Below are positions 1 through 64,000 of a stretch of 64,000 nucleotides of DNA, piece by piece. The notes beneath the pieces are model-generated. The model ran no database searches and had not been told where the DNA came from. It saw only the letters and a program-made list of their open reading frames with translations. The stretch comes from Trachythela sp. YZ-2020 (taxonomy: Eukaryota > Cnidaria > Anthozoa > Malacalcyonacea > Clavulariidae), in contig JADLSH010000193.1 of NCBI GenBank assembly GCA_016169945.1, positions 1,612,001 through 1,676,000 on the forward strand, read 5' to 3'. A program made the translations under genes and the position numbers. Position 1 is the stretch's first letter. Each line of letters begins with the position of its first letter.

Positions 1-1578
1 AAAGAAATTACTATAATTGAAGCCTTAAAGAATCAAGATGAAGGTGGGAACCGATTAAAGTCAAGCACACTGCCATTAAAAGAACGTGCGTTTCGTGTGG
101 AGGTGGTGGAAAATTTTTTGAAAGCTGGAATTCCGCTATTCAAGATTGACAAGCTTCGCAATCTTCTTGAAAGCAGTGAACACAGGTTGACCGATAGCTC
201 CCACTTGCGTCAGCACATCCCTCTTATTTTTAAACAAGAGATTGAGCGACTGAAAGAAGAAATAACTGTCCACTCGACTGACGGTGTTCATTCTACTAGA
301 GATCTCTCCGTAATCTTCGATGGAAGTACCAGACTTGGTGAAGCTATCGTGATAATTGTCCGTTTTGTTGACGACAACTGGTCAATTACGCAACGACTGA
401 TTCGAATTGACATCTGCGCCAAGTCCCTCAACGCACAAGAGCTGGCTCGTGTTCTCAACGAATGCCTGTCTGTCGATTATCAAGTACGAGGTAACTCTTT
501 ACTTGCAGCGATGAAGGACGGTGCAAGTGTTAACCAAGCGGCCTTGAATCAAATCAAATTTGTATTCCCTAAGTTATTTAGTGTTGTGTGCTTTTCTCAC
601 ACACTAGATAATGTGGAAACCATTTAATGTTCCAAATCTCCTTGCGTTTGGAAGTTTATGGATGCGCCTCTTCAAACACAGCCATAAAGCGAAGCTCATC
701 TGGCGGGAACTGACAGGACGAAACCCAAAGTCCTACAGCGAAACCAGATGGTGGTCAAAATGGGAGGTGTTTGAGCAGCTGATGGTTCAGTTTGGTTTTG
801 TGGAGAGCTTTTGCAAGAGGCCGAAGCAGCTAACCTCGGCCCAAAACTCTTGCCACAGATCAAGGCAATGCTAGCTGATGAAGAAAATAGCATCAGCCTT
901 CAGCTAGAACTAGCTGCCATTGTTGATATTGGTCAACATTTTGTCAAGGCCACATACTACCTAGAAGGAGATGGGCCACTTGTATTCTCATGCTATGAGA
1001 AACTCCAAGCTATTGCTGTGGCATGTCGAGCACCCGACCTACCCAATGTTCGTGCCGTTTCTGCTGCAATCACTGCAAAAGATCCAACACAAAACGTTGC
1101 CTCCTTGGTACGGAATGCTAGAGCATGCATTGACCCAGCAATTCAGTGGTTTTTACAGAAGTTCAATGTTCAGCTTTATGATCTTGTAGCAGCATTCAAG
1201 GCTGCACGATTGATGTGTCCAGTTGCAGTGCAGTGGTTGAAACCTACAGCAGTCAACGTTTCGACTCTTCGTATCTTTCCTTTCCTGGACAGTGAGTTAA
1301 TCATCGCTGGTCTCAATGCGGAGCTGCCGAACTATTTAGCTGCAGCACAGGACGTGCAGGTTACTACTGAAGAAGAAAAAGTGAAGTGGTGGCATCAGCA
1401 TGCAGAACGTCTTCCCTGTTGGTCGTCGGCAGTCAAACGCGTCCTACTGGTGCAGCCTTCCTCTGCAGCAGCCGAGCGAGCATTCTCCATCCTATCAGCT
1501 TCATTCAGTGATCAGCAAGATCATGCACTTAGTGACTACCTGCAAGCAAGCGTAATGCTGCAGTACAATAATCGATGA
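1..1578 (+). pseudogene. hAT-like DNA transposase, broken, 5' end outside window
   Basis: A reading frame is open from base 1, so the gene begins upstream of the window. It runs to about 620, slips frame near the FSHTLDNV motif, continues to about 810-870, slips again and ends at 1578. The pieces read in order as one protein: a domain with DLSVIFDGSTRLGE, then a segment with ETRWWSKWEVFEQL, then a C-terminal part with QPSSAAAERAFSILS at about 1453-1497. That last motif is the hAT C-terminal dimerisation signature (Ser-Ala-Ala-Ala-Glu-Arg-x-Phe-Ser). In the hAT family such proteins excise and insert elements with 8-bp target duplications. Two frameshifts make this copy probably inactive. No terminal inverted repeat was found downstream. 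The family call rests on the C-terminal motif. Frameshifts from assembly error cannot be excluded. Confidence 0.8.
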
Positions 1579-2442
1579 TCTAGTATTCTAATGATGTCTT
1601 GCTATTTATATTATATATCCGTTATTTTGACCCCTTGATGCTTGACTTTGAGCCTTTGACTTAAGTTACTGCCTTGACTTTCAATGTTAAACATTTTTTG
1701 AGTTGTTGAATTAATGTAAGAATCTGTGAGAATATCGAGCATTTATGTGAGAATATCGAGCATAATTTGTGAATTCTAGCATAATTTTTAGCATAATTAG
1801 GCAAAATTGAGAGCAGTGCTATTAGCATAATATGCCAATTTTTTTAGCACAATGGGCCAAAGCCTACTCAGAAGTGCATTTCCGTGCTTGCTGAGAGGAT
1901 ATTTAATAATTTTTACACCTAAGAATTCAAGTCAGATTTTTAACGCACTTTTTAACTTTTTACAACCTCATTCCCAAGTTTTTAAATATTTGCTCCGTAT
2001 ACATTTACAAGCGTCAGTGAACTGGTTTTGTTCCTTTTGGTATATACACAATGAGAAAATAACGACAAACTATTACAGATGACTTAAGTATAGTTGGCTC
2101 TGCAAAAAATATGTATAGAGTATGAACAAAAGTACAATCCTGGATGAGCAAATTGTTGCCGACGGCTCTGTGATTGTTTGAAATTTTAAAATTTACCGAT
2201 CGCTTTCCGCTTTGGTTTCAAAAACCGACCACTATCAATCTTATCTCAATTTACCGACCATTCTCAGAAAAGTGACACCCCACACCGCCCCCCGCTCGAT
2301 GCGCTCGTGATAGTGTTGCTATAAGTTAAAAATTACAACATTGAATCGTGGGTTGGGGGACGGTTTACTGTTACAATTACATTTGTCCAAGATTGTAGCT
2401 CAGTTTGATAATAGACAAGCTATATGATAAGAAGCCATTAGT
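1579..2442. other. intergenic, no gene seen
   Basis: AT-rich sequence with only short chance frames. A small direct repeat of GAGAATATCGAGCAT lies at about 1728-1762. Nothing else is recognised. Confidence 0.5.
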
Positions 2443-2678
2443 GAGCTTAAGCAAGCGACGTTTTTGTCAACACGGACGTCACCCGAAAATTGGTATATCT
2501 AATTTTGGCGGCATTTTGCATCATAGCGCTCGTGTAAGGAAGTAAAAAACTTTAAAAATCTTATGTTTTGTCATATGTGTTGAAGATTACCACAAACTGA
2601 TTCAAACACAATTTTTAATCCAGTCCCCCCTCGGTAATCTGACGTCCGTGTTGACAAAAACGTCGCTTGCTTAAGCTC
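2443..2678. mobile_element. small inverted-repeat element (MITE-like)
   Basis: The left end, GAGCTTAAGCAAGCGACG at 2443, continues through TTTTTGTCAACACGGACGTC. Its reverse complement ends at 2678, giving arms of about 37 bp on a 236-bp element with no coding capacity. No clear target duplication was seen, so the superfamily is open. Confidence 0.75.
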
Positions 2679-2816
2679 GCTATTATCTATACGTCCACGT
2701 TATATGTCACATGCCAATTTATCGAAAACGTACAAGCTTACCAAAAATCTTTGCGTCAGCTGGCACTCCTTCTGTCACTGTTGTTATTACTTCTGTCTCT
2801 CAATAAATCAAATTAA

Positions 2817-3830
2817 CAAAATCATCTTGTTTTATAGGCTAACGTTCGTGCGCCGAAAAAACGTCGAGGGCGCGCGAAGTGTAATTCGAAATCATAATTA
2901 AGCAATTTAGCAATTATCCAAAACATTCCAGTCCAGTTCTGTTCGTAAAAGGACGTCACTACATTAATTTCATCCCCCGCTGTCTATTTCATCAGGTTTG
3001 AAACTTAAAGATTGCACGCACACAAGGCATTCTGTTAATTTTTACACAAATTTGATTCCCAAGAGTAATGCACCTATAATTATTTATCTATAAAATCATC
3101 TTGTTTTATAAGCTAACAGCCGTGTTCCGAAATAACATTGGGGGCGAAGTGTAACTCGACATGTAGAGGAAATTCTTTATCATAATTAAGCAATTTAGCA
3201 ATTTAGCAATTATCCAAAACATGAAGTCATTCTGTGCGTAAAAGGAAGTCACTACATTTATTTCTTCCTCCGCTGACAATTGCGTCAGGTTTGAAACTTA
3301 ATTATTGCATGCACACAAGGCATTCTGTTAATTATTTATCTATAAAATCATCTTGCTTTATAAACTAACAGTCGTGTAACGAAATAACGTTGGGGGCGAA
3401 GCGTAATTCAAGATGTAGAGGAAATTTTTTATCTTAATTAAGTAATTTAGCAATTATCCAAAACATGAAGTCATTATGTTCGTTGTAAAATGAAGTCACT
3501 ACATCTATTCATCCTCCGCTGTCAATTTCGTCAGGTTTGAAAATGAAATATTGCACGCAAGGTAATAATTCTGTAATTTTATTACAAATTTGATTCCAAA
3601 GAATAATGCACCTAATTATTTATCTATTCTCGATATATAAAATCATCTTGCTTTATAGGCCAACAGCCGTGTACCGAGATAACGTTGGGGGCAAAGTGTG
3701 ATTCGAGATGTAGAGGAAATTATTTATCTTTATTATGAAGTAATTTAGCAGTTATCCAAAACATATAACGTCATTCTGTTCGTAAAAGGAAGTCCCTTCA
3801 TCTACTGCGGGTCTTTTGGATCAATCTACC
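2817..3830. repeat. four tandem copies of a ~250-295 bp repeat
   Basis: The phrase AAATCATCTTG plus TTTATA begins copies at about 2817, 3091, 3344 and 3639. Each copy then carries a GGGGGCGAAGTGTAA-like block, a GTAGAGGAAATT block, an AATTTAGCAATTATCCAAAACAT block and a GGTTTGAAA block. Copies differ by substitutions and indels, so the array is old. Parts recur inverted at about 4865-5260, giving a foldback arrangement. Confidence 0.75.
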
Positions 3831-4000
3831 TGAAAAATTCAACAAGAACTTCGACGTTTCGTGATCACGTGATATATGAAGTATATACAAAATATGGGAA
3901 TCACATTACTAAATATATTAACATGGAAAGAATGGTGCAAAAGACATGAATAGGATAAATTACGAAACTATGTACGAGATGAATTGTAGAATATCTGTCT

Positions 4001-4208
4001 TTATTATATACACCAGCTCTGGATATGAGGTATATTCTGCAATCTGATTGGTTCTCTACTAGCAGGATATTAGCTCATATCCTGCTAGTAAAGAAAAGTA
4101 GAAAAATGGCTGGCAGATTTGGACAATTAAATGAAGAGGAAATTCAAATTTTACTTGAATAAAGCACGCCAAAATATTGTTCATATCCAGAGCTTGTGTA
4201 TATAATAA
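4001..4208 (+). mobile_element. MITE-like element with a short captured start codon ORF
   Basis: The ends carry inverted copies of a TATACACCAGCTCTGGATATGA-like sequence (4007-4028 and about 4179-4204). Inside are an ATTGGTTC motif and an 18-codon ORF at 4106-4162, MAGRFGQLNEEEIQILLE, then a stop. The ORF looks like the first residues of a larger protein rather than a complete gene. I recall similar N-termini in multicopy cnidarian proteins linked to tyrosine recombinases, but cannot confirm that here. Confidence 0.55.
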
Positions 4209-4209
4209 A

Positions 4210-4320
4210 ACAGTTATTCTACTCACTCCGGCTCGTCGTATATGACTGATAGCCGACTCGGCGCTATCGTGCCTCGTCGGCTATCAGCTCATATACGACT
4301 CGAGTTCGTAGAATAACTGT
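4210..4320. repeat. ~110-bp imperfect hairpin
   Basis: ACAGTTATTCTAC at the left end is matched by GTAGAATAACTGT at 4308-4320. The interior CGTCGTATATGA/TCATATACGAC and GATAGCCGAC/GTCGGCTATC segments also pair, leaving a short loop near 4260-4270. This is probably a small palindromic element or the remnant of one. Confidence 0.7.
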
Positions 4321-4325
4321 AAATA

Positions 4326-4578
4326 GGGAGCTTTAGCAATGACTGCGAGTTCGACTACGAGTACGAGATTCGTCATTTTCGCGCCAAACGCCGTGTTGTT
4401 TGTATACCCCATCTCGCAAAAGTCGTAGTCGTTGGGCTTTTGACTACGAGAATTTTGATAAATCTCGTACTCAAAAGCCCGATGACTACGACTTTTGCGA
4501 GATGGCGTATACAAACAACACGCGAAAATGACGAATCTCGTACTCGTAGTCGTACTCGTAGTCATTGCTAAAGCTCCC
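4326..4578. mobile_element. long-TIR MITE with TA target duplication
   Basis: Arms of more than 100 bp begin GGGAGCTTTAGCAATGACT at 4326 and end with the complement at 4578. The dinucleotide TA flanks both sides (4324-4325 and 4579-4580). A TA duplication fits a Tc1/mariner-type non-autonomous element. Open frames inside are by-products of the palindrome. Confidence 0.8.
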
Positions 4579-4864
4579 TAATGTCTGCTGATGGCAGGCA
4601 AGGACAGACAAGTCTACAAGAGTTAAATGTATGAGAAGCGCTCATTGGTACCGAAAGGATGAAAATGGTGCAAACTGCCAAGTCGGAAAATGAGACGCAT
4701 TTCTTGTCTCTTACGGCAATCATTGCTACCTGAAATGGGACAGAGCTCGAATTTTCATGTCTGAAACACTGTTATTAGGAACAAAAATTTTGGAACAAAT
4801 ATTTTAAATAGGAACAAAAATTTTGCGCGTAGGTGAAAATATGGGAACAAAAAATTTAAAAATG

Positions 4865-5260
4865 GGAACAAAATGGATAATTGCTAAATTACTTAATTAA
4901 GATAAATAATTTCTCCACATCTCGAATTACGCTTCGCCCCAATGCTCTTTTGGCACGTATTCATACACATACATATATACATTCTTCAGTGATCAGGTGT
5001 TTTTAACAACGCAGGTTAGTTACTTAAGGCAGCAAAGCTGATGTGGACTTGCTGATTATCTGCTATAAAACTGTAAGTGCATGATTCAAATTGAATGGAT
5101 AAAATCTGAATTTTTAAACAAGATGATTTTATAGATAAATAATTAGGTGCATTATTCTTGCAGTGAATCAAATTTGTAATAAAATTAACAGAATTATACC
5201 TTGCGTGCAATATTTCATCTTCAAACCTGATGAAATAGACAGCGGGGAATGGAACGATAA
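4865..5260. repeat. inverted copy of the 2.8-3.8 kb tandem repeat
   Basis: The block containing TTGCTAAATTACTTAATTAAGATAAAT at about 4879-4905 (described, not a unit) and the stretch CAAGATGATTTTATAGATAA at about 5119-5138 are reverse complements of the tandem repeat upstream. The two blocks face each other across about 1 kb that holds the elements at 4001-4578. Confidence 0.7.
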
Positions 5261-6961
5261 CCGCTTAGTTACTTTTCGACATAGTTAAATTTGCCAACAT
5301 GCTGTTCTCCACATGTACTTATATATGCATGCAAGCACATTTTTTCTCTAACGTTAAACGTCAAGCCGCGTCATTTGATATCCGGATATCTGTCTTGCGT
5401 TGCGTCATGTTCAGCTCGCGGTCAGCCATGTAGGCCAAACTATTCACTTGTGCAGACAAACCATGATAGAACTACAAATATAATGAAAATATATACAAAT
5501 ACAATGAAAATATATATCCGAAACTTGAAAAGGTAGATGTATTATTAACATAAAACGAAATATAACAAAGTTAGTAGCCTATAATAGTCTTCAGAGTCTT
5601 GATAGTAGTTCTTTTCTCAAATTTCTAAGCGTTTTCGAAACGAATTTACAAAGAAGTATTTGCGTGTGTGAATCTCTACTGACTTAATTGGCGGATCATG
5701 AAAACATTCTTCAGTCCCCTCACGTGCGCAGTCAAATTCTTTAATATGGCGAGGGAGTGATTCATCTAATTTAATAGAGTAAGAAAGAAAATACCCAATC
5801 TTCATATGTTTCATGTAAACCTGATTTCCTTTACTGTATTTCCCACTGTATATGTGTGAGTAAATCTATATTTTTCATTGCTAATCTAACAAAAAATTTC
5901 AACTTTTGTTTTGTTGTTTTTAGTAAATTTGTATTTTTCATTGTGAATCTAACAACAATGTGCAAATTTTTGTTTAGTTTTTCTTTTCTCGTTTCTATAG
6001 TTTCATTCAATATTGTAGTTTTCTTGTAATTTTATAAGCTACATGCGAAATATAAAGAAAGTTTTTCATGCATGTATAATTATAATGTATTAAATTAATT
6101 TCATATTGTATTAATAAAGTGACTGTGAACTTAAATTATGTATTTTTAAATCAGTTGTTAGCTAGAAATTCTACGTGTTACTAAAGGTAGTAAAATAGAT
6201 TGAGAAGCAAATGCCGGTGTTTGCTTTAGCTGAATGTTGATTCTCTTTGCCATTCATGCGATAATCGTGATTCGTGGGCATTTTGAATTAATTGAATTAA
6301 AATAGAAACCCACCAGAAGCAAAGCACAAGCATCAAACGTTACATTGGACTTTCTATTTTCACTCGGGGATAGGAAAAGGATAGGGGCCCGGCATATTTA
6401 AGTTTCGCAGCCTTAGTTGACCGCGCGAGTAATGGGACTGAAACTGACGCACAAGAATGCCTTCAATCAATGTAGCGTGGGCCTGGGGACGAAGATGGCC
6501 TTCTTCAATATGTTTAATTTGACTTCACATTTTGAGCTGGAGATACACTTCAATTAATGGGGTAAACACAACTCTTCACTCATCTTGAACAAGTCTGTTT
6601 ATAGGTATAACTTGAAAATATATTAACATTATTAAAAGTCAGCCAATGATCACAAAGTGAGTTTTTAAGGTTACATGTACTTTAGAAATTTTAGGAGAGG
6701 TGGGCGGGCAGTCATCTGAAAATATTAATATTTAGAGGTGGGCCACTGGGAAAAAGTTGAGTATGAAGGGATTGACCATGCAAAGATTGAAGAGGACATA
6801 CTAGATTCCACCAGTCCCCCTCCCAGATAATAAATAAACGGTCCCTTATGTCATAACCCCCTCCCCCCATTCTGAATGTTAAAAAAATGTCCAACCAATA
6901 TGGACATCATGTATAGGCCTTAAAATTTGACTTATTCACATTCCGAAAGACATTATTATAA
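5261..6961. other. intergenic, no gene seen
   Basis: Only short open frames without recognisable motifs or splice context. The sequence is AT-rich, with simple T-rich stretches near 5870-6010. No repeats with clear boundaries were recognised. Confidence 0.5.
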
Positions 6962-7984
6962 GGTAGTATTTTAGGACCTTTTCTTTTCCTTTTGTACGTT
7001 AACGACTTGCCTGACGTCCTGAGCACTCCAACAGCTATTGCCCTTTTTGCTGATGACGCCAAATGTTCCCGAGTGGTTCGTAACCCAGAGGACTGTATTG
7101 CTCTTCAGCGAGATCTGAATTCAGTGTCAGAATGGTCTAAAATTTGGGGACTATCGTTTAACAGCAAGAAATGCGAAGTTCTAAGAATATCCAGAAAACG
7201 AAGCAGTTTGTTGGAAGCCCCCACCTTTATTCCGTACACCATTGATGACCACCCTCTTGCTTTGGTCCCTTCGACAAAAGATATCGGAGTCATAGTTAAT
7301 AACAAGCTTACCTGGAACCCACATATTTCTTCTGTTGTTGCCAAAGCTAACAAGACTCTCGGCTTTCTATATCGGCACTTCGGCAGTTCCTACATTGGAC
7401 CTGCTCACAGAAGACTACTATATTTGTCTCTGGTGCGCTCTCATCTAAGTTACGCAAGTGAAATATGGGCTCCTCAGTCACGCAAAACTGACTTGAAACT
7501 ATTAGAGAGTGTACAGAGGCGAGCTACTCGTTTCATTTTGAATTGTAGCAAAGATCCTAATGTCCGACCCAACTACAAATCTCGTTTGATTTCTCTGAAT
7601 CTGCTTCCCATTTCTTACTGGCTGGAGTGTCGTGATTTATGCTTTGTGTACAAATACTTAAATGGTTCATTTAATGTACAGCTCGAAGATTACATCCAAA
7701 TCTCAAGTGGCAGAACCAGGAGCTCTAGTGACAGTTCAAACCTGTATCCAGTTCACCGTTATCGTACTTCGCTATTTAGAGACTCCTTCTTCAATCGTAA
7801 TGTGCAACTATGGAACAATCTACCACTTGACATTCGTAAATCAACTATTTTTAGTTCCTTTAAAACTAGATTATACATATATTATCTTAATAAGCTAAAT
7901 AACATTTTTGATACGGACAGACTAAGTACTTGGAAGACAATATGTCCTTATTGTAGGTCTATTGGCAATCCTTCCTGCTGTTAG
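6962..7984 (+). pseudogene. 5'-truncated non-LTR retrotransposon reverse transcriptase
   Basis: The open frame starts inside the reverse transcriptase domain at 6962 with GSILGPFLFLLYVNDLPD, just after the point where the conserved PQG motif would be. It continues through the catalytic FADDA motif (about 7048-7062), then SFNSKKCEVLRISRK (thumb region), and a C-terminal tail with HLSYASEIWAPQ and the Cys-rich CPYCRSIGNPSCC before the stop. This order fits the Jockey/CR1 side of non-LTR elements, which copy RNA into DNA at a nicked target. The whole 5' part (first ORF, endonuclease, RT fingers) is missing, as expected after incomplete reverse transcription. The remaining frame is intact for about 340 codons, so the insertion is fairly recent. 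Confidence 0.88.
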
Positions 7985-8437
7985 GAGATATATGGGCTGG
8001 TTTGCACTATCAAAGTTTTTGTTAACTCGGTGGTGTTATCTCTTCTCAAACAAGTAAATTTGTCCTTTGATGAAATCCATGAGTTAGTTATACTTTCACC
8101 GTGATTATCTGTATTAGGGAAACTTTGGTGGTGTAAATTAGCTTATGACGCAAGCAGTGAAGGGTCTATTATTATTAAGGAGAATGGCGTATTTCGTCCA
8201 ACAGTAGCCTAGTTAGATAAACTAGATAGGTTTCATGTATATTTTCTGTCATCATAGACATAGTGTAAATTTAGGTGTTATATATTTGCGGGGTTTGCCT
8301 TGTTGGGACTTCGAGTCCGTTTGTGAATCCCTTATCTAACTTGCCTTTTGTTGTTTGTAATATCTTGTTTGTTTTAATGTATTGTTGTAAATTTTTAGCG
8401 AGTTTGATTAAAGCTTATTATTATTATTATTATTATC
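6962..8437 (+). mobile_element. truncated LINE insertion with (TTA)n tail
   Basis: The coding part is followed by about 430 bp of 3' untranslated sequence and ends in a TTATTATTATTATTATTA microsatellite at about 8415-8437, a common terminal repeat of CR1/Jockey-like elements. The 5' boundary is set by loss of RT homology before 6962. A target duplication was not identified. Confidence 0.75.
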
Positions 8438-9940
8438 ATACTGTTCATTTTGTTGTCAAACTATTGCCGAGATAACAACAGTGGCTACAGACTGTGTATA
8501 TGCATACATCTACTGAAAATGTGCTGTTTCATACCTATAAAATCTTAACCTATATATTTGTTAATAGAAATTTTTCGTAACTGCAGAGCTGTCAAAAGAC
8601 GGTCTTGAACATAATGATCTGGAAGAACAAGTACATGTAATTTGAAAACCTTCAATTTTCGCGTCCAGTATTAGCCGGTTCATAGTAGCCAAGAACACAA
8701 TCTAGTTACAACAGATAAGGAAGATTGGTTTGGTTGGTGGCGCTAGGCAAACTCTAGGGGGATCCAGGGGCATGCTCCCTATAACATATGAAATCTAGAG
8801 TCTCTGAAATGTCACTTCCAGCATTATTCAGTACCAGGTCATTTTGCATTTTAAGCAGGAATAATCTGACACCTTCGTAATAATTAAGTTCTCCCACCCT
8901 GATCGATATAATTTCTGGAAGAGGAGAGGGGTGGGGGGGTTCAGCCCTCATATTTTCTACTCCTTGGGGGCTATAAGTCCTCTAGCCACTCTGCTTCTTG
9001 ACTTCAAGCTAAGGCCATTTGTCAGAATTGTTATGTTTCAACAACGTTTTGAATTCAAGACACCGAGTAACTGTTTTGTGGACATTGGATATGGTAAACG
9101 AACATAAAGGCATCTCTCTCCAAAACAGCTGTGAAACTTCTACAGGGTTCCCAATGATATTATACCAACCCATTACAGATGATGCAATTACACATGCATA
9201 CTTATTCAGTAACAACCATTTTTGTTGAAGTAAGAATACATTTTGGTTCAAACAAGCTGTTCAAATGTAACCAGTCATTGTAATGATCAATATTGTACTC
9301 AGTAAGTTATCGCAAACCTACAAAATAAGAAAGAAATTTTTAGCATATGATACTTACCTAAAATGGTAGTGACACAAGAAAATAGGTAAGGGAGTTAATT
9401 GTGTCAATTACAATACACAGAGTGACATATCTTGCAAGAGATGTTGGATCAACTGAAGTATAAGACGCCCAATAACCTAGCGCTGTTTTGCACTGCATCG
9501 TTCTTCAATAAATATCGTTTCTATTTATCCAGGACAACCTTATTACTGGGTTTAATATTGGGGGTCGTATAGTTCAATTGATCCGAAAAGTCAATTGGCA
9601 TCTTCATACAACATGCAATACGAACAACTGCTGGCAAGTTATACCCTGTGGTTATATATATAGACAACAAATCCACCCTGGATCAGGCCTCTGGGATTCG
9701 ACGGTATATGAATTTCAAGTTGGCTTTAAAACGTTTGCCTTGAGTTATTCAATCCAGATAAGTATTTAAATCCACTGTAACATGTAAAGGCTATAATAAA
9801 GTCCTTAGATTGAGCGATTAGTACAAATATGACTATTATAGAAGGAAAATAATATACGTCAATAAAATAATTTATTAAAATGCAAACTGGAAAGTGCCGG
9901 TATATAAATCTACAGATCGTCAATATAATGAAGATTATTA
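8438..9940. other. intergenic, no gene seen
   Basis: No recognisable coding or repeat structure. Short open frames overlap on both strands without motifs. Confidence 0.5.
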
Positions 9941-10265
9941 TGAGGGGTGATCAGGGCCAAAATTAATCAGTTCAGTTATGCAGTTCAGATACGATGTTAT
10001 GCAGTTCATGTTTCTCCTTATGCAGTTCAGATACGATGTTATGCACTTGATTTGTTTTATTATGCAGTTGATTTGTTTTGTTATGCCGCTAGTTCTCTTA
10101 CGCAGTTCAGATGCGATGTTATGCAGTTGATTTTTTTTTGTGCAGTTCTGTTGTTCAGTTGGGCTCTTTTGATGTGTCATGCGCCCACAATCTATGCATA
10201 CGAGAATGTGTACTTCATCTTACAGAGATATTTGTCTCCGCTCAACATCCAAAATGGTTGCCACG

Positions 10266-10404
10266 CTCTCTCCTCCGCTGAGCCACCTTAAGTATTTACA
10301 AATAGCTTACATGAAGTTTCCTATCAGAGCGAAGCGAGCTCAGAGGGAGTGACGGGAAGATTGACCTCAATAAAACTTCATGTAAACCTCTGCGGAGGAG
10401 AGAG
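10266..10404. mobile_element. 139-bp MITE nested in the foldback arm, 9-bp target duplication
   Basis: The ends are CTCTCTCCTCCGC and GCGGAGGAGAGAG. The flanks are a perfect 9-bp duplication, GTTGCCACG, at 10257-10265 and 10405-10413. The opposite arm of the host element, near 13060-13090, has the corresponding site without the insertion. A 9-bp duplication suggests a Mutator-type non-autonomous element. The insertion is younger than the host element. Confidence 0.85.
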
Positions 10405-10600
10405 GTTGCCACGTCCATGACAACAAAACGAGTTTGGAAATATCTCAGAAACGGTCACTTATTTTTACCACTGCCTATGCCCGCTAAAGTACATTTCATA
10501 TATAACCTTGTCGAATTTGCCATACGATACAGAACAGTAACAGACCGAATTTTTACTGAATTAAAATTCCATCATCAATAAAACTAAAAGTATATTTGTC

Positions 10601-10876
10601 ATGCATAATCTGATATCTGACTTCCGTGATTTTGGCATTACACATGTATTTGCCGCCATGACCGATAACACCCATCCACACCATCATATTTATGAAAAAG
10701 TAGTGAAAATGAGAGCCCAAACACTGACTAATTATAATTATAATTTAGAAGCACTGGCATTAAGTTATGCTGGTCATAACATGAGAGCTTACATAAAGGG
10801 CAACTTAGAAAGAAACATAAATATTAGTAAAATCTTTGGGGAAATGGCCAAAAACAGGGAAATTGTAAGGCAGTAG
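10601..10876 (+). CDS. hypothetical ORF in foldback left arm
   Basis: A 91-codon frame starting at ATG 10601. The predicted peptide has a His-rich patch (THPHHHIYEK) and an amphipathic C-terminal part, with no recognised domain. The first part lies in the inverted arm and its mirror copy at 12770-12910 is not open over the same length, which argues against selection for coding. Probably a chance frame; listed because it is the longest forward frame in the element. Confidence 0.2.
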   Translation: MHNLISDFRDFGITHVFAAMTDNTHPHHHIYEKVVKMRAQTLTNYNYNLEALALSYAGHNMRAYIKGNLERNINISKIFGEMAKNREIVRQ

Positions 10877-11339
10877 GCCAGTAATGCCTAAGGTGTATTT
10901 AAAATCCAAGGCAAAGTAGAGTTTAGGTGATATACCAGTTACTGTTCCAATAATTTCTCAAACACAAAATAGTAAGATATGAATCAATACCAAATTGCAA
11001 CATTTTCTTAAAGGACTGCAGTGATAGCGGACAGCCATATTCAGCATACCAATTTTTCCATAAAGCTTGACTAATAAAGATAATTTTAAGCCACTGTCAA
11101 ATCAGGGCCTTTTTTAACGGATAGGCTGGGAGGGGGGGCAAATGTCCCCCAGTCCCCCATTGTGCCCCTCCACGAATCGATGTTTTGCCCCCCCCACAGG
11201 AAAAGTCCCTTTTTCTTAAATTAAATACAAAGAAACAAGCAAGGTAGTATAGATAAACAAACGAACAGTAAGTTTAACGGTGTTGTCACTGTTGCACGGG
11301 TTCTCCATTTAACTGATTTGAGGTTAATTAAAGGGGTTT

Positions 11340-12480
11340 CAAATGTTCTTCCGAGTATATGCCCGGCGTGTGCAATCGATGAAAATCGATGATCGGAAAG
11401 CCAATCGATATCAATCAATACCAATTAATTAATTGATATCAATTGGTATTTGCCAATCGATGACCAATCGATAGTCATTCAGTCCGTTTGTCAATCGATA
11501 TTCATCGATTGGTATCGATTTCATCGAGTTTTTAAATTCGCGGTCTAGCTGATTTGTCTTTTGTAAACATATATAACTTATAACATACCATGTAAATTTG
11601 TTTAAATGCTCTGGAAATGTTGTACTGTTTTTAACAACGAAACGTGAGCTAATAAATTTTTCTTATATTATGTGTGGTAATTTGCTGGGCTCTTATTCAT
11701 TGGGTGTAAATGACAAATCTGCCTGTGGCTAATAAGGCAAATTTGGTAATGTCAATCTCACCCACGCAAACAGTGTGCACTATTAAAATGTTCCGTTTGT
11801 ATCTATCTTTATGTCAATTGAAAAAGGAAAAACCAACATCAAATTAACAAACGACTTAGAGAACTTAAGAATTTATAGAAGAACTGACAACAAATTAAAG
11901 GTTTATATAATTATAAGCTTCACCAGAAAGTGAGTACGGCCAAAGACGACGAGACAATAGTGGTGACAGCCAATATCCTGTTCATTATATTTATCGCGGT
12001 CAATATCACACAGTTTGCAGTCTTAAACTTTTAAGGGAGATACACAACCTTTGATTCATTCGTCCTCTACATGGTTCAATTAAGTCTTGATCGTACAATG
12101 AATTGAGCAGCCGAATTTCTTGAGAGAGAGTGTTTTGGCACAAAGTCTTCAAGATTGTAGTGGCCTTTCGAATTCAGCACGCCGGAACGGAAGATCAAGA
12201 TAACTCTTGTATGTTGACCACAATTTTTTGGTATGGTCGAGAATACCAATCGAACAGTGTTAGTTCATCGATTGTTATTGATAATCAATACGAATCTAAC
12301 GCAATTAGTCTATTGATTGCTATCGATAATCGATACCAATCAATAAGGTCACAAAAACCTTCACCATCGATTGTTCATCGATTTTCAATAACAATCGATT
12401 AATTGATATCGATTGATATTAATTGATACGATTTTATCAATTATCGATTTCATCGATTGCACACGCCGGGTATATGCTAT
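11340..12480. repeat. ATCGAT/AATCGATA palindromic low-complexity blocks
   Basis: Two stretches, about 11380-11525 and 12240-12465, consist of diverged CAATCGATACC/ATCAATTGATATC-type words. They are inverted relative to each other in the centre of the foldback element. Each stretch can also fold on itself. Confidence 0.65.
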
Positions 12481-13699
12481 GGTAAAATATACCAGTAAAA
12501 ATATTTTGACCACGAAGGTCCCTTATATAGGAAAATGCCCCCCCCCCCACGAGAAAATTCTTTAAAAAGGCCGTGTGTCAAATAAATATCTAATGTCAGT
12601 AATGTAGGGGTAACCAACAAGTCATTTTGCCAACTTACTGTCAGTTCGTAAACTTCTCAGGTTGCCAATGTCAACATGTGTGATATAGGATATGCATATA
12701 TGAAATAATAAGTATTCTGTTCAAGTGAGCGGCCTAAATTCTATTATTCTGATGTTAATAGTCAGTGTTTGGGCTCTCATTTTCACTACTTCTTTCAAAA
12801 AAATGATGGTGTAGATAGGTATTGTCTTCCATGGCAGTAATTATATATGTAATGCCGTATGTGCAATGCCAAAATCACAGAAGTCAGATTGAGATATCAG
12901 ATTATGCATGACAAATATACTAGTTTTAGTGATGATTGAATTTCGTATGGAAAATTCGACAAGGTTATAATTATAATAATGAGGTTATACAAAGTACTTT
13001 AGCTGGCATAGGCAATGGTAAAATAAGTAAGCATCTTGCCGTTTTTTCGATATTTCCAGAGTAGGTTTGTTGCCATGGACGTGGCACAATTTTGGATTTC
13101 GAGCGGAGACAAATATCTCTGTAAGATTAGGTACATATTCTTGTATGCAACGATTGCGGGCGCATGACACATCAAAAGTGCCAAACTGAACAACAGAACT
13201 GCATAAAAAAAACAAATCAACTGCAAAACGCTGAACTGCATAAGAGAACTGCATAATACAACAAATTAACTGCATAATAGAATAAATCAACTGCATAACA
13301 TCGTATTTGAACTGCATAATGACAAACATGAACTGCATAACATCGTATCTGAACTGCATAACTGAATAAATTAATTTTGGCCATGATCACCCCTCACAGA
13401 TTATACTGATTACATTCAATTTCTAGGTCTTTATCTATTTTAAAACATCCTACCCTTTTCTCTTTTATATTTTTCTAAGCAATCTTAAAGCAAGGAATAC
13501 AAAATGACACTTGTTTCCATCTACCAAAATGACGTTACGCAATTTTCCCGATTTTCAATTTCCTTTTCTTGTTTTTCTTTAGCAATTTGGTTAGGGTTGG
13601 GTAGGTTTGTTTAATATTTGTGAAAGCCACTATCACTACTCACTAGATAGAATTAAGAGGTTAAATCTACTTTATCAGTATTTAACAATGAGTCTAGGT

Positions 13700-13875
13700 T
13701 TTTGTCGAGGGTCGAGTGTTGGAAGTCGAGTGTCAAACGTCGAGAGTAAAAAGTCAAGGGTCGCAAAAAAAAGTCGAGGGTCGTATATAAAAAGTCGAGG
13801 GTCGTATTTTTTAAATATTTTTTGGTTTTGTAGAGTCGAGAGTAAAAATTCGCTGGTAGAGAGCGCGAGGATACT
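13700..13875 (+). repeat. AAGTCGAGGGTCG-type minisatellite
   Basis: Irregular tandem units of GTCGAGGGTCG, GTCGAGTGTTG and GTCGAGAGTAA with A-rich spacers. The frame across it is open only because of the repeat composition. Confidence 0.6.
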
Positions 13876-13992
13876 TTAAAATTTATTAATTTAACAAAAA
13901 TAATTATTTTAACTCGTGTAATTGATCTTAGTTTAATTTTAACTTGTAATTTTTTATAATTTTAATTTTTTATATGATAAATTTAAGTAAAA

Positions 13993-14347
13993 TCGGGTTC
14001 CAAACGGGCGTGGTTTATATTTAATCACAGGCAGCCCTGGCAATGACTACAATATACTGGCAATGACTATTATAAAATATCTATATATAATGGTTTCAAA
14101 TTGGTATATTTTCAGAAGCAAATAGACATTAAATTGGTTAATAATGGCAGTTAAAATGTACCAGTTAGTTTCCCCTACGTCCACTCTGTGTTTTAACTGC
14201 CATTATTAACCAATTTAATGTTTATTTGCTCCTGAAAATATACAAATTGAAACCATTATACATAGACATTTTATAATAATATACTGTCAGTAGTCATTGC
14301 CCGGGCTGCTTGTGATTAAATATAAACCACGCCCGTTTGGAACCCGA
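13993..14347. mobile_element. 355-bp MITE with very long inverted arms
   Basis: The left arm starts TCGGGTTCCAAACGGGCG and the right arm ends with its complement at 14347. Pairing extends about 165 bp inward through GTTAATAATGGCAGTTAAAA, leaving a short central spacer near 14155-14190. It would form a strong hairpin. It sits 160 bp downstream of the BTB gene stop. The target duplication is unclear. Confidence 0.8.
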
Positions 14348-14509
14348 CTATAGCTTTTGATTGGCATTTATAAGTCATCTTTGAACATGTGCGAGAAAGT
14401 TGATGTATGTTTACTGTATATGGGTAGAAACAGTTCTGTAACACCAATTTGAACTAATGCAGAACTATAATACAACAGTGCATAAACTGTTAATTGGTAT
14501 TTTGTTCCT

Positions 14510-15325
14510 TCATTCTTGATCGTAACCAAGTACATCATGAATTTTATGGAAGAGCATCATAACCTTCCCCCCCTTATCCAATTCCAAGGCATAATGTGCA
14601 AGTGCTGCAGCATATTTTCTACGAAAGATCACCATACAGTCGTCACAATTTCTTGCTCCAAAAAAGCTGTACGCATCAACATCATGTGATTGGCGACATT
14701 TGAATTTGCAACCAATCTCGCATTTAAGATGAAATGAGAGAATGGTTTCTAACGAGATTTCTAGATAACATTTGGCTGATTCTACAATTTGTTCCAGAAA
14801 TCTGCACTTCCCCAACAGTACCTTGTCCGATTGTGCACGCTCCAAGTTTGACATGGAATCCTTTAGTGTTTGAACTGGTATATTCTTTATGGCGAAATCA
14901 ATGCATTTCTCACATAATTCCTTGTCATACTTTGCAGCATATGGCAGGAGGAGTAAAGCATTCTGTGATGTTATTGTACTATCATCAAAGCACAACCTTA
15001 TAACACTTTCTGCTTGGTATTTGTCAGCAAGCTCGAGAATATCAAATATGTTATCATTATCTACTGCTTTTGAGAACATTTTGTAAGGATACATAAATTT
15101 TAAAAAGTTTTCCATCTGTCCAGGATCATCTTGAAGAAGGACCTTTCCTTCGTTAGATTCTTTGAAACTACCATTGAGCATGGCATCGAATACTGGCGAC
15201 TGAACAGACAATATGGAACGATGCACGTTAAATTCGGCGCCTTTCAAACCTAGAACAACATCACTGTTCTTCCATGGCTTTGAAAACGCATCAGAAAGGT
15301 TTGATTCAGGTTGATTTTGGTTCAT
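14510..15325 (-). CDS. BTB/POZ domain protein, single exon
   Basis: The minus-strand frame encodes 271 residues from the Met at 15325; the frame stays open upstream to 15460, but MNQNQPES fits a BTB N-terminus better. The BTB/POZ fold is visible from about residue 17: SDVVLGLKGAEFNVHRSILSVQSPVFDAML, in which D-V-x-L, F-x-V-H-R-x-I-L and S-P-V-F are the classic conserved positions. It is followed by NFLKFMYPY, LADKYQAESV and a helical BACK-like stretch. BTB domains dimerise and often bind Cullin-3 as substrate adaptors for ubiquitin ligases. No Kelch, MATH or zinc-finger partner is seen. The C-terminal half has a cysteine cluster (CEIGCKFKCRQ, ARNCDDCMV) of unknown role. The gene is intronless and could belong to an expanded retrogene-like family. 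The frame is intact, so it is probably functional. Confidence 0.8.
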   Translation of the reverse strand: MNQNQPESNLSDAFSKPWKNSDVVLGLKGAEFNVHRSILSVQSPVFDAMLNGSFKESNEGKVLLQDDPGQMENFLKFMYPYKMFSKAVDNDNIFDILELADKYQAESVIRLCFDDSTITSQNALLLLPYAAKYDKELCEKCIDFAIKNIPVQTLKDSMSNLERAQSDKVLLGKCRFLEQIVESAKCYLEISLETILSFHLKCEIGCKFKCRQSHDVDAYSFFGARNCDDCMVIFRRKYAAALAHYALELDKGGKVMMLFHKIHDVLGYDQE

Positions 15326-15964
15326 ATTTACGTAATATTCTGTACTTCGATAAAGTTTTAATTTAAAATAGTTGTTTATAAATACGATGAGCCAGCATGG
15401 CGACAGCGGTAATTTCAAACCCAGAGAGATGTACTTCATGAATTCTTCATGAAGAATCATTAGCGGGTTTCGGGGAGTATCAGACTAATTCCTGCAGATC
15501 TTGAAACAAGAAAAACGAATTCATACAGGGAAAATTCGAAGAAAAAAATTCGTACAGGGATTGTGTGGGGAAAAAATCTTAAAAGTTTAAGTTTTGTCTT
15601 TACTTTCGGACGAACATAGTTGGTATGAATCACGACATGTTGTCAAAATATGTATTAAACTTGTGTGATTCGTATCATGTAATTTTTTATACTTTTGTTA
15701 AGATTGCAATGACCAAAATATGGAAGGCTGGAATGTATTGTTCTTTCCAGTTTTTTACTTCATATACAGCTGACTTAAACAGCAATAAACAGGAATTTAT
15801 TTTCCTTGTTTCATGGGTACGTCTGTACACGCTTAAATCGAATTCGTATTTGGTCACCATATTTAAGATGATATGCTGAACAGAAGTTAGGGATTCTAAA
15901 ATACACTTCTGTTTTTTTGAATAACCATTTGTCCTGTCTATGAAGAACCACACTTGGTTTTTGC

Positions 15965-16080
15965 AAAATAAGAAATGTATAAAGAATCGGTTTTTTGGAT
16001 CCTATTATAATTGTTTTTTTGGAAATAAGAGAATGTATAAATAATCGGTTTTTTGGATCCTATTATATAAAACTCCTGAA
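15965..16080 (+). repeat. short direct repeat
   Basis: Two adjacent copies of about 55 bp share GAATGTATAAA-AATCGGTTTTTTGGATCCTATTAT (split here for length). The stretches on either side (15326-15964 and 16081-16500) show no gene. Confidence 0.7.
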
Positions 16081-16515
16081 ACAGTATGGACACGTGGTTT
16101 CCATCTTGCATTAATATGTATAACTGAACATTTGAAAATGTATTACAATCGTCTTCATGTCATTTCTATTATACAATGGTTCCATTTCTAAGGTTGTGAT
16201 TAACTCAGGACATCATGAAAAGTCCAGTGATGGTCGATTTGTCTTCGCCTTTCAAATAATTGAAGGGTTAAACAGCTGGCTTGTTTTTGCACTGCTGTGT
16301 AAAAATTGCATTTCTAAATTTCTAAATATTTGAAATTGCCTTTCTTGTTAGAGAAAAAAATTTTCATTCCGAGGGCAATTCTATATTGTAGTGTACCCGG
16401 TAGTGTATATTATAATGTCGCGTATTTTATAATTGATTAGAACTTTTAATATGTCATTGAGACGGAAACACGTTGTATTACGATCAGTTGTTTCAAATGT
16501 AAATATCTCCAGACG

Positions 16516-16560
16516 CTGCCTCGTACCCAGGCGCTCTCAGTTTGCGGCAGGCTATATAAG
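16516..16560 (+). mobile_element. solitary end of the CAGCCTCGTACC element family
   Basis: CTGCCTCGTACCCAGGCGCT at about 16518 matches the terminal repeat of the elements at 50011-51974 and 56049-56203. No matching second end was found nearby, so this looks like a fragment. The overlapping open frames at 16433-16868 have no recognised motif. Confidence 0.55.
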
Positions 16561-16915
16561 AGGAATACATGAAGTATTGCAACGGAGGCGACGCGCGACG
16601 GGGAATTTGGGAGGACTTCACGCGGGGGAGCGTGGGAGGACTTCACGCGGGGAAGCAGTTCTTGTATACTGTTATGGCGGACAAAATGATCGAGGAAGTA
16701 GAAATTTCTACAAATCCATTACAAAGACCAGTTCAGGTGGCTTTTTTACACCAAAAATTACTATGCCCTCATATATTCTGTGCGCAAAACGTTACGTTTT
16801 TTGAGGAGAGTGGAATTGAGTATAAGGTCAGTGTTACTTGCTATAAACCAATGAAATCCGCCATCTAGGCAATGACATCACGAGGAATCGATTGTCGGTA
16901 CTTTCAAGCCGATGG

Positions 16916-17106
16916 TAGACTTGCTCCAAGTCTGTCTCTTAAAAGGGTTTTATTGTGGAGTTATAAAGGATTGGGGAGTTATAAAGGGCGCATGAGAATG
17001 CGGGCGGGAGGAAATGAAAGCGGACAGGGGTGCCTTTTATAACTCCCCAATCCTTTACAACTCCCCAATAAAAACCCCTTTAAGAGACAGACTTGGAGCA
17101 AGTCTA
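16916..17106. mobile_element. 191-bp MITE, TAGACTTGC family, with 8-bp near-duplication
   Basis: TIRs begin TAGACTTGCTCCAAGTCTG and extend about 70 bp, through AAGGATTGGGGAGTT. The flanks GCCGATGG (16908-16915) and GCCGATAG (17107-17114) match at 7 of 8 bases. A second copy lies at 45469-45622. An 8-9 bp duplication points to a hAT- or Mutator-type non-autonomous element. Confidence 0.8.
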
Positions 17107-17114
17107 GCCGATAG

Positions 17115-17886
17115 AGTTTGATCCCGGAGATTTAGCTTCCGAAGTTGTCCGAGCGTGCGCCGACAATACCGGCTCTGCAACAAAGAAAGCATTTTCACGA
17201 GAATTGCCATAAAAGGGCTAGATTATTTCGTTTTCAATAGCTACCAATGGTGAAGGAAAGCGAAATGAATATTTAATTAGTTTATATTATTGTTAATTTG
17301 TAAACAAAACTCAGAGTGTTTAAAAGCGGCAAAATTGGCCGCATAGCGTTGTAAACAAACACAATTTACTTCTCTAGAGAGATCGTAAAACACTGAATCG
17401 AATGGTGGTATTGTCATCTACATAGCATGCACTGAACCTAAGATATGAACCTGCAAAATCTGAGGTCGATATCGACCTCAAAACATTAGGACTCAACAAT
17501 AAGCATTTTCTTGATTTAGAATGTTTTCATCCATTCCCACGTAATCCCTTTTCCACATTTACGACAACAACATTTATAAGAGTATTTTACAGTATATCGG
17601 GTTTTTTGTATGAAATCTTTCGCTATTATGAAATATTAGTTGAACACACAGTTGCCTGCGGAGGAGGCTAGGCGCATATTCCTATCTCCATGTATAATTA
17701 TAAAGCAAGGTCATGTCATTACAAATATATAATGAAAAAATTTGAATTATATCCAAAAATCATCTACTATTAAGAATTATTACATATACAGATTAGTCGC
17801 AGTAGATCACTGGTTATACTAAAACAATTTGAATACCTAACTATTCGCCATACGAATACTGAATCTTAAAGTATATACAAATTGAA
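17115..17886. other. intergenic, no gene seen
   Basis: No recognised coding, RNA or repeat structure. GAGGTCGATATCGACCTC at about 17461-17478 is a perfect 18-bp palindrome of unknown meaning. Confidence 0.45.
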
Positions 17887-18141
17887 ATGGCAATAAAACA
17901 ACATAGATTCGTCTTATCTTGGCACTTTAAACGCGTTTTTCTTTACACAGCATTGGCAGCACTCTTCAATTATCAGGCCGTCAATTGCCTAAATCAAGAT
18001 TTGGGGAACGATAAACTAAGTTATATACTTCTATACAACTCAAGATTTTATTTTGACCTGCGTCGAAGTGATGGATCAATTGAAAAGAAGCTAAACGAAA
18101 TTCTCGATATAAAAATCATGAATAAAAATCATGAATCATGA
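17887..18141 (+). CDS. possible small secreted protein or first exon, unrecognised
   Basis: An 84-codon frame. After a basic start (MAIKQHRFVLSWHFKR) comes a hydrophobic run, VFLYTALAALFNYQAVNC, that looks like a signal peptide with a cut after Cys or Ala near residue 33. The rest is a charged tail, LRRSDGSIEKKLNEILDIK. There are no family motifs. It could be a small secreted peptide, a first exon whose frame runs into an intron, or chance. The region before it is AT-rich with no clear TATA box at the right distance. Confidence 0.3.
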   Translation: MAIKQHRFVLSWHFKRVFLYTALAALFNYQAVNCLNQDLGNDKLSYILLYNSRFYFDLRRSDGSIEKKLNEILDIKIMNKNHES

Positions 18142-18681
18142 TAAAAAGCTACTGATTTTGTCCGGTTTTCGTGAATATATATAAAAGAAAATTTGGATGA
18201 AAACGCTTCTCTCCTTGAACCTTTGAAAGCAAAATATTAAAAAATATCGAACTTGGCGCGTTGATGTACTATAACACGTGATCCATTCCTAACGCGTTGA
18301 TTGGTGCAGAATGTTTCCACTTGTCGGGGGAAGCATTCTTCTCAACAGGTTCTCAGCAGGAAAAAATATCAATACAATCCAAAAATGTAAATAAAATCCT
18401 TTGAATGAGTATAACGAGAAAAGTACGTTGGCAATTCCTCGACAGACCCGGCTTCGATTAGACGATTACCGCTCGCGGTTGAACAGTAAAGAATGTATAA
18501 AGCCAATTTAATGCAGCATTCCCACTTGGCGACGTTACCGGAGCAAAGAACCTTCGTCAGCTAGTTAAATAGCAGGAACTCCTTGCTTCTTAAAAAATCA
18601 TTTGTACACTAGCAAATACCCTAACTAGCACTATAGCCCTAAGTGAAAGAATCTCACATAATGTTGGAGTTAAATTACTTT

Positions 18682-19008
18682 GCCCGCGGTAAAAATTCAG
18701 GAGTAAAATTACTCCCAATTTTTACTCCCGTTCGAGAATATTTGGAGTTAAAACGACTCCTGGAGTAATATTAAGGAGTAAAAATTACTCCATTATTTCT
18801 ACTCCTTTGCTGGAGTAAATTTTACTCCTTCAGTGGAGTTAAAATGACTCTCAGTGGAGTAAATTTTGGAATGCGTACCGAAATGGAGCAGTTTTATCTC
18901 CATTTTTGGAATAGATTAATTTACTCCAAAATTTTTACTCTCCCATAGGGAGTAATTTTAACTCCTATGGTGGAGTTAAAATAACTCCTTGAAATTAACC
19001 GTGCGGGC
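18682..19008. mobile_element. GGAGTAAA-rich MITE
   Basis: The ends GCCCGC(AC)GGTTAA are inverted (18682 and 19008). The interior is a chain of alternating GGAGTAAAATTACTCC and TGGAGTTAAAATGACTC motifs on both strands, so it can fold at many points. No coding capacity. Confidence 0.7.
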
Positions 19009-19077
19009 TATACTCCATTGTTCTCTGACAATACACAACATGTGTACATTGCGTAACGCTACAAAATACATTTCTTG

Positions 19078-19590
19078 AGCAGATGCCACAGAACTAACGC
19101 AATAAATCTAAGCCAAAGCTTTATGAATTATGTGTATAGCGTTTTGGTTTACACTGTAGTGTATCAGTATAATAAACACCGTATTTTATAATCGATTAGA
19201 ACTTTTAATATATATCATATGCATTGGTATATATTTTATCTAAAGGGAAACTGAGTGACATTAGTGAAAAACAATTTTTAAAAGAAAATGAGAACACTTC
19301 GCATTTTCAACACTCCGCATATTTTCAACACTCCGCATATATTCAACACGTCCGCATTTTCAACACTCCGCATTTTCAGTACTGTTTCGTTTCCTTTAAT
19401 CACATATTTTGTCTGTTTATACACTTGGTTTATAATTATTACGAACGAACAATATTTGTAAAAGGAAATCCTCTATAAGTGTATGTAAATGTAGGTGTCG
19501 CTCAAGAGTTCTTACTAATCCACTCTTACAATCTTTTTGATCAAGCCTTACTTTGTTCCCATAAACGGAGACAGCCATATAATTATACCT
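19078..19590 (+). repeat. local duplication, copy 1
   Basis: Begins at AGATGCCACAGAACTAACGC and ends near ACGGAGACAGCCAT. It contains an ATTTTCAACACTCCGCAT minisatellite (about 19302-19378). A second copy is at 20662-21300, and the central GTAGTGTA...ATCGATTAGAACTTTTAAT part also recurs at 16385-16455. Confidence 0.75.
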
Positions 19591-20661
19591 AAACCTATTT
19601 ATACTGGATAGCTTTGTCAGTTATAAACTGTTCTCCAAAGAGGTCTTTATAAGTATAGTAGGCTATTACAAATCCTGCGTTCTGATTGGTTCCCTAGTAG
19701 CGAAGAGCGAGAGAGAAACTTGTGAATCACTTGCTTCTTTACGAAAAAAAACTTCGCAAAATGTCCTAATTTCTATTCTGGAATAAAAACTAACAAACAA
19801 TCATGGAAACTGCGTACTCGTATATAGTTTTACAGTTTTGAACATAAAAGTGACTGGCAAATATATGAACATGGATCGTGGACAATTTTTGTTTATATTT
19901 CGAGCAACATCATTGGAAACACAATCGCTTGAAGTTGAATGTTTTCATCCATTTAGCTATAAAATTTGAAGGGTTTTTTTGCGTTAATTATATCAGTTTA
20001 TGTGTTTCGAGATTTCCCGCCATATTGTTTACAGTTTGAAAATATCTAACGTTTTGGCCTTTTTAAGCTTTTTTTCTTTCGTTTTATTAACCAAATATAA
20101 CTTGAAATTTTCCTTCGATATAATGGCTGTTTTAATTACGGTCTGATTTTTTTAATATTTAAACTCACAAGTCGTATATATTTAGTGAATTTTCACTCGG
20201 GCGTTCGCCGTTTTATATAAACAAGTGCCGGCGCGAAAGTTGAAAGAAGCCATCTAAATGCATGGATGCTCTTAAACTTTACCTATTTTATTCCTGCAGC
20301 TTGAAATATACTAGTAGGTTTATATACTAATACAATTAGACAACTCGGCCTCGTTGTCTAATTGAATACTGCAGGAGGACCTCTAAACTAAACTCACTTT
20401 ATAGTATATTTTTACTTTATTATTCCTACCAACGTAATAGCTCTATATCAGTTCTTATTGGTCTAGTGCTACTACAGGAGGAAACCTAAACTAGCTTTAT
20501 TTATACGGGTAAGCAGATTGCTCTAGATCAATATAGTATGCGCCAGGCGTCACTAACGCTCTTGCATCTGACAATACTAGCTAACACTATATACACTTGC
20601 CAAGCATGTATAAATTACCCAAAAAGGCTCTCCTGCAGAAGAAAGTTTAGTGACCTTGAGT

Positions 20662-21300
20662 AGATGCCACAGAACTAACGCAGTAAATCTAAGCCATTGC
20701 AAAGCTTTATGAATTATGTGTAGCGTTTTGGTTTAAACTTTAAACGTTATCCCCATGAGACGGAGTTATATACGCGGTTTGCATACTAAAATGGTTAAAA
20801 TTATTCATCCTGTATTGAGTTATTATATTGTAGTGTACACGGTAGTGTATAATAAACACCGTATTTTATAATCGATTATATTAGAACTTTTAATATATAT
20901 CATATGCATTGGTATATAGTTTATCTAAAGGGAAACTGAGTGACTTTAGTGAAAAACAAATTTTAAAAGAAAATGAGAACACTTCGTATTTTCAACACTC
21001 GGCATTTTCAGCACTCCGCATATATTCAACACTCCACCCTCCGGGCTCCGGCACTGCGCATATTCATTTCGATGTCCTTCAATAACATGTTTTGTCTGTT
21101 TATATTACGAACGAACAATATTTGTAAGAGGAAATCCTCTATATATAAGTGTATGTCTAGACTAGGTGTAGCTCAAGAGAAGAGTGGATGCTGGGACGCA
21201 ATTCGCGAGGGGAAAAACAAAACATATTAATCCACTCTTATATATAATCTTTTTGATCAAGTTTAATGCTTTTTTGTCTCCATAAACGGAGACAGCCATG
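20662..21300 (+). repeat. local duplication, copy 2
   Basis: Matches 19078-19590 with indels, including an extra block with GCGTTTTGGTTTAAAC and a longer spacer. The flanking stretches, 19600-20660 and 21300-21600, hold repeated phrases such as CTACAGGAGGAAACCTA and TACTGGATAGCT but no gene. Confidence 0.7.
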
Positions 21301-21714
21301 CCTAAACTCATCCAATTAACTTTATTTCAGTACTGGATAGCTTTGTCAGTTCTAAACTGTTCTCCATCAATAGAGGTTTAGTAAAGGCCATATTCTAATG
21401 GTCTAGTGTTACTACAGGAGGAAACCTAGACTAAACTACTTTAGTTAGACTGTATAGCTCTATCAGTTCTAAACTGGTTTCCCTAGAGGTCCAGTAAGAG
21501 TAAAAAACCTATTGAACTAAACTTACTCTGTTTATACTGGATAGCTCTTGCGAAGGCCATCTTTTAATTGTTGTATAAAATAGTATATATAGCTTAATCT
21601 TGTACTGAAGTTATATAAGGCCGAAACATGTATACAATTGAAACTTTTGTCGTATTCATTAAAGTTGTTATAATTTATTGCTAGCTTGCACGATTATTTG
21701 ATAAAACTATGCCG

Positions 21715-22070
21715 GGGTAAATATCTTTAAATACAGTTAGATTAACTTAATTATGAAACCCTATATTTAAACCTCTGCACTCGCTTAATCGAAATCTTTT
21801 GACATTGAATCTAAGATCCCCTGGAAGTCATTTGAAATAAAAATAATTATTTTTAATAAAACATCTAAAACCTCTTTGAAATGAAAAATATTGAAAACAG
21901 CAGGGAAGTGGCTTCGTGCCAAGGACAGTTCCGCTCTCCGGGACTCCGGCACTCTTTTGTGCATATTCATCTTGTAACTGCATGCAGTCTCCTAAGGGTT
22001 CAATAAGATACCTGAGGGCCGGGTATGGCCTCATTAGGATGTCAACACATCTCTCAAGGTTCTTGGCACA
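21715..22070 (-). repeat. fragment of the 39-57 kb module, partly inverted
   Basis: About 21715-21830 is the reverse complement of the module start at 39060-39210 (GATTTCGATTAAGCGAG... TTTACACCGG). About 22000-22045 matches the module in direct orientation (AATAAGATACCTGAGG and CCTCATTAGGATGTCAA). This ties the peptide-gene upstream region to the modules of the right half of the window. Confidence 0.65.
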
Positions 22071-22187
22071 ATAGAAAATCTTTATGTTAGGGGTGGACCA
22101 TTAGATACCCTGAGAGGATTCGGATTAGCTTGACACTTTTAAACTAAGATGCTCTTTCATCTTATTAGTTTGGCCATTTGCATATCG

Positions 22188-22194
22188 TATAAAA
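22188..22194 (+). promoter_or_regulatory. TATA box of peptide gene 1
   Basis: TATAAAA lies 51 bp before the start codon at 22245. Transcription would begin near 22218-22225, giving a 5' leader of only about 20-27 nt. The region from about 22130 to the ATG is strongly conserved with 57283-57400 upstream of gene 2, where the box reads CATAAAA. Confidence 0.6.
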
Positions 22195-22244
22195 GCGTGA
22201 GAAAACAGCCAAGCTAACCATAGGGATTCGAATCAGTCATCACG

Positions 22245-24621
22245 ATGAAGTGTTGGACAATTCTAGCCTTGCTGGTTACAGTCTGTGCTGTGTTTCTTGG
22301 TGTTGGACGCACTGAAGAAACCGCAGCGTATGATGATCTTGAAGAACCAGCTTTGGGGGATTCATCAAAGTTCAACGACGAAGAATTGTAAGCCATATTT
22401 ATTTTTTTCTTTAAATTTCACACCTATAACTCTTAATATAAAAATATGAAATTTCCTTCTCAGATTGGATATTCTTCTTTTTCTGCCATCAAATTGGTTA
22501 CAGAAATTTTTAATGTGAATAAGCAATTTGCGAGCTGTGAAGTTGCGAGTTATCGTATAAAAATACCAGATTTTCTCAAATTTCTTACCTCTATATACGT
22601 CAGTTTTTCCTAGGCATTTGTGAACTTTTCAACGTTGGTAGCTCTATGTAACAAGCCAAAGGTCAAAGCTTTAAACTAACATGCATTATAAAAGTTTTTG
22701 TTGTTGATTTGAATGTTCTCGTTCAGTCGTTGTAAAGATGTTTTAGTTTATTTAGGATTCAGTTTTGCCGCTTGTTTTCAAACCACCTTCCTGTATAGCG
22801 GCCATATAGAACACATACCTAATTTTATGAAAATTCTATTACTGCACATTTCATAAGCAATTCATGGGGGTCTGCCAGGACGACACCTTTTAGATTGACT
22901 GGAAATATAACCATGCCTTACCAGTAAAAGCAATCCATGACAATAATTTCTTAACTGAATCTATCTTTTCACATAAAATAGAAAATAGTTTACAACTGAG
23001 TAAACTGATAAGTGTCAAACCAAAATAGTTTCTACAACTTTAAACTCAATTTGGTGCCCTTTAAGCTCGATAGGACATTTACGTAAGTGACGTAAATTAA
23101 TTTCATGAAACTTTTAGTAGGTTATTTTATAAGTAAGAATTTATCACAACAAAGTTGTCACTACACATTTGTACTGTCAATCACTGCACAATTTCATTCT
23201 ATCACTGCACAAATTGGCTATCACTGAACGCTAAAATTAGGTATGATAAGGCACATCTGATTTTTAATTTGGGAAACTTCCAGCTCATAACTCGCACTAG
23301 CTCATAAGTTCAGAGCCCGCAATAAACTCATTATTTTTTAATATAATCGTGAAATTCCTTCTGTATATATGGTTACATGCAAACTGTTTGGACTAAAAAT
23401 GAAGATTTAAGATTTGGTTTCCAACCAGGATTAGTTATAGTGCCATTAATGTCCCAAGCTGTTGATATAAAACCATATTTATAAAAACACAATTCAAACA
23501 AAACATATTTTGTGGGAGAAGGGGTTCTGGGGTGTGAAGACTCATATTATGACAAACATCATCCCTACTCACGTCACACCCTAAGCTGAACTGATTGACT
23601 GAACTGAATGCTCTGAACATAAAGCAGAGCCTTGCCAGGGGTAGCCATTCCCTGACGACCCTGAACCAAGAAGCACTTGGACAGACCTTAACCTGACCAA
23701 GGGGAATGGAACCCCTATGGACAGTCCTTAATAACCTGACCCAGGGCGCTTGACCCATATGAGCAGTCCTTAACCTGACCAAGGGGAGATAAACCCCTAT
23801 ATGGACAGTCCTTAATTATATGGTATATGTGTGACGTATATTGAGTCTATGGACCTGAAGTTGACATTTTGGAGACTTCAACCCGAACCACAAATTTATG
23901 AACCAAAATAACAAAATAGTCTGTAACCGAAAACGTTGCTTTTAAACTATATACATATTAAGTAAAGGCATTGTCTAGCAGCGACATTGTTTGTGTCTCT
24001 TTCCAAAATGTCCTTTCTCGAGTCCTTGATCCAGTATATGGTGTTGAAGACAGTCGATGATAGCTGCTTCTATTTGAAAATAATAGCTGTTATTTCCATA
24101 ATATATTAACTACCAATATTCTATCGATGAATTAGCAATTTTGAACATTCAAGGTAACTCTAACTTAGAGCAAACGTCTAAATCTAGATGCATTACGGTT
24201 CCGGTTAAACCGTCCCCCAAATTGTATTGTTAAACGGCATGTAAAAATGATGGGTTCTATTAAATTTTCTCTTATGCAATCAGTTACATGCTTTAAATCG
24301 TAAAGACACAAATGACCCCTTGTTCGAAAGAGAAAACAACAAGTTTCGAAGTTAAACTGAATTTTGTTATTAGGAATAGTATTCTAAAAATTATTAAGCA
24401 TAAAAGATCATTTTATTCCGTCTTTTTATGCACCATGTAGATATGAAAATAGTGAAAACGGTGATGATGATGATGATGACAGTGTGAATGAAGACAAACC
24501 AGCTAAGTTCAGACGTTCATCATGGCGCCGTATCCCACGTCCCCGTTTCCCACGTCCCCGTTCATCATGGCGCCGTTTCCCACATCCCCGTATCCGACGT
24601 ATTCGTTCCGGCGGAAAATGA
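22245..24621 (+). CDS. Pro/Arg-rich cationic secreted peptide precursor, gene 1 (exons 22245-22387 and 24441-24621)
   Basis: Two exons join in phase 2 (donor GTAAGC at 22388, acceptor TGTAG ending 24440), giving 107 residues. Residues 1-21 ([21 protein letters not shown]) are a signal peptide. Residues 22-70 are acidic (DDLEEPALGD, GDDDDDDS). A basic site KFRR (70-73) precedes a tail with no acidic residue: [15 protein letters not shown], then SSWRRFPHPR, ending IRRIRSGGK and stop. The final GGK suggests basic trimming and amidation. Signal, acidic pro-part and cationic tail are the design of antimicrobial precursors such as Hydra arminins, and the PRPRFPRPR core resembles proline-rich antimicrobial peptides such as bactenecins. 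A neuropeptide is less likely because no cleavage or amidation sites separate the repeats. Function is inferred; the gene model is well supported by its paralog at 57401. Confidence 0.82.
22388..24440 (+). other. intron 1 of peptide gene 1
   Basis: A 2,053-nt intron with GT-AG ends. From 22887 onward it belongs to the 4.1-kb tandem duplication. It contains a degenerate minisatellite of GGACAGTCCTTAACCTGACC-type words at about 23690-23815. No other gene is seen in it; the minus-strand frame at 23435-23782 is covered by this repeat. Confidence 0.7.
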
Positions 24622-25056
24622 AGGTTGAAGACCTTATTTTTAACCTTTTCGTATATCACACACAAGTACTAAAGCCCTGATCAAACGAGACTCAAGTCCT
24701 TGCAAGTGTAAACTTCTGAGACATGGAAAAGAGGGAATGGGTGGTTTGAACAATTGCTCTGAAAACTAGGATTGGAGAGAGCATCCTTTTTGAATTCATT
24801 GAGCCAATTTTGAAGCCAGAATATTTATAATGGGAGAGATTTTTCAATCCATCAAATTTTTATTATATCCGAAATTGTTAAGTGTATAAATTAACTTTGC
24901 TATCAAGCAAATGTATTTTCCTATTTAGCTTGAAGGATATATTTTCCCACATGCACCTCTTCGGCTCTTCTAATGAGTTATAGAACGTTTTTAACACTAG
25001 ATAATGAGACTTGAAGCGCCATATTGGTGTGACCTCATTAGTTATATTCACTGCCA

Positions 25057-25062
25057 AATAAA
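25057..25062 (+). terminator. candidate poly(A) signal of gene 1, exon 2A transcript
   Basis: AATAAA about 435 bp after the stop, in a segment conserved in all three terminal-exon copies (29308-29313 and 59846-59851). Confidence 0.5.
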
Positions 25063-25663
25063 GAATTAGAAAGAGTGGGACCAATGTCTATCTATACAAT
25101 ACGTGTCCTTTCCCACCAACAACCAGAAAGTGTAAGAACCTCTTCTAACATGTCAGCACCATCAGTGTTGATTTGTTGTGCATGGTCACGCCAATATGAC
25201 TGCCATTGCAGGCTTCATTTATGCATAGCAGATGCACTATCCAGCCTAGTTTTTAATTCAGTAGTTTGATCCGTTTGAACAACACAAAGTGTAGAAAAGA
25301 GTCAATGTTTTAAAAATATACAGCGTTAAATATTCATGTTTAGCTGGGTATTACAAACACATCACATTAATCTCTTTTACAATGTGTATTCCAATTACGT
25401 GTTTATTTATCAAATTATTCATTCCATTTTTCCATACCTCAGGAGTTTTAAACTTGCGGTGGTTTGCGCTCTCGTTTGACCATAGCTTAACACTGGAGCA
25501 ATAAGAGGTAGCCTCATCTAAACCTTTACGGAAAACAATTAAGAACTGATAGAACTATTCGTGTTAAATAAAGTTAGATTAGTTATTAAGTTTCCTTCTG
25601 CAGTAACACTGGAGAAATAAGTGTTAGCCCTTTCTAAATCTTTAGAGAGAACAGTTTCGAACT

Positions 25664-26288
25664 AGCCTGAGACAGACGAATAACGAAAAATATTCGTCTG
25701 AGAACATTCGTCACTAATCTTGCCTGGTGACGTCAGAGCGTTAGTCGAGATTTAGATAACAGATTGTCATTGGTCACACTAAAATTGCATGTATTGTGCG
25801 TTTTTATTGGTTCATTAGACATGTCGGAAAAAATAAAAGATGGCGGAATTTACAGATCGAAATATTTTATGGAAACGTGCAATTAATACGGGATTAAATG
25901 TTTTCAAGTACCTTCTTTGTATAAAGAACAGGAAGAGGCCCTTGCTCAATTGTTTTCGAAGCGAGATGTTTTCATTAATCTCCCTACATCGTATGGGAAA
26001 TCGCTCATATTTCAAGTTGCACTCGATATTCTCTTTCGAAGAAGCACGGAACCAGCATAGTAGTGGTTATTTCTCCACTGAAAGCCCTCATGGAAGATCA
26101 AGTAAGATCACATGGTCGTTCGATACTTCGATAGTTCGATACAGTGTCGCTCATAGCAAACGCCATTTTGTTTTTCTCAGATACGTAATTATGCAAATAT
26201 TTATGATAAATTATGATAATTAGACCGGGCAAGATTAGTGACGAATGTTCTCAGACGAATATTTTTCGTTATTCGTCTGTCTCAGGCT
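25664..26288 (+). mobile_element. TIR element carrying a RecQ-helicase first-exon fragment, copy 1
   Basis: The TIRs AGCCTGAGACAGACGAATAA and their complement enclose 625 bp. The flanks repeat AGTTTCGAACT (7-11 bp depending on where the TIR is cut). The paralogous site at 60445-60455 holds AGTTTCGAACT once, with no insertion. Inside, from ATG 25840, is the start of a RecQ-like helicase, shifted out of frame by small indels in this copy. Confidence 0.85.
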
Positions 26289-26805
26289 AGTTTCGAACTG
26301 ATAGCTAATAAAGTATCCAGTGTAAATAGTGTTAGATTATATAGTTTATGCTCGCTAGAAGTCTTGTGGTAATAATGCTGGGCCACTAAAAATCACCTTT
26401 TCCGGACCTCTAAGTCTAGGTAGAACAGTTTAGACGCAACTGATTGAGCTATACGACTTAGGATAATTCGGGATAATTATATTTTTTTCACAGAATGAAT
26501 GACAAGCAAGCTGCACCGTGAGCCATGGCGTGGTGAAGAATGAAATATACTAACGTAATTACACTTTTTAATACTTTAATATTTTACCAAACATATCGTA
26601 ATTCAATGCATCATTAATTGCACATAACCGAAATTTGTAACTGGTTTCCTTGGTTAAATAAAAATAATGCTTAATTATACCATATTTGTGAAAACGATCC
26701 CACTTCGTTCCCAAACTGCTGTGAAGATAATCCAAATGTTAGACCATAAATAATAGAATACAGTACATGGTTTGTAGACTGGATGGAAATCGTTCGTGAC
26801 AGACT

Positions 26806-27030
26806 AGCTTGTAGCAAGCTTGTCAGCAAGTTGTAACAATGTTGTCATTTTATCAAACAAGTTGTTAAATAGCAGGACGATAACAAGTTGTTGGAACAGC
26901 TTGTAACAAGTCTGTTGAGTCAATAACATTGTAGTAAGTTGTCGACAAGCTGGGAAACTTGGGAACAAGCAGTGCGAACACATCCTGCTTGATAACAAGT
27001 TGTTTGAACAACATTGGTAAAAGTCTGCAG
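26806..27030. repeat. ACAAGTTGT-rich repeat, copy 1 (cut at duplication junction)
   Basis: A chain of diverged ACAAGTTGTT / AACAAGCTTG words on both strands. Full-length relatives lie at 31052-31290 and 60953-61200. Minus-strand frames across it are repeat by-products. Confidence 0.7.
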
Positions 27031-28586
27031 CTTTTAGATTGACTGGAAATATAACCATGCCTTACCAGTAAAAGCAATCCATGACAATAATTTCTTAACT
27101 GAATCTATCTTTTTCACATAAAAATAGAAAATAGTTTACAACTGAGTAAACTGATAAGTGTCAAACCAAAATAGTTTCTACAACTTTAAACTCAATTTGG
27201 TGCCCTTTAAGCTCGATAGGACATTTACGTAAGTGACGTAAATTAATTTCGCCGAAACTTTTAGTAGGTTATTTTATAAGTAAGAATTTATCACAACAAA
27301 GTTGTCACTACACATTTGTACTGTCAATCACTGCACAATTTCATTCTATCACTGCACAAATTGGCTATCACTGAACGCTAAAATTAGGTATGATAAGGCA
27401 CATCTGATTTTTAATTTGGCGGGAAACTTCCAGCTCGCAACTCGCACTAGCTCATAAGTTCAGAGCCCGCAATAAACTCATTATTTTTTAATATAATCGT
27501 GAAATTCCTTCTGTATATATGGTTACATGCAAACTGTTTGGACTAAAAATGAAGATTTAAGATTTGGTTTCCAACCAGGATTAGTTATAGTGCCATTAAT
27601 GTCCCAAGCTGTTGATATAAAACCATATTTATAAAAACACAATTCAAACAAAACATATTTTGTGGGAGAAGGGGTTCTGGGGTGTGAAGACTCATATTAT
27701 GACAAACATCATCCCTACTCACGTCACACCCTAAGCTGAACTGATTGACTGAACTGAATGCTCTGAACATAAAGCAGAGCCTTGCCAGGGGTGGCCATTC
27801 CCTGACGACCCTGAACCAAGAAGCACTTGGACAGACCTTAACCTGACCAAGGGAATGGAACCCTATGGACAGTCCTTAATAACCTGACCCAGGGCGCTTG
27901 ACCCATATGAGCAGTCCTTAACCTGACCAAGGAGATAAACCCCTATATGGACAGTCCTTAATTATATGGTATATGTGTTACATATATTGAGTCTATGGAC
28001 CTGAAGTTGACATTTTGGAGACTTCAACCTGAACCACAAATTTATGAACCAAAATAACAAAATAGTCTGTAACCGAAAACGTTGCTTTTAAACTATATAC
28101 ATATTAAGTAAAGGCATTGTCTAGCAGCGACATTGTTTGTGTCTCTTTCCAAAATGTCCTTTCTCGAGTCCTTGATCCAGTATATGGTGTTGAAGACAGT
28201 CGATGATAGCTGCTTCTATTTGAAAATAATAGCTGTTATTTCCATAATATATTAACTACCAATATTCTATCGATGAATTAGCAATTTTGAACATTCAAGG
28301 TAACTCTAACTTAGAGCAAACGTCTAAATCTAGATGCATTACGGTTCCGGTTAAACCGTCCCCCAAATTGTATTGTTAAACGGCATGTAAAAATGATGGG
28401 TTCTATTAAATTTTCTCTTATGCAATCAGTTACATGCTTTAAATCGTAAAGACACAAATGACCCCTTGTTCGAAAGAGAAAACAACAAGTTTCGAAGTTA
28501 AACTGAATTTTGTTATTAGGAATAGTATTCTAAAAATTATTAAGCATAAAAGATCATTTTATTCCGTCTTTTTATGCACCATGTAG

Positions 28587-28872
28587 ATATGAAAATAGTG
28601 AAAACGGTGATGATGATGATGATGACAGTGTGAATGAAGACAAACCAGCTAAGTTCAGACGTTCATCATGGCGCCGTTTTCCACGTCCCCGTTTGCCACG
28701 TCCCCGTTCATCATGGCGCCGTTTCCCACGTCCCCGTATCCCACGTCCCCGTTCATCATGGCGCCGTTTCCCACGTCCCCGTATCCCACGTCCCCGTTTC
28801 CCACGTCCCCGTTCATCATGGCGCCGTTTCCCACATCCCCGTATCCGACGTATTCGTTCCGGCGGAAAATGA
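28587..28872 (+). CDS. alternative terminal exon 2B of peptide gene 1, long repeat form
   Basis: The acceptor TGTAG ends at 28586, and the exon enters in the same phase as exon 2A. Joined to exon 1 (22245-22387) across a 6.2-kb intron, it gives a 142-residue precursor. It encodes the same acidic run and KFRR site, then four SSWRR modules instead of two: two SSWRR-xPRPR-xPRPR units, one with an extra FPRPR, and the closing SSWRRFPHPR unit with RIRSGGK. There is no signal-peptide exon between 24621 and 28587, so the exon can be used only by skipping 2A or after loss of function. Its 3' region has its own AATAAA at 29308. Frame, acceptor and stop are intact, which argues that it is usable. It could also be an allele placed in tandem by assembly error. 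Confidence 0.7.
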
Positions 28873-29307
28873 AGGTTGAAGACCTTATTTTTAACCTTTT
28901 CGTATATCACACACAAGTACTAAAGCCCTGATCAAACGAGACTCAAGTCCTTGCAAGTGTAAACTTCTGAGACATGGAAAAGAGGGAATGGGTGGTTTGA
29001 ACAATTGCTCTGAAAACTAGGATTGGAGAGAGCATCCTTTTTGAATTCATTGAGCCAATTTTGAAGCCAGAATATTTATAATGGGAGAGATTTTTCAATC
29101 CATCAAATTTTTATTATATCCGAAATTGTTAAGTGTATAAATTAACTTTGCTATCAAGCAAATGTATTTTCCTATTTAGCTTGAAGGATATATTTTCCCA
29201 CATGCACCTCTTCGGCTCTTCTAATGAGTTATAGAACGTTTTTAACACTAGATAATGAGACTTGAAGCGCCATATTGGTGTGACCTCATTAGTTATATTC
29301 ACTGCCA

Positions 29308-29313
29308 AATAAA
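29308..29313 (+). terminator. candidate poly(A) signal for exon 2B
   Basis: AATAAA in the same conserved 3' context as 25057 and 59846. Confidence 0.45.
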
Positions 29314-29910
29314 GAATTAGAAAGAGTGGGACCAATGTCTATCTATACAATACGTGTCCTTTCCCACCAACAACCAGAAAGTGTAAGAACCTCTTCTAAC
29401 ATGTCAGCACCATCAGTGTTGATTTGTTGTGCATGGTCACGCCAATATGACTGCCATTGCAGGCTTCATTTATGCATAGCAGATGCACTATCAGACTAGT
29501 TTTTAATTCAGTAGTTTGATCCGTTTGAACAACACAAAGTGTAGAAAAGAGTCAATGTTTTAAAAATATACAGCGTTAAATATTCATGTTTAGCTGGGTA
29601 TTACAAACACATCACATTAATCTCTTTTACAATGTGTATTCCAATTACGTGTTTATTTATCAAATTATTCATTCCATTTTCCATACCTCAGGAGTTTTAA
29701 ACTTGCGGTGGTTTGCGCTCTCGTTTGACCATAGCTTAACACTGGAGCAATAAGAGGTAGCCTCATCTAAACCTTTACGGAAAACAATTAAGAACTGATA
29801 GAACTATTCGTGTTAAATAAAGTTAGATTAGTTATTAAGTTTCCTTCTGCAGTAACACTGGAGAAATAAGTGTTAGCCCTTTCTAAATCTTTAGAGAACA
29901 GTTTCGAACT

Positions 29911-30536
29911 AGCCTGAGACAGACGAATAACGAAAATATTCGTCTGAGAACATTCGTCACTAATCTTGCCTGGTGACGTCAGAGCGTTAGTCGAGATTTA
30001 GATAACAGATTGTCATTGGTCACACTAAAATTGCATGTATTGTGCGTTTTTATTGGTTCATTAGACATGTCGGAAAAAATAAAAGATGGCGGAATTTACA
30101 GATCGAAATATTTTATGGAAACGTGCAATTAATAAGGTATTAAATGTTTTTCAAGTACCTTCTTTGTATAAAGAACAGGAAGAGGCCCTTGCTCAATTGT
30201 TTTCGAAGCGAGATGTTTTCATTAATCTCCCTACATCGTATGGGAAATCGCTCATATTTCAAGTTGCACTCGATATTCTCTTTCGAAGAAGCACGGGAAC
30301 CAGCATAGTAGTGGTTATTTCTCCACTGAAAGCCCTCATGGAAGATCAAGTAAGATCACATGGTCGTTCGATACTTCGATAGTTCGATACAGTGTCGCTC
30401 ATAGCAAACGCCATTTTGTTTTTCTCAGATACGTAATTATGCAAATATTTATGATAAATTATGATAATTAGACCGGGCAAGATTAGTGACGAATGTTCTC
30501 AGACGAATATTTTTCGTTATTCGTCTGTCTCAGGCT
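29911..30536 (+). mobile_element. TIR element carrying a RecQ-helicase first-exon fragment, copy 2
   Basis: The same insertion as 25664-26288, copied with the tandem unit. It is flanked by AGTTTCGAACT on both sides. Between TIR and gene fragment lies a promoter-like stretch with ATTGGTTC and an ATG in good context (AAAAGATGGCGG). Confidence 0.85.
30086..30382 (+). pseudogene. RecQ-like helicase N-terminal fragment
   Basis: 98 codons from the ATG. The helicase Q-type region (PSLYKEQEEALAQLFSKRD) is followed by motif I (Walker A, LPTSYGKSLIFQ, with GKS binding ATP phosphate) and motif Ia (VVISPLKALMEDQV). Homology stops right after EDQ, where the DNA reads CAAGTAAGATC, a good splice donor. The fragment therefore looks like one captured exon plus the start of its intron. 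The motor motifs II-VI are absent, so it cannot be a working helicase. The element has the layout of gene-capturing Pack-type transposons. The copy at 25840 has lost the frame. Confidence 0.8.
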
Positions 30537-31051
30537 AGTTTCGAACTGATAGCTAATAAAGTATCCAGTGTAAATAGTGTTAGATTATATAGTTTATGCT
30601 CGCTAGAAGTCTTGTGGTAATAATGCTGGGCCACTAAAAATCACCTTTTCCGGACCTCTAAGTCTAGGTAGAACAGTTTAGACGCAACTGATTGAGCTAT
30701 ACGACTTAGGATAATTCGGGATAATTATATTTTTTTCACAGAATGAATGACAAGCAAGCTGCACCGTGAGCCATGGCGTGGTGAAGAATGAAATATACTA
30801 ACGTAATTACACTTTTTAATACTTTAATATTTTACCAAACATATCGTAATTCAATGCATCATTAATTGCACATAACCGAAATTTGTAACTGGTTTCCTTG
30901 GTTAAATAAAAATAATGCTTAATTATACCATATTTGTGAAAACGATCCCACTTCGTTCCCAAACTGCTGTGAAGATAATCCAAATGTTAGACCATAAATA
31001 ATAGAATACAGTACATGGTTTGTAGACTGGATGGAAATCGTTCGTGACAGA

Positions 31052-31290
31052 CTAGCTTGTAGCAAGCTTGTCAGCAAGTTGTAACAATGTTGTCATTTTA
31101 TCAAACAAGTTGTTAAATAGCAGGACGATAACAAGTTGTTGGAACAGCTTGTAACAAGTCTGTTGAGTCAATAACATTGTAGTAAGTTGTCGACAAGCTG
31201 GGAAACTTGGGAACAAGCAGTGCGAACACATCCTGCTTGATAACAAGTTGTTTGAACAACATTGGTAAAAGTCTGCAGCAGGTTTGTTAA
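31052..31290. repeat. ACAAGTTGT-rich repeat, copy 2
   Basis: About 240 bp of diverged ACAAGTTGTTGGAACA / GCTTGTAACAAGTC words in both orientations, between GACTAGCTTGTAGCAAG and CAGCAGGTTTGTTAAAC. Confidence 0.7.
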
Positions 31291-32214
31291 ACTTGTGCGT
31301 TTTTACGTGTGTAGGTTTATGCAAACATTCGGTCTTGCATATTCGTCACGTGTGTATTGTATTTTTGCCCAATCAATAGCAATCTTTAAGTACAGTACAG
31401 TGCAGTACAAAGTATTTCAAACGAATCATATCTACATGTCAAGGTAGCGGACACAATTAACATAAAAGATTGCAAGAAAAACTGTTTTTGTTAGATAAAA
31501 ATAACTGCAGTAATTTGCTTTAGCACTAGCCTAGGATTAAGGTCAACATTAGGATTAGGTTTGATTATGGTAAGGGTTGAGATTATGGTCAGGAAACTGA
31601 GTTTAATGGTATTTTGATGACATGGAAATTGAGGCAATATATACAAAATGAAATCTTGGAGATGAGTACTCTGATATATGCTAAAGAAAAATATATTAAT
31701 TATTCTTATGTTTTTATATGACTTTAATATTGGATAGAATGTGAAACTATTTGAAACTATTGTATCTGATTCTAGTGTGATAAAAGAAATTGGCGCCTTA
31801 TAAACATTTGTTTCTCCGTTAAAGTACAATTATTCTGAAATTGGTTAATACTGAAGATGTTTAATGCTAGCTGAAAATGTTGTTCACGAAAATAGAAAAA
31901 CCTTCGGCTACGATTCTTGTTTTTTCATTCAGTTGTACTGTTAAATCTTCCGGATTAAAACGTACCATACATGTATACTATATACAAACAAGAACTGCAT
32001 GAAATAGCTATTGATCTGCAGTCTTAGTTGATCTACGTCTAAATAAGGACGAAAACGTACGTATATAGCCTCATTAATATCATTAACGAGACGAAACATG
32101 CGTAAAATCGCAGATTTCTATTGGTTGCTGCTGCTGAATTCATCTGCAAACGTGAAATACTGACTTCTAATTGGTTGTTATTTAAAGCTGCGTAATTTCT
32201 GCCTCGCCTCAGCG
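31291..32214. other. intergenic between peptide locus and Helitron, no gene seen
   Basis: The first ~230 bp match 61190-61480. The minus-strand frame at 31491-31829 has no recognised motif. Confidence 0.5.
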
Positions 32215-32516
32215 AGGCAGCACACTATTCTTGACGTGATAAGGTTTCTCCAGTGTTCACTTGCCCCAGTCTTTTACCCGACCTATATATTGTCTAGATT
32301 TGGATTTGGCGTCGGTTTGTTTATCGTAATCCGGGGGAATAAACAAGCTCGAAAACATTTGAAAAATGAGGGGGGGGGGGTATTCGAATAAGATTTCGTA
32401 TTGCGCGCCATGTTTTCCTCCATGTGCTCAAGATTTTACTCGAGATTTTTATAGCTACAAGCTTTTTATACTGGATGCGAATGATGCAAAATATTTTCTG
32501 AAAAATTCAGATAAGT

Positions 32517-33690
32517 ATGGCTATATTTCTTTCTGGTGATATACATCAAGGCGATGAACATTTTAGTGTTCATTCTAGAGGCAACCAATGTGCTTTCATG
32601 ACTTTATCGGCAATTTTAACAGCACGAAATACGCCATTGATCGAGTGGTCGAAATCAACAATATATAATGTCTTATTACAAGGAGACAAAATGTACTTAA
32701 AACTTTGAATAGTGGCTTAATAATCCTAGACCCAGGTGTCGAATTTTTATCTATTGATAACTTACCAAAGGTTGTTAGTGTTTCATGTTCAAACATGCTT
32801 TCTTACAAGATATGTTGGTCTGTGATCGACACAGTTAATATATCGCCTGTGCAGGGAAAAACAACCCCACCTATGACGGTGACAAATAGTGATCTAGCTG
32901 TAGTCATAGAGGCCGTTGAGGTACAGAATAACATTGATCTACATGTGATCGTGGAAAATAATAACATTGAACTACCTGTGGTGGTAGCACAAAATATCAA
33001 TCTACCTGTTGTGGTAGAGCCCATTGAGCACAAAATATTGATCTGCCCATTGTGGCGGAAAGAAACATTGATCTGCCCATTGTGGTGGAGCCCGTTGAGG
33101 CACAAAATATCATTGATCTGCCCATTGTGGTGGAGTCCATTGAGGCACAAAATATTATTGATCTGCCCATTGTGGTGGAGCCCGTTGAGGCACAAAATAT
33201 TATTGAACTTCCCATTGTGGTGGAGCCCGTTGAGGCACAAAATATCATTGATCTGCCCATTGTGGTGGAGCCCATTGAGGCACAAAATATTATTGATCTG
33301 CCCATTGTGGTGGAGCCCGTTGAGGCACAAAATATTATTGATCTGCCTATTGAGGCAGAAAATGAAAACCAAATTTGGTTGATAAATTACGGAAGAGATC
33401 TTCAAGGTCTTGTTATAACCAACCAAGAAATTGAGTCTCATTACTATGATATTCGCACAGCACTTTTGAATACTTTTTTGAATGACAGTTATGCTGGTTT
33501 AATATTAGAAGGTTATAGATGGCCTTATTAAAGCAAATGGATTCTTTCTATCTATTTGACTCACATGCCCGAGACTCTAATGGCATGCCTGATCCTAATG
33601 GCACTGCTTTTGTCATGAGATTTACTAATATCCTAGATTTAGAGCAATATTTGTATTCTCTTTCAATAGGACTGCATACCAATTTATTTG
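32517..33690 (+). pseudogene. C76-like cysteine protease domain with 45-bp coding repeat, Helitron-associated
   Basis: The first piece (32517-32708) contains HQGDEHFSVHSRGNQCAFM, with the catalytic Cys in RGNQC, and ends QGDKMYLKL. The next frame holds LDPGVEFLSIDNLP. Then follows a linker of six 15-residue units (NIIDLPIVVEPVEAQ, 45 bp each) at about 33060-33340. The last piece has FYLFDSHARDSNGMPDPNG with the Asp/His of the active site. The order Q-G-D, Cys, D-S-H fits the C76/OTU-like deubiquitinase group first defined in large DNA virus tegument proteins and also met in mobile elements. At least three frameshifts separate the parts, so the copy is dead. The family call is by motif only. 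Confidence 0.65.
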
Positions 33691-34990
33691 AAATTGTACC
33701 TGTTCAATTAAGTAGATGTAAAGCTTCTGAGCAAATAACTAAATCTGTAAAAGATCGAGAATACCAGAAAATGAGGTGTTCAGTGGAAACTAATGGTGAT
33801 AAACAAACTCGACTTAAAAAAGTCAATGAATGTAATAAAAGAAAGCTGTCAAAGGAAACTGACAGCGAGAGACAAATTAGACTTAAAAAAATAAGTGAGT
33901 CTAGAAAGAGAAAGCAGTCAATAGAAACTGAGAGCGAAAGACAAATACGACTTGAGAAAGCTAGACTTTATCAAAAACAAAAGCGGGCAAAAAGAGTGTC
34001 ACGACCTCAACAGGAAATAAGCCAACAGGATTATTTAAATATATTTGACATCATCAATAATGGTGTTATTGAAGAGCAATGTTGGGCAAAACATAACATT
34101 AATAAATTTCATAAATCTATGCAATATATTGTCAGTAAGTGTACTGTTTGTCAGGTGGCATGCCCTTGAAATCTAAACCAAGGTCACCGTATGTGTGTTT
34201 ACGATGCTCTAGAGATAAAAAATCTTCTAAACATTTTCGTGTGAAAATTCAATGATACCTTCATCTTTTCCACTCGAGTTACAAAATTTGGCTCAGATTG
34301 AGGAAATGTTAATTGCTCGTGCTTTGCCAATCATTAATTTACCACAAAATGTAACAGAACTTGCAACATCTTTGCCAAGATATCCTAAAGACTTGGCTGT
34401 GATTATTGTCAAAGTTAAAGGTGAAGACAACACATTTAGAGATGTGACAGTGCGAAAACTAAATGTGCACAATGCCTTGATGTGGCTTATACAGTAAACA
34501 ATAATCCACATTATCCTCAATTAATAATTAATGAAGATGCATTAAATTCATTACCTGAAAATGGTGTTCCATCAGATCTGATGACTGTTGAGACTGATAA
34601 TGATATAGTCTCAGATGATAATTCTTCTCCTGATTTGTGTCCTCCTACTGATAACCCCTCAGAGCATATTGTTTGTAATGACTCTACTGAAATGAGTATT
34701 TTCTTACCTGTTGGTGAACAACAACAGGAAATTGAAGCTGTTAGAAATCAGCTTTCTGAAAATGAGCGAATGCAATGGCCCTCAGTTGAAAATGAACCAT
34801 TAAATGAGTATCAGATATCACATCTGGCCACAATGGCTTTCCATACATTATTTCCAGACGGAAAAAGTGATCCTACTAATCAAGGACTTCTAACAGATGT
34901 CCCTCTTCAGGAACGAATAAAGCATCTTTTAAAATTTACTGAAATTACTGATGGTAAATGGGTCTACCGTTTTGCCAACCATCTCAGTTT
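33690..34990 (+). pseudogene. Helitron replicase N-terminal region, broken
   Basis: The parts appear in order. First is a basic stretch with three ETxSERQIRLKK-type units (about 33790-33990). Then comes a zinc-like region spelled over a frame break near 34168: CTVCQVACP, and in the next frame CLRCSRDKKSS. After that are the [20 protein letters not shown] motif (34261-34326), with an apparent deletion just after it, and [16 protein letters not shown]. The last part, from 34482, has AFHTLFPDGKSDPT and KWVYRFANHLS, the start of the Helitron-like N-terminal domain. The protein is cut at 34990 by the inserted element. Expected downstream Rep catalytic motifs are missing. Confidence 0.75.
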
Positions 34991-36130
34991 GGGGTGTGAC
35001 TAAATGGAGAGTTAAAATTGGAGTGTTAAATCGGAGAGTTAAGATTTCGGAGAGTTAAGTTCGAGCCACGCCCACATTTGTGAACGACCACACCCACTTT
35101 CTTAACTCTCCCGATGGTATATTTGACGTTAAACGTCAGAGACTTAATTTTGATTTAACTCTATTGCTTAACAAAATAGAAAGGAAGAGAGAGTTAACTT
35201 TGTCGTAACTCTCAAAATGCCAAAAAATGCTAAGCGAGAGAGTTAAGTTAGTTTTTCGAATAAAATGGTGATATTGATGTGACAATAGTGATAAAATACT
35301 AATAGGCAACATCCGAGTCAAACAAAGAGAGCATAGTATATATAAACAATTTCGCTACCCATTAATCTTTGCAGACCGCCCGTAAAGATTTTTGCCACAT
35401 TTCTCCACAGACATATATAATAGTCATACTCATAGACTCATAGATATAGTACCATACTGTCACTGTCACACGGGCATTGCCGCAAATAAAACATGTCAAA
35501 GTAAAACTTGCTCAAGTTTAACTGCTTTGTTTGACTTTGCGGAAGAATGTGAGAGCCGGCACTGCCACAGGCACATGAAACTTGACAATAACTTGTGCAT
35601 AGTCATACTCATAGTCATAGAATATAACAGATGTATATCACAACCGTATATAATAACCGACTATACTATAGAAGCCCTTCCAGTGCGACAACGCAAATAA
35701 TTTAGGACATATTGCCTAACGGACATTCAAAAATAGGCAATATTTTAATTACGAAAATATAAGCCAGAAGGTATGCCTCGTAGTTAGATAAGTTATGTGT
35801 CGTCGTTAGATAAGTTATGACAATTATGAATCTTTTGTGATCATCCTGACAAGATATCCGGTATGGGACACCATTTTATTCGAAAAATTAACTTAACCCT
35901 CTCGCTTAACCCTTTGGCATTTTGAGAGTTACGACAAAGTTAACTCTCTCTTCCTTTTTATTTTTTTAAGCAATAGAGTTAAATCAAAATTAACTCTCTG
36001 ACGTTAGTTCAAATATACCATCGGGAGAGTTAAGAAAGTGGGCGTGGTCGTTCACAAAAGTGGGCGTGGCTCGAACTTAACTCTCCGAAATCTTAACTCT
36101 CCAATTTTAACTCTCCTTTTAGTCGTTCCC
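34991..36130. mobile_element. 1.14-kb TIR element inserted in the Helitron, 8-bp target duplication
   Basis: The arms begin GGGGTGTGACTAAATGGAG (left) and end with the near-complement at 36130. They match over about 280 bp through GAGAGTTAAGTTCGAGCCACG and the CTTAACTCTC repeats. The flanks are CTCAGTTT at 34983-34990 and 36131-36138. An 8-bp duplication fits a hAT-type element. The 102-codon frame at 35392-35700 has no recognised transposase motif, so it is probably non-autonomous. Confidence 0.85.
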
Positions 36131-36138
36131 CTCAGTTT

Positions 36139-37129
36139 GCTACAACATACAAAGTTGTTGACAATGAACTGACAAAATTGCCAGAGAATATTATCCCCGA
36201 GCCGGCGCGAAGCGCCGTGCGAGGGTACTAATTCCGCTCGGAGATTTACACCCGGATATGTGAAAACATTGTGGAATGCAAAGTCGTCCGCCATTTTTTT
36301 TTGTCATGGACTGGACTGGACGTTTTCGTAAGTTATGCGCATGCGCAAGTTCAAGCCGAGAGAAGACTTCCATTTTGCAAACTTTTTTCAAAATTAGTTT
36401 TGCACTCATTTTATAAGTAAGTCTCTATGTCTCCAAAACAAGATAAATGAAAATTATTTAGAGGACAAATTAACAAGAGGAGAAACAGTCGAAAGACCGA
36501 AAAAGGAGCGTTTTAAACAGGCAAGTGTCTATTTTCCATGCTTGCTTTGCCGATTTTTTAACATAGCATGCAGTATAGTTTGTGAATTTGAAAATGTGTA
36601 GATCATTCTGTGTGGTCAATACAACATTGATTGATCTAATGATCTTTAAAAGTATTTTAGTATTGATTCAAATATTTAATAGAAAAATAAAAAAATGCAA
36701 GCAAGTGCAGAAGTATAAAAATACTCCTCGAAAAGCAGTTTGTGAATTTGAAAATTTCGAAACGTTTTGTGAACGTCTAAAGTTGAATGTTACAGTAAAA
36801 CAAAGCTAAAAGAATACACAATAGCATACCCACTTTATATAGTTGGACAATTGATAATTTTATAGTTAAAAACAAAATAAGATTTTGTACAAATTAAAAT
36901 ATAAAAAATATACAATGTTGCGTGTTACCATGGTTACATTCGTCGACTCAGTACTTCATGTTACAATAACTTCTTGGGAGTAAATTGTTTCGTTCAAACT
37001 TAACTATGGTTCAAATGGACGAGGGGTTACTGCATGCATGTATTTCTAGTACCAAGAATATTCCCAACATCCCAAAGGTCCAAATTTTGGCCTATATTGT
37101 AAATATCAACTTTTAAGGTATAAACCCTG
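36139..37129. other. Helitron interior lost or replaced; no gene seen
   Basis: Between the insertion and the next Helitron match no coding motif is recognised. GAGCCGGCGCGAAGCGCCG near 36199-36217 is GC-rich and palindromic. AGTTTGTGAATTTGAAAAT occurs at 36577 and 36738. Confidence 0.5.
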
Positions 37130-37543
37130 GAGAACAACCCAAAACAATGCATGGGGTGACCAAGAGCCAACTGACGAAGTCTTAATTAATTATTGGCAAG
37201 AATTCTTGCAAACACCTTACTGCTTTGTCATGTCCCAGACTGGTTTGACAAATTACAAGCTGTCATTCAGAGTGAAGAACTAGAAGATGAACCTTTTGAA
37301 GAACAGCAGAGAACTCGAGAAGAGTGAATGATATTGTCAGACCTCCACACTCCATTTGACAACTCTGAGCAAACACCATATGACTGGCATCTTGACAGAA
37401 CCAGTTATTCAGAACAACAAATCCAAGAAATGCCTACATGGATAAAAACAAACAAAGAGGAATACACTATTCACGAGAAATATGACATTGTTGATGTCAA
37501 CAGTTTTAGTGAAATGCAAAAACTAGCTATATGTTATATTTAG
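37130..37543 (+). pseudogene. Helitron segment before the helicase domain
   Basis: Reads in one frame, apart from a TGA at about 37325-37327, as DWFDKLQAVIQ-like, MILSDLHTPFDNSEQTPYDW, and EMPTWIKTNKEEYTIHEKYD ending FSEMQKLAICYI. In animal Helitrons this block joins the Rep part to the Pif1-like helicase, which is absent here. Confidence 0.7.
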
Positions 37544-38990
37544 GCGGGAGAGGCGTTATAATGGCGTGAAAGCAAATTGTGTTCACGCTCTATATTGTGT
37601 ATAATTACGGTTCCACTTCAAGGCTTTGACTGATTGAGGACATCATGTAAAGTCCGACGAAAGTCGATCTGCCATAACCTTTCAAAGAACCGAAGGGTTA
37701 AACATTGGTGTCTTTTTAAAGACGGCAACGGCGGAGGTCACAGCTGGGAACCAAAGTTAGATGTTGAAATAGTACGTGTTAAACATTTTTCAAAAAATCT
37801 AGCATGGCATTTTCATGATATATATGCCTACCTCTCCCGTTTAGGATATGTTTGGGTATGTAATTTCGACCCCGAATTAGTCAACGTATATTTGGTTAGC
37901 ATATGAAAATATAGGGGAGGTCCATGTCCAATTTTTCCTTTGTGAATATCAAGGAAACGAAGGACAAACGTATTAAAATGGGTCATTCTAGCTGCTGTTT
38001 GCCTTTCTTTGGTTAGTAATGTGTACTCAATATTATTGCAAAACGCTATTCGAAACTATAAACTTGATTTTATCAAAACAGCTCGAAACGTAGGAGTAAG
38101 AAAGAATAAGCAAAAGCAAGGAGAACATATGCAGCTGGATCATTTTAAACTTTCCAGATGCCTATTCAAGTCTTCAAATTAGGATAGTTTGTCGAAAACA
38201 TACCTAAGAATATTTTAAACTTAATTTTCCCAAATTGTCAATTCACGAGACGTTAAAAACTCTCCTGGGTTTACTATTTATGCAATCATGGTGAAATTTT
38301 CAGCATTTACTCATTATTATTAAACCTTTGACGTGAACCTAAAAAATACTATGTGTGAGTTATACACGCCACAGGCCAACCCTATTAATGAACTGAACAT
38401 GCCCATATTTTCATTCAACTATAAACACAAGTAAAATTTATACACTCTATGCCTTTAGCTGAGTATTTTTTTAGGTTCACGACATAGATAGGTCTATTTT
38501 GTATCCATTAAAGCTGTTTGGGAGATCATTCGTAGTTTACTTTGGCTCCTATCATTTGTGGCACAAACACCATATTTTACTCCATAGGGGGTCATATCTT
38601 GGTTACTGTGGCAACAACAAATGTATAAGCGAGTGATTTTGTGTCAGCTACCCATATTCTATAATATTAGAGTAAAAAATGAGGGAAAAATATTAAATTA
38701 GAGAAAAAAGTTTTCAACGTATAAGACCACCTTAGGCTAACCCCTTTACCTTTTGGTCATTTTCGGCCACTCCTTCTAAAAGACAAAAAGTGGCCGAAAA
38801 TAGCCAAAAAGTAAAGGCTAACCCCTTATCATTTTTTCGACAAAAAGTTAAGGCTAACCCCTTTACTTTTTAGTCATTTTCAACCACTCTTTCTAAAAGA
38901 CAAAAGTGGTCGAAAATCCAAAATAAAGGCTAACCCCTTAATTTCTCCCGCCCGCATTTTCGTGCGCCTTTTTAACTCCCACTAAAAAAC
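37544..38990. other. intergenic with small repeats
   Basis: About 37620-37720 shares GAGGACATCATG, AAGTCC, and GAAGGGTTAAAC with 16205-16275. About 38333-38480 is bounded by inverted GTGAACCTAAAAAATACT, a small MITE candidate. About 38725-38950 is a palindromic minisatellite built from AGGCTAACCCCTTTACTTTT and GGCCGAAAAT words. No gene is seen. Confidence 0.55.
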
Positions 38991-39750
38991 CTTTTGATTA
39001 TATTTTAAGTACTTTTCTCGGTTCGTTTAACATGTATGTTTATGAGCTTAAGTGTATACGACAACTTCCAGGATCTTAGAGTCAATGCCAAAGGATTTCG
39101 ATTAAGCGAGTGTATATCGAGGGTTTAAATTTACGGTTTATTTATGATAAGGTTTCATATTTAACTTAATCTAAATAATTATATTTAAAGATATTTACAC
39201 CGGATAGCTTCATCGAATGATCGCGCTAGCAATAAATGTATATTTCGTTCAGTCTTAAGCGATTGTATAGCAATTCTGTATAACAAGCAGTCAAACTGCA
39301 TGCCTTCATGCAAGTATAAAGACTCTTGGCTAGTGTCAGTTTTGATTTAAACGAAGTTTTTACTCTGATCAATTGCTGCAGATCAGGCGATATAAACAAA
39401 CCGCGAGTGTCGTGTCTCGTCGATAACTTATTAAACGAAGCCCAATGCATTTCGTGTTAATAAGATACCTTAGGTATGACCTCATTAGGATGTCAAGGTA
39501 AGGACCCACAGTAATTGGTACTGTTGTGGAGTTCCAGCCTTTCTCTGTGCGTTTAAACCTAAAAATTGTTTGTATTATTGGCTAACCTAAATAAAAATCT
39601 CAAGATCGAAACAAATCTCAAGATTCTTGGCAAATTAGGTCATATTATGATATATATATAATTAAGGCTTTACCTCGGTGTAAGAACGAACCTCACGAGT
39701 GACGTCACACAACTCAATAGATAAATAGATATGTTGTGAATAAATATAAT
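38991..39750 (+). repeat. paralogous module, 5' part, copy A
   Basis: Begins TATTTTAAGTACTTTTCTCG and includes a TATA-like GCAAGTATAAA (about 39310), CCGCGAGTGTCGTG, CCTCATTAGGATGTCAAG and GGTAAGG. Copies start at about 44551, 45826, 52528 and 56373. A short ORF after CGATATAAACAAACCGCG differs between copies, so coding is unlikely. It could be the remnant of a promoter and first exon. Confidence 0.7.
39700..39707. promoter_or_regulatory. TGACGTCA palindrome (CRE-like) before the 9-bp array
   Basis: A consensus CRE lies about 50 bp before each large array: 39700-39707, 46404-46411 and 53108-53115. Conservation reflects duplication, so regulatory use is unproven. Confidence 0.35.
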
Positions 39751-39751
39751 T

Positions 39752-41235
39752 GGTCTTGTGGTTCTTGTGGTTCACTTAGTTCACTTGGTTAACTTGGTTC
39801 TTGTGGTTCACTTGGTTCACTTGGTTCTTGTGGTTCACTTGGTTCTTGTGGTTCACTTGGTTTAATTGGTTCTTGTGGTTCACTTGGGTCAATTGGTTCT
39901 TGTGGTTCACTTGGTTCACTTGGTTCACTTGGTTCACTTGGTTCACTTGGTTCACTTGGTTCACTTGGTTCACTTGGTTCACTTGGTTCACTTGGTTCTT
40001 GTGGTTCACTTAGTTCACTTGGTTCTTGTGGTTCACTTAGTTCACTTGATTCTTGTGGTTCACTTAGTTCACTTAGTTATTGTAGTTCTCTTGGTTCTTG
40101 TGGTTCACTTAGTTCACTTGATTATTGTAGTTCACTTGATTCTTGTGGTTCACTTAGTTCACTTGGTTCTTGTGGTTCACTTAGTTCACTTGGTTATTGT
40201 AGTTCACTTGGTTATTGTAGTTCACTTGGTTCTTGTGGTTCACTTGGTTCTTGTGGTTCTTGTGGTTCACTTGGTTCTTCGGTGGTTCACTTGGTTCTTG
40301 TGGTTCTTGTGGTTCTTGTAGTTCACTTGATTCTTGTGGTCAGGGGCGCACATTTCAAAAAGGTTTGGAGGGGGTGTCCATTGTTCAGGGACCGACTTTT
40401 TATATTTGTTTGACCACATCAAAACATGTATTACGAGTTAATGTAAAAATATGTGTAGTGCCAGTGGTATAGAAGGATTGTAATAGGAGACCGAAAAATT
40501 TTGAGCAACTTGAGTCTGTAGATTGTCGGAAATGGCATTTTCAGAGTCTTCTCTACCTCTTTCGTTATAGGCCCTTTCACTAATAAATATATATTTTCAA
40601 ACTCCTCTAGTTTCGAATTCAAATATTTCGCTGAATTATGCCCCCCAAAACGTAACCATCAACATCATAAAGACCCAATTAGAAACTGTAATTTTACAAC
40701 AGAGTTGACTTAATTTTACTCGAGAATACTGACGTGGAAATAGAACGAACATTGCGGCAGAGCAAAAGTTAGGAGGTTTTGCGCAGTCGTGTATGGCTAT
40801 GCCATTTTACATTTGAGTATACTGCTTTAAGAGGGAAATATATCTCTGGGTTTTGCAATGTTGATTTCTTTTATTGACAGTTTTTTGTATCGTTTATTAT
40901 ACATTTTTTAGACAGAATGTTTCGGACCAACTCGGACCGAATTAAGTAGTGTAATTTTACAATTTGGCACCGACTTTTTTGAAAAATTCACAAATGATGG
41001 GGGGGGGGGTGTCACACCCCCCACCCACACACACACCCACCCTAATGTGCGCCCCTGCTTGTGGTTCACTTGGTTCTTGTGGTTCACTTGGTTCTTGTGG
41101 TTCACTTGGTTCTTGTGGTTCACTTGGTTCTTGTGGTTCACTTAGTTCACTTGGTTCTTGTAGTTCTTGTGGTTCACTTAGTTCACTTGGTTCTTGTGGT
41201 TCACTTAGTTCACTTGGTTCTTGTACTACTTGGTT
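39752..41235 (+). repeat. 9-bp minisatellite array A (GGTTCACTT / GGTTCTTGT)
   Basis: Hundreds of bases made only of two 9-mers, GGTTCACTT and GGTTCTTGT, with point variants, interrupted by an element at 40341-41057. It is open in three forward frames (Ser-Leu-Gly-Ser-Cys-Gly; Val-His-Leu-Val-Leu-Val; Phe-Thr-Trp-Phe-Leu-Trp) and in two reverse frames because neither 9-mer contains a stop in those phases. No start, splice or codon evidence favours a gene. Confidence 0.9.
40341..41057. mobile_element. 717-bp hAT-type non-autonomous element inside array A
   Basis: The TIRs CAGGGGCGCACAT and ATGTGCGCCCCTG are flanked by perfect 8-bp duplications, CTTGTGGT, at 40333-40340 and 41058-41065. The end sequence CAGGGGCG and the 8-bp duplication are typical of hAT. 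No transposase frame is inside. A poly-G run lies at about 40999-41008. Because the flanks are repeat units, the duplication could in part be array register, but the TIRs fix the ends. Confidence 0.85.
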
Positions 41236-42343
41236 GCCTGGCTAGTAAAATATTGAATATTCTCTCTTTATTCTGCTTGCAACTGCCTCTAATGTAAAAG
41301 AAATTCCAGAGATCTTGTCAAAAGTAAATCTATAGTGTTTACATAGTTACATTATATTTGACAGATCGTGAATTTTATCAATTAAGAATTTTATGCGAAA
41401 ACAAGATATCTTTCCATTTTTAAAAGTAAAACATGTTTTGACCACTATAGGCCGTTTGGGATAAACTTATAAATCAAAATTGATAGAAGTTTCATTCTAT
41501 ATGACTCTATTCCTCCTAGGTGTCGAATAGATCTTTAGGTTAATCAGTGTGCGCGCGACATATCTTGTTTTATCTTATCTATCTGCCGTAGCTGGCAAAA
41601 GTGTTTTATTCTTGGAGAAGTAGCAGTGGTTTAGTGATTTAGAAAGTAAAGCTAAGTCGCGGAATTGAAAAGGAATCTTAACAATATTATAATTTTCCCA
41701 CTGGGATCGGCATGTGACGCGCTCATCAGGTTTGCGTAGCGATGCTCATGGTTGTAACTAAATTGAATTATATCGAACAAGTCGGTTTGCAAACAAATTA
41801 AAGACTCTAATTGGTGCTTAATTAAACGACGAAATTGTTTCATAAAAGGATAAACTTTGTAGGCGGAGAGTTCACAAATACACCGTTGGCCAAAAAATGC
41901 GAAAGAGCTGTTCTGAAAACAGCTTTTGCACATTGTACGCATCTCATCGTTAATCAAAATTAAACAATGTCACTATTAAAATCTTCTACGATGCATGGAT
42001 TGATTTACTAATGTTGCGGCGTTGACTTTATATGTATGTGTAATATAGAATTGAATTGCAATTGCATTAGCAGACCTATTCGAGCCGTATACTCACAACG
42101 GTCCCTACCTCGCAGCAATTTTCTTGCTATTAGAAATTTCTAAATTTGATTATTATTACATTGTTTCAGGGTTTGCGAAGAGATAAATCTTTTTAAAAAT
42201 AAACACAAAAAGATTAACGTTCTAAAGTTAAAGATTAAAGATTTTGTGCAAAATTTAAAAATATATGTTATAGATTAAGATGACGCACTTAGTCAAATTG
42301 AGCTATAGTCAATTTGATGTCTCTAGAGATAAGTTAGAATCAG
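41236..42343. repeat. module spacer, copy A
   Basis: From TTGCCTGGCTAGTAAAATATTG onward, nearly the same as 47236-48350 and, in part, 54086-54416 and 54886-55490. Minus-strand frames such as 41652-41957 are partly conserved (MCKSCFQNSSFAFFGQRC) but frameshifted between copies. No family recognised. Confidence 0.6.
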
Positions 42344-42735
42344 TTAGGACGTCGCCAAGGTATTCAATGCAATTTTCTCGACACTGACTTGAAATTTATT
42401 ATTAATAAGAATTTGATCAAATTTTTGGGGTATCTTCTTTTGAGATGAATGAAATATTACAAAGTTTAATTTCTTCAATCTTAAGAGATATTTAGCTTTG
42501 TTAGCATGCACCGAGGCCGAGCCAATTACGTACATGGAAATAATGCATGGTAATGATCCGAAAGGACACCTTTCCTGTACACAACAATATTCTGATGAAG
42601 TTATATTTTTAGTAATGGCACCCCGTTGCTTTTGATTATTTAGATAAGACACAAACCCGTTTTTAACCACACCTCTAACACCAAAATAATCAAGTTTATC
42701 AATTAAAATAGTATTATTGACAGCATCGAAGGCTT
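42344..42735 (-). pseudogene. reverse transcriptase fragment, copy A
   Basis: Minus-strand frame with NGFVSYLNNQKQRGAI, then an ITSSEY / QER / FGSLPCIISMYVI stretch in place of the PQGS-LGPLLF-LYIND block, and KAKYLLRLKKLNFVIFHSSQKK, the region after the catalytic site. The FADD motif itself is deleted. It is a degraded non-LTR retrotransposon piece, duplicated at 48351-48790. Confidence 0.65.
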
Positions 42736-43114
42736 TACATCAAGCCTTAGGTCTAGAAAAATTTCACATGACCATGACACATCACATATTCATGTAGAAC
42801 TTTGAATTTTATAAAATAATATTTGGGATCAAGGCAATAGCTTTGTTCTGCGCATTGTCTTTGTTCAGTGCACACTTAGTGCACACTTAGTGCACACGAG
42901 TTTTCTGGGAATTTATTGAAAAGCGAAATAAGCCAAATGAAGGGGTTTAAAGTATAAGTAAGCATAAGTGAGGAATCAATTCATTATTGCAATGAGGAAT
43001 CAATTCATTACAGCAGCCTATCAACCAACACAACAAATAGGTCGTCATAGCTCATTAATTAATGGGAAAAAACGGTTTTGGCACCTGCCTTACACCTTGC
43101 CTAATCAATTTCTA

Positions 43115-43600
43115 AACTGGCCTTTAGTATTTTAGTGTTGCTAACGCCAGACTTGGCTATTACTTGGCTATTTAAACATGCAGCCATTTTGAAAAACAGT
43201 GACCACTATCAATAATTGGATTATAATTCTCTAATCACTCATCGCGAACTAAAGTGAACTATAAACAAACTGGGCATTCCAAAACAATTAGTGATAATAT
43301 CATGAATGTGTCAAAATCGTGTTTCATGATTTTTTCGGCACTCTACCTATAAATACGCCTGCATTTGCTTTAAGCACCGAAATTATACACGCCTATACGT
43401 AGACTACATGCACCTTGCCCGTCCAATTATTAAGTTCCTCAGAGTCTACAGTACCTGAACCCTTTTCCGCCAGGTCTGGCCTTTAGTGTGTTATTGTTGC
43501 TAACGCCAGACGATTATATTTACTTGGCTGTTTAAACAATCATTTTTGCAGTGTTAGAAATGGATGAACAATGACCACTATCAACATGACCAATATAACT
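43115..43600. repeat. ~360-bp internal duplication, copy A
   Basis: The phrase GGCCTTTAGT...TTGTTGCTAACGCCAGAC...TTGGCTATTT or TTGGCTGTTT and GTGACCACTATCAA occurs twice, near 43118 and 43480. The same pair is at 49144 and 49500 in the next module. Confidence 0.65.
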
Positions 43601-43699
43601 ATTGTAGGCGACTATTTTTTAATTGGATCAATTAGGAATAATGAGGTAAATCAATTATCAATTATTAAGAATCAATTATCTTACACCGAGGTAAAGCTA

Positions 43700-44012
43700 T
43701 AATTAAGCAATGGTTCAGATATACGCAATAGAAACTCTTTATGTTATTATATGAAAGTATGAGTGTCAGAGTTGCAAAATGTTTTGAACCTCCGCCTCCG
43801 AGTAGGATTTGTGTTTTCCCAACTTTACTCGAAATACTGAATTGGAAATTTTCCGACATGCAGTCTTTTGCCTGGGCACGCTTGACAGTTGGCCCTTGCA
43901 GCACTGCTAGTGTTGACGTGTTGTGCATGGTCACACCAATATGGCTGTCATTGCAGGCTTCAATTATGCATAGCATGCAGATGCACTATCCAGCCTAGTT
44001 TTAGATCAGTAG
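43700..44012 (+). repeat. module 3' part, copy A (shared with the peptide-gene 3' flank)
   Basis: Includes ACTCGAAATACTGAA, ACATGCAGTC, GTGTTGACGTGTTGTGC, GGTCACACCAATATGGCTG and TTGCAGGCTTCAATTATGC. Related copies lie at 45190-45468, 49735-50010 and 56920-57230. The last ~150 bp also match the region after the peptide gene stop (25150-25310; 29410-29560; 59950-60110). Frames on both strands vary in register between copies, so coding is doubtful. Confidence 0.7.
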
Positions 44013-44015
44013 TTT

Positions 44016-44046
<31 letters not shown>

Positions 44047-44285
44047 GCTTCGCCAACTAGGTGGGATCACCACAACATCATATGCCAATTACTGTGGGCC
44101 CTTTACCCAACCCACCCTGTCAACTTTCCTGTGGGAGGAAACTGGAGTACCCGGAGAAAACCCACGACTTTCGGCAGGGCGTTAACTTTACTATTTTCAC
44201 TGGAGGACTGGGTTCGAGTCGCATTGAGGAAATTCTCACCAGACTTCGGAACCCGCGGCCTTAGAGGTGAAAGAGCAAGTGCGCT
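44016..44285 (-). mobile_element. tRNA-type SINE, copy 1
   Basis: On the minus strand the order is: a tRNA-like head with AAGGCCGCGGGTTCCGAAGT (B-box-like), a conserved block GGGTTTTCTCCGGGTACTCC followed by TTTCCTCCCACAGG, and a (TAAA)n tail at 44016-44046. The central block resembles a conserved domain shared by many invertebrate SINEs (recalled, not searched). Other copies are at 52020-52290 and 55775-56048. Confidence 0.7.
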
Positions 44286-44385
44286 AAGTGTGCTAAGTGC
44301 GCTAAGTGTGCGCCAAGTGCATGCGCCAAGTGCGCTAAGTGTGCGCCAAGTGCGCTAAGTGTGCGTCAAGTGCGCTAACAACACA
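44270..44385. repeat. GTGCGCTAAGTGTGCGCCAA tandem array at SINE head
   Basis: About ten units of AAGTGCGCTAAGTGTGCGCC with variants. Shorter versions sit at the same place in SINE copies 2 (52286-52355) and 3 (56212-56312). It appears to be an expansion of the tRNA A-box end of the SINE. Confidence 0.7.
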
Positions 44386-45468
44386 AAGTGTGGAAAAGAG
44401 TCCACGTTTTAAAAATATACAGCCAGTAGACGCAAAAATGAATTCCTTTAACAGGCTTTAGTTGCATGAAAGATTTCTATTTAAACAGAAAAAGAGAATA
44501 CTAAATTATATTTGTAACGAAATATCACAGTTTTGTTATTATTGTAATTATATTTTAAGTACTTTTCTCAGTTCGTTTAACATGTATGTTTATGAGCTAA
44601 AGTGTACGACAACTTCCAGGGGATCTTAGAGTCAATGCTAAAGATTTCGATTAAGCGAGTGTATATCGAGGGTTTAAATTTACGGTTTATTTATGATAAG
44701 GTTTCATATTTAACTTAATCTAAATATATTTAAAGATATTTACACCGGATAGCTTTATCAAATGATCGCGCTAGCAATAAATGTATATTTCGTTCAGTTC
44801 TAAGCGACTGTATAGCAATCCTGTGTAACATGCAGTCAAACTGCATATGCCTTCATGCAAGTATAAAAACTCTTGGCTAGTGTCAGTTTTGACTTAAACG
44901 AAGTTTTTACTCTGATCAATTGCTGCAGATATGAACAAACCGCGAGTGTCGTGTCTCATCGTCGATAACTTATTAAACGAAGCCCAATCCATTTCGTGTT
45001 AATAAGATACCTGAGGGTATGACCTCATTAGGATGTCAAGGTAAGGGCCCACAGTAATTGGTACTGTTGTGGTGTTCCCGCGTTTCTCTGTACGTTTTAA
45101 ATCTAAAAATTGTTTGTATTATTGGCGAACCTGAATAAAAAATCTCAAGATTCAAACACATCTCAAGATTCTTGGCAAATTAGTTCATATGATGATATAT
45201 AATTAAGCAATGGTTCAGATATACGCAATAGAAACTCTTTATGTTTATATATGAAAGTATTAGTGTCAGAGTTGCAAAACATTTTGAACCTTCCTCCGCC
45301 TCCGGGCAGTATTTGTGTTTTCCCAACTTTACTCGAAATACTGAACAGGAAATTTTCCGACATGCAGTCTTTGCATGGGTACGTTTGACAGTTGGCCATT
45401 GGAGTACTGCTAGTGTTGACGTGTTGTGCATGGTCACACCGATATGGCTGTCATTGCAGGCTTCAATT
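44386..45468 (+). repeat. short module B1 (5' part joined to 3' part, no array)
   Basis: Has the TTTTAAGTACTTTTCTC start, the TATA-like GCAAGTATAAAAAC (about 44862) and the CCTCATTAGGATGTCAAGG block. It goes straight to the 3' part at about 45190. The minisatellite, RT remnant and spacer of modules A and B2 are missing. Confidence 0.7.
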
Positions 45469-45622
45469 TAGACTTGCTCTAAGTCTGTCTCTTAAAGGTG
45501 TTTTTATTTTCGTGCGCCCTTTATAACTCCCCAATCCTTTAACTCCCCAATCCTTTAACTCCCCAATCCTTTATAACGCCACAATAAAAACCCCTTTAAG
45601 AGACATACTTGGAACAAGTCTA
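45469..45622. mobile_element. 154-bp MITE, TAGACTTGC family, copy 2
   Basis: Same ends as 16916-17106. It sits in the module 3' part, with GCTTCAATT on both sides (45460-45468 and 45623-45631), a 9-bp duplication. Paralogous modules lack it. Confidence 0.8.
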
Positions 45623-45639
45623 GCTTCAATTAGCATTTG

Positions 45640-46455
45640 CAGAGGTAGTATCCAGCCTTAGGTTAGTTTTAGATCAGTGGTTTGATCCGTTTGAACAACA
45701 AAAGTGTGGACTAGAGTCCATATGTTTTTAAAATATATAGCCAGTAGACGCAAAAATCAATTTCCTTTAGCAGGTTTTAGTTGCATGAAAGATTTCTATA
45801 CAGTTTTGTTACTATATTTTTATTATATTTTAAGTACTTTTCTCGGTTCGTTTAACATGTATGTTTATGAGCTTAAGTGTACGACGACTTCCAGGGGATC
45901 TTAGAGTCAATGCCAAAGGATTTCGATTAAGCGAGTGTATATCGAGGGTTTAAATTTACGGTTTATTTATGATAAGGTTTCATATTTAACGTAATCTAAA
46001 TATATTTAAAGATATTTACACCGGATAGCTTTATCAAATGATCGTGCTAGCAATAAATGTATATTTCGTTCAATTTTAAGCGACTGTATAGCAATTCTGT
46101 ATAACAAGCAGTCAAACTGCATGCCTTCATGCAAGTATAAAAACTCTTGGCTAGTGTCAGTTTTGACTTAAACGAAGTTTTTACTCTGATCAGTTGCTGC
46201 AGATCAGCAGATATGAACAAACCGCGAGTGTCGTGTCTCGTCGATAAAGTAATTGGTACTGTTGTGGTGTTCCCGCCTTTCTCTGTGCGTTTTAAATCTA
46301 AAAATTGCTTGTATTATTGGCTAACCTAAATAAAAATCTCAAGGTCGAAACAAATCTCAATAGATAAATGGATATGTTGTATATTCTGTAAGAACCTCAC
46401 GAGTGACGTCACACAACTCAATAGATAAATAGATATGTTGTGAATAAATATAATT
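45640..46455 (+). repeat. paralogous module B2, 5' part
   Basis: As 38991-39750. The sequence after CGTGTCTCGTCGATAA jumps to AGTAATTGGTACTG, a deletion relative to A and B1 that is shared with module C (52940), so B2 and C are sister copies. Confidence 0.7.
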
Positions 46456-47235
46456 GGTCTTGTGGTTCTTGTGGTTCACTTGGTTCACTTGGTTCTTGTG
46501 ATTCACTTGGTTCACTTGGTTCTTGTGGTTCACTTGGTTCTTGTGATTCACTTGGTTCACTTGGTTCTCGTGGTTCACTTGGTTCACTTGGTTCTTGTGA
46601 TTCTTGTGGTTCACTTGGTTCTTGTCAGTTCACTTAGTTCACTTGGTTCTTGTGGTTCTTGTGGTTCACTTAGTTCACTTGATTCTTGTGGTTCACTTAG
46701 TTCACTTGGTTCTTGTAGTTCACTTGATTCTTGTGGTTCACTTGGTTCTTGTGATTCTTGTGGTTCACTTGGTTCTTCGGTGGTTCACTTGGTTCTTGTG
46801 GTTCTTGTAGTTCACTTGGTTCTTGTAGTTAATTTGGTTCACTTGGTTCTTGTGGTTCACTTGGTTCTTGTGGTTCACTTAGTTCACTTGGTTCTTGTGG
46901 TTCTTGTGGTTCACTTGGTTCTTGTGGTTATTGTGGTTCACTTGGTTCTTGTAGTTCACTTGGGTCTTGTGCTTCACTTGGTTCTTGTGGTTCTTGTGGT
47001 TCACTTGGTTCTTCGGTGGTTCACTTGGTTCACTTGGTTCACTTGGTTCACTTGGTTCACTTGGTTCACTTGGTTCACTTGGTTCACTTGGTTCACTTGG
47101 TTCACTTGGTTCACTTGGTTCTTGTGGCTCACTTGGTTCTTGTGGTTCACTTAGTTCATTTGGTTCTTGTGGTTCACTTAGTTCACTTGGTTCTTGTGGT
47201 TCACTTAGTTCACTTGGTTCTTGTAGTTTCATTGG
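46456..47235 (+). repeat. 9-bp minisatellite array B
   Basis: Same GGTTCACTT / GGTTCTTGT units as array A, uninterrupted. It ends TTGGTTGCCTGGCTAGTA. Confidence 0.9.
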
Positions 47236-48350
47236 TTGCCTGGCTAGTACAATATTGGATATTCTCTCTTTATTCTGCTTGCAACTGCCTCTAATGTAAA
47301 AGGAATTCCAGAGATCTTGTCAAAAGTAAATCTATAGTGTTTACATAGTTACATTATATTTGACAGATCGTGAATTTTATCAATTAAGAATTTTATGCGA
47401 AAACAAAATATCTTTCCATTTTTAAAAGTAAAACATGTTTTGACCACTATAGGCCGTTTGGGATAAACTTATAAATCAAAATTGATAGAAGTTTCATTCT
47501 ATATGACTCTATTCCTCCTAGGTGTCGAATAGATCTTTAGGTTAATCAGTGCGCGCGCGACATATCTTGTTTTATCTTATCTATCTGCCGTAGCTGGCAA
47601 AAGTGTTTTATTCTTGAAGAAGTAGCAGTAGTTTAGTGATTTAGAAAGTTCGCGAGCGTTATAACAGCCTAACTTGAAAGCTAAGTCGCGGAATTGAAAA
47701 GGAATCTTAACAATATTATAATTTTCCCACTGGGATCGGCATGTGACGCGCTCATCAGGTTTGCGTAGCGATGCTCATGGTTGTAACTAAATTTGAATTA
47801 TATCGAACAAGCCGGTTTGCAAACAAAGCATCTAATTGGTGCTTAATTAAACGACGAAATAGTTTCATAAAAGGATAAACTTTGTAGGCGGAGAGTTCAC
47901 AAATACAACGTTGGCCAAAAAATGCGAAAGAGCTGTTCTGAAAACAACTTTTGCACATTGTATACGCTCTCATCGTTAATCAAAATTAAACAATGTCACT
48001 ATTGAAATCTTCTACGATGGATTGATTTACTAATGTTGCGGCGTTGACTTTATATGTATGTGCAATAGAATTGAACTGCAATTGCATTAGCAGGCCTATT
48101 CGAGCCGTATACTCCATAAACAAAAGAAACGACGGTCCCTACCTCGCAGCAATTTTCTTGCTATTAGAATTTTCTAAATTTGATTATTATTACATTGTTT
48201 CAGGGTTTGCGAAGAGATAAAAAGATTAACGTTCTAAAGTTAAAGATTAAAGATTTTGTGCAAAATTAAAAAATATGTTATAGATTAAGATGACGCACTT
48301 TAGAAAGAGCTATAGTCAATTTGATGTCTCTAGAGATAAGTTAGAATCAG
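47236..48350. repeat. module spacer, copy B2
   Basis: Close copy of 41236-42343, with an added GTTCGCGAGCGTTATAACAG segment near 47648. Part of it (about 47870-48150) recurs inverted at 55490-55775. Confidence 0.65.
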
Positions 48351-48790
48351 TTAGGACGTCGCCAAGGTATTCAATGCAATTTTCTCGACACTGACTTGAA
48401 ATTTATTATTAATAAGAATTTGATCAAATTTTTGGGGTATCTTCTTTTGAGATGAATGAAATATTACAAAGTTTAATTTCTTCAATCTTAAGAGATATTT
48501 AGCTTTGTTAGCATGCACCGAGGCCGAGCCAATTACGTACATGGAAATAATGCATGGTAATGATCCGAAAGCACACCTTTCCTGTACACAACAATATTCT
48601 GATGAAGTTATATTTTTAGTAATGGCACCATGTTGCTTTTGATTATTTAGATAAGACACAAACCCGTTTTTAACCACACCTCTAACACCAAAATAATCAA
48701 GTTTATCAATTAAAATAGTATTATTGACAGCATCGAAGGCTAAACATCGAAGCCTTGGTCTAGAAAATTTCACATGCACATGACACATCA
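48351..48790 (-). pseudogene. reverse transcriptase fragment, copy B2
   Basis: A better-preserved relative of 42344-42735. It begins with AFDAVNNTILIDKLDYFGVRGVV, a typical non-LTR RT block before the PQG motif, then SYLNNQKQHGAI and KLNFVIFHSSQKK. The middle of the RT domain, including the FADD site, is deleted in both copies, so the loss preceded the duplication. Confidence 0.7.
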
Positions 48791-48794
48791 CATA

Positions 48795-50010
48795 TTCATA
48801 ATTATAGAACTTTGAATTTTATAAAATAATATTTCGGATCAAGGCTATAGCTTTGTTCTGCCACTTCTGCGCATTGTCTTTGTTCAGTGCACACTTAGTG
48901 CACACGAGTTTTCTGGAATTTATTGAAAAAGCGAAATAAGCCAAATGAAGGGGTTTAAAGTATAAGTAAGTATAAGAATCAAATTAAATTTGCAGTGAGG
49001 AATCAACTCATTACAGCAGCCTATCAACCAACACAACAAATAAGTCGTCATAGCTCATTAATTAATGGGGGGAAACCGGTTTTAGGCACCCTGCCTTACA
49101 TCTTGCCTGATCAATTTCTAAGTTACCCTTTTCCGTCAGGACTGGTCTTTAGTATTTTAGTGTTGCTAACGCCAGACTTGGCTATTACTTGGCTATTTAA
49201 ACATGCAGCCATTTTGAAAACAGTGACCACTATCAATAATTGGATTATAATTCTCTAATCACTCATCGCGAACTAAAGTGAACTATAAACAAACCGGGCA
49301 TTCCAAAACAATTAGTGATAATATCATGAATGTGTCAAAATCGTGTTTCATGATTTTTTCGGCACTCTACCTATAAATACGCCTGCATTTGCTTTAAGCA
49401 CCGAAATTATACACGCCTATACGTAGACTACATGCACCTTGCCCGTCCAATTATTAAGTTCCTCAGAGTCTACAGTACCTGAACCCTTTTCCGCCAGGTC
49501 TGGCCTTTAGTGTGTTATTGTTGCTAACGCCAGACGATTTACTTGGCTATTTAAACAGTCATTTTTGCAGTGTTAGAAATGGATGAACAGTGACCACTAT
49601 CAACATGACCAATATAACTATTGTAGGCGACTATTTTTTAATTGGATCAATTAGGAATAATGAGGTAAATCAATTATCAATTATCAATTATTAAGGATCA
49701 ATTATCTTACACCGAGGAAAAGCCATAATTAAGCAATGGTTCAGATATACGCAATAGAAACTCTTTATGTTATTATTATATGAAAGTATGAGTGTCAGAG
49801 TTGCAAAATGTTTTGAACCTTCCTCCGCCTCCGAGTAGGATTTGTGTTTTCCCAACTTTACTCGAAATACTGAACTGGACATTTTCCGACATGCAGTCTT
49901 TTGCCTGGCTACGTTTGACAGTTGGCCATTGCAGCACGGCTAGTGTTGACGTGTTGTGCATGGTCACACCAATATGGCTGTCATTGCAGGCTTCAATTAT
50001 GCATAGCATG
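48795..50010 (+). repeat. module B2, distal and 3' part
   Basis: Matches 42780-44000, including the pair of TTGCTAACGCCAGAC blocks (49163, 49522) and the GGTCACACCAATATGG block (49960). No gene recognised. Confidence 0.65.
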
Positions 50011-51974
50011 CAGCCTCGTACCCAGGCGCTTTTAAGGAAAAGAAAACAAAATCGCGTTCAGCTAATTTATAGAGATCAGTGTCTGAGATTAGCGAGCGCG
50101 CGGAGGTGCTTGGGGAGGTCGCGACGAAGGAAGCGCCTGGCAGAAAATGTATTAAAGATGGCGGCAGTGTTGTATGTTCAGGAAATATTTTGTGTCCAAA
50201 TGATGAATGCACTGCTAAGAGTTTTTTCTGGAAAACAAAAAGCATTTTAGTGTACTTTCATATATTTTTACGTATTAATTAAATAATAAAACATTGATAA
50301 TTTGCAATTTAATTTAATATTGTTATAAATTAAAATTGTACTTTCCTGCCAGTGTCCTGGCTAATGTAATCTCAACTCCCATCTGAATATCATTAATTTG
50401 TGCCTATTAATTTTATGCTCACTGAATTATTCCATGCATGTGCTTTCTGCCATTTGTTTTCACAATTAAGATTAGTACCTATTAAAATTGTACACACACA
50501 CTTTGTGATTTGACAGCAGTGTACGTATAGATCATCGATCATTTCTCATACTCAAATTGTAATGAATTCATGCTATGTTTAAAACATTTTAGGGCTACTC
50601 CTATATGGGGAGCACTGTGTGCTTTGTCTTCAATGACCGACGGGCCATGCTACCCTTTCCCAGGGTCCCTGAAAGATATTTTTATCAGGCTCTAAAAAAG
50701 TTCAGCAAATAACATTCAAACATACAAGACATTGAAAGTCATTTGCTGGGCTATTACTGTATATCCATTTTTAAGTTTTCTCAGGTTTGTTATTGTATTA
50801 ATCACCTCAAAATCTCATACTATATATTAAAGCAAAATAAAACAAAATAATTGCATTATGCTACAAACATTAAATTTATACTATGGCATGCAGACAGAAT
50901 AATTTTACAAAATACAACACATTTGTTCACATTCAGTCATTTCTGTTTTGTTGGACCTGGAAAACATGCTTTAACTGTTCGAGGTAGAATGTTCTCATTG
51001 GATGTCAAATCAAGCAAATCCATCACAATGACTGTTTCACATAAATATTTGATTCTTCATCAATACTCAGCAACATTTTCTAACTCAGTTGACAACTCAT
51101 ATGCCTTCTCTCATCACACTGGGAACTGGACAGATTGTAAGCTAAAAAGAACACAAAACACACTGTTTGACCCATGGGCTGTTTACATGACAAGGCTGTG
51201 ATCCTAGCCACAAGGTTACCCTGGTAACCAGTAACCCTATAGTCTATTGTATGTTAGGGTGATGCTATATTATTATAAAATGATAATAAAAAATAATAGT
51301 AAAAATTACTTTGAACATCGAGTTGTCGAAAGGAAGTATTAAATTCATCGTCTGAACTAAATTCTGCATATAAAAGAAACTTGTTTTAGCGATACAAATT
51401 TACCAAAATCGTAGACTGTGCCTGACAGTGATCAAGCATTCAATTGTTATTGTATATAAAAACGACAACAAAGTATGCAAATTGCTTAAAGAAAATAGCA
51501 AAATAGCCCGAATGAAAAACAGCAATCTCGCAAGGATATAGCATATCAAAGGTCCAATTAGTTTTGTGACCACAAATAAGAAAAATCGTCAATTCTGTGC
51601 AACCATTTCATATATTTACACAATTTTAACCACTAGAGGCTTTGCAAAAATATTAAATATATTATATATACATAAAAATACCTGTAGTTAGAGCTTCTGG
51701 AAAAGAATGGTCTGTTTCATCCATACAGATATCAATGATAACACACCAGGGATAAAAACTGACGAAAAGGCACCTCAAATCAAGCGATGGAAAGGATTCT
51801 TCACATTTCGGTCAAAATTCTTCACTTATCTGCATTTTCTGCCAGGCGCTTCCCCCTCTCGTCGCGTCCTCCCCAAGCACCCCAGCGCGCTCGCTAATCT
51901 CAGCCACTGATCTCTATAAATTAGCTGAACGCGATTTTTTTTCTTTTCCTTAAAAGCGCCTGGGTACGAGGCTG
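50011..51974. mobile_element. 1.96-kb TIR element, CAGCCTCGTACC family, 9-bp target duplication
   Basis: The TIRs CAGCCTCGTACCCAGGCGCT extend about 140 bp inward, through AGCTAATTTATAGAGATCAG, to about 50150 and from about 51832. The flanks are CATAGCATG at 50002-50010 and 51975-51983. Nine-base duplications also flank the small relative at 56049. Mutator-like or Merlin-like elements would fit. No transposase was recognised. The 116-codon frame at 50851-51201 has no known motif. Confidence 0.85.
50851..51201 (+). CDS. hypothetical ORF inside TIR element
   Basis: 116 codons, start ATG at 50851. The middle (HALTVRGRMFSLDVKSSKSITMTV) and the end (TGNWTDCKLKRTQ) have protein-like composition. 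No DDE, HTH or zinc-finger pattern is visible. It may be a captured or residual exon, or chance. Confidence 0.3.
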   Translation: MHYATNIKFILWHADRIILQNTTHLFTFSHFCFVGPGKHALTVRGRMFSLDVKSSKSITMTVSHKYLILHQYSATFSNSVDNSYAFSHHTGNWTDCKLKRTQNTLFDPWAVYMTRL

Positions 51975-52019
51975 CATAGCATGCAGATGCACTATCCAGC
52001 CTAGTTTTTAGATCAGTGG

Positions 52020-52022
52020 TTT

Positions 52023-52061
<39 letters not shown>

Positions 52062-52290
52062 GCTTCGCCAGCTAGGGCAGGATCACCACAACATCATATG
52101 TCAATTACTGTGGGCCCTTTTACCTAACCCACCCTGTCAACTTTCCCTGTGGGAGGAAACCGGAGTACCCGGAGAAAACCCACGACTTTCGGCAGGGCGT
52201 TGACTTTACTATTTTCATTGGAGGACTGGATTCGAGTCGCATTGAGAAAATTCTCACTTAGACTTCGGAACCCGCGGCCTTAGAGGTGAA
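52020..52290 (-). mobile_element. tRNA-type SINE, copy 2
   Basis: Same structure and insertion context as 44016-44285 (AGATCAGTGGTTT on the left, GCTAACAACACAAAGTGTGG on the right), so it was copied with the module rather than inserted anew. The (TAAA)n tail on the minus strand lies at 52023-52061. Confidence 0.7.
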
Positions 52291-52329
52291 AGGCAAGTGC
52301 GCTAAGTGTGCGCCAAGTGCGCCAAGTGC

Positions 52330-53159
52330 GCTAAGTGTGCGTCAAGTGCGCTAACAACACAAAGTGTGGAAAAGAGTCCACGTTTTAAAAATATACAGCC
52401 AGTAGACGCAAAAATGAATTCCTTTAACAGGCTTTAGTTGCATGAAAGATTTCTATTTAAACAGAAAAAGAGAATACTAAATTCTATTTGTAACGAAGTA
52501 TCACAGTTTTGTTATTATTGTAATTATATTTTAAGTACTTTTCTCGGTTCGTTTAACATGTATGTTTATGAGCTAAAGTGTACGACAACTTCCAGGGGAT
52601 CTTAGAGTCAATGCTAAAGGATTTCGATTAAGGGAGTGTATATCGAGGGTTTAAATTTACGGTTTATTTATGATAAGGTTTCATATTTAACTTAATCTAA
52701 ATATATTTAAAGATATTTACACCGGATAGCTTTATCAAATGATCGCGCTAGCAATAAATGTATATTTCGTTCAGTTCTAAGCGACTGTATAGCAATCCTG
52801 TGTAACATGCAGTCAAACTGCATGCCTTCATGCAAGTATAAAAACTCTTGGCTAGTGTCAGTTTTGACTTAAACGAAGTTTTTACTCTGATCAGTTGCTG
52901 CAGATCAGCAGATATGAACAAACCGCGAGTGTCGTGTCTCGTCGATAAAGTAATTGGTACTGTGGTGGTGTTCCCGCCTTTCTCTGTGCGTTTTAAATCT
53001 AAAAATTGCTTAGTGTATTATTGGCTAACCTAAATAAAAATCTCAAGGTCGAAACAAATCTCAATAGATAAATGGATATGTTGTATATTCTGTAAGAACC
53101 TCACGAGTGACGTCACACAACTCAATAGATAAATAGATATGTTGTGAATAAATATAATT
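52330..53159 (+). repeat. paralogous module C, 5' part
   Basis: As 45640-46455, sharing its deletion, and followed by the CRE palindrome and array C. Confidence 0.7.
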
Positions 53160-54085
53160 GGTCTTCTGGTTCTTGTGGTTCACTTGGTTCACTTGGTTCT
53201 TGTGGTTCACTTGGTTCTTGTGATTCACTTGGTTCACTTGGTTCTCGTGGTTCACTTGGTTCTTGTGGTTCTTGTGGTTCACTTGGTTCTTGTCAGTTCA
53301 CTTAGTTCACTTGGTTCTTGTGGTTCTTGTGGTTCTTGTGGTTCACTTGGTTCACTTGGTTCTTGTGGTTCACTTGGTTCTTGTGATTCACTTGGTTCAC
53401 TTGGTTCTCGTGGTTCACTTGGTTCTTGTGGTTCTTGTGGTTCACTTGGTTCTTGTCAGTTCACTTAGTTCACTTGGTTCTTGTGGTTCTTGTGGTTCTT
53501 GTGGTTCACTTAGTTCACTTGATTCTTGTGGTTCACTTAGTTCACTTGGTTCTTGTAGTTCACTTGGTTCTTGTGGTTCACTTGGTTCTTGTGGTTCACT
53601 TGGTTCTTCGGTGGTTCACTTGGTTCTTGTGGTTCTTGTAGTTCACTTGGTTCTTGTGGTTCATTTGGTTCACTTGGTTCTTGTGGTTCACTTGGTTCTT
53701 ATGGTTCACTTTGTTTACTTCGTTCTTGTGGTTCTTGTGGTTCACTTGGTTCTTGTGGTTCACTTAGTTCACTTGGTTCTTGTAGTTCACTTAGTTCACT
53801 TGGTTCTTGTAGTTCACTTGGTTGTTGTGCTTCACTTGGTTCTTGTGGTTCTTGTGGTTCACTTGGTTCTTCGGTAGTTCACTTGGTTCACTTGGTTCAC
53901 TTGGTTCACTTGGTTCACTTGGTTCACTTGGTTCACTTGGTTCACTTGGTTCACTTGGTTCTTGTGGCTCACTTGGTTCTTGTGGTCCACTTAGTTCATT
54001 TGGTTCTTGTGGTTCTTGTGGTTCACTTAGTTCACTTGGTTCTTGTGGTTCACTTAGTTCACTTGGTTCTTGTAGTTTACTTGGT
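53160..54085 (+). repeat. 9-bp minisatellite array C1
   Basis: GGTTCACTT / GGTTCTTGT units. A higher-order repeat of about 180 bp containing TTCTTGTCAGTTCACTTAG occurs at 53285 and 53450. Confidence 0.9.
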
Positions 54086-55222
54086 TGCCTGGCTAGTAAA
54101 ATATTGGATATTCTCTCTTTATTCTGCTTGCAACTGCCTCTAATGTAAAAGGAATTCCAGAGATCTTGTCAAAAGTAAATCTATAGTGCTTACATAGTTA
54201 CATTATATTTGACAGATCGTGAATTTTATCAATTAAGAATTTTATGCGAAAACAAGATATCTTTCCATTTTTAAAAGTAAAACATGTTTTGACCACTATA
54301 GGCCGTTTGGGATAAACTTATAAATCAAAATTGATAGAAGTTTCATTCTATATGACTCTATTCCTCCTAGGTGTCGAATAGATCTTTAGGTTAATCAGTG
54401 TGCGCGCGACATATCTTGGTTCACTTGGTTCTTGTGGTTCTTGTAGTTCACTTGGTTCTTGTGGTTCATTTGGTTCACTTGGTTCTTGTGGTTCACTTGG
54501 TTCTTATGGTTCACTTTGTTTACTTCGTTCTTGTGGTTCTTGTGGTTCACTTGGTTCTTGTGGTTCACTTAGTTCACTTGGTTCTTGTAGTTCACTTAGT
54601 TCACTTGGTTCTTGTAGTTCACTTGGTTGTTGTGCTTCACTTGGTGGTTCTTGTGGTTCACTTGGTTCTTCGGTAGTTCACTTGGTTCACTTGGTTCACT
54701 TGGTTCACTTGGTTCACTTGGTTCACTTGGTTCACTTGGTTCACTTGGTTCACTTGGTTCTTGTGGCTCACTTGGTTCTTGTGGTCCACTTAGTTCATTT
54801 GGTTCTTGTGGTTCTTGTGGTTCACTTAGTTCACTTGGTTCTTGTGGTTCACTTAGTTCACTTGGTTCTTGTAGTTTACTTGGTTGCCTGGCTAGTAAAA
54901 TATTGGATATTCTCTCTTTATTCTGCTTGCAACTGCCTCTAATGTAAAAGGAATTCCAGAGATCTTGTCAAAAGTAAATCTATAGTGCTTACATAGTTAC
55001 ATTATATTTGACAGATCGTGAATTTTATCAATTAAGAATTTTATGCGAAAACAAGATATCTTTCCATTTTTAAAAGTAAAACATGTTTTGACCACTATAG
55101 GCCGTTTGGGATAAACTTATAAATCAAAATTGATAGAAGTTTCATTCTATATGACTCTATTCCTCCTAGGTGTCGAATAGATCTTTAGGTTAATCAGTGC
55201 GCGCGACATATCTTGTTTTATC
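53613..55222 (+). repeat. ~805-bp tandem duplication including half of array C and module spacer
   Basis: Unit 1 is about 53613-54417 and unit 2 about 54418-55222. The junction is seen where GCGCGACATATCTTG runs into GGTTCACTTGG at 54415 instead of TTTTATC as at 55210. The copies are almost identical, so the event is recent. Confidence 0.8.
54418..54885 (+). repeat. 9-bp minisatellite array C2
   Basis: Second copy of the right half of array C1, with a 9-bp unit lost near 54640. Confidence 0.9.
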
Positions 55223-55489
55223 TTATCTATCTGCCGTAGCTGGCAACTGAAGTGTTTTATTCTTGAAGAAGTAGCAGTAGTTTAGTGATTTAGAAAGTTC
55301 GCGAGCGTTATAACAGCCTAACTTGAAAGCTAAGTCGCGGAATTGAAAAGGAATCTTTTCATCAGAATCGCTCATCAGGTTTGCGTAGCGATGCTCATGG
55401 TTGTAATTAAATTTGAATTATATCGAACAAGTCGGTTTGCAAACAAAGCATCTAATTGGTGCTTAATTAAACGACGAAATAGTTTCATA

Positions 55490-55774
55490 AAAGGATTTTG
55501 AAAATTGCTGCGAGGTAGGACCGTTGTTTCTTTTGTTTATGGAGTATACGGCTCGAATAGGTCTGCTAATGCAATTGCAGTTCAATTCTATTGCACATAC
55601 ATATAAAGTCAACGCCGCAACATTAGTAAATCAATCCATCGTAGAAGATTTTAATAGTGACATTGTTTAATTTTGATTAACGATGAGAGCGTACAATGTG
55701 CAAAAGCTGTTTTCAGAACAGCTCTTTCGCATTTTTTGGCCAACGTTGTATTTGTGAACTCTCCGCCTACAAAG
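55490..55774 (-). repeat. inverted copy of part of the module spacer
   Basis: AAAATTGCTGCGAGGTAGG (55501) to CTCCGCCTACAAAGTTTA is the reverse complement of about 47880-48150. It breaks the direct order of module C and ends at SINE copy 3. Confidence 0.75.
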
Positions 55775-56048
55775 TTTATTTATTTATTTATTTATTTATT
55801 CATTTATTTATTTATTTAGCTTCGCCAACTAGGGCAGGGTCACCACAACATCATATGCCAATTACTGTGGGCCCTTTTACCTAACCCACCCTGTCAACTT
55901 TCCCTGTGGGAGGAAACCGGAGTACCCGGAGAAAACCCACGACTTTCGGCAGAGCGTTGACTTTACTCTTTTCACTTGAGGACTGGATTCGAGTCGCATT
56001 GAGGAAATTCTCACTGAGACTTGAACCCGCGGTCTTAGAGGTGAAAGG
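55775..56048 (-). mobile_element. tRNA-type SINE, copy 3
   Basis: The (TAAA)n tail is at 55777-55818. The core GGGTTTTCTCCGGGTACTCC and the head with CCGCGGGTTCAAGTCTCAG (an almost perfect B box) are on the minus strand. The head is split by the MITE at 56049. Confidence 0.7.
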
Positions 56049-56203
56049 CAGCCTCGTACCCAGGCGCTTTAACGTGTTAAGCGGTTGCGTGACGCGCGCG
56101 TGGAAACTGTAGTGCGCAGCCACGACGGACGGGTTAATTTTTCATTTCTCCCCTCGCGTGTTGTCCCGCGCGCTCTTCATTAAAGCGCCTAGGTACGAGG
56201 CTG
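56049..56203. mobile_element. 155-bp MITE, CAGCCTCGTACC family, in SINE copy 3
   Basis: The ends CAGCCTCGTACCCAGGCGCT and GGCGCC-type CGCCTAGGTACGAGGCTG match the 1.96-kb element at 50011. The flanks GGTGAAAGG (56040-56048) and TGTGAAAGG (56204-56212) match at 8 of 9. The interior is GC-rich and unrelated to the larger element. Confidence 0.85.
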
Positions 56204-56329
56204 TGTGAAAGGCAAGTGCGCTAAGTGTGCTAAGTGGCGCCAAGTGCGTCAAGTACGCTAAGTGTGCGACAAGTGCGCAAAGTGCGCTAAGTGTGCGCCA
56301 AGTGCGCTAACTGACACAAAGTGTGGAAA

Positions 56330-57235
56330 AGAGTCCGTTTTAAAATATTACAGTTTTGTTATTATTGTAATTATATTTTAGGTGCTTTTCTCGGTTCGTT
56401 TAACGTGTATGTTTATGAGCTTAAAGGCTCTTTTCCACTCATCGCAAAAACCAACTTGCAAGCTCGCTGCGAGTACTTTTATGGAATCAAAATGCTCGAT
56501 AGTTAATTTTAATTAGATGCAAGCACTCGCAGCGGGCTTGGAAGTTGGTTTTGCGATGAGTGGAAAAGAGCCTTAAGTGTACGACAACTTCCAGGGGATC
56601 TTAGAGTCAATGCCAAAGGATTTCGATTAAGCGAGTGTATATCGAGGGTTTACATTTACGGTTTATTTATGATAAGGTTTCATATTTAACTTAATCTAAA
56701 TATATTTAAAGATATTTACACCGGATAGCTTTATCAAATGATCGCGCTAGCAATAAATATATATTTCGTTCAGTTCTAAGCGACTGTATAGCAATCCATG
56801 ACCAATATAACTATTGTAGGCGACTATTTTTTAATTGGATCAATTAGGAATAATGAGGTAAATCAATTATCAATTATTAAGAATCAATTATCTTACACCG
56901 AGGTACGTAAAGCCATAATTAAGCAATGGTTCAGATATACGCAATAGAAACTCTTTATGTTATTATTATATGAAAGTATGAGTGTCAGAGGCTCAGAGTT
57001 GCCAAATGTTTTCAACCTTCCTCCGTCTCCGAGTAGAATTTGTGTTTTCCCAACCTTACTCGAAATACTGAACTGGAAATTTTCCGACATGCAGTCTTTT
57101 GCCTGGGTACGTTTGACAGTTGGCCATTGCAGCAATGCTAGTGTTGACGTGTTGTGCGTGGTCACACCAATATGGCTGTCATTGCAGGCTTCATCAGATG
57201 CACTATCCAGCCGTATTTGTGTTTTCCCAGCTGGA
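56330..57235 (+). repeat. short module D (5' part fused to 3' part)
   Basis: The module start at about 56373 is followed by a jump at AGCAATCCATGACC (56793) to the ACCAATATAACTATTG block, then the 3' part to 57230. The peptide gene 2 promoter begins about 50 bp later. Confidence 0.7.
56425..56573. mobile_element. 149-bp MITE with TAA target duplication
   Basis: TIRs AGGCTCTTTTCCACTCATCG and complement, about 60 bp each. TAA lies on both sides (56422-56424 and 56574-56576). The empty site GAGCTTAAGTGTACGAC is seen in the paralogs at 39050 and 45870. A 3-bp TAA duplication fits PIF/Harbinger. Confidence 0.88.
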
Positions 57236-57343
57236 ACAGGAACACTTGAAAGAGTGGGTAATTACATCTGGTTTACCTCGACACTTTTAAACTAAGATCC
57301 TCTCTCATCTAATTAGTTTGGCCACTTGCACGCACACGGTACG

Positions 57344-57350
57344 CATAAAA
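57344..57350 (+). promoter_or_regulatory. TATA-like box of peptide gene 2
   Basis: CATAAAA at the position of TATAAAA in gene 1, 51 bp before the last base preceding the ATG. The flanking sequence, including AAGCGCGAGAAAACAGCCAAG, is conserved. The T-to-C change may weaken the promoter. Confidence 0.5.
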
Positions 57351-57400
57351 GCGCGAGAAAACAGCCAAGCTAACCATAGGGATTCGAGTCAGCCATCGCG

Positions 57401-59405
57401 ATGAAGTGTTGTACAATTCTAGCCTTGCTTGTTACAGTCTGTGCTGTGTTTCTTGGTGTTGGAGATATTGTAGAAACCGCAGCGGTTGATGATCTTAAAG
57501 AACCTGCTTTGGGATATTCATCAGAGTTCAACGACAAAAAATTGTAAGCCATATTTATTTTATTCATTCAATTTCACACCTATAACCTTTTTAACATTGG
57601 TAGCTCTATAACAAGCCGGAGGTCAAAGCTTTAAACAAACATGCATTAATCCATTATTGATTTGAATATTTTCGTTCAGTCGTTGTTTTGGTTTATTCAG
57701 GATTCAGTTTTGCTGCTTGTTTTCAAACCATTTCAGTCCATCACCCTTCCTATATATCGGCCATATAGGACACATACCTAATTTTATGAAAATTCTATTA
57801 ATGCACATTTCATGCATAAGCAATTCATGGGGGTCAGCCATTTCGTAGACTATTCCATGCATGGTACCCCCAGGAAAATTTTACGGACGACACCTTTAGA
57901 TTGACTAGAAATATAACCATGCCTACTCAATTGGCGCGAAACTTGCAACTCGCAACTCGCCAGGTCATAAGCTCACAGCCCACACTAAACCCATTTTTAC
58001 TATAATCGTGAAATTTCTTCTGTTTATATGGTTACATGCAAAATGTTTGGACTAAAAATTAAGATTTATGATTTTTTTTTCAACCAGGATTAGTTATAGT
58101 GCCAATAATAGAGAAAGCATGCACTAATGTTATTTACTTTTTTCATAATATATATAATGATATTTTACAGAAGATCGAAACGAGACTCGCCATAGACAGA
58201 GACGTTTTTAATTATAATTACAAGATATAATTTTGTTTTGACATATTTCAGCTCTGGGATCTACTTTCAACTCATTTACTAACTGTAGGTCCATTACGAT
58301 TCCGGTTTATCCGTGCGCCAAATTGTATTATTAAACAGCATGTAAAAATAATGGGTTCTATTAAATTTCCTCTTGTGCAATTATTGCATGATTTAAATCC
58401 TTAAACGGCCCTTTGTTCAAAAGAGAAACAACAAGTTTCGAAGTAAGACTAAAATATTTTTATGAGGATTATTATTCTAATCATTATTATACATAAAATA
58501 TCATTCTAATCCGTCTTTTTATGCACCCTGTAGATACTATGATGATGATGATTATGAACCAGGAGCAGAGATTGATCCGAACACTTTAGTGGCAATGTAA
58601 GTTGTTTCTGTGTCATGTCTTACCACGCCACAACATTCTGTACAGAATAAATCATACCATGTCACTCCACACGTTACCACACCGTACGATACCATATCGT
58701 ATCGTACCGTACCGTACCGTACCGTACCAACCCATACCAAACCAAACCAAACCGTACGTACCATACCATAACACACCACACCATGCTCAAAGATACCATA
58801 TAACACCACACCAAGCCATAGCATACCACACCAAAACAAACCATACAACACCAAATTATATTATAGCATACCACACAATACAGATCACACCACACCACAT
58901 GACACTACACCATAACATATCCTACTCATACAATATCATACCACAGCACACCACAGCACAACATACCATGCAACATCACACGCATAATAAGCCATACCTC
59001 ACCACACCATCCCACATCCCACCATATTTCTTTCAATAATATACTACATCATTCTGCACTTACGTCTATGGTAAAAGGTTCTTGAAATATATATCTTAAT
59101 TCTTTCAATTCAGAGAGAACGCTTTGGACAGTGTGAATGAAGACAAACCAGCTAAGTTCAAACGTGCACCATGGCGTTTCCCACGTCCCCGTTTCCCACG
59201 TCCCCGTATCCCACGCCCCCGTTTCCCACGTCCCCGTTTCCCAAGTCCCCGTTTCCCACGTCCCCGTTTCCCACGTCCCCGTTTCCCACGTCCCCGTTTC
59301 CCACGTCCCCGTATCCCACGTCCCCGTTTCCCAAGTCCCCGTTTCCCACGTCCCCGTTTCCCACGTCCTCGTTTCCCGCGTCCCCGTTTTCGTTTCGGAA
59401 AATGA
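57401..59405 (+). CDS. Pro/Arg-rich cationic secreted peptide precursor, gene 2 (exons 57401-57543, 58534-58596, 59114-59405)
   Basis: Three exons with GT-AG introns and matching phases give 165 residues. The signal peptide ([21 protein letters not shown]) differs from gene 1 at one of 21 positions; the following 26 exon-1 residues differ at nine. Exon 2 is acidic ([16 protein letters not shown]). Exon 3 has [13 protein letters not shown], and cleavage after KFKR would free APWR, 14 pentapeptides of FPRPR type (two IPRPR, two FPSPR), and FRFGK. Removing Lys and using Gly as amide donor would leave an FRF-amide end. The mature tail would be about 77 residues with 28 Arg and no acidic residue. 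Role as for gene 1: probable antimicrobial or defence peptide acting outside the cell or in vesicles. The RF-amide end also permits a signalling role, but no cleavage sites separate the repeats. Confidence 0.85.
58650..59035 (+). repeat. ACCATACC/ACCACACC low-complexity tract in intron 2 of gene 2
   Basis: Most of the 517-nt intron 2 consists of CCGTACCGTACC, ACCACACCA and AACATACC words. Gene 1 has no intron here: its acidic run continues directly into GACAGTGTGAATGAAGAC. The open frames over the tract are composition effects. Confidence 0.75.
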
Positions 59406-60952
59406 AGGCAAAGACCTTATTTTTAACCTTTTCGTATATCACAAGTACTAAAGCCCGGATCAAACGAGACTCAAGTCCTTGCAAGTGTAAACTTCTGACT
59501 AGTTCTGAGACATGGAAAAGAGGGAATGGGTGGTTTTAATTTGAACAACTGCTCTGAAAACTAGAATTGGAGAGAGCATCCTTTTTGAATTCATTGAGCC
59601 AATTTTGAAGCCAGAATATTTATAATGGGAAGAGATTTTTCAATCTATCAAATCTTTATTATATCCGAAATTGTTAAGTGTATAAATTAACTTTGCTATC
59701 AAGCAAATGTCCTTTCCTATTTAGCTTGAAGGATATATTTTCCCACATGCACCTCTTCTAATGAGTTATAGAACGTTTTTAACACTAGGTAATGAGACTT
59801 GAAGCGGCCATATTGGTGTGGCCTCATTAGTTATATTCACTGCCAAATAAAGAATTAGAAAGAGTGGCCACTAATGACCAATGTCTATCTATACAATACT
59901 TGTCCTTTCCCACCAACAACCAGAAAGTGTAAGAACCTCTTCTAACATGTCAGCACCATCAGTGTTGATTTGTTGTGCGCGCATGGTCACGCCAATATGA
60001 CTGCCATTGCAGGCTTCATTTATGCATAGCAGATGCACTATCCAGCCTAGTTTTTAATTTAGTAGTTTGATCCGTTTGAAAAACACAAAGTGTAGAAAAG
60101 AGTCAATGTTTTAAAAATATACAGCGTTAAATATTCATGTTTAGCTGGGTATTACAAACAAATCACATTAATCACTGTTACAATGTGTATTCCAATTACG
60201 TGTTTCTTTATCAAATTATGCATTCCATTTATGCATTTTCCATACCTCAGGAGTTTTAAACTTGCGGTGGTTTGCGTTCTCGTTTGACCATAGCTTAACA
60301 CTGGAGCAATAAGAGGTAGCCTCATCTAAACTTTTACGGAAAAGAACTATTCGTGTTAAATAAAGTTAGATTAGTTATTCAGTTTCCTTCTGGAGTAACA
60401 CTGGAGAAATAAGTGTTAGCCCTTTCTAAATCTTTAGAGAGAACAGTTTCGAACTGATAGCTAATAAAGTAGCCAGTATAAATAGTGTTAGATTATATAG
60501 TTTATGCTCGCTAGACGTCTTACGTCTTGTGGTAATAATGCTGGGTCTAGGTAGAACAGTTTAGACCCAACTGATTGAGCTATTCAGTATAAAGTATATA
60601 ATTCAGGATAGTTATATTTTTTTCACAGAATGAATGACAACCAAGCTGCACCGTGAGACATGGCGGGATGAAGAATGAAATATACTAACGTAATGGCACT
60701 TTTTAATACTTAAATATTTTACCATGCATATACTAATTCAATGCATCATTAATTGCACATAAACCGAAATTTGTAACTGGTTTCCTTGGTTAAATAAAAA
60801 TAATGCTTAAATAATGAAGTTATTATTTTTTATACCATATTTGTGAAAACGATCCCACTTCGTTCCCAAACTGCTGTGAAGATAATCCAAAGTTAGACCA
60901 TAAATAATAGAATACATGGTTTGTAGACTGGATGGAAATCGTTCGTGACAGA
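59406..60952 (+). repeat. 3' flank of gene 2, paralogous to 24622-26805
   Basis: Colinear with the gene 1 3' flank, but without the RecQ-capture element: the target AGTTTCGAACT is single at 60445-60455. No further gene is seen. Confidence 0.75.
59846..59851 (+). terminator. candidate poly(A) signal of peptide gene 2
   Basis: AATAAA about 440 bp after the stop, in the same conserved context as the gene 1 copies. Confidence 0.5.
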
Positions 60953-61200
60953 CTAGCTTGTAGCAAGCTTGTCAACAAGTTGTAACAATGTTGTCATTTT
61001 ATCAAACAAGTTGTTGAATAGCAGGACGATAACAAGTTGTTGGAACAACTTGTAACAAGTCTGTTGAGTCAATAACATTGTAGCAAGTTGTCGACAAGCT
61101 GGGAAACTTGGGAACAAGCACTGCGAACACATCCTGCTGGATAACAAGTTGTTTAAACAACATTGGTAAAAGTCTGCAGCAGGTTTGTTAAACTTGTGCG
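60953..61200. repeat. ACAAGTTGT-rich repeat, copy 3
   Basis: Same repeat and flanks as 31052-31290. Confidence 0.7.
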
Positions 61201-61764
61201 TTTTTACGTGTGTAGGTTTATGCAAACATTCGGTCTTGCATATTCGTCACGTGTGTATTGTATTTTTGCCCAATCAATGGCAATCTTTATGCACAGCACA
61301 GTACAGTACAGTGCAGTACAGTGCAAAGTATTCCAAACCAATCAGATCTACATGACAAGGTTGCGGAAAACAATTAACATAAAAGATTGCAAGAAAAACT
61401 GTGTTTGTTAGATAAAAATAACTGCAGCACAAGCCAAGTACAGGATCACAATAACTAATTTGCTTTAGCACTAGCCTAGGTCAACATTAGGATTAGGGTT
61501 GATTTACACTATGATTTAATTACAAAGAAAATTATTTATTTACATTACCTGCTAATAGTTAAACTAATCGTGGCAGGCAATGAATTTGAACATATAAATT
61601 TGGGCAATATTTTTATAAATAAAGGGGGAAAATATATAAAATTTAGTGATATGAAGTATATTGTGAATCGATATAAGTTAGCATAGACAAACTAAGAACA
61701 TCTCAGATCTCAAATAAGCAGTGAAGCATTCCCATGCACTGAGGTAAAACATAATTGCTGCCGA
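61201..61764. other. intergenic, paralogous to 31291 onward
   Basis: Follows the 31.3-31.55 kb sequence, with a CAGTACAGTACAGTGCAGTACAG-like microsatellite near 61300-61322, then diverges. No gene seen. Confidence 0.5.
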
Positions 61765-62058
61765 AGGCAGCACACTATTCTTGACATGGCAAGGTTTCTC
61801 CAGAGTTCACTCGACCCAGTCTTTTGCGCCGACCTATGTATTGTCGAGATCTCGATTTTGCCTCTGTCAGTTGTCATAATTCCGGGCAGAAAGTCGAGCT
61901 CAAGGAGAATTTTTAAAATGGGGGGAGAGGGCGAGAAAATATTGTATTGCGCGCGCATGTTTTGTTCCATATGATCTGCAAGTTCACAACTCTCAAGATT
62001 TTACAAGCTTTTTATTCTGCCAATTCTACAAACATTTCCCGAAGAAACACAGGTAAGT

Positions 62059-62370
62059 ATGGCTTTATTTCTTTCTGCCGATATTGATCAAGGTGATGAA
62101 CTGTTTAGTGTTCATTCTAGAGGAAAGCAATGTGCTTTTATGAGTTTATCGGCGCTTCTTTCAGCACGAAATATTCCATTGTCCGCGTGGTCTAAAACAA
62201 CATTTAATAATGGAGACAAAATGTATTTAAAAGCTCTGAGTAATGGCTTATTAGTCCTAGACCCTGGTGTAGAATATTTGTCTATAGATAACTTTATACC
62301 AACAATAGTTAGTGTTTATTATTCATGTACGATGACAAATAATATGAATCTACCCGTGGAGGTTAAGTAA
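62059..62370 (+). pseudogene. C76-like protease N-terminal part, copy 2
   Basis: A 103-codon frame with DQGDELFSVHSRGKQCAFM (the catalytic Cys is in RGKQC), NNGDKMYLKAL and LDPGVEYLSIDN. It is one open frame here, while the 32517 copy is shifted after QGDKMYLKL. It stops after NLPVEVK, before any linker repeats, and the Asp-His half of the active site is not found nearby. A dead fragment. Confidence 0.65.
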
Positions 62371-62419
62371 TTCATGTACGATGACAATTCCATCCCATTG
62401 GGCCACAGTTTGTCACAGC

Positions 62420-62560
62420 CATTTTTTTCAAGTAAATATACCATAATTTATCAACCAAATTTGGTTTTCATTTTCTGCCTCAACAGGCGGATCAATGTTA
62501 CTTTGTGCCATAACTGGCCCTGCCACAATGGGCAGATCAATAATATTTTGTGCCTCAACT
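62420..62560 (-). repeat. inverted copy of the protease linker end
   Basis: Reads as the reverse complement of 63200-63345, including ACCAAATTTGGTTTTCATTT and the GGCAGATCAATAATATTTTG unit. It indicates a local inversion-duplication in the element. Confidence 0.8.
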
Positions 62561-62812
62561 GGCTCAAACATGCTTTCTTACAAGATATGTCATGTCGGTC
62601 TGTGATCGACAGAGTTAATATATCGCCTGTGCAGGCAAAAACAACCCCACCTATGACAGTGACAAATAGTGATCTAGCTGTAGTCATAGAGCCCGTACCT
62701 GTGATCATAGCACAAAATATCAATGAATCAATCTACCTGTTGTGGTAGAGCCCATTGAGGCACAAAATATTGATCCGCCCATTGTGGCAGAAAGAAACAT
62801 TGACCTACCATT

Positions 62813-63141
62813 GGGCTATTCCATTTAATACCGTATCCCCGCCATCGAGGACCCTGGAATTCTTCAGGGGTAAGGGGCCATTTTGCCTTGGAATTCTTCA
62901 GGGGTGTGACTATTTAGGCTTGGAATTCTTCAGAGGTTGAGTAAAAAAATTGCATTCTTCAGGGGGTTGCAGTCAAATTCTTCAGGGGGTAATAGCTGTA
63001 AGACAGGAATTCTTCAGGGGTAGGTGTTGTAAATACAAAATTCCTCAGGTGGGCTGTTGAAAGTCAGGAATTCGTCAGGTTGATAGAAAAAACCCTGTCC
63101 TCGATAGGGGGGGGGGTTACGGATTTTAAATGGAATAGCTC
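62813..63141. mobile_element. 329-bp MITE with GAATTCTTCAGGGG internal repeats, inserted in the linker repeat
   Basis: The ends GGGCTATTCCATTTAA and TTAAATGGAATAGCTC are inverted. ATT on both sides is a possible 3-bp duplication. The interior has about eight irregular copies of GGAATTCTTCAGGGG between 62857 and 63085, plus GGTCCTCGAT / ATCGAGGACC-type inner arms. It splits the CTACCATTGTGATAGAGCC repeat unit. Confidence 0.8.
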
Positions 63142-63345
63142 ATTGTGATAGAGCCTGTTGAGGCACAAAATAGAACTGATCTGCCCATTGTGGTGGAGCC
63201 CGTTGAGGCACAAAATATTATTGATCTGCCCATTGTGGCAGAGCCAGTTGTGGCACAAAGTAACATTGACCACCTGTTGAGGCAGAAAATGAAAACCAAA
63301 TTTGGTTGATAAATTATGGTATATTTACTTGAAAAAAATGGTTGT

Positions 63346-64000
63346 TACAAACTTACAAAATAATATGGATATATTACATCATCTGTAATGTGATGGAATC
63401 TGCGATATAAAGAATTAAATATTTCCAACATATGTCATGTGGATCCCTGCTCACAGTTGTTTTGGAGAGATATACTATTATGTTGGTTTGCTGTATAATC
63501 ATGTATTTTGACAATTCACTGGACAGTACAGATGAACACTGATGGAAGCTAAATGCTAAATAAATATGAAATGAAATATCTACAGATTGTAAACAAAGAC
63601 TGTTGTGACATGTTTGTTTAGCACATGGCAAGTGCAGTATCAATATCTTATGAACACAGACAACATGCAAACTATTATTGTACCACAAAGATATTAAAAG
63701 ACATTGTCTCTACTCTTCCAAGATGCAATTGACAGCTGCAAGATGCAATTGACAGCTTTGAAGTAAAGAATGATTTCTAATAACAGGAACAATAATGTTG
63801 GTACCAAGAATTCCATTGACAATAGTCTGATATGTGGCTTTGAAAACCACTTGTGTACTTCTTATATATTATTATTTACAATTACAGTGTTGTAATCACA
63901 GTGTTGTAATCTCATCGTTTGGACAAGAAAATAAATCTATACATACAGTGTGCCATTAGCAATATAAATACGTTCAATATTACTATTTGGTCGAGGAATT
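63346..64000. other. intergenic, no gene seen
   Basis: Short frames only. GCAAGATGCAATTGACAGCT is repeated at about 63719-63757, and CACAGTGTTGTAATC is repeated near 63885-63912. Confidence 0.5.

Follow-up and report, generated by a model that had tools for sequence, protein, structure and literature searches.

A Pro/Arg-rich peptide gene of the octocoral Trachythela with one signal-peptide exon and two tandem terminal exons

The stretch of DNA analyzed here, 64,000 nucleotides long and called 'the window' below, carries a gene, R1, in which one exon for a signal peptide is followed by two terminal exons for Pro/Arg-rich peptides of different length. Its parts, and the tandem units in which the terminal exons lie, are the following:

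22188 to 22194, + strand: putative TATA-like element, noted by eye, 51–57 bp upstream of the R1 ATG
22245 to 22387, + strand: exon 1, with the start codon, the signal peptide and the start of the acidic pro-part, placed from the sequence and by comparison of 16 family exon-1 sequences
22887 to 27030, + strand: tandem unit 1 (U1), 4144 bp
24441 to 24621, + strand: exon 2A, a fused exon 2+3 with two SSWRR modules, for the short peptide
25057 to 25062, + strand: AATAAA after exon 2A, at +436 from the stop
27031 to 31278, + strand: tandem unit 2 (U2), 4248 bp, with no exon 1 inside
28587 to 28872, + strand: exon 2B, a fused exon 2+3 with four SSWRR modules, for the long peptide, which is that of gene L1
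29308 to 29313, + strand: AATAAA after exon 2B, at +436 from the stop

Exon 1 comprises 143 nt, or 47 codons plus 2 nucleotides, and ends, as an earlier note on this DNA had it, in phase 2, with GTAAGCC following. That note's further reading, in which 2A and 2B have a common acceptor and phase, intact frames and an AATAAA each, holds as well: the 135 bp that span the two acceptors (24381–24515 and 28527–28661) are identical, and the two signals stand at the same offset, found also in L1, a single-copy relative of R1 (in R2, the second family gene of the window, it is +441). The predicted spliced products are 107 aa for exon 1 plus 2A and 142 aa for exon 1 plus 2B, and in translation they have the two and four SSWRR modules that had been counted. 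R1 has, then, what defines a candidate for alternative last exons, namely two terminal exons compatible in phase, acceptor and poly(A) signal.

U1 begins 500 bp into intron 1, and at its junction with U2 about 1 bp is shared. The units agree at 98.6% over 1723 and 99.6% over 2506 aligned bp, a similarity far beyond chance; the alignment counts 15 substitutions, at least four of which look like misplaced homopolymer gaps. A search of U2 found no exon 1, its best match being 29 bp at 79% on the minus strand (E 0.07), and a hidden exon 1 belonging to 2B was rejected on this result. The left end of U1 and the search of U2 bear out the earlier proposal that the duplication broke inside intron 1 and left 2B without an exon 1 of its own.

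Most of the window, R1 included, has a second copy near the start of the same contig (C73):

10533 to 61070, + strand: stretch matched piecewise (88–99.7%) by C73:1-47997

Most of the pieces exceed 97% identity; the first has 88.0% and the last 92.5%. Another tandem copy in the window, at 53612-54418/54417-55215, is single in C73:1-48000. The homology stops abruptly at C73:47997 and window position 61070, and the whole 48-kb pair was rejected as plain alleles on this ground; further evidence is that none of the exon-1 matches scored after 1669401 pairs with the genes at C73:74178 and 121221. Within the 48-kb copy lies L1, with a single unit (12776-17033), whose one terminal exon contains 105 bp also present in U2 and missing from U1. 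Its peptide is identical, letter for letter, to the exon 1 plus 2B product. Since L1 carries the 2B form, a loss from 2A accounts for the 105 bp better than a gain in 2B, and four modules are probably the older state. Single-base patterns that join U2 with L1 number 6, those that join U1 with L1 number 9 (four look like misplaced homopolymer gaps) and those that join U1 with U2 number 2, so the three units are nearly equidistant. The simplest order would have the four-module exon duplicated and the near copy then shortened by 105 bp; the tandem duplication may have come before or after the split between the two 48-kb copies.

R1 is a member of a dispersed multigene family of secreted, Pro/Arg-rich precursors. 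At least 40 exon-1 matches are present in the 578-Mb genome (the best 40 of 74 candidates scored), and strong 3'UTR matches mark 20 terminal-exon sets, two of them in R1 (E ≤ 1.4e-65; the best 40 of 856 candidates scored). The weaker 3'UTR matches among those 40 are mainly to a dispersed repeat. Loci found by their exon-1 and 3'UTR matches bear short names, such as C354 and C346_927. Among the best-scored candidates, 18 of the 20 terminal sets have an exon-1 match of their own, partial by blastn in three (C384_4310, C181_137 and C155), and two have none. The C30/C231/C122/C191 group was sampled through three of its matches, examined by eye: both exon 2 and exon 3 were visible at C231_164, exon 2 with the first part of exon 3 at C231_167, and exon 3 alone at C30_4313. 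At C73_121k the frame of exon 1 is shifted; C384_4310, which has neither exon 2 nor the beginning of exon 3, is pseudogene-like. Among 12 distinct sequences exon 1 has a pooled pN/pS of 0.94 (signal 0.75, pro-part 1.09), with no clear sign of purifying selection.

Among the candidates scored, the named proteins that come closest belong to the octocoral Paramuricea clavata and are listed as hypothetical, and a family profile search (8000 best candidates scored) returned P. clavata P0002, P0003, P0005, P0007 and four others at E ≤ 1.2e-8. R1 has the features of these precursors: a signal of the MKxWTILALL type, an acidic pro-part, DSV(N/K)E, KR or RR, and a cationic C-terminal part. In an alignment of 11 precursors the signal, the acidic middle and the basic cleavage site are conserved, and the cationic part that follows is very variable. 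The homologues P0004 and P0006 span the signal, acidic and cationic parts on contigs as short as 705 and 1040 bp, which suggests spliced cDNA. Pfam had no match for the 107-aa R1 precursor; for the 11 family members it returned six families with one member each, the best of which (Cornifin, 8.8e-10) we take as low complexity. The Rfam gathering search gave 0 matches, ARAGORN (bacterial code) 0 genes, and the R2 peptide 0 matches to solved structures at E ≤ 10. No description of this precursor family was recognized in the portions of papers that literature searches returned.

The other family gene of the window has the structure that prevails in the family:

57401 to 57543, + strand: R2 exon 1
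58534 to 58596, + strand: R2 exon 2, separate as in other family genes
59114 to 59405, + strand: R2 exon 3, with an (FPRPR)n peptide ending in FRFGK

Separate exons 2 and 3, splitting the acidic part between them, occur at 18 of the 19 other family loci, the exception being C384_4310, and the gene structure of R1 was accordingly rejected as the family norm. Exon 2 measures 63–120 bp and is a multiple of 3 at 18 of 18 loci, a regularity that could stem from (GAT)n slippage alone; intron 2 measures 352–558 bp (17 loci). What the earlier note called 'exon 2' of R1, a single exon, is two exons elsewhere and a fusion here. The three-coding-exon structure is missing from the near and far copies in R1 (R1A and R1B) and from L1 through secondary deletion: in all three the GAT run of exon 2 runs directly into the GACAGTG of exon 3. 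Against C354, R1 and L1 lack about 546 bp, running from the last part of exon 2 through intron 2 into the first part of exon 3, with a 2-bp microhomology (GA) at the break. Judged by this comparison, the fusion is an in-frame genomic deletion and not a clean intron loss, because exon sequence on either side of the intron has gone with it, and it predates the separation of R1 and L1.

The layout of R1 recurs at a second locus, C384, where one exon 1 (4258307-4258449) is followed by two intact exon 2–3 sets 19 kb apart. Exons 2 and 3 lie in a unit (4259077-4261033) of which a copy stands on the same strand at 4278279-4280391; as at R1, that copy starts inside intron 1. A further exon 1 was not found in 23,200 bp (4258201-4281400), the next best match being 21 bp (E 0.11). 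The sets differ at 38 of 1662 aligned noncoding sites (about 2%), at 0 of 90 in exon 2 apart from a 9-bp gap, and at 12 of 169 in exon 3. Exon 3 has thus diverged more than the noncoding DNA (Fisher p 0.0014), which means that the peptide part evolved faster than its introns. Both sets are open, and frames intact at this noncoding divergence may be a sign that far sets are in use, a weak hint because the stretch is so short.

How, then, might R1 be expressed? On balance we lean towards R1 as an amidated Pro/Arg defence-peptide gene whose fused exon was duplicated, whose near copy was shortened and whose transcripts would be spliced mainly to 2A, with L1 providing the long form. Exons 2 and 3 were fused in the R1/L1 lineage by the in-frame loss of about 546 bp; the four-module fused exon would then have been duplicated in tandem from within intron 1, and the near copy would have lost its 105 bp. 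The transcript would consist of exon 1, a 2-kb intron and 2A, ending past the AATAAA at 25057. A nearer terminal exon is, as a general expectation, preferred, and the 2A acceptor, identical to that of 2B, has no visible weakness. A transcript reaching 2B would have to read through the 2A AATAAA and leave out a near acceptor that does not differ from the far one. Nothing in the sequence favors this, so 2A is most likely used by default and the short peptide is the likely main product. In this way the short peptide would come from R1 and the long one from L1, with 2B rarely or never used.

The alternative that survives best is that 2A and 2B are alternative last exons, by which one promoter and one exon 1 would deliver either a two-module or a four-module peptide. 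We regard this as possible and somewhat doubtful. Phase, acceptor, frame and AATAAA are intact in 2A as in 2B, and C384 has a like layout with open frames; however, L1 already encodes the long peptide, only two of the 20 terminal sets lack their own exon 1, and intact frames in U1 and U2 are uninformative about use because the units are so alike. The earlier suggestion that duplicating a terminal exon is a way to diversify a defence peptide fares accordingly: the single signal exon, the break in intron 1 and the recurrence at C384 with intact frames speak for it, and the same counts of exon 1 and the long peptide of L1 speak against it, as does the variety of the family, which comes mostly from separate genes and from changes of repeat arrays in the last exon. 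Broader still, and rather unlikely in our estimate, is a habit of the family at large, by which terminal-exon cassettes would be added repeatedly behind one promoter and signal exon (the breaks in intron 1 at two independent loci point this way) and chosen among by alternative last-exon use. If that were true, one regulated gene would deliver peptides differing in array length and sequence. R1, with its duplicated terminal exons, offers a concrete and checkable example of how one promoter might come to serve two peptide products, and rapid evolution of peptide length can be measured from the arrays that differ between near-identical copies. Of more lasting interest is the octocoral peptide family itself.

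The preferred reading, of a duplicated fused exon used mainly through 2A, presupposes that the tandem copy is real. An assembly fault, by which two alleles, or the L1 region and R1, were wrongly chained, seems to us improbable, though several observations fit it: the near equidistance of U1, U2 and L1, differences among them that are in several cases homopolymer lengths, the other tandem copy of the window that is likewise single in C73:1-48000, and a contig start that falls inside the 48-kb copy. The contig may be chimeric. Against a fault, an overlap-based join would not leave a junction that shares about 1 bp, the window has no N, C384 offers a more diverged example of the layout, and the 48-kb homology ends abruptly, unlike that of plain alleles. 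The junction and the older C384 case, in particular, speak for a real duplication event.

The encoded precursors consist of a signal peptide, an acidic stretch, KR or RR, and a Cys-free cationic part of Pro/Arg repeats, mostly with GK or GR at the end. KR precedes the peptide in all 18 exon 3s read, and RR does so in R1 and L1; GK or GR ends 18 of 21 terminal ORFs, the exceptions being C73_74k, C346_899 and C181_106. Signal removal, cleavage after KR or RR and amidation at GK or GR are established steps of precursor processing, and are predicted here. The R1 peptides, with 18–23% Pro, 35–38% Arg and 2 and 7 PRP motifs, have the composition of proline-rich antimicrobial peptides (PrAMPs). Arrays at other loci include (FPRPR)n, (VPRFR)n, (IRLPR)n with (IPRYR)n, and (WPRIPRPR)n. 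For 16 peptides (C384_4191, identical to 4199, was left out, as were C346_899, C181_106, C73_121k and C384_4310) we computed 8–37% Pro, 28–44% Arg, a charge of +9 to +44, and a PRP motif in 5. From this charge, Pro/Arg content and layout, antimicrobial defence is the likely role. That the peptides are instead neuropeptide-like signals is the least probable alternative, since the amidation-type ends, and the FRFGK of R2, L2 and C354 that would give RFamide, are offset by the high charge, by a single terminal G per precursor rather than many copies, and by ends that differ by locus (RFGK, GWGR, RWGR, RLGR, LPWGR and GGK).

Bactenecins and apidaecins are well-known PrAMPs. Astacidin 2 of crayfish, amidated and Pro/Arg-rich, is another (PMC11767717, in part). 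With such peptides the coral family has in common a secreted precursor, a Cys-free Pro/Arg-rich peptide, PRP motifs in some members and an amidation signal. It differs in its long, perfect 5-residue arrays and acidic pro-part, in the lack of a Pfam match for R1 and of a solved-chain match for the R2 peptide, and in being known here from sequence alone. No cnidarian PrAMP is mentioned in the review PMC11678341 ('cnidaria' and 'coral' occur 0 times), in the Cnidaria section of PMC11767717 or 12 of its 19 'proline-rich' places, or in the available part of PMC12466427; the print record elsewhere may differ. If true, an amidated Pro/Arg repeat family in an octocoral would extend the PrAMP class.

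Among Cnidaria, the arminins and periculins of Hydra are likewise lineage-restricted antimicrobial families with clustered paralogues, and periculin-1 likewise joins an anionic N-terminal to a cationic C-terminal region (PMC10945409, PMC11767717, in part). Compared by description in the same passages, arminins are alpha-helical and periculin-1 has eight Cys, unlike the Cys-free Pro/Arg repeats of the coral; no Hydra protein was among the matches listed in the family profile search (8000 best candidates scored). The Myticalins of Mytilus, as portions of PMC12294457 describe them, resemble the coral family as a multigene group of linear, Cys-free antimicrobial peptides with three exons, clustered copies and pseudogenes. 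By that description their exon 1 is 5'UTR only and their coding intron is in phase 1, whereas exon 1 of the coral genes codes and their introns are in phase 2. The nearest parallel to the layout of R1 comes from the antimicrobial peptide genes of pipid frogs, in which, according to parts of PMC3731216, a terminal exon is common to cpf-St4 and cpf-St5, and peptide exons are repeated in Xenopus; 5' exons can thus use the terminal exon of another unit, and exons are duplicated. There the upstream gene has no terminal exon of its own and the splice is proven by ESTs, whereas exon 1 of R1 has a near terminal exon and its arrangement is known from the genome. By analogy, the frog case shows that joining to a neighbor's terminal exon does occur in antimicrobial peptide genes (PMC3731216, in part).

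Of the two tandem units of the family gene R1 (22887-27030 and 27031-31278), the first also carries the following feature:

25656-26297, element with terminal inverted repeats

These inverted repeats are 74 bp long and 97% alike, and the segment between them resembles the beginning of a DEAD-box helicase. Its reading frame is broken in unit 1 and open in unit 2, where the counterpart (30083-30382) matches the Pfam DEAD family (2.5e-11). The element looks like a small DNA transposon carrying a captured gene piece.

In the peptide-coding arrays at 28660-28851 (exon 2B) and 59175-59389 (the second family gene), more than one reading frame is open; the other open frames of the exon 2B array read, for example, HVPVSHVPV and TSPFPTSPF. 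The array of L2, a family gene ending, like the second gene, in FRFGK, includes a 15-residue stretch resembling the product of a frame shift that is corrected again inside the array.

Other repeats in the window are:

33067-33352, tandem repeat, 45 bp x 6.4 copies, 94% alike, with an open frame
39750-40333, TGGTTCACT array
46463-47237, TGGTTCACT array
53176-54086, TGGTTCACT array
54416-54885, TGGTTCACT array
53612-54418 and 54417-55215, second tandem copy

A family search with the open frame of the 45-bp repeat gave no convincing match. The TGGTTCACT arrays accompany several related blocks in 38992-57193 (85-97% mutual similarity). The second tandem copies, ~0.8 kb each and 99% alike, lie within the 9/27-bp TGGTTCACT minisatellite; the 48-kb copy of the region on the same contig has a single unit there.

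Two family members on another contig, ~8 kb apart and oppositely oriented, encode identical precursors:

C384:4199866, + strand, L007
C384:4191507, - strand, L008

A relative from Paramuricea clavata (P0007) shares the signal and acidic part and has a histidine/arginine-rich C-terminal end; the cationic part of the family thus varies in composition, and not in length alone.
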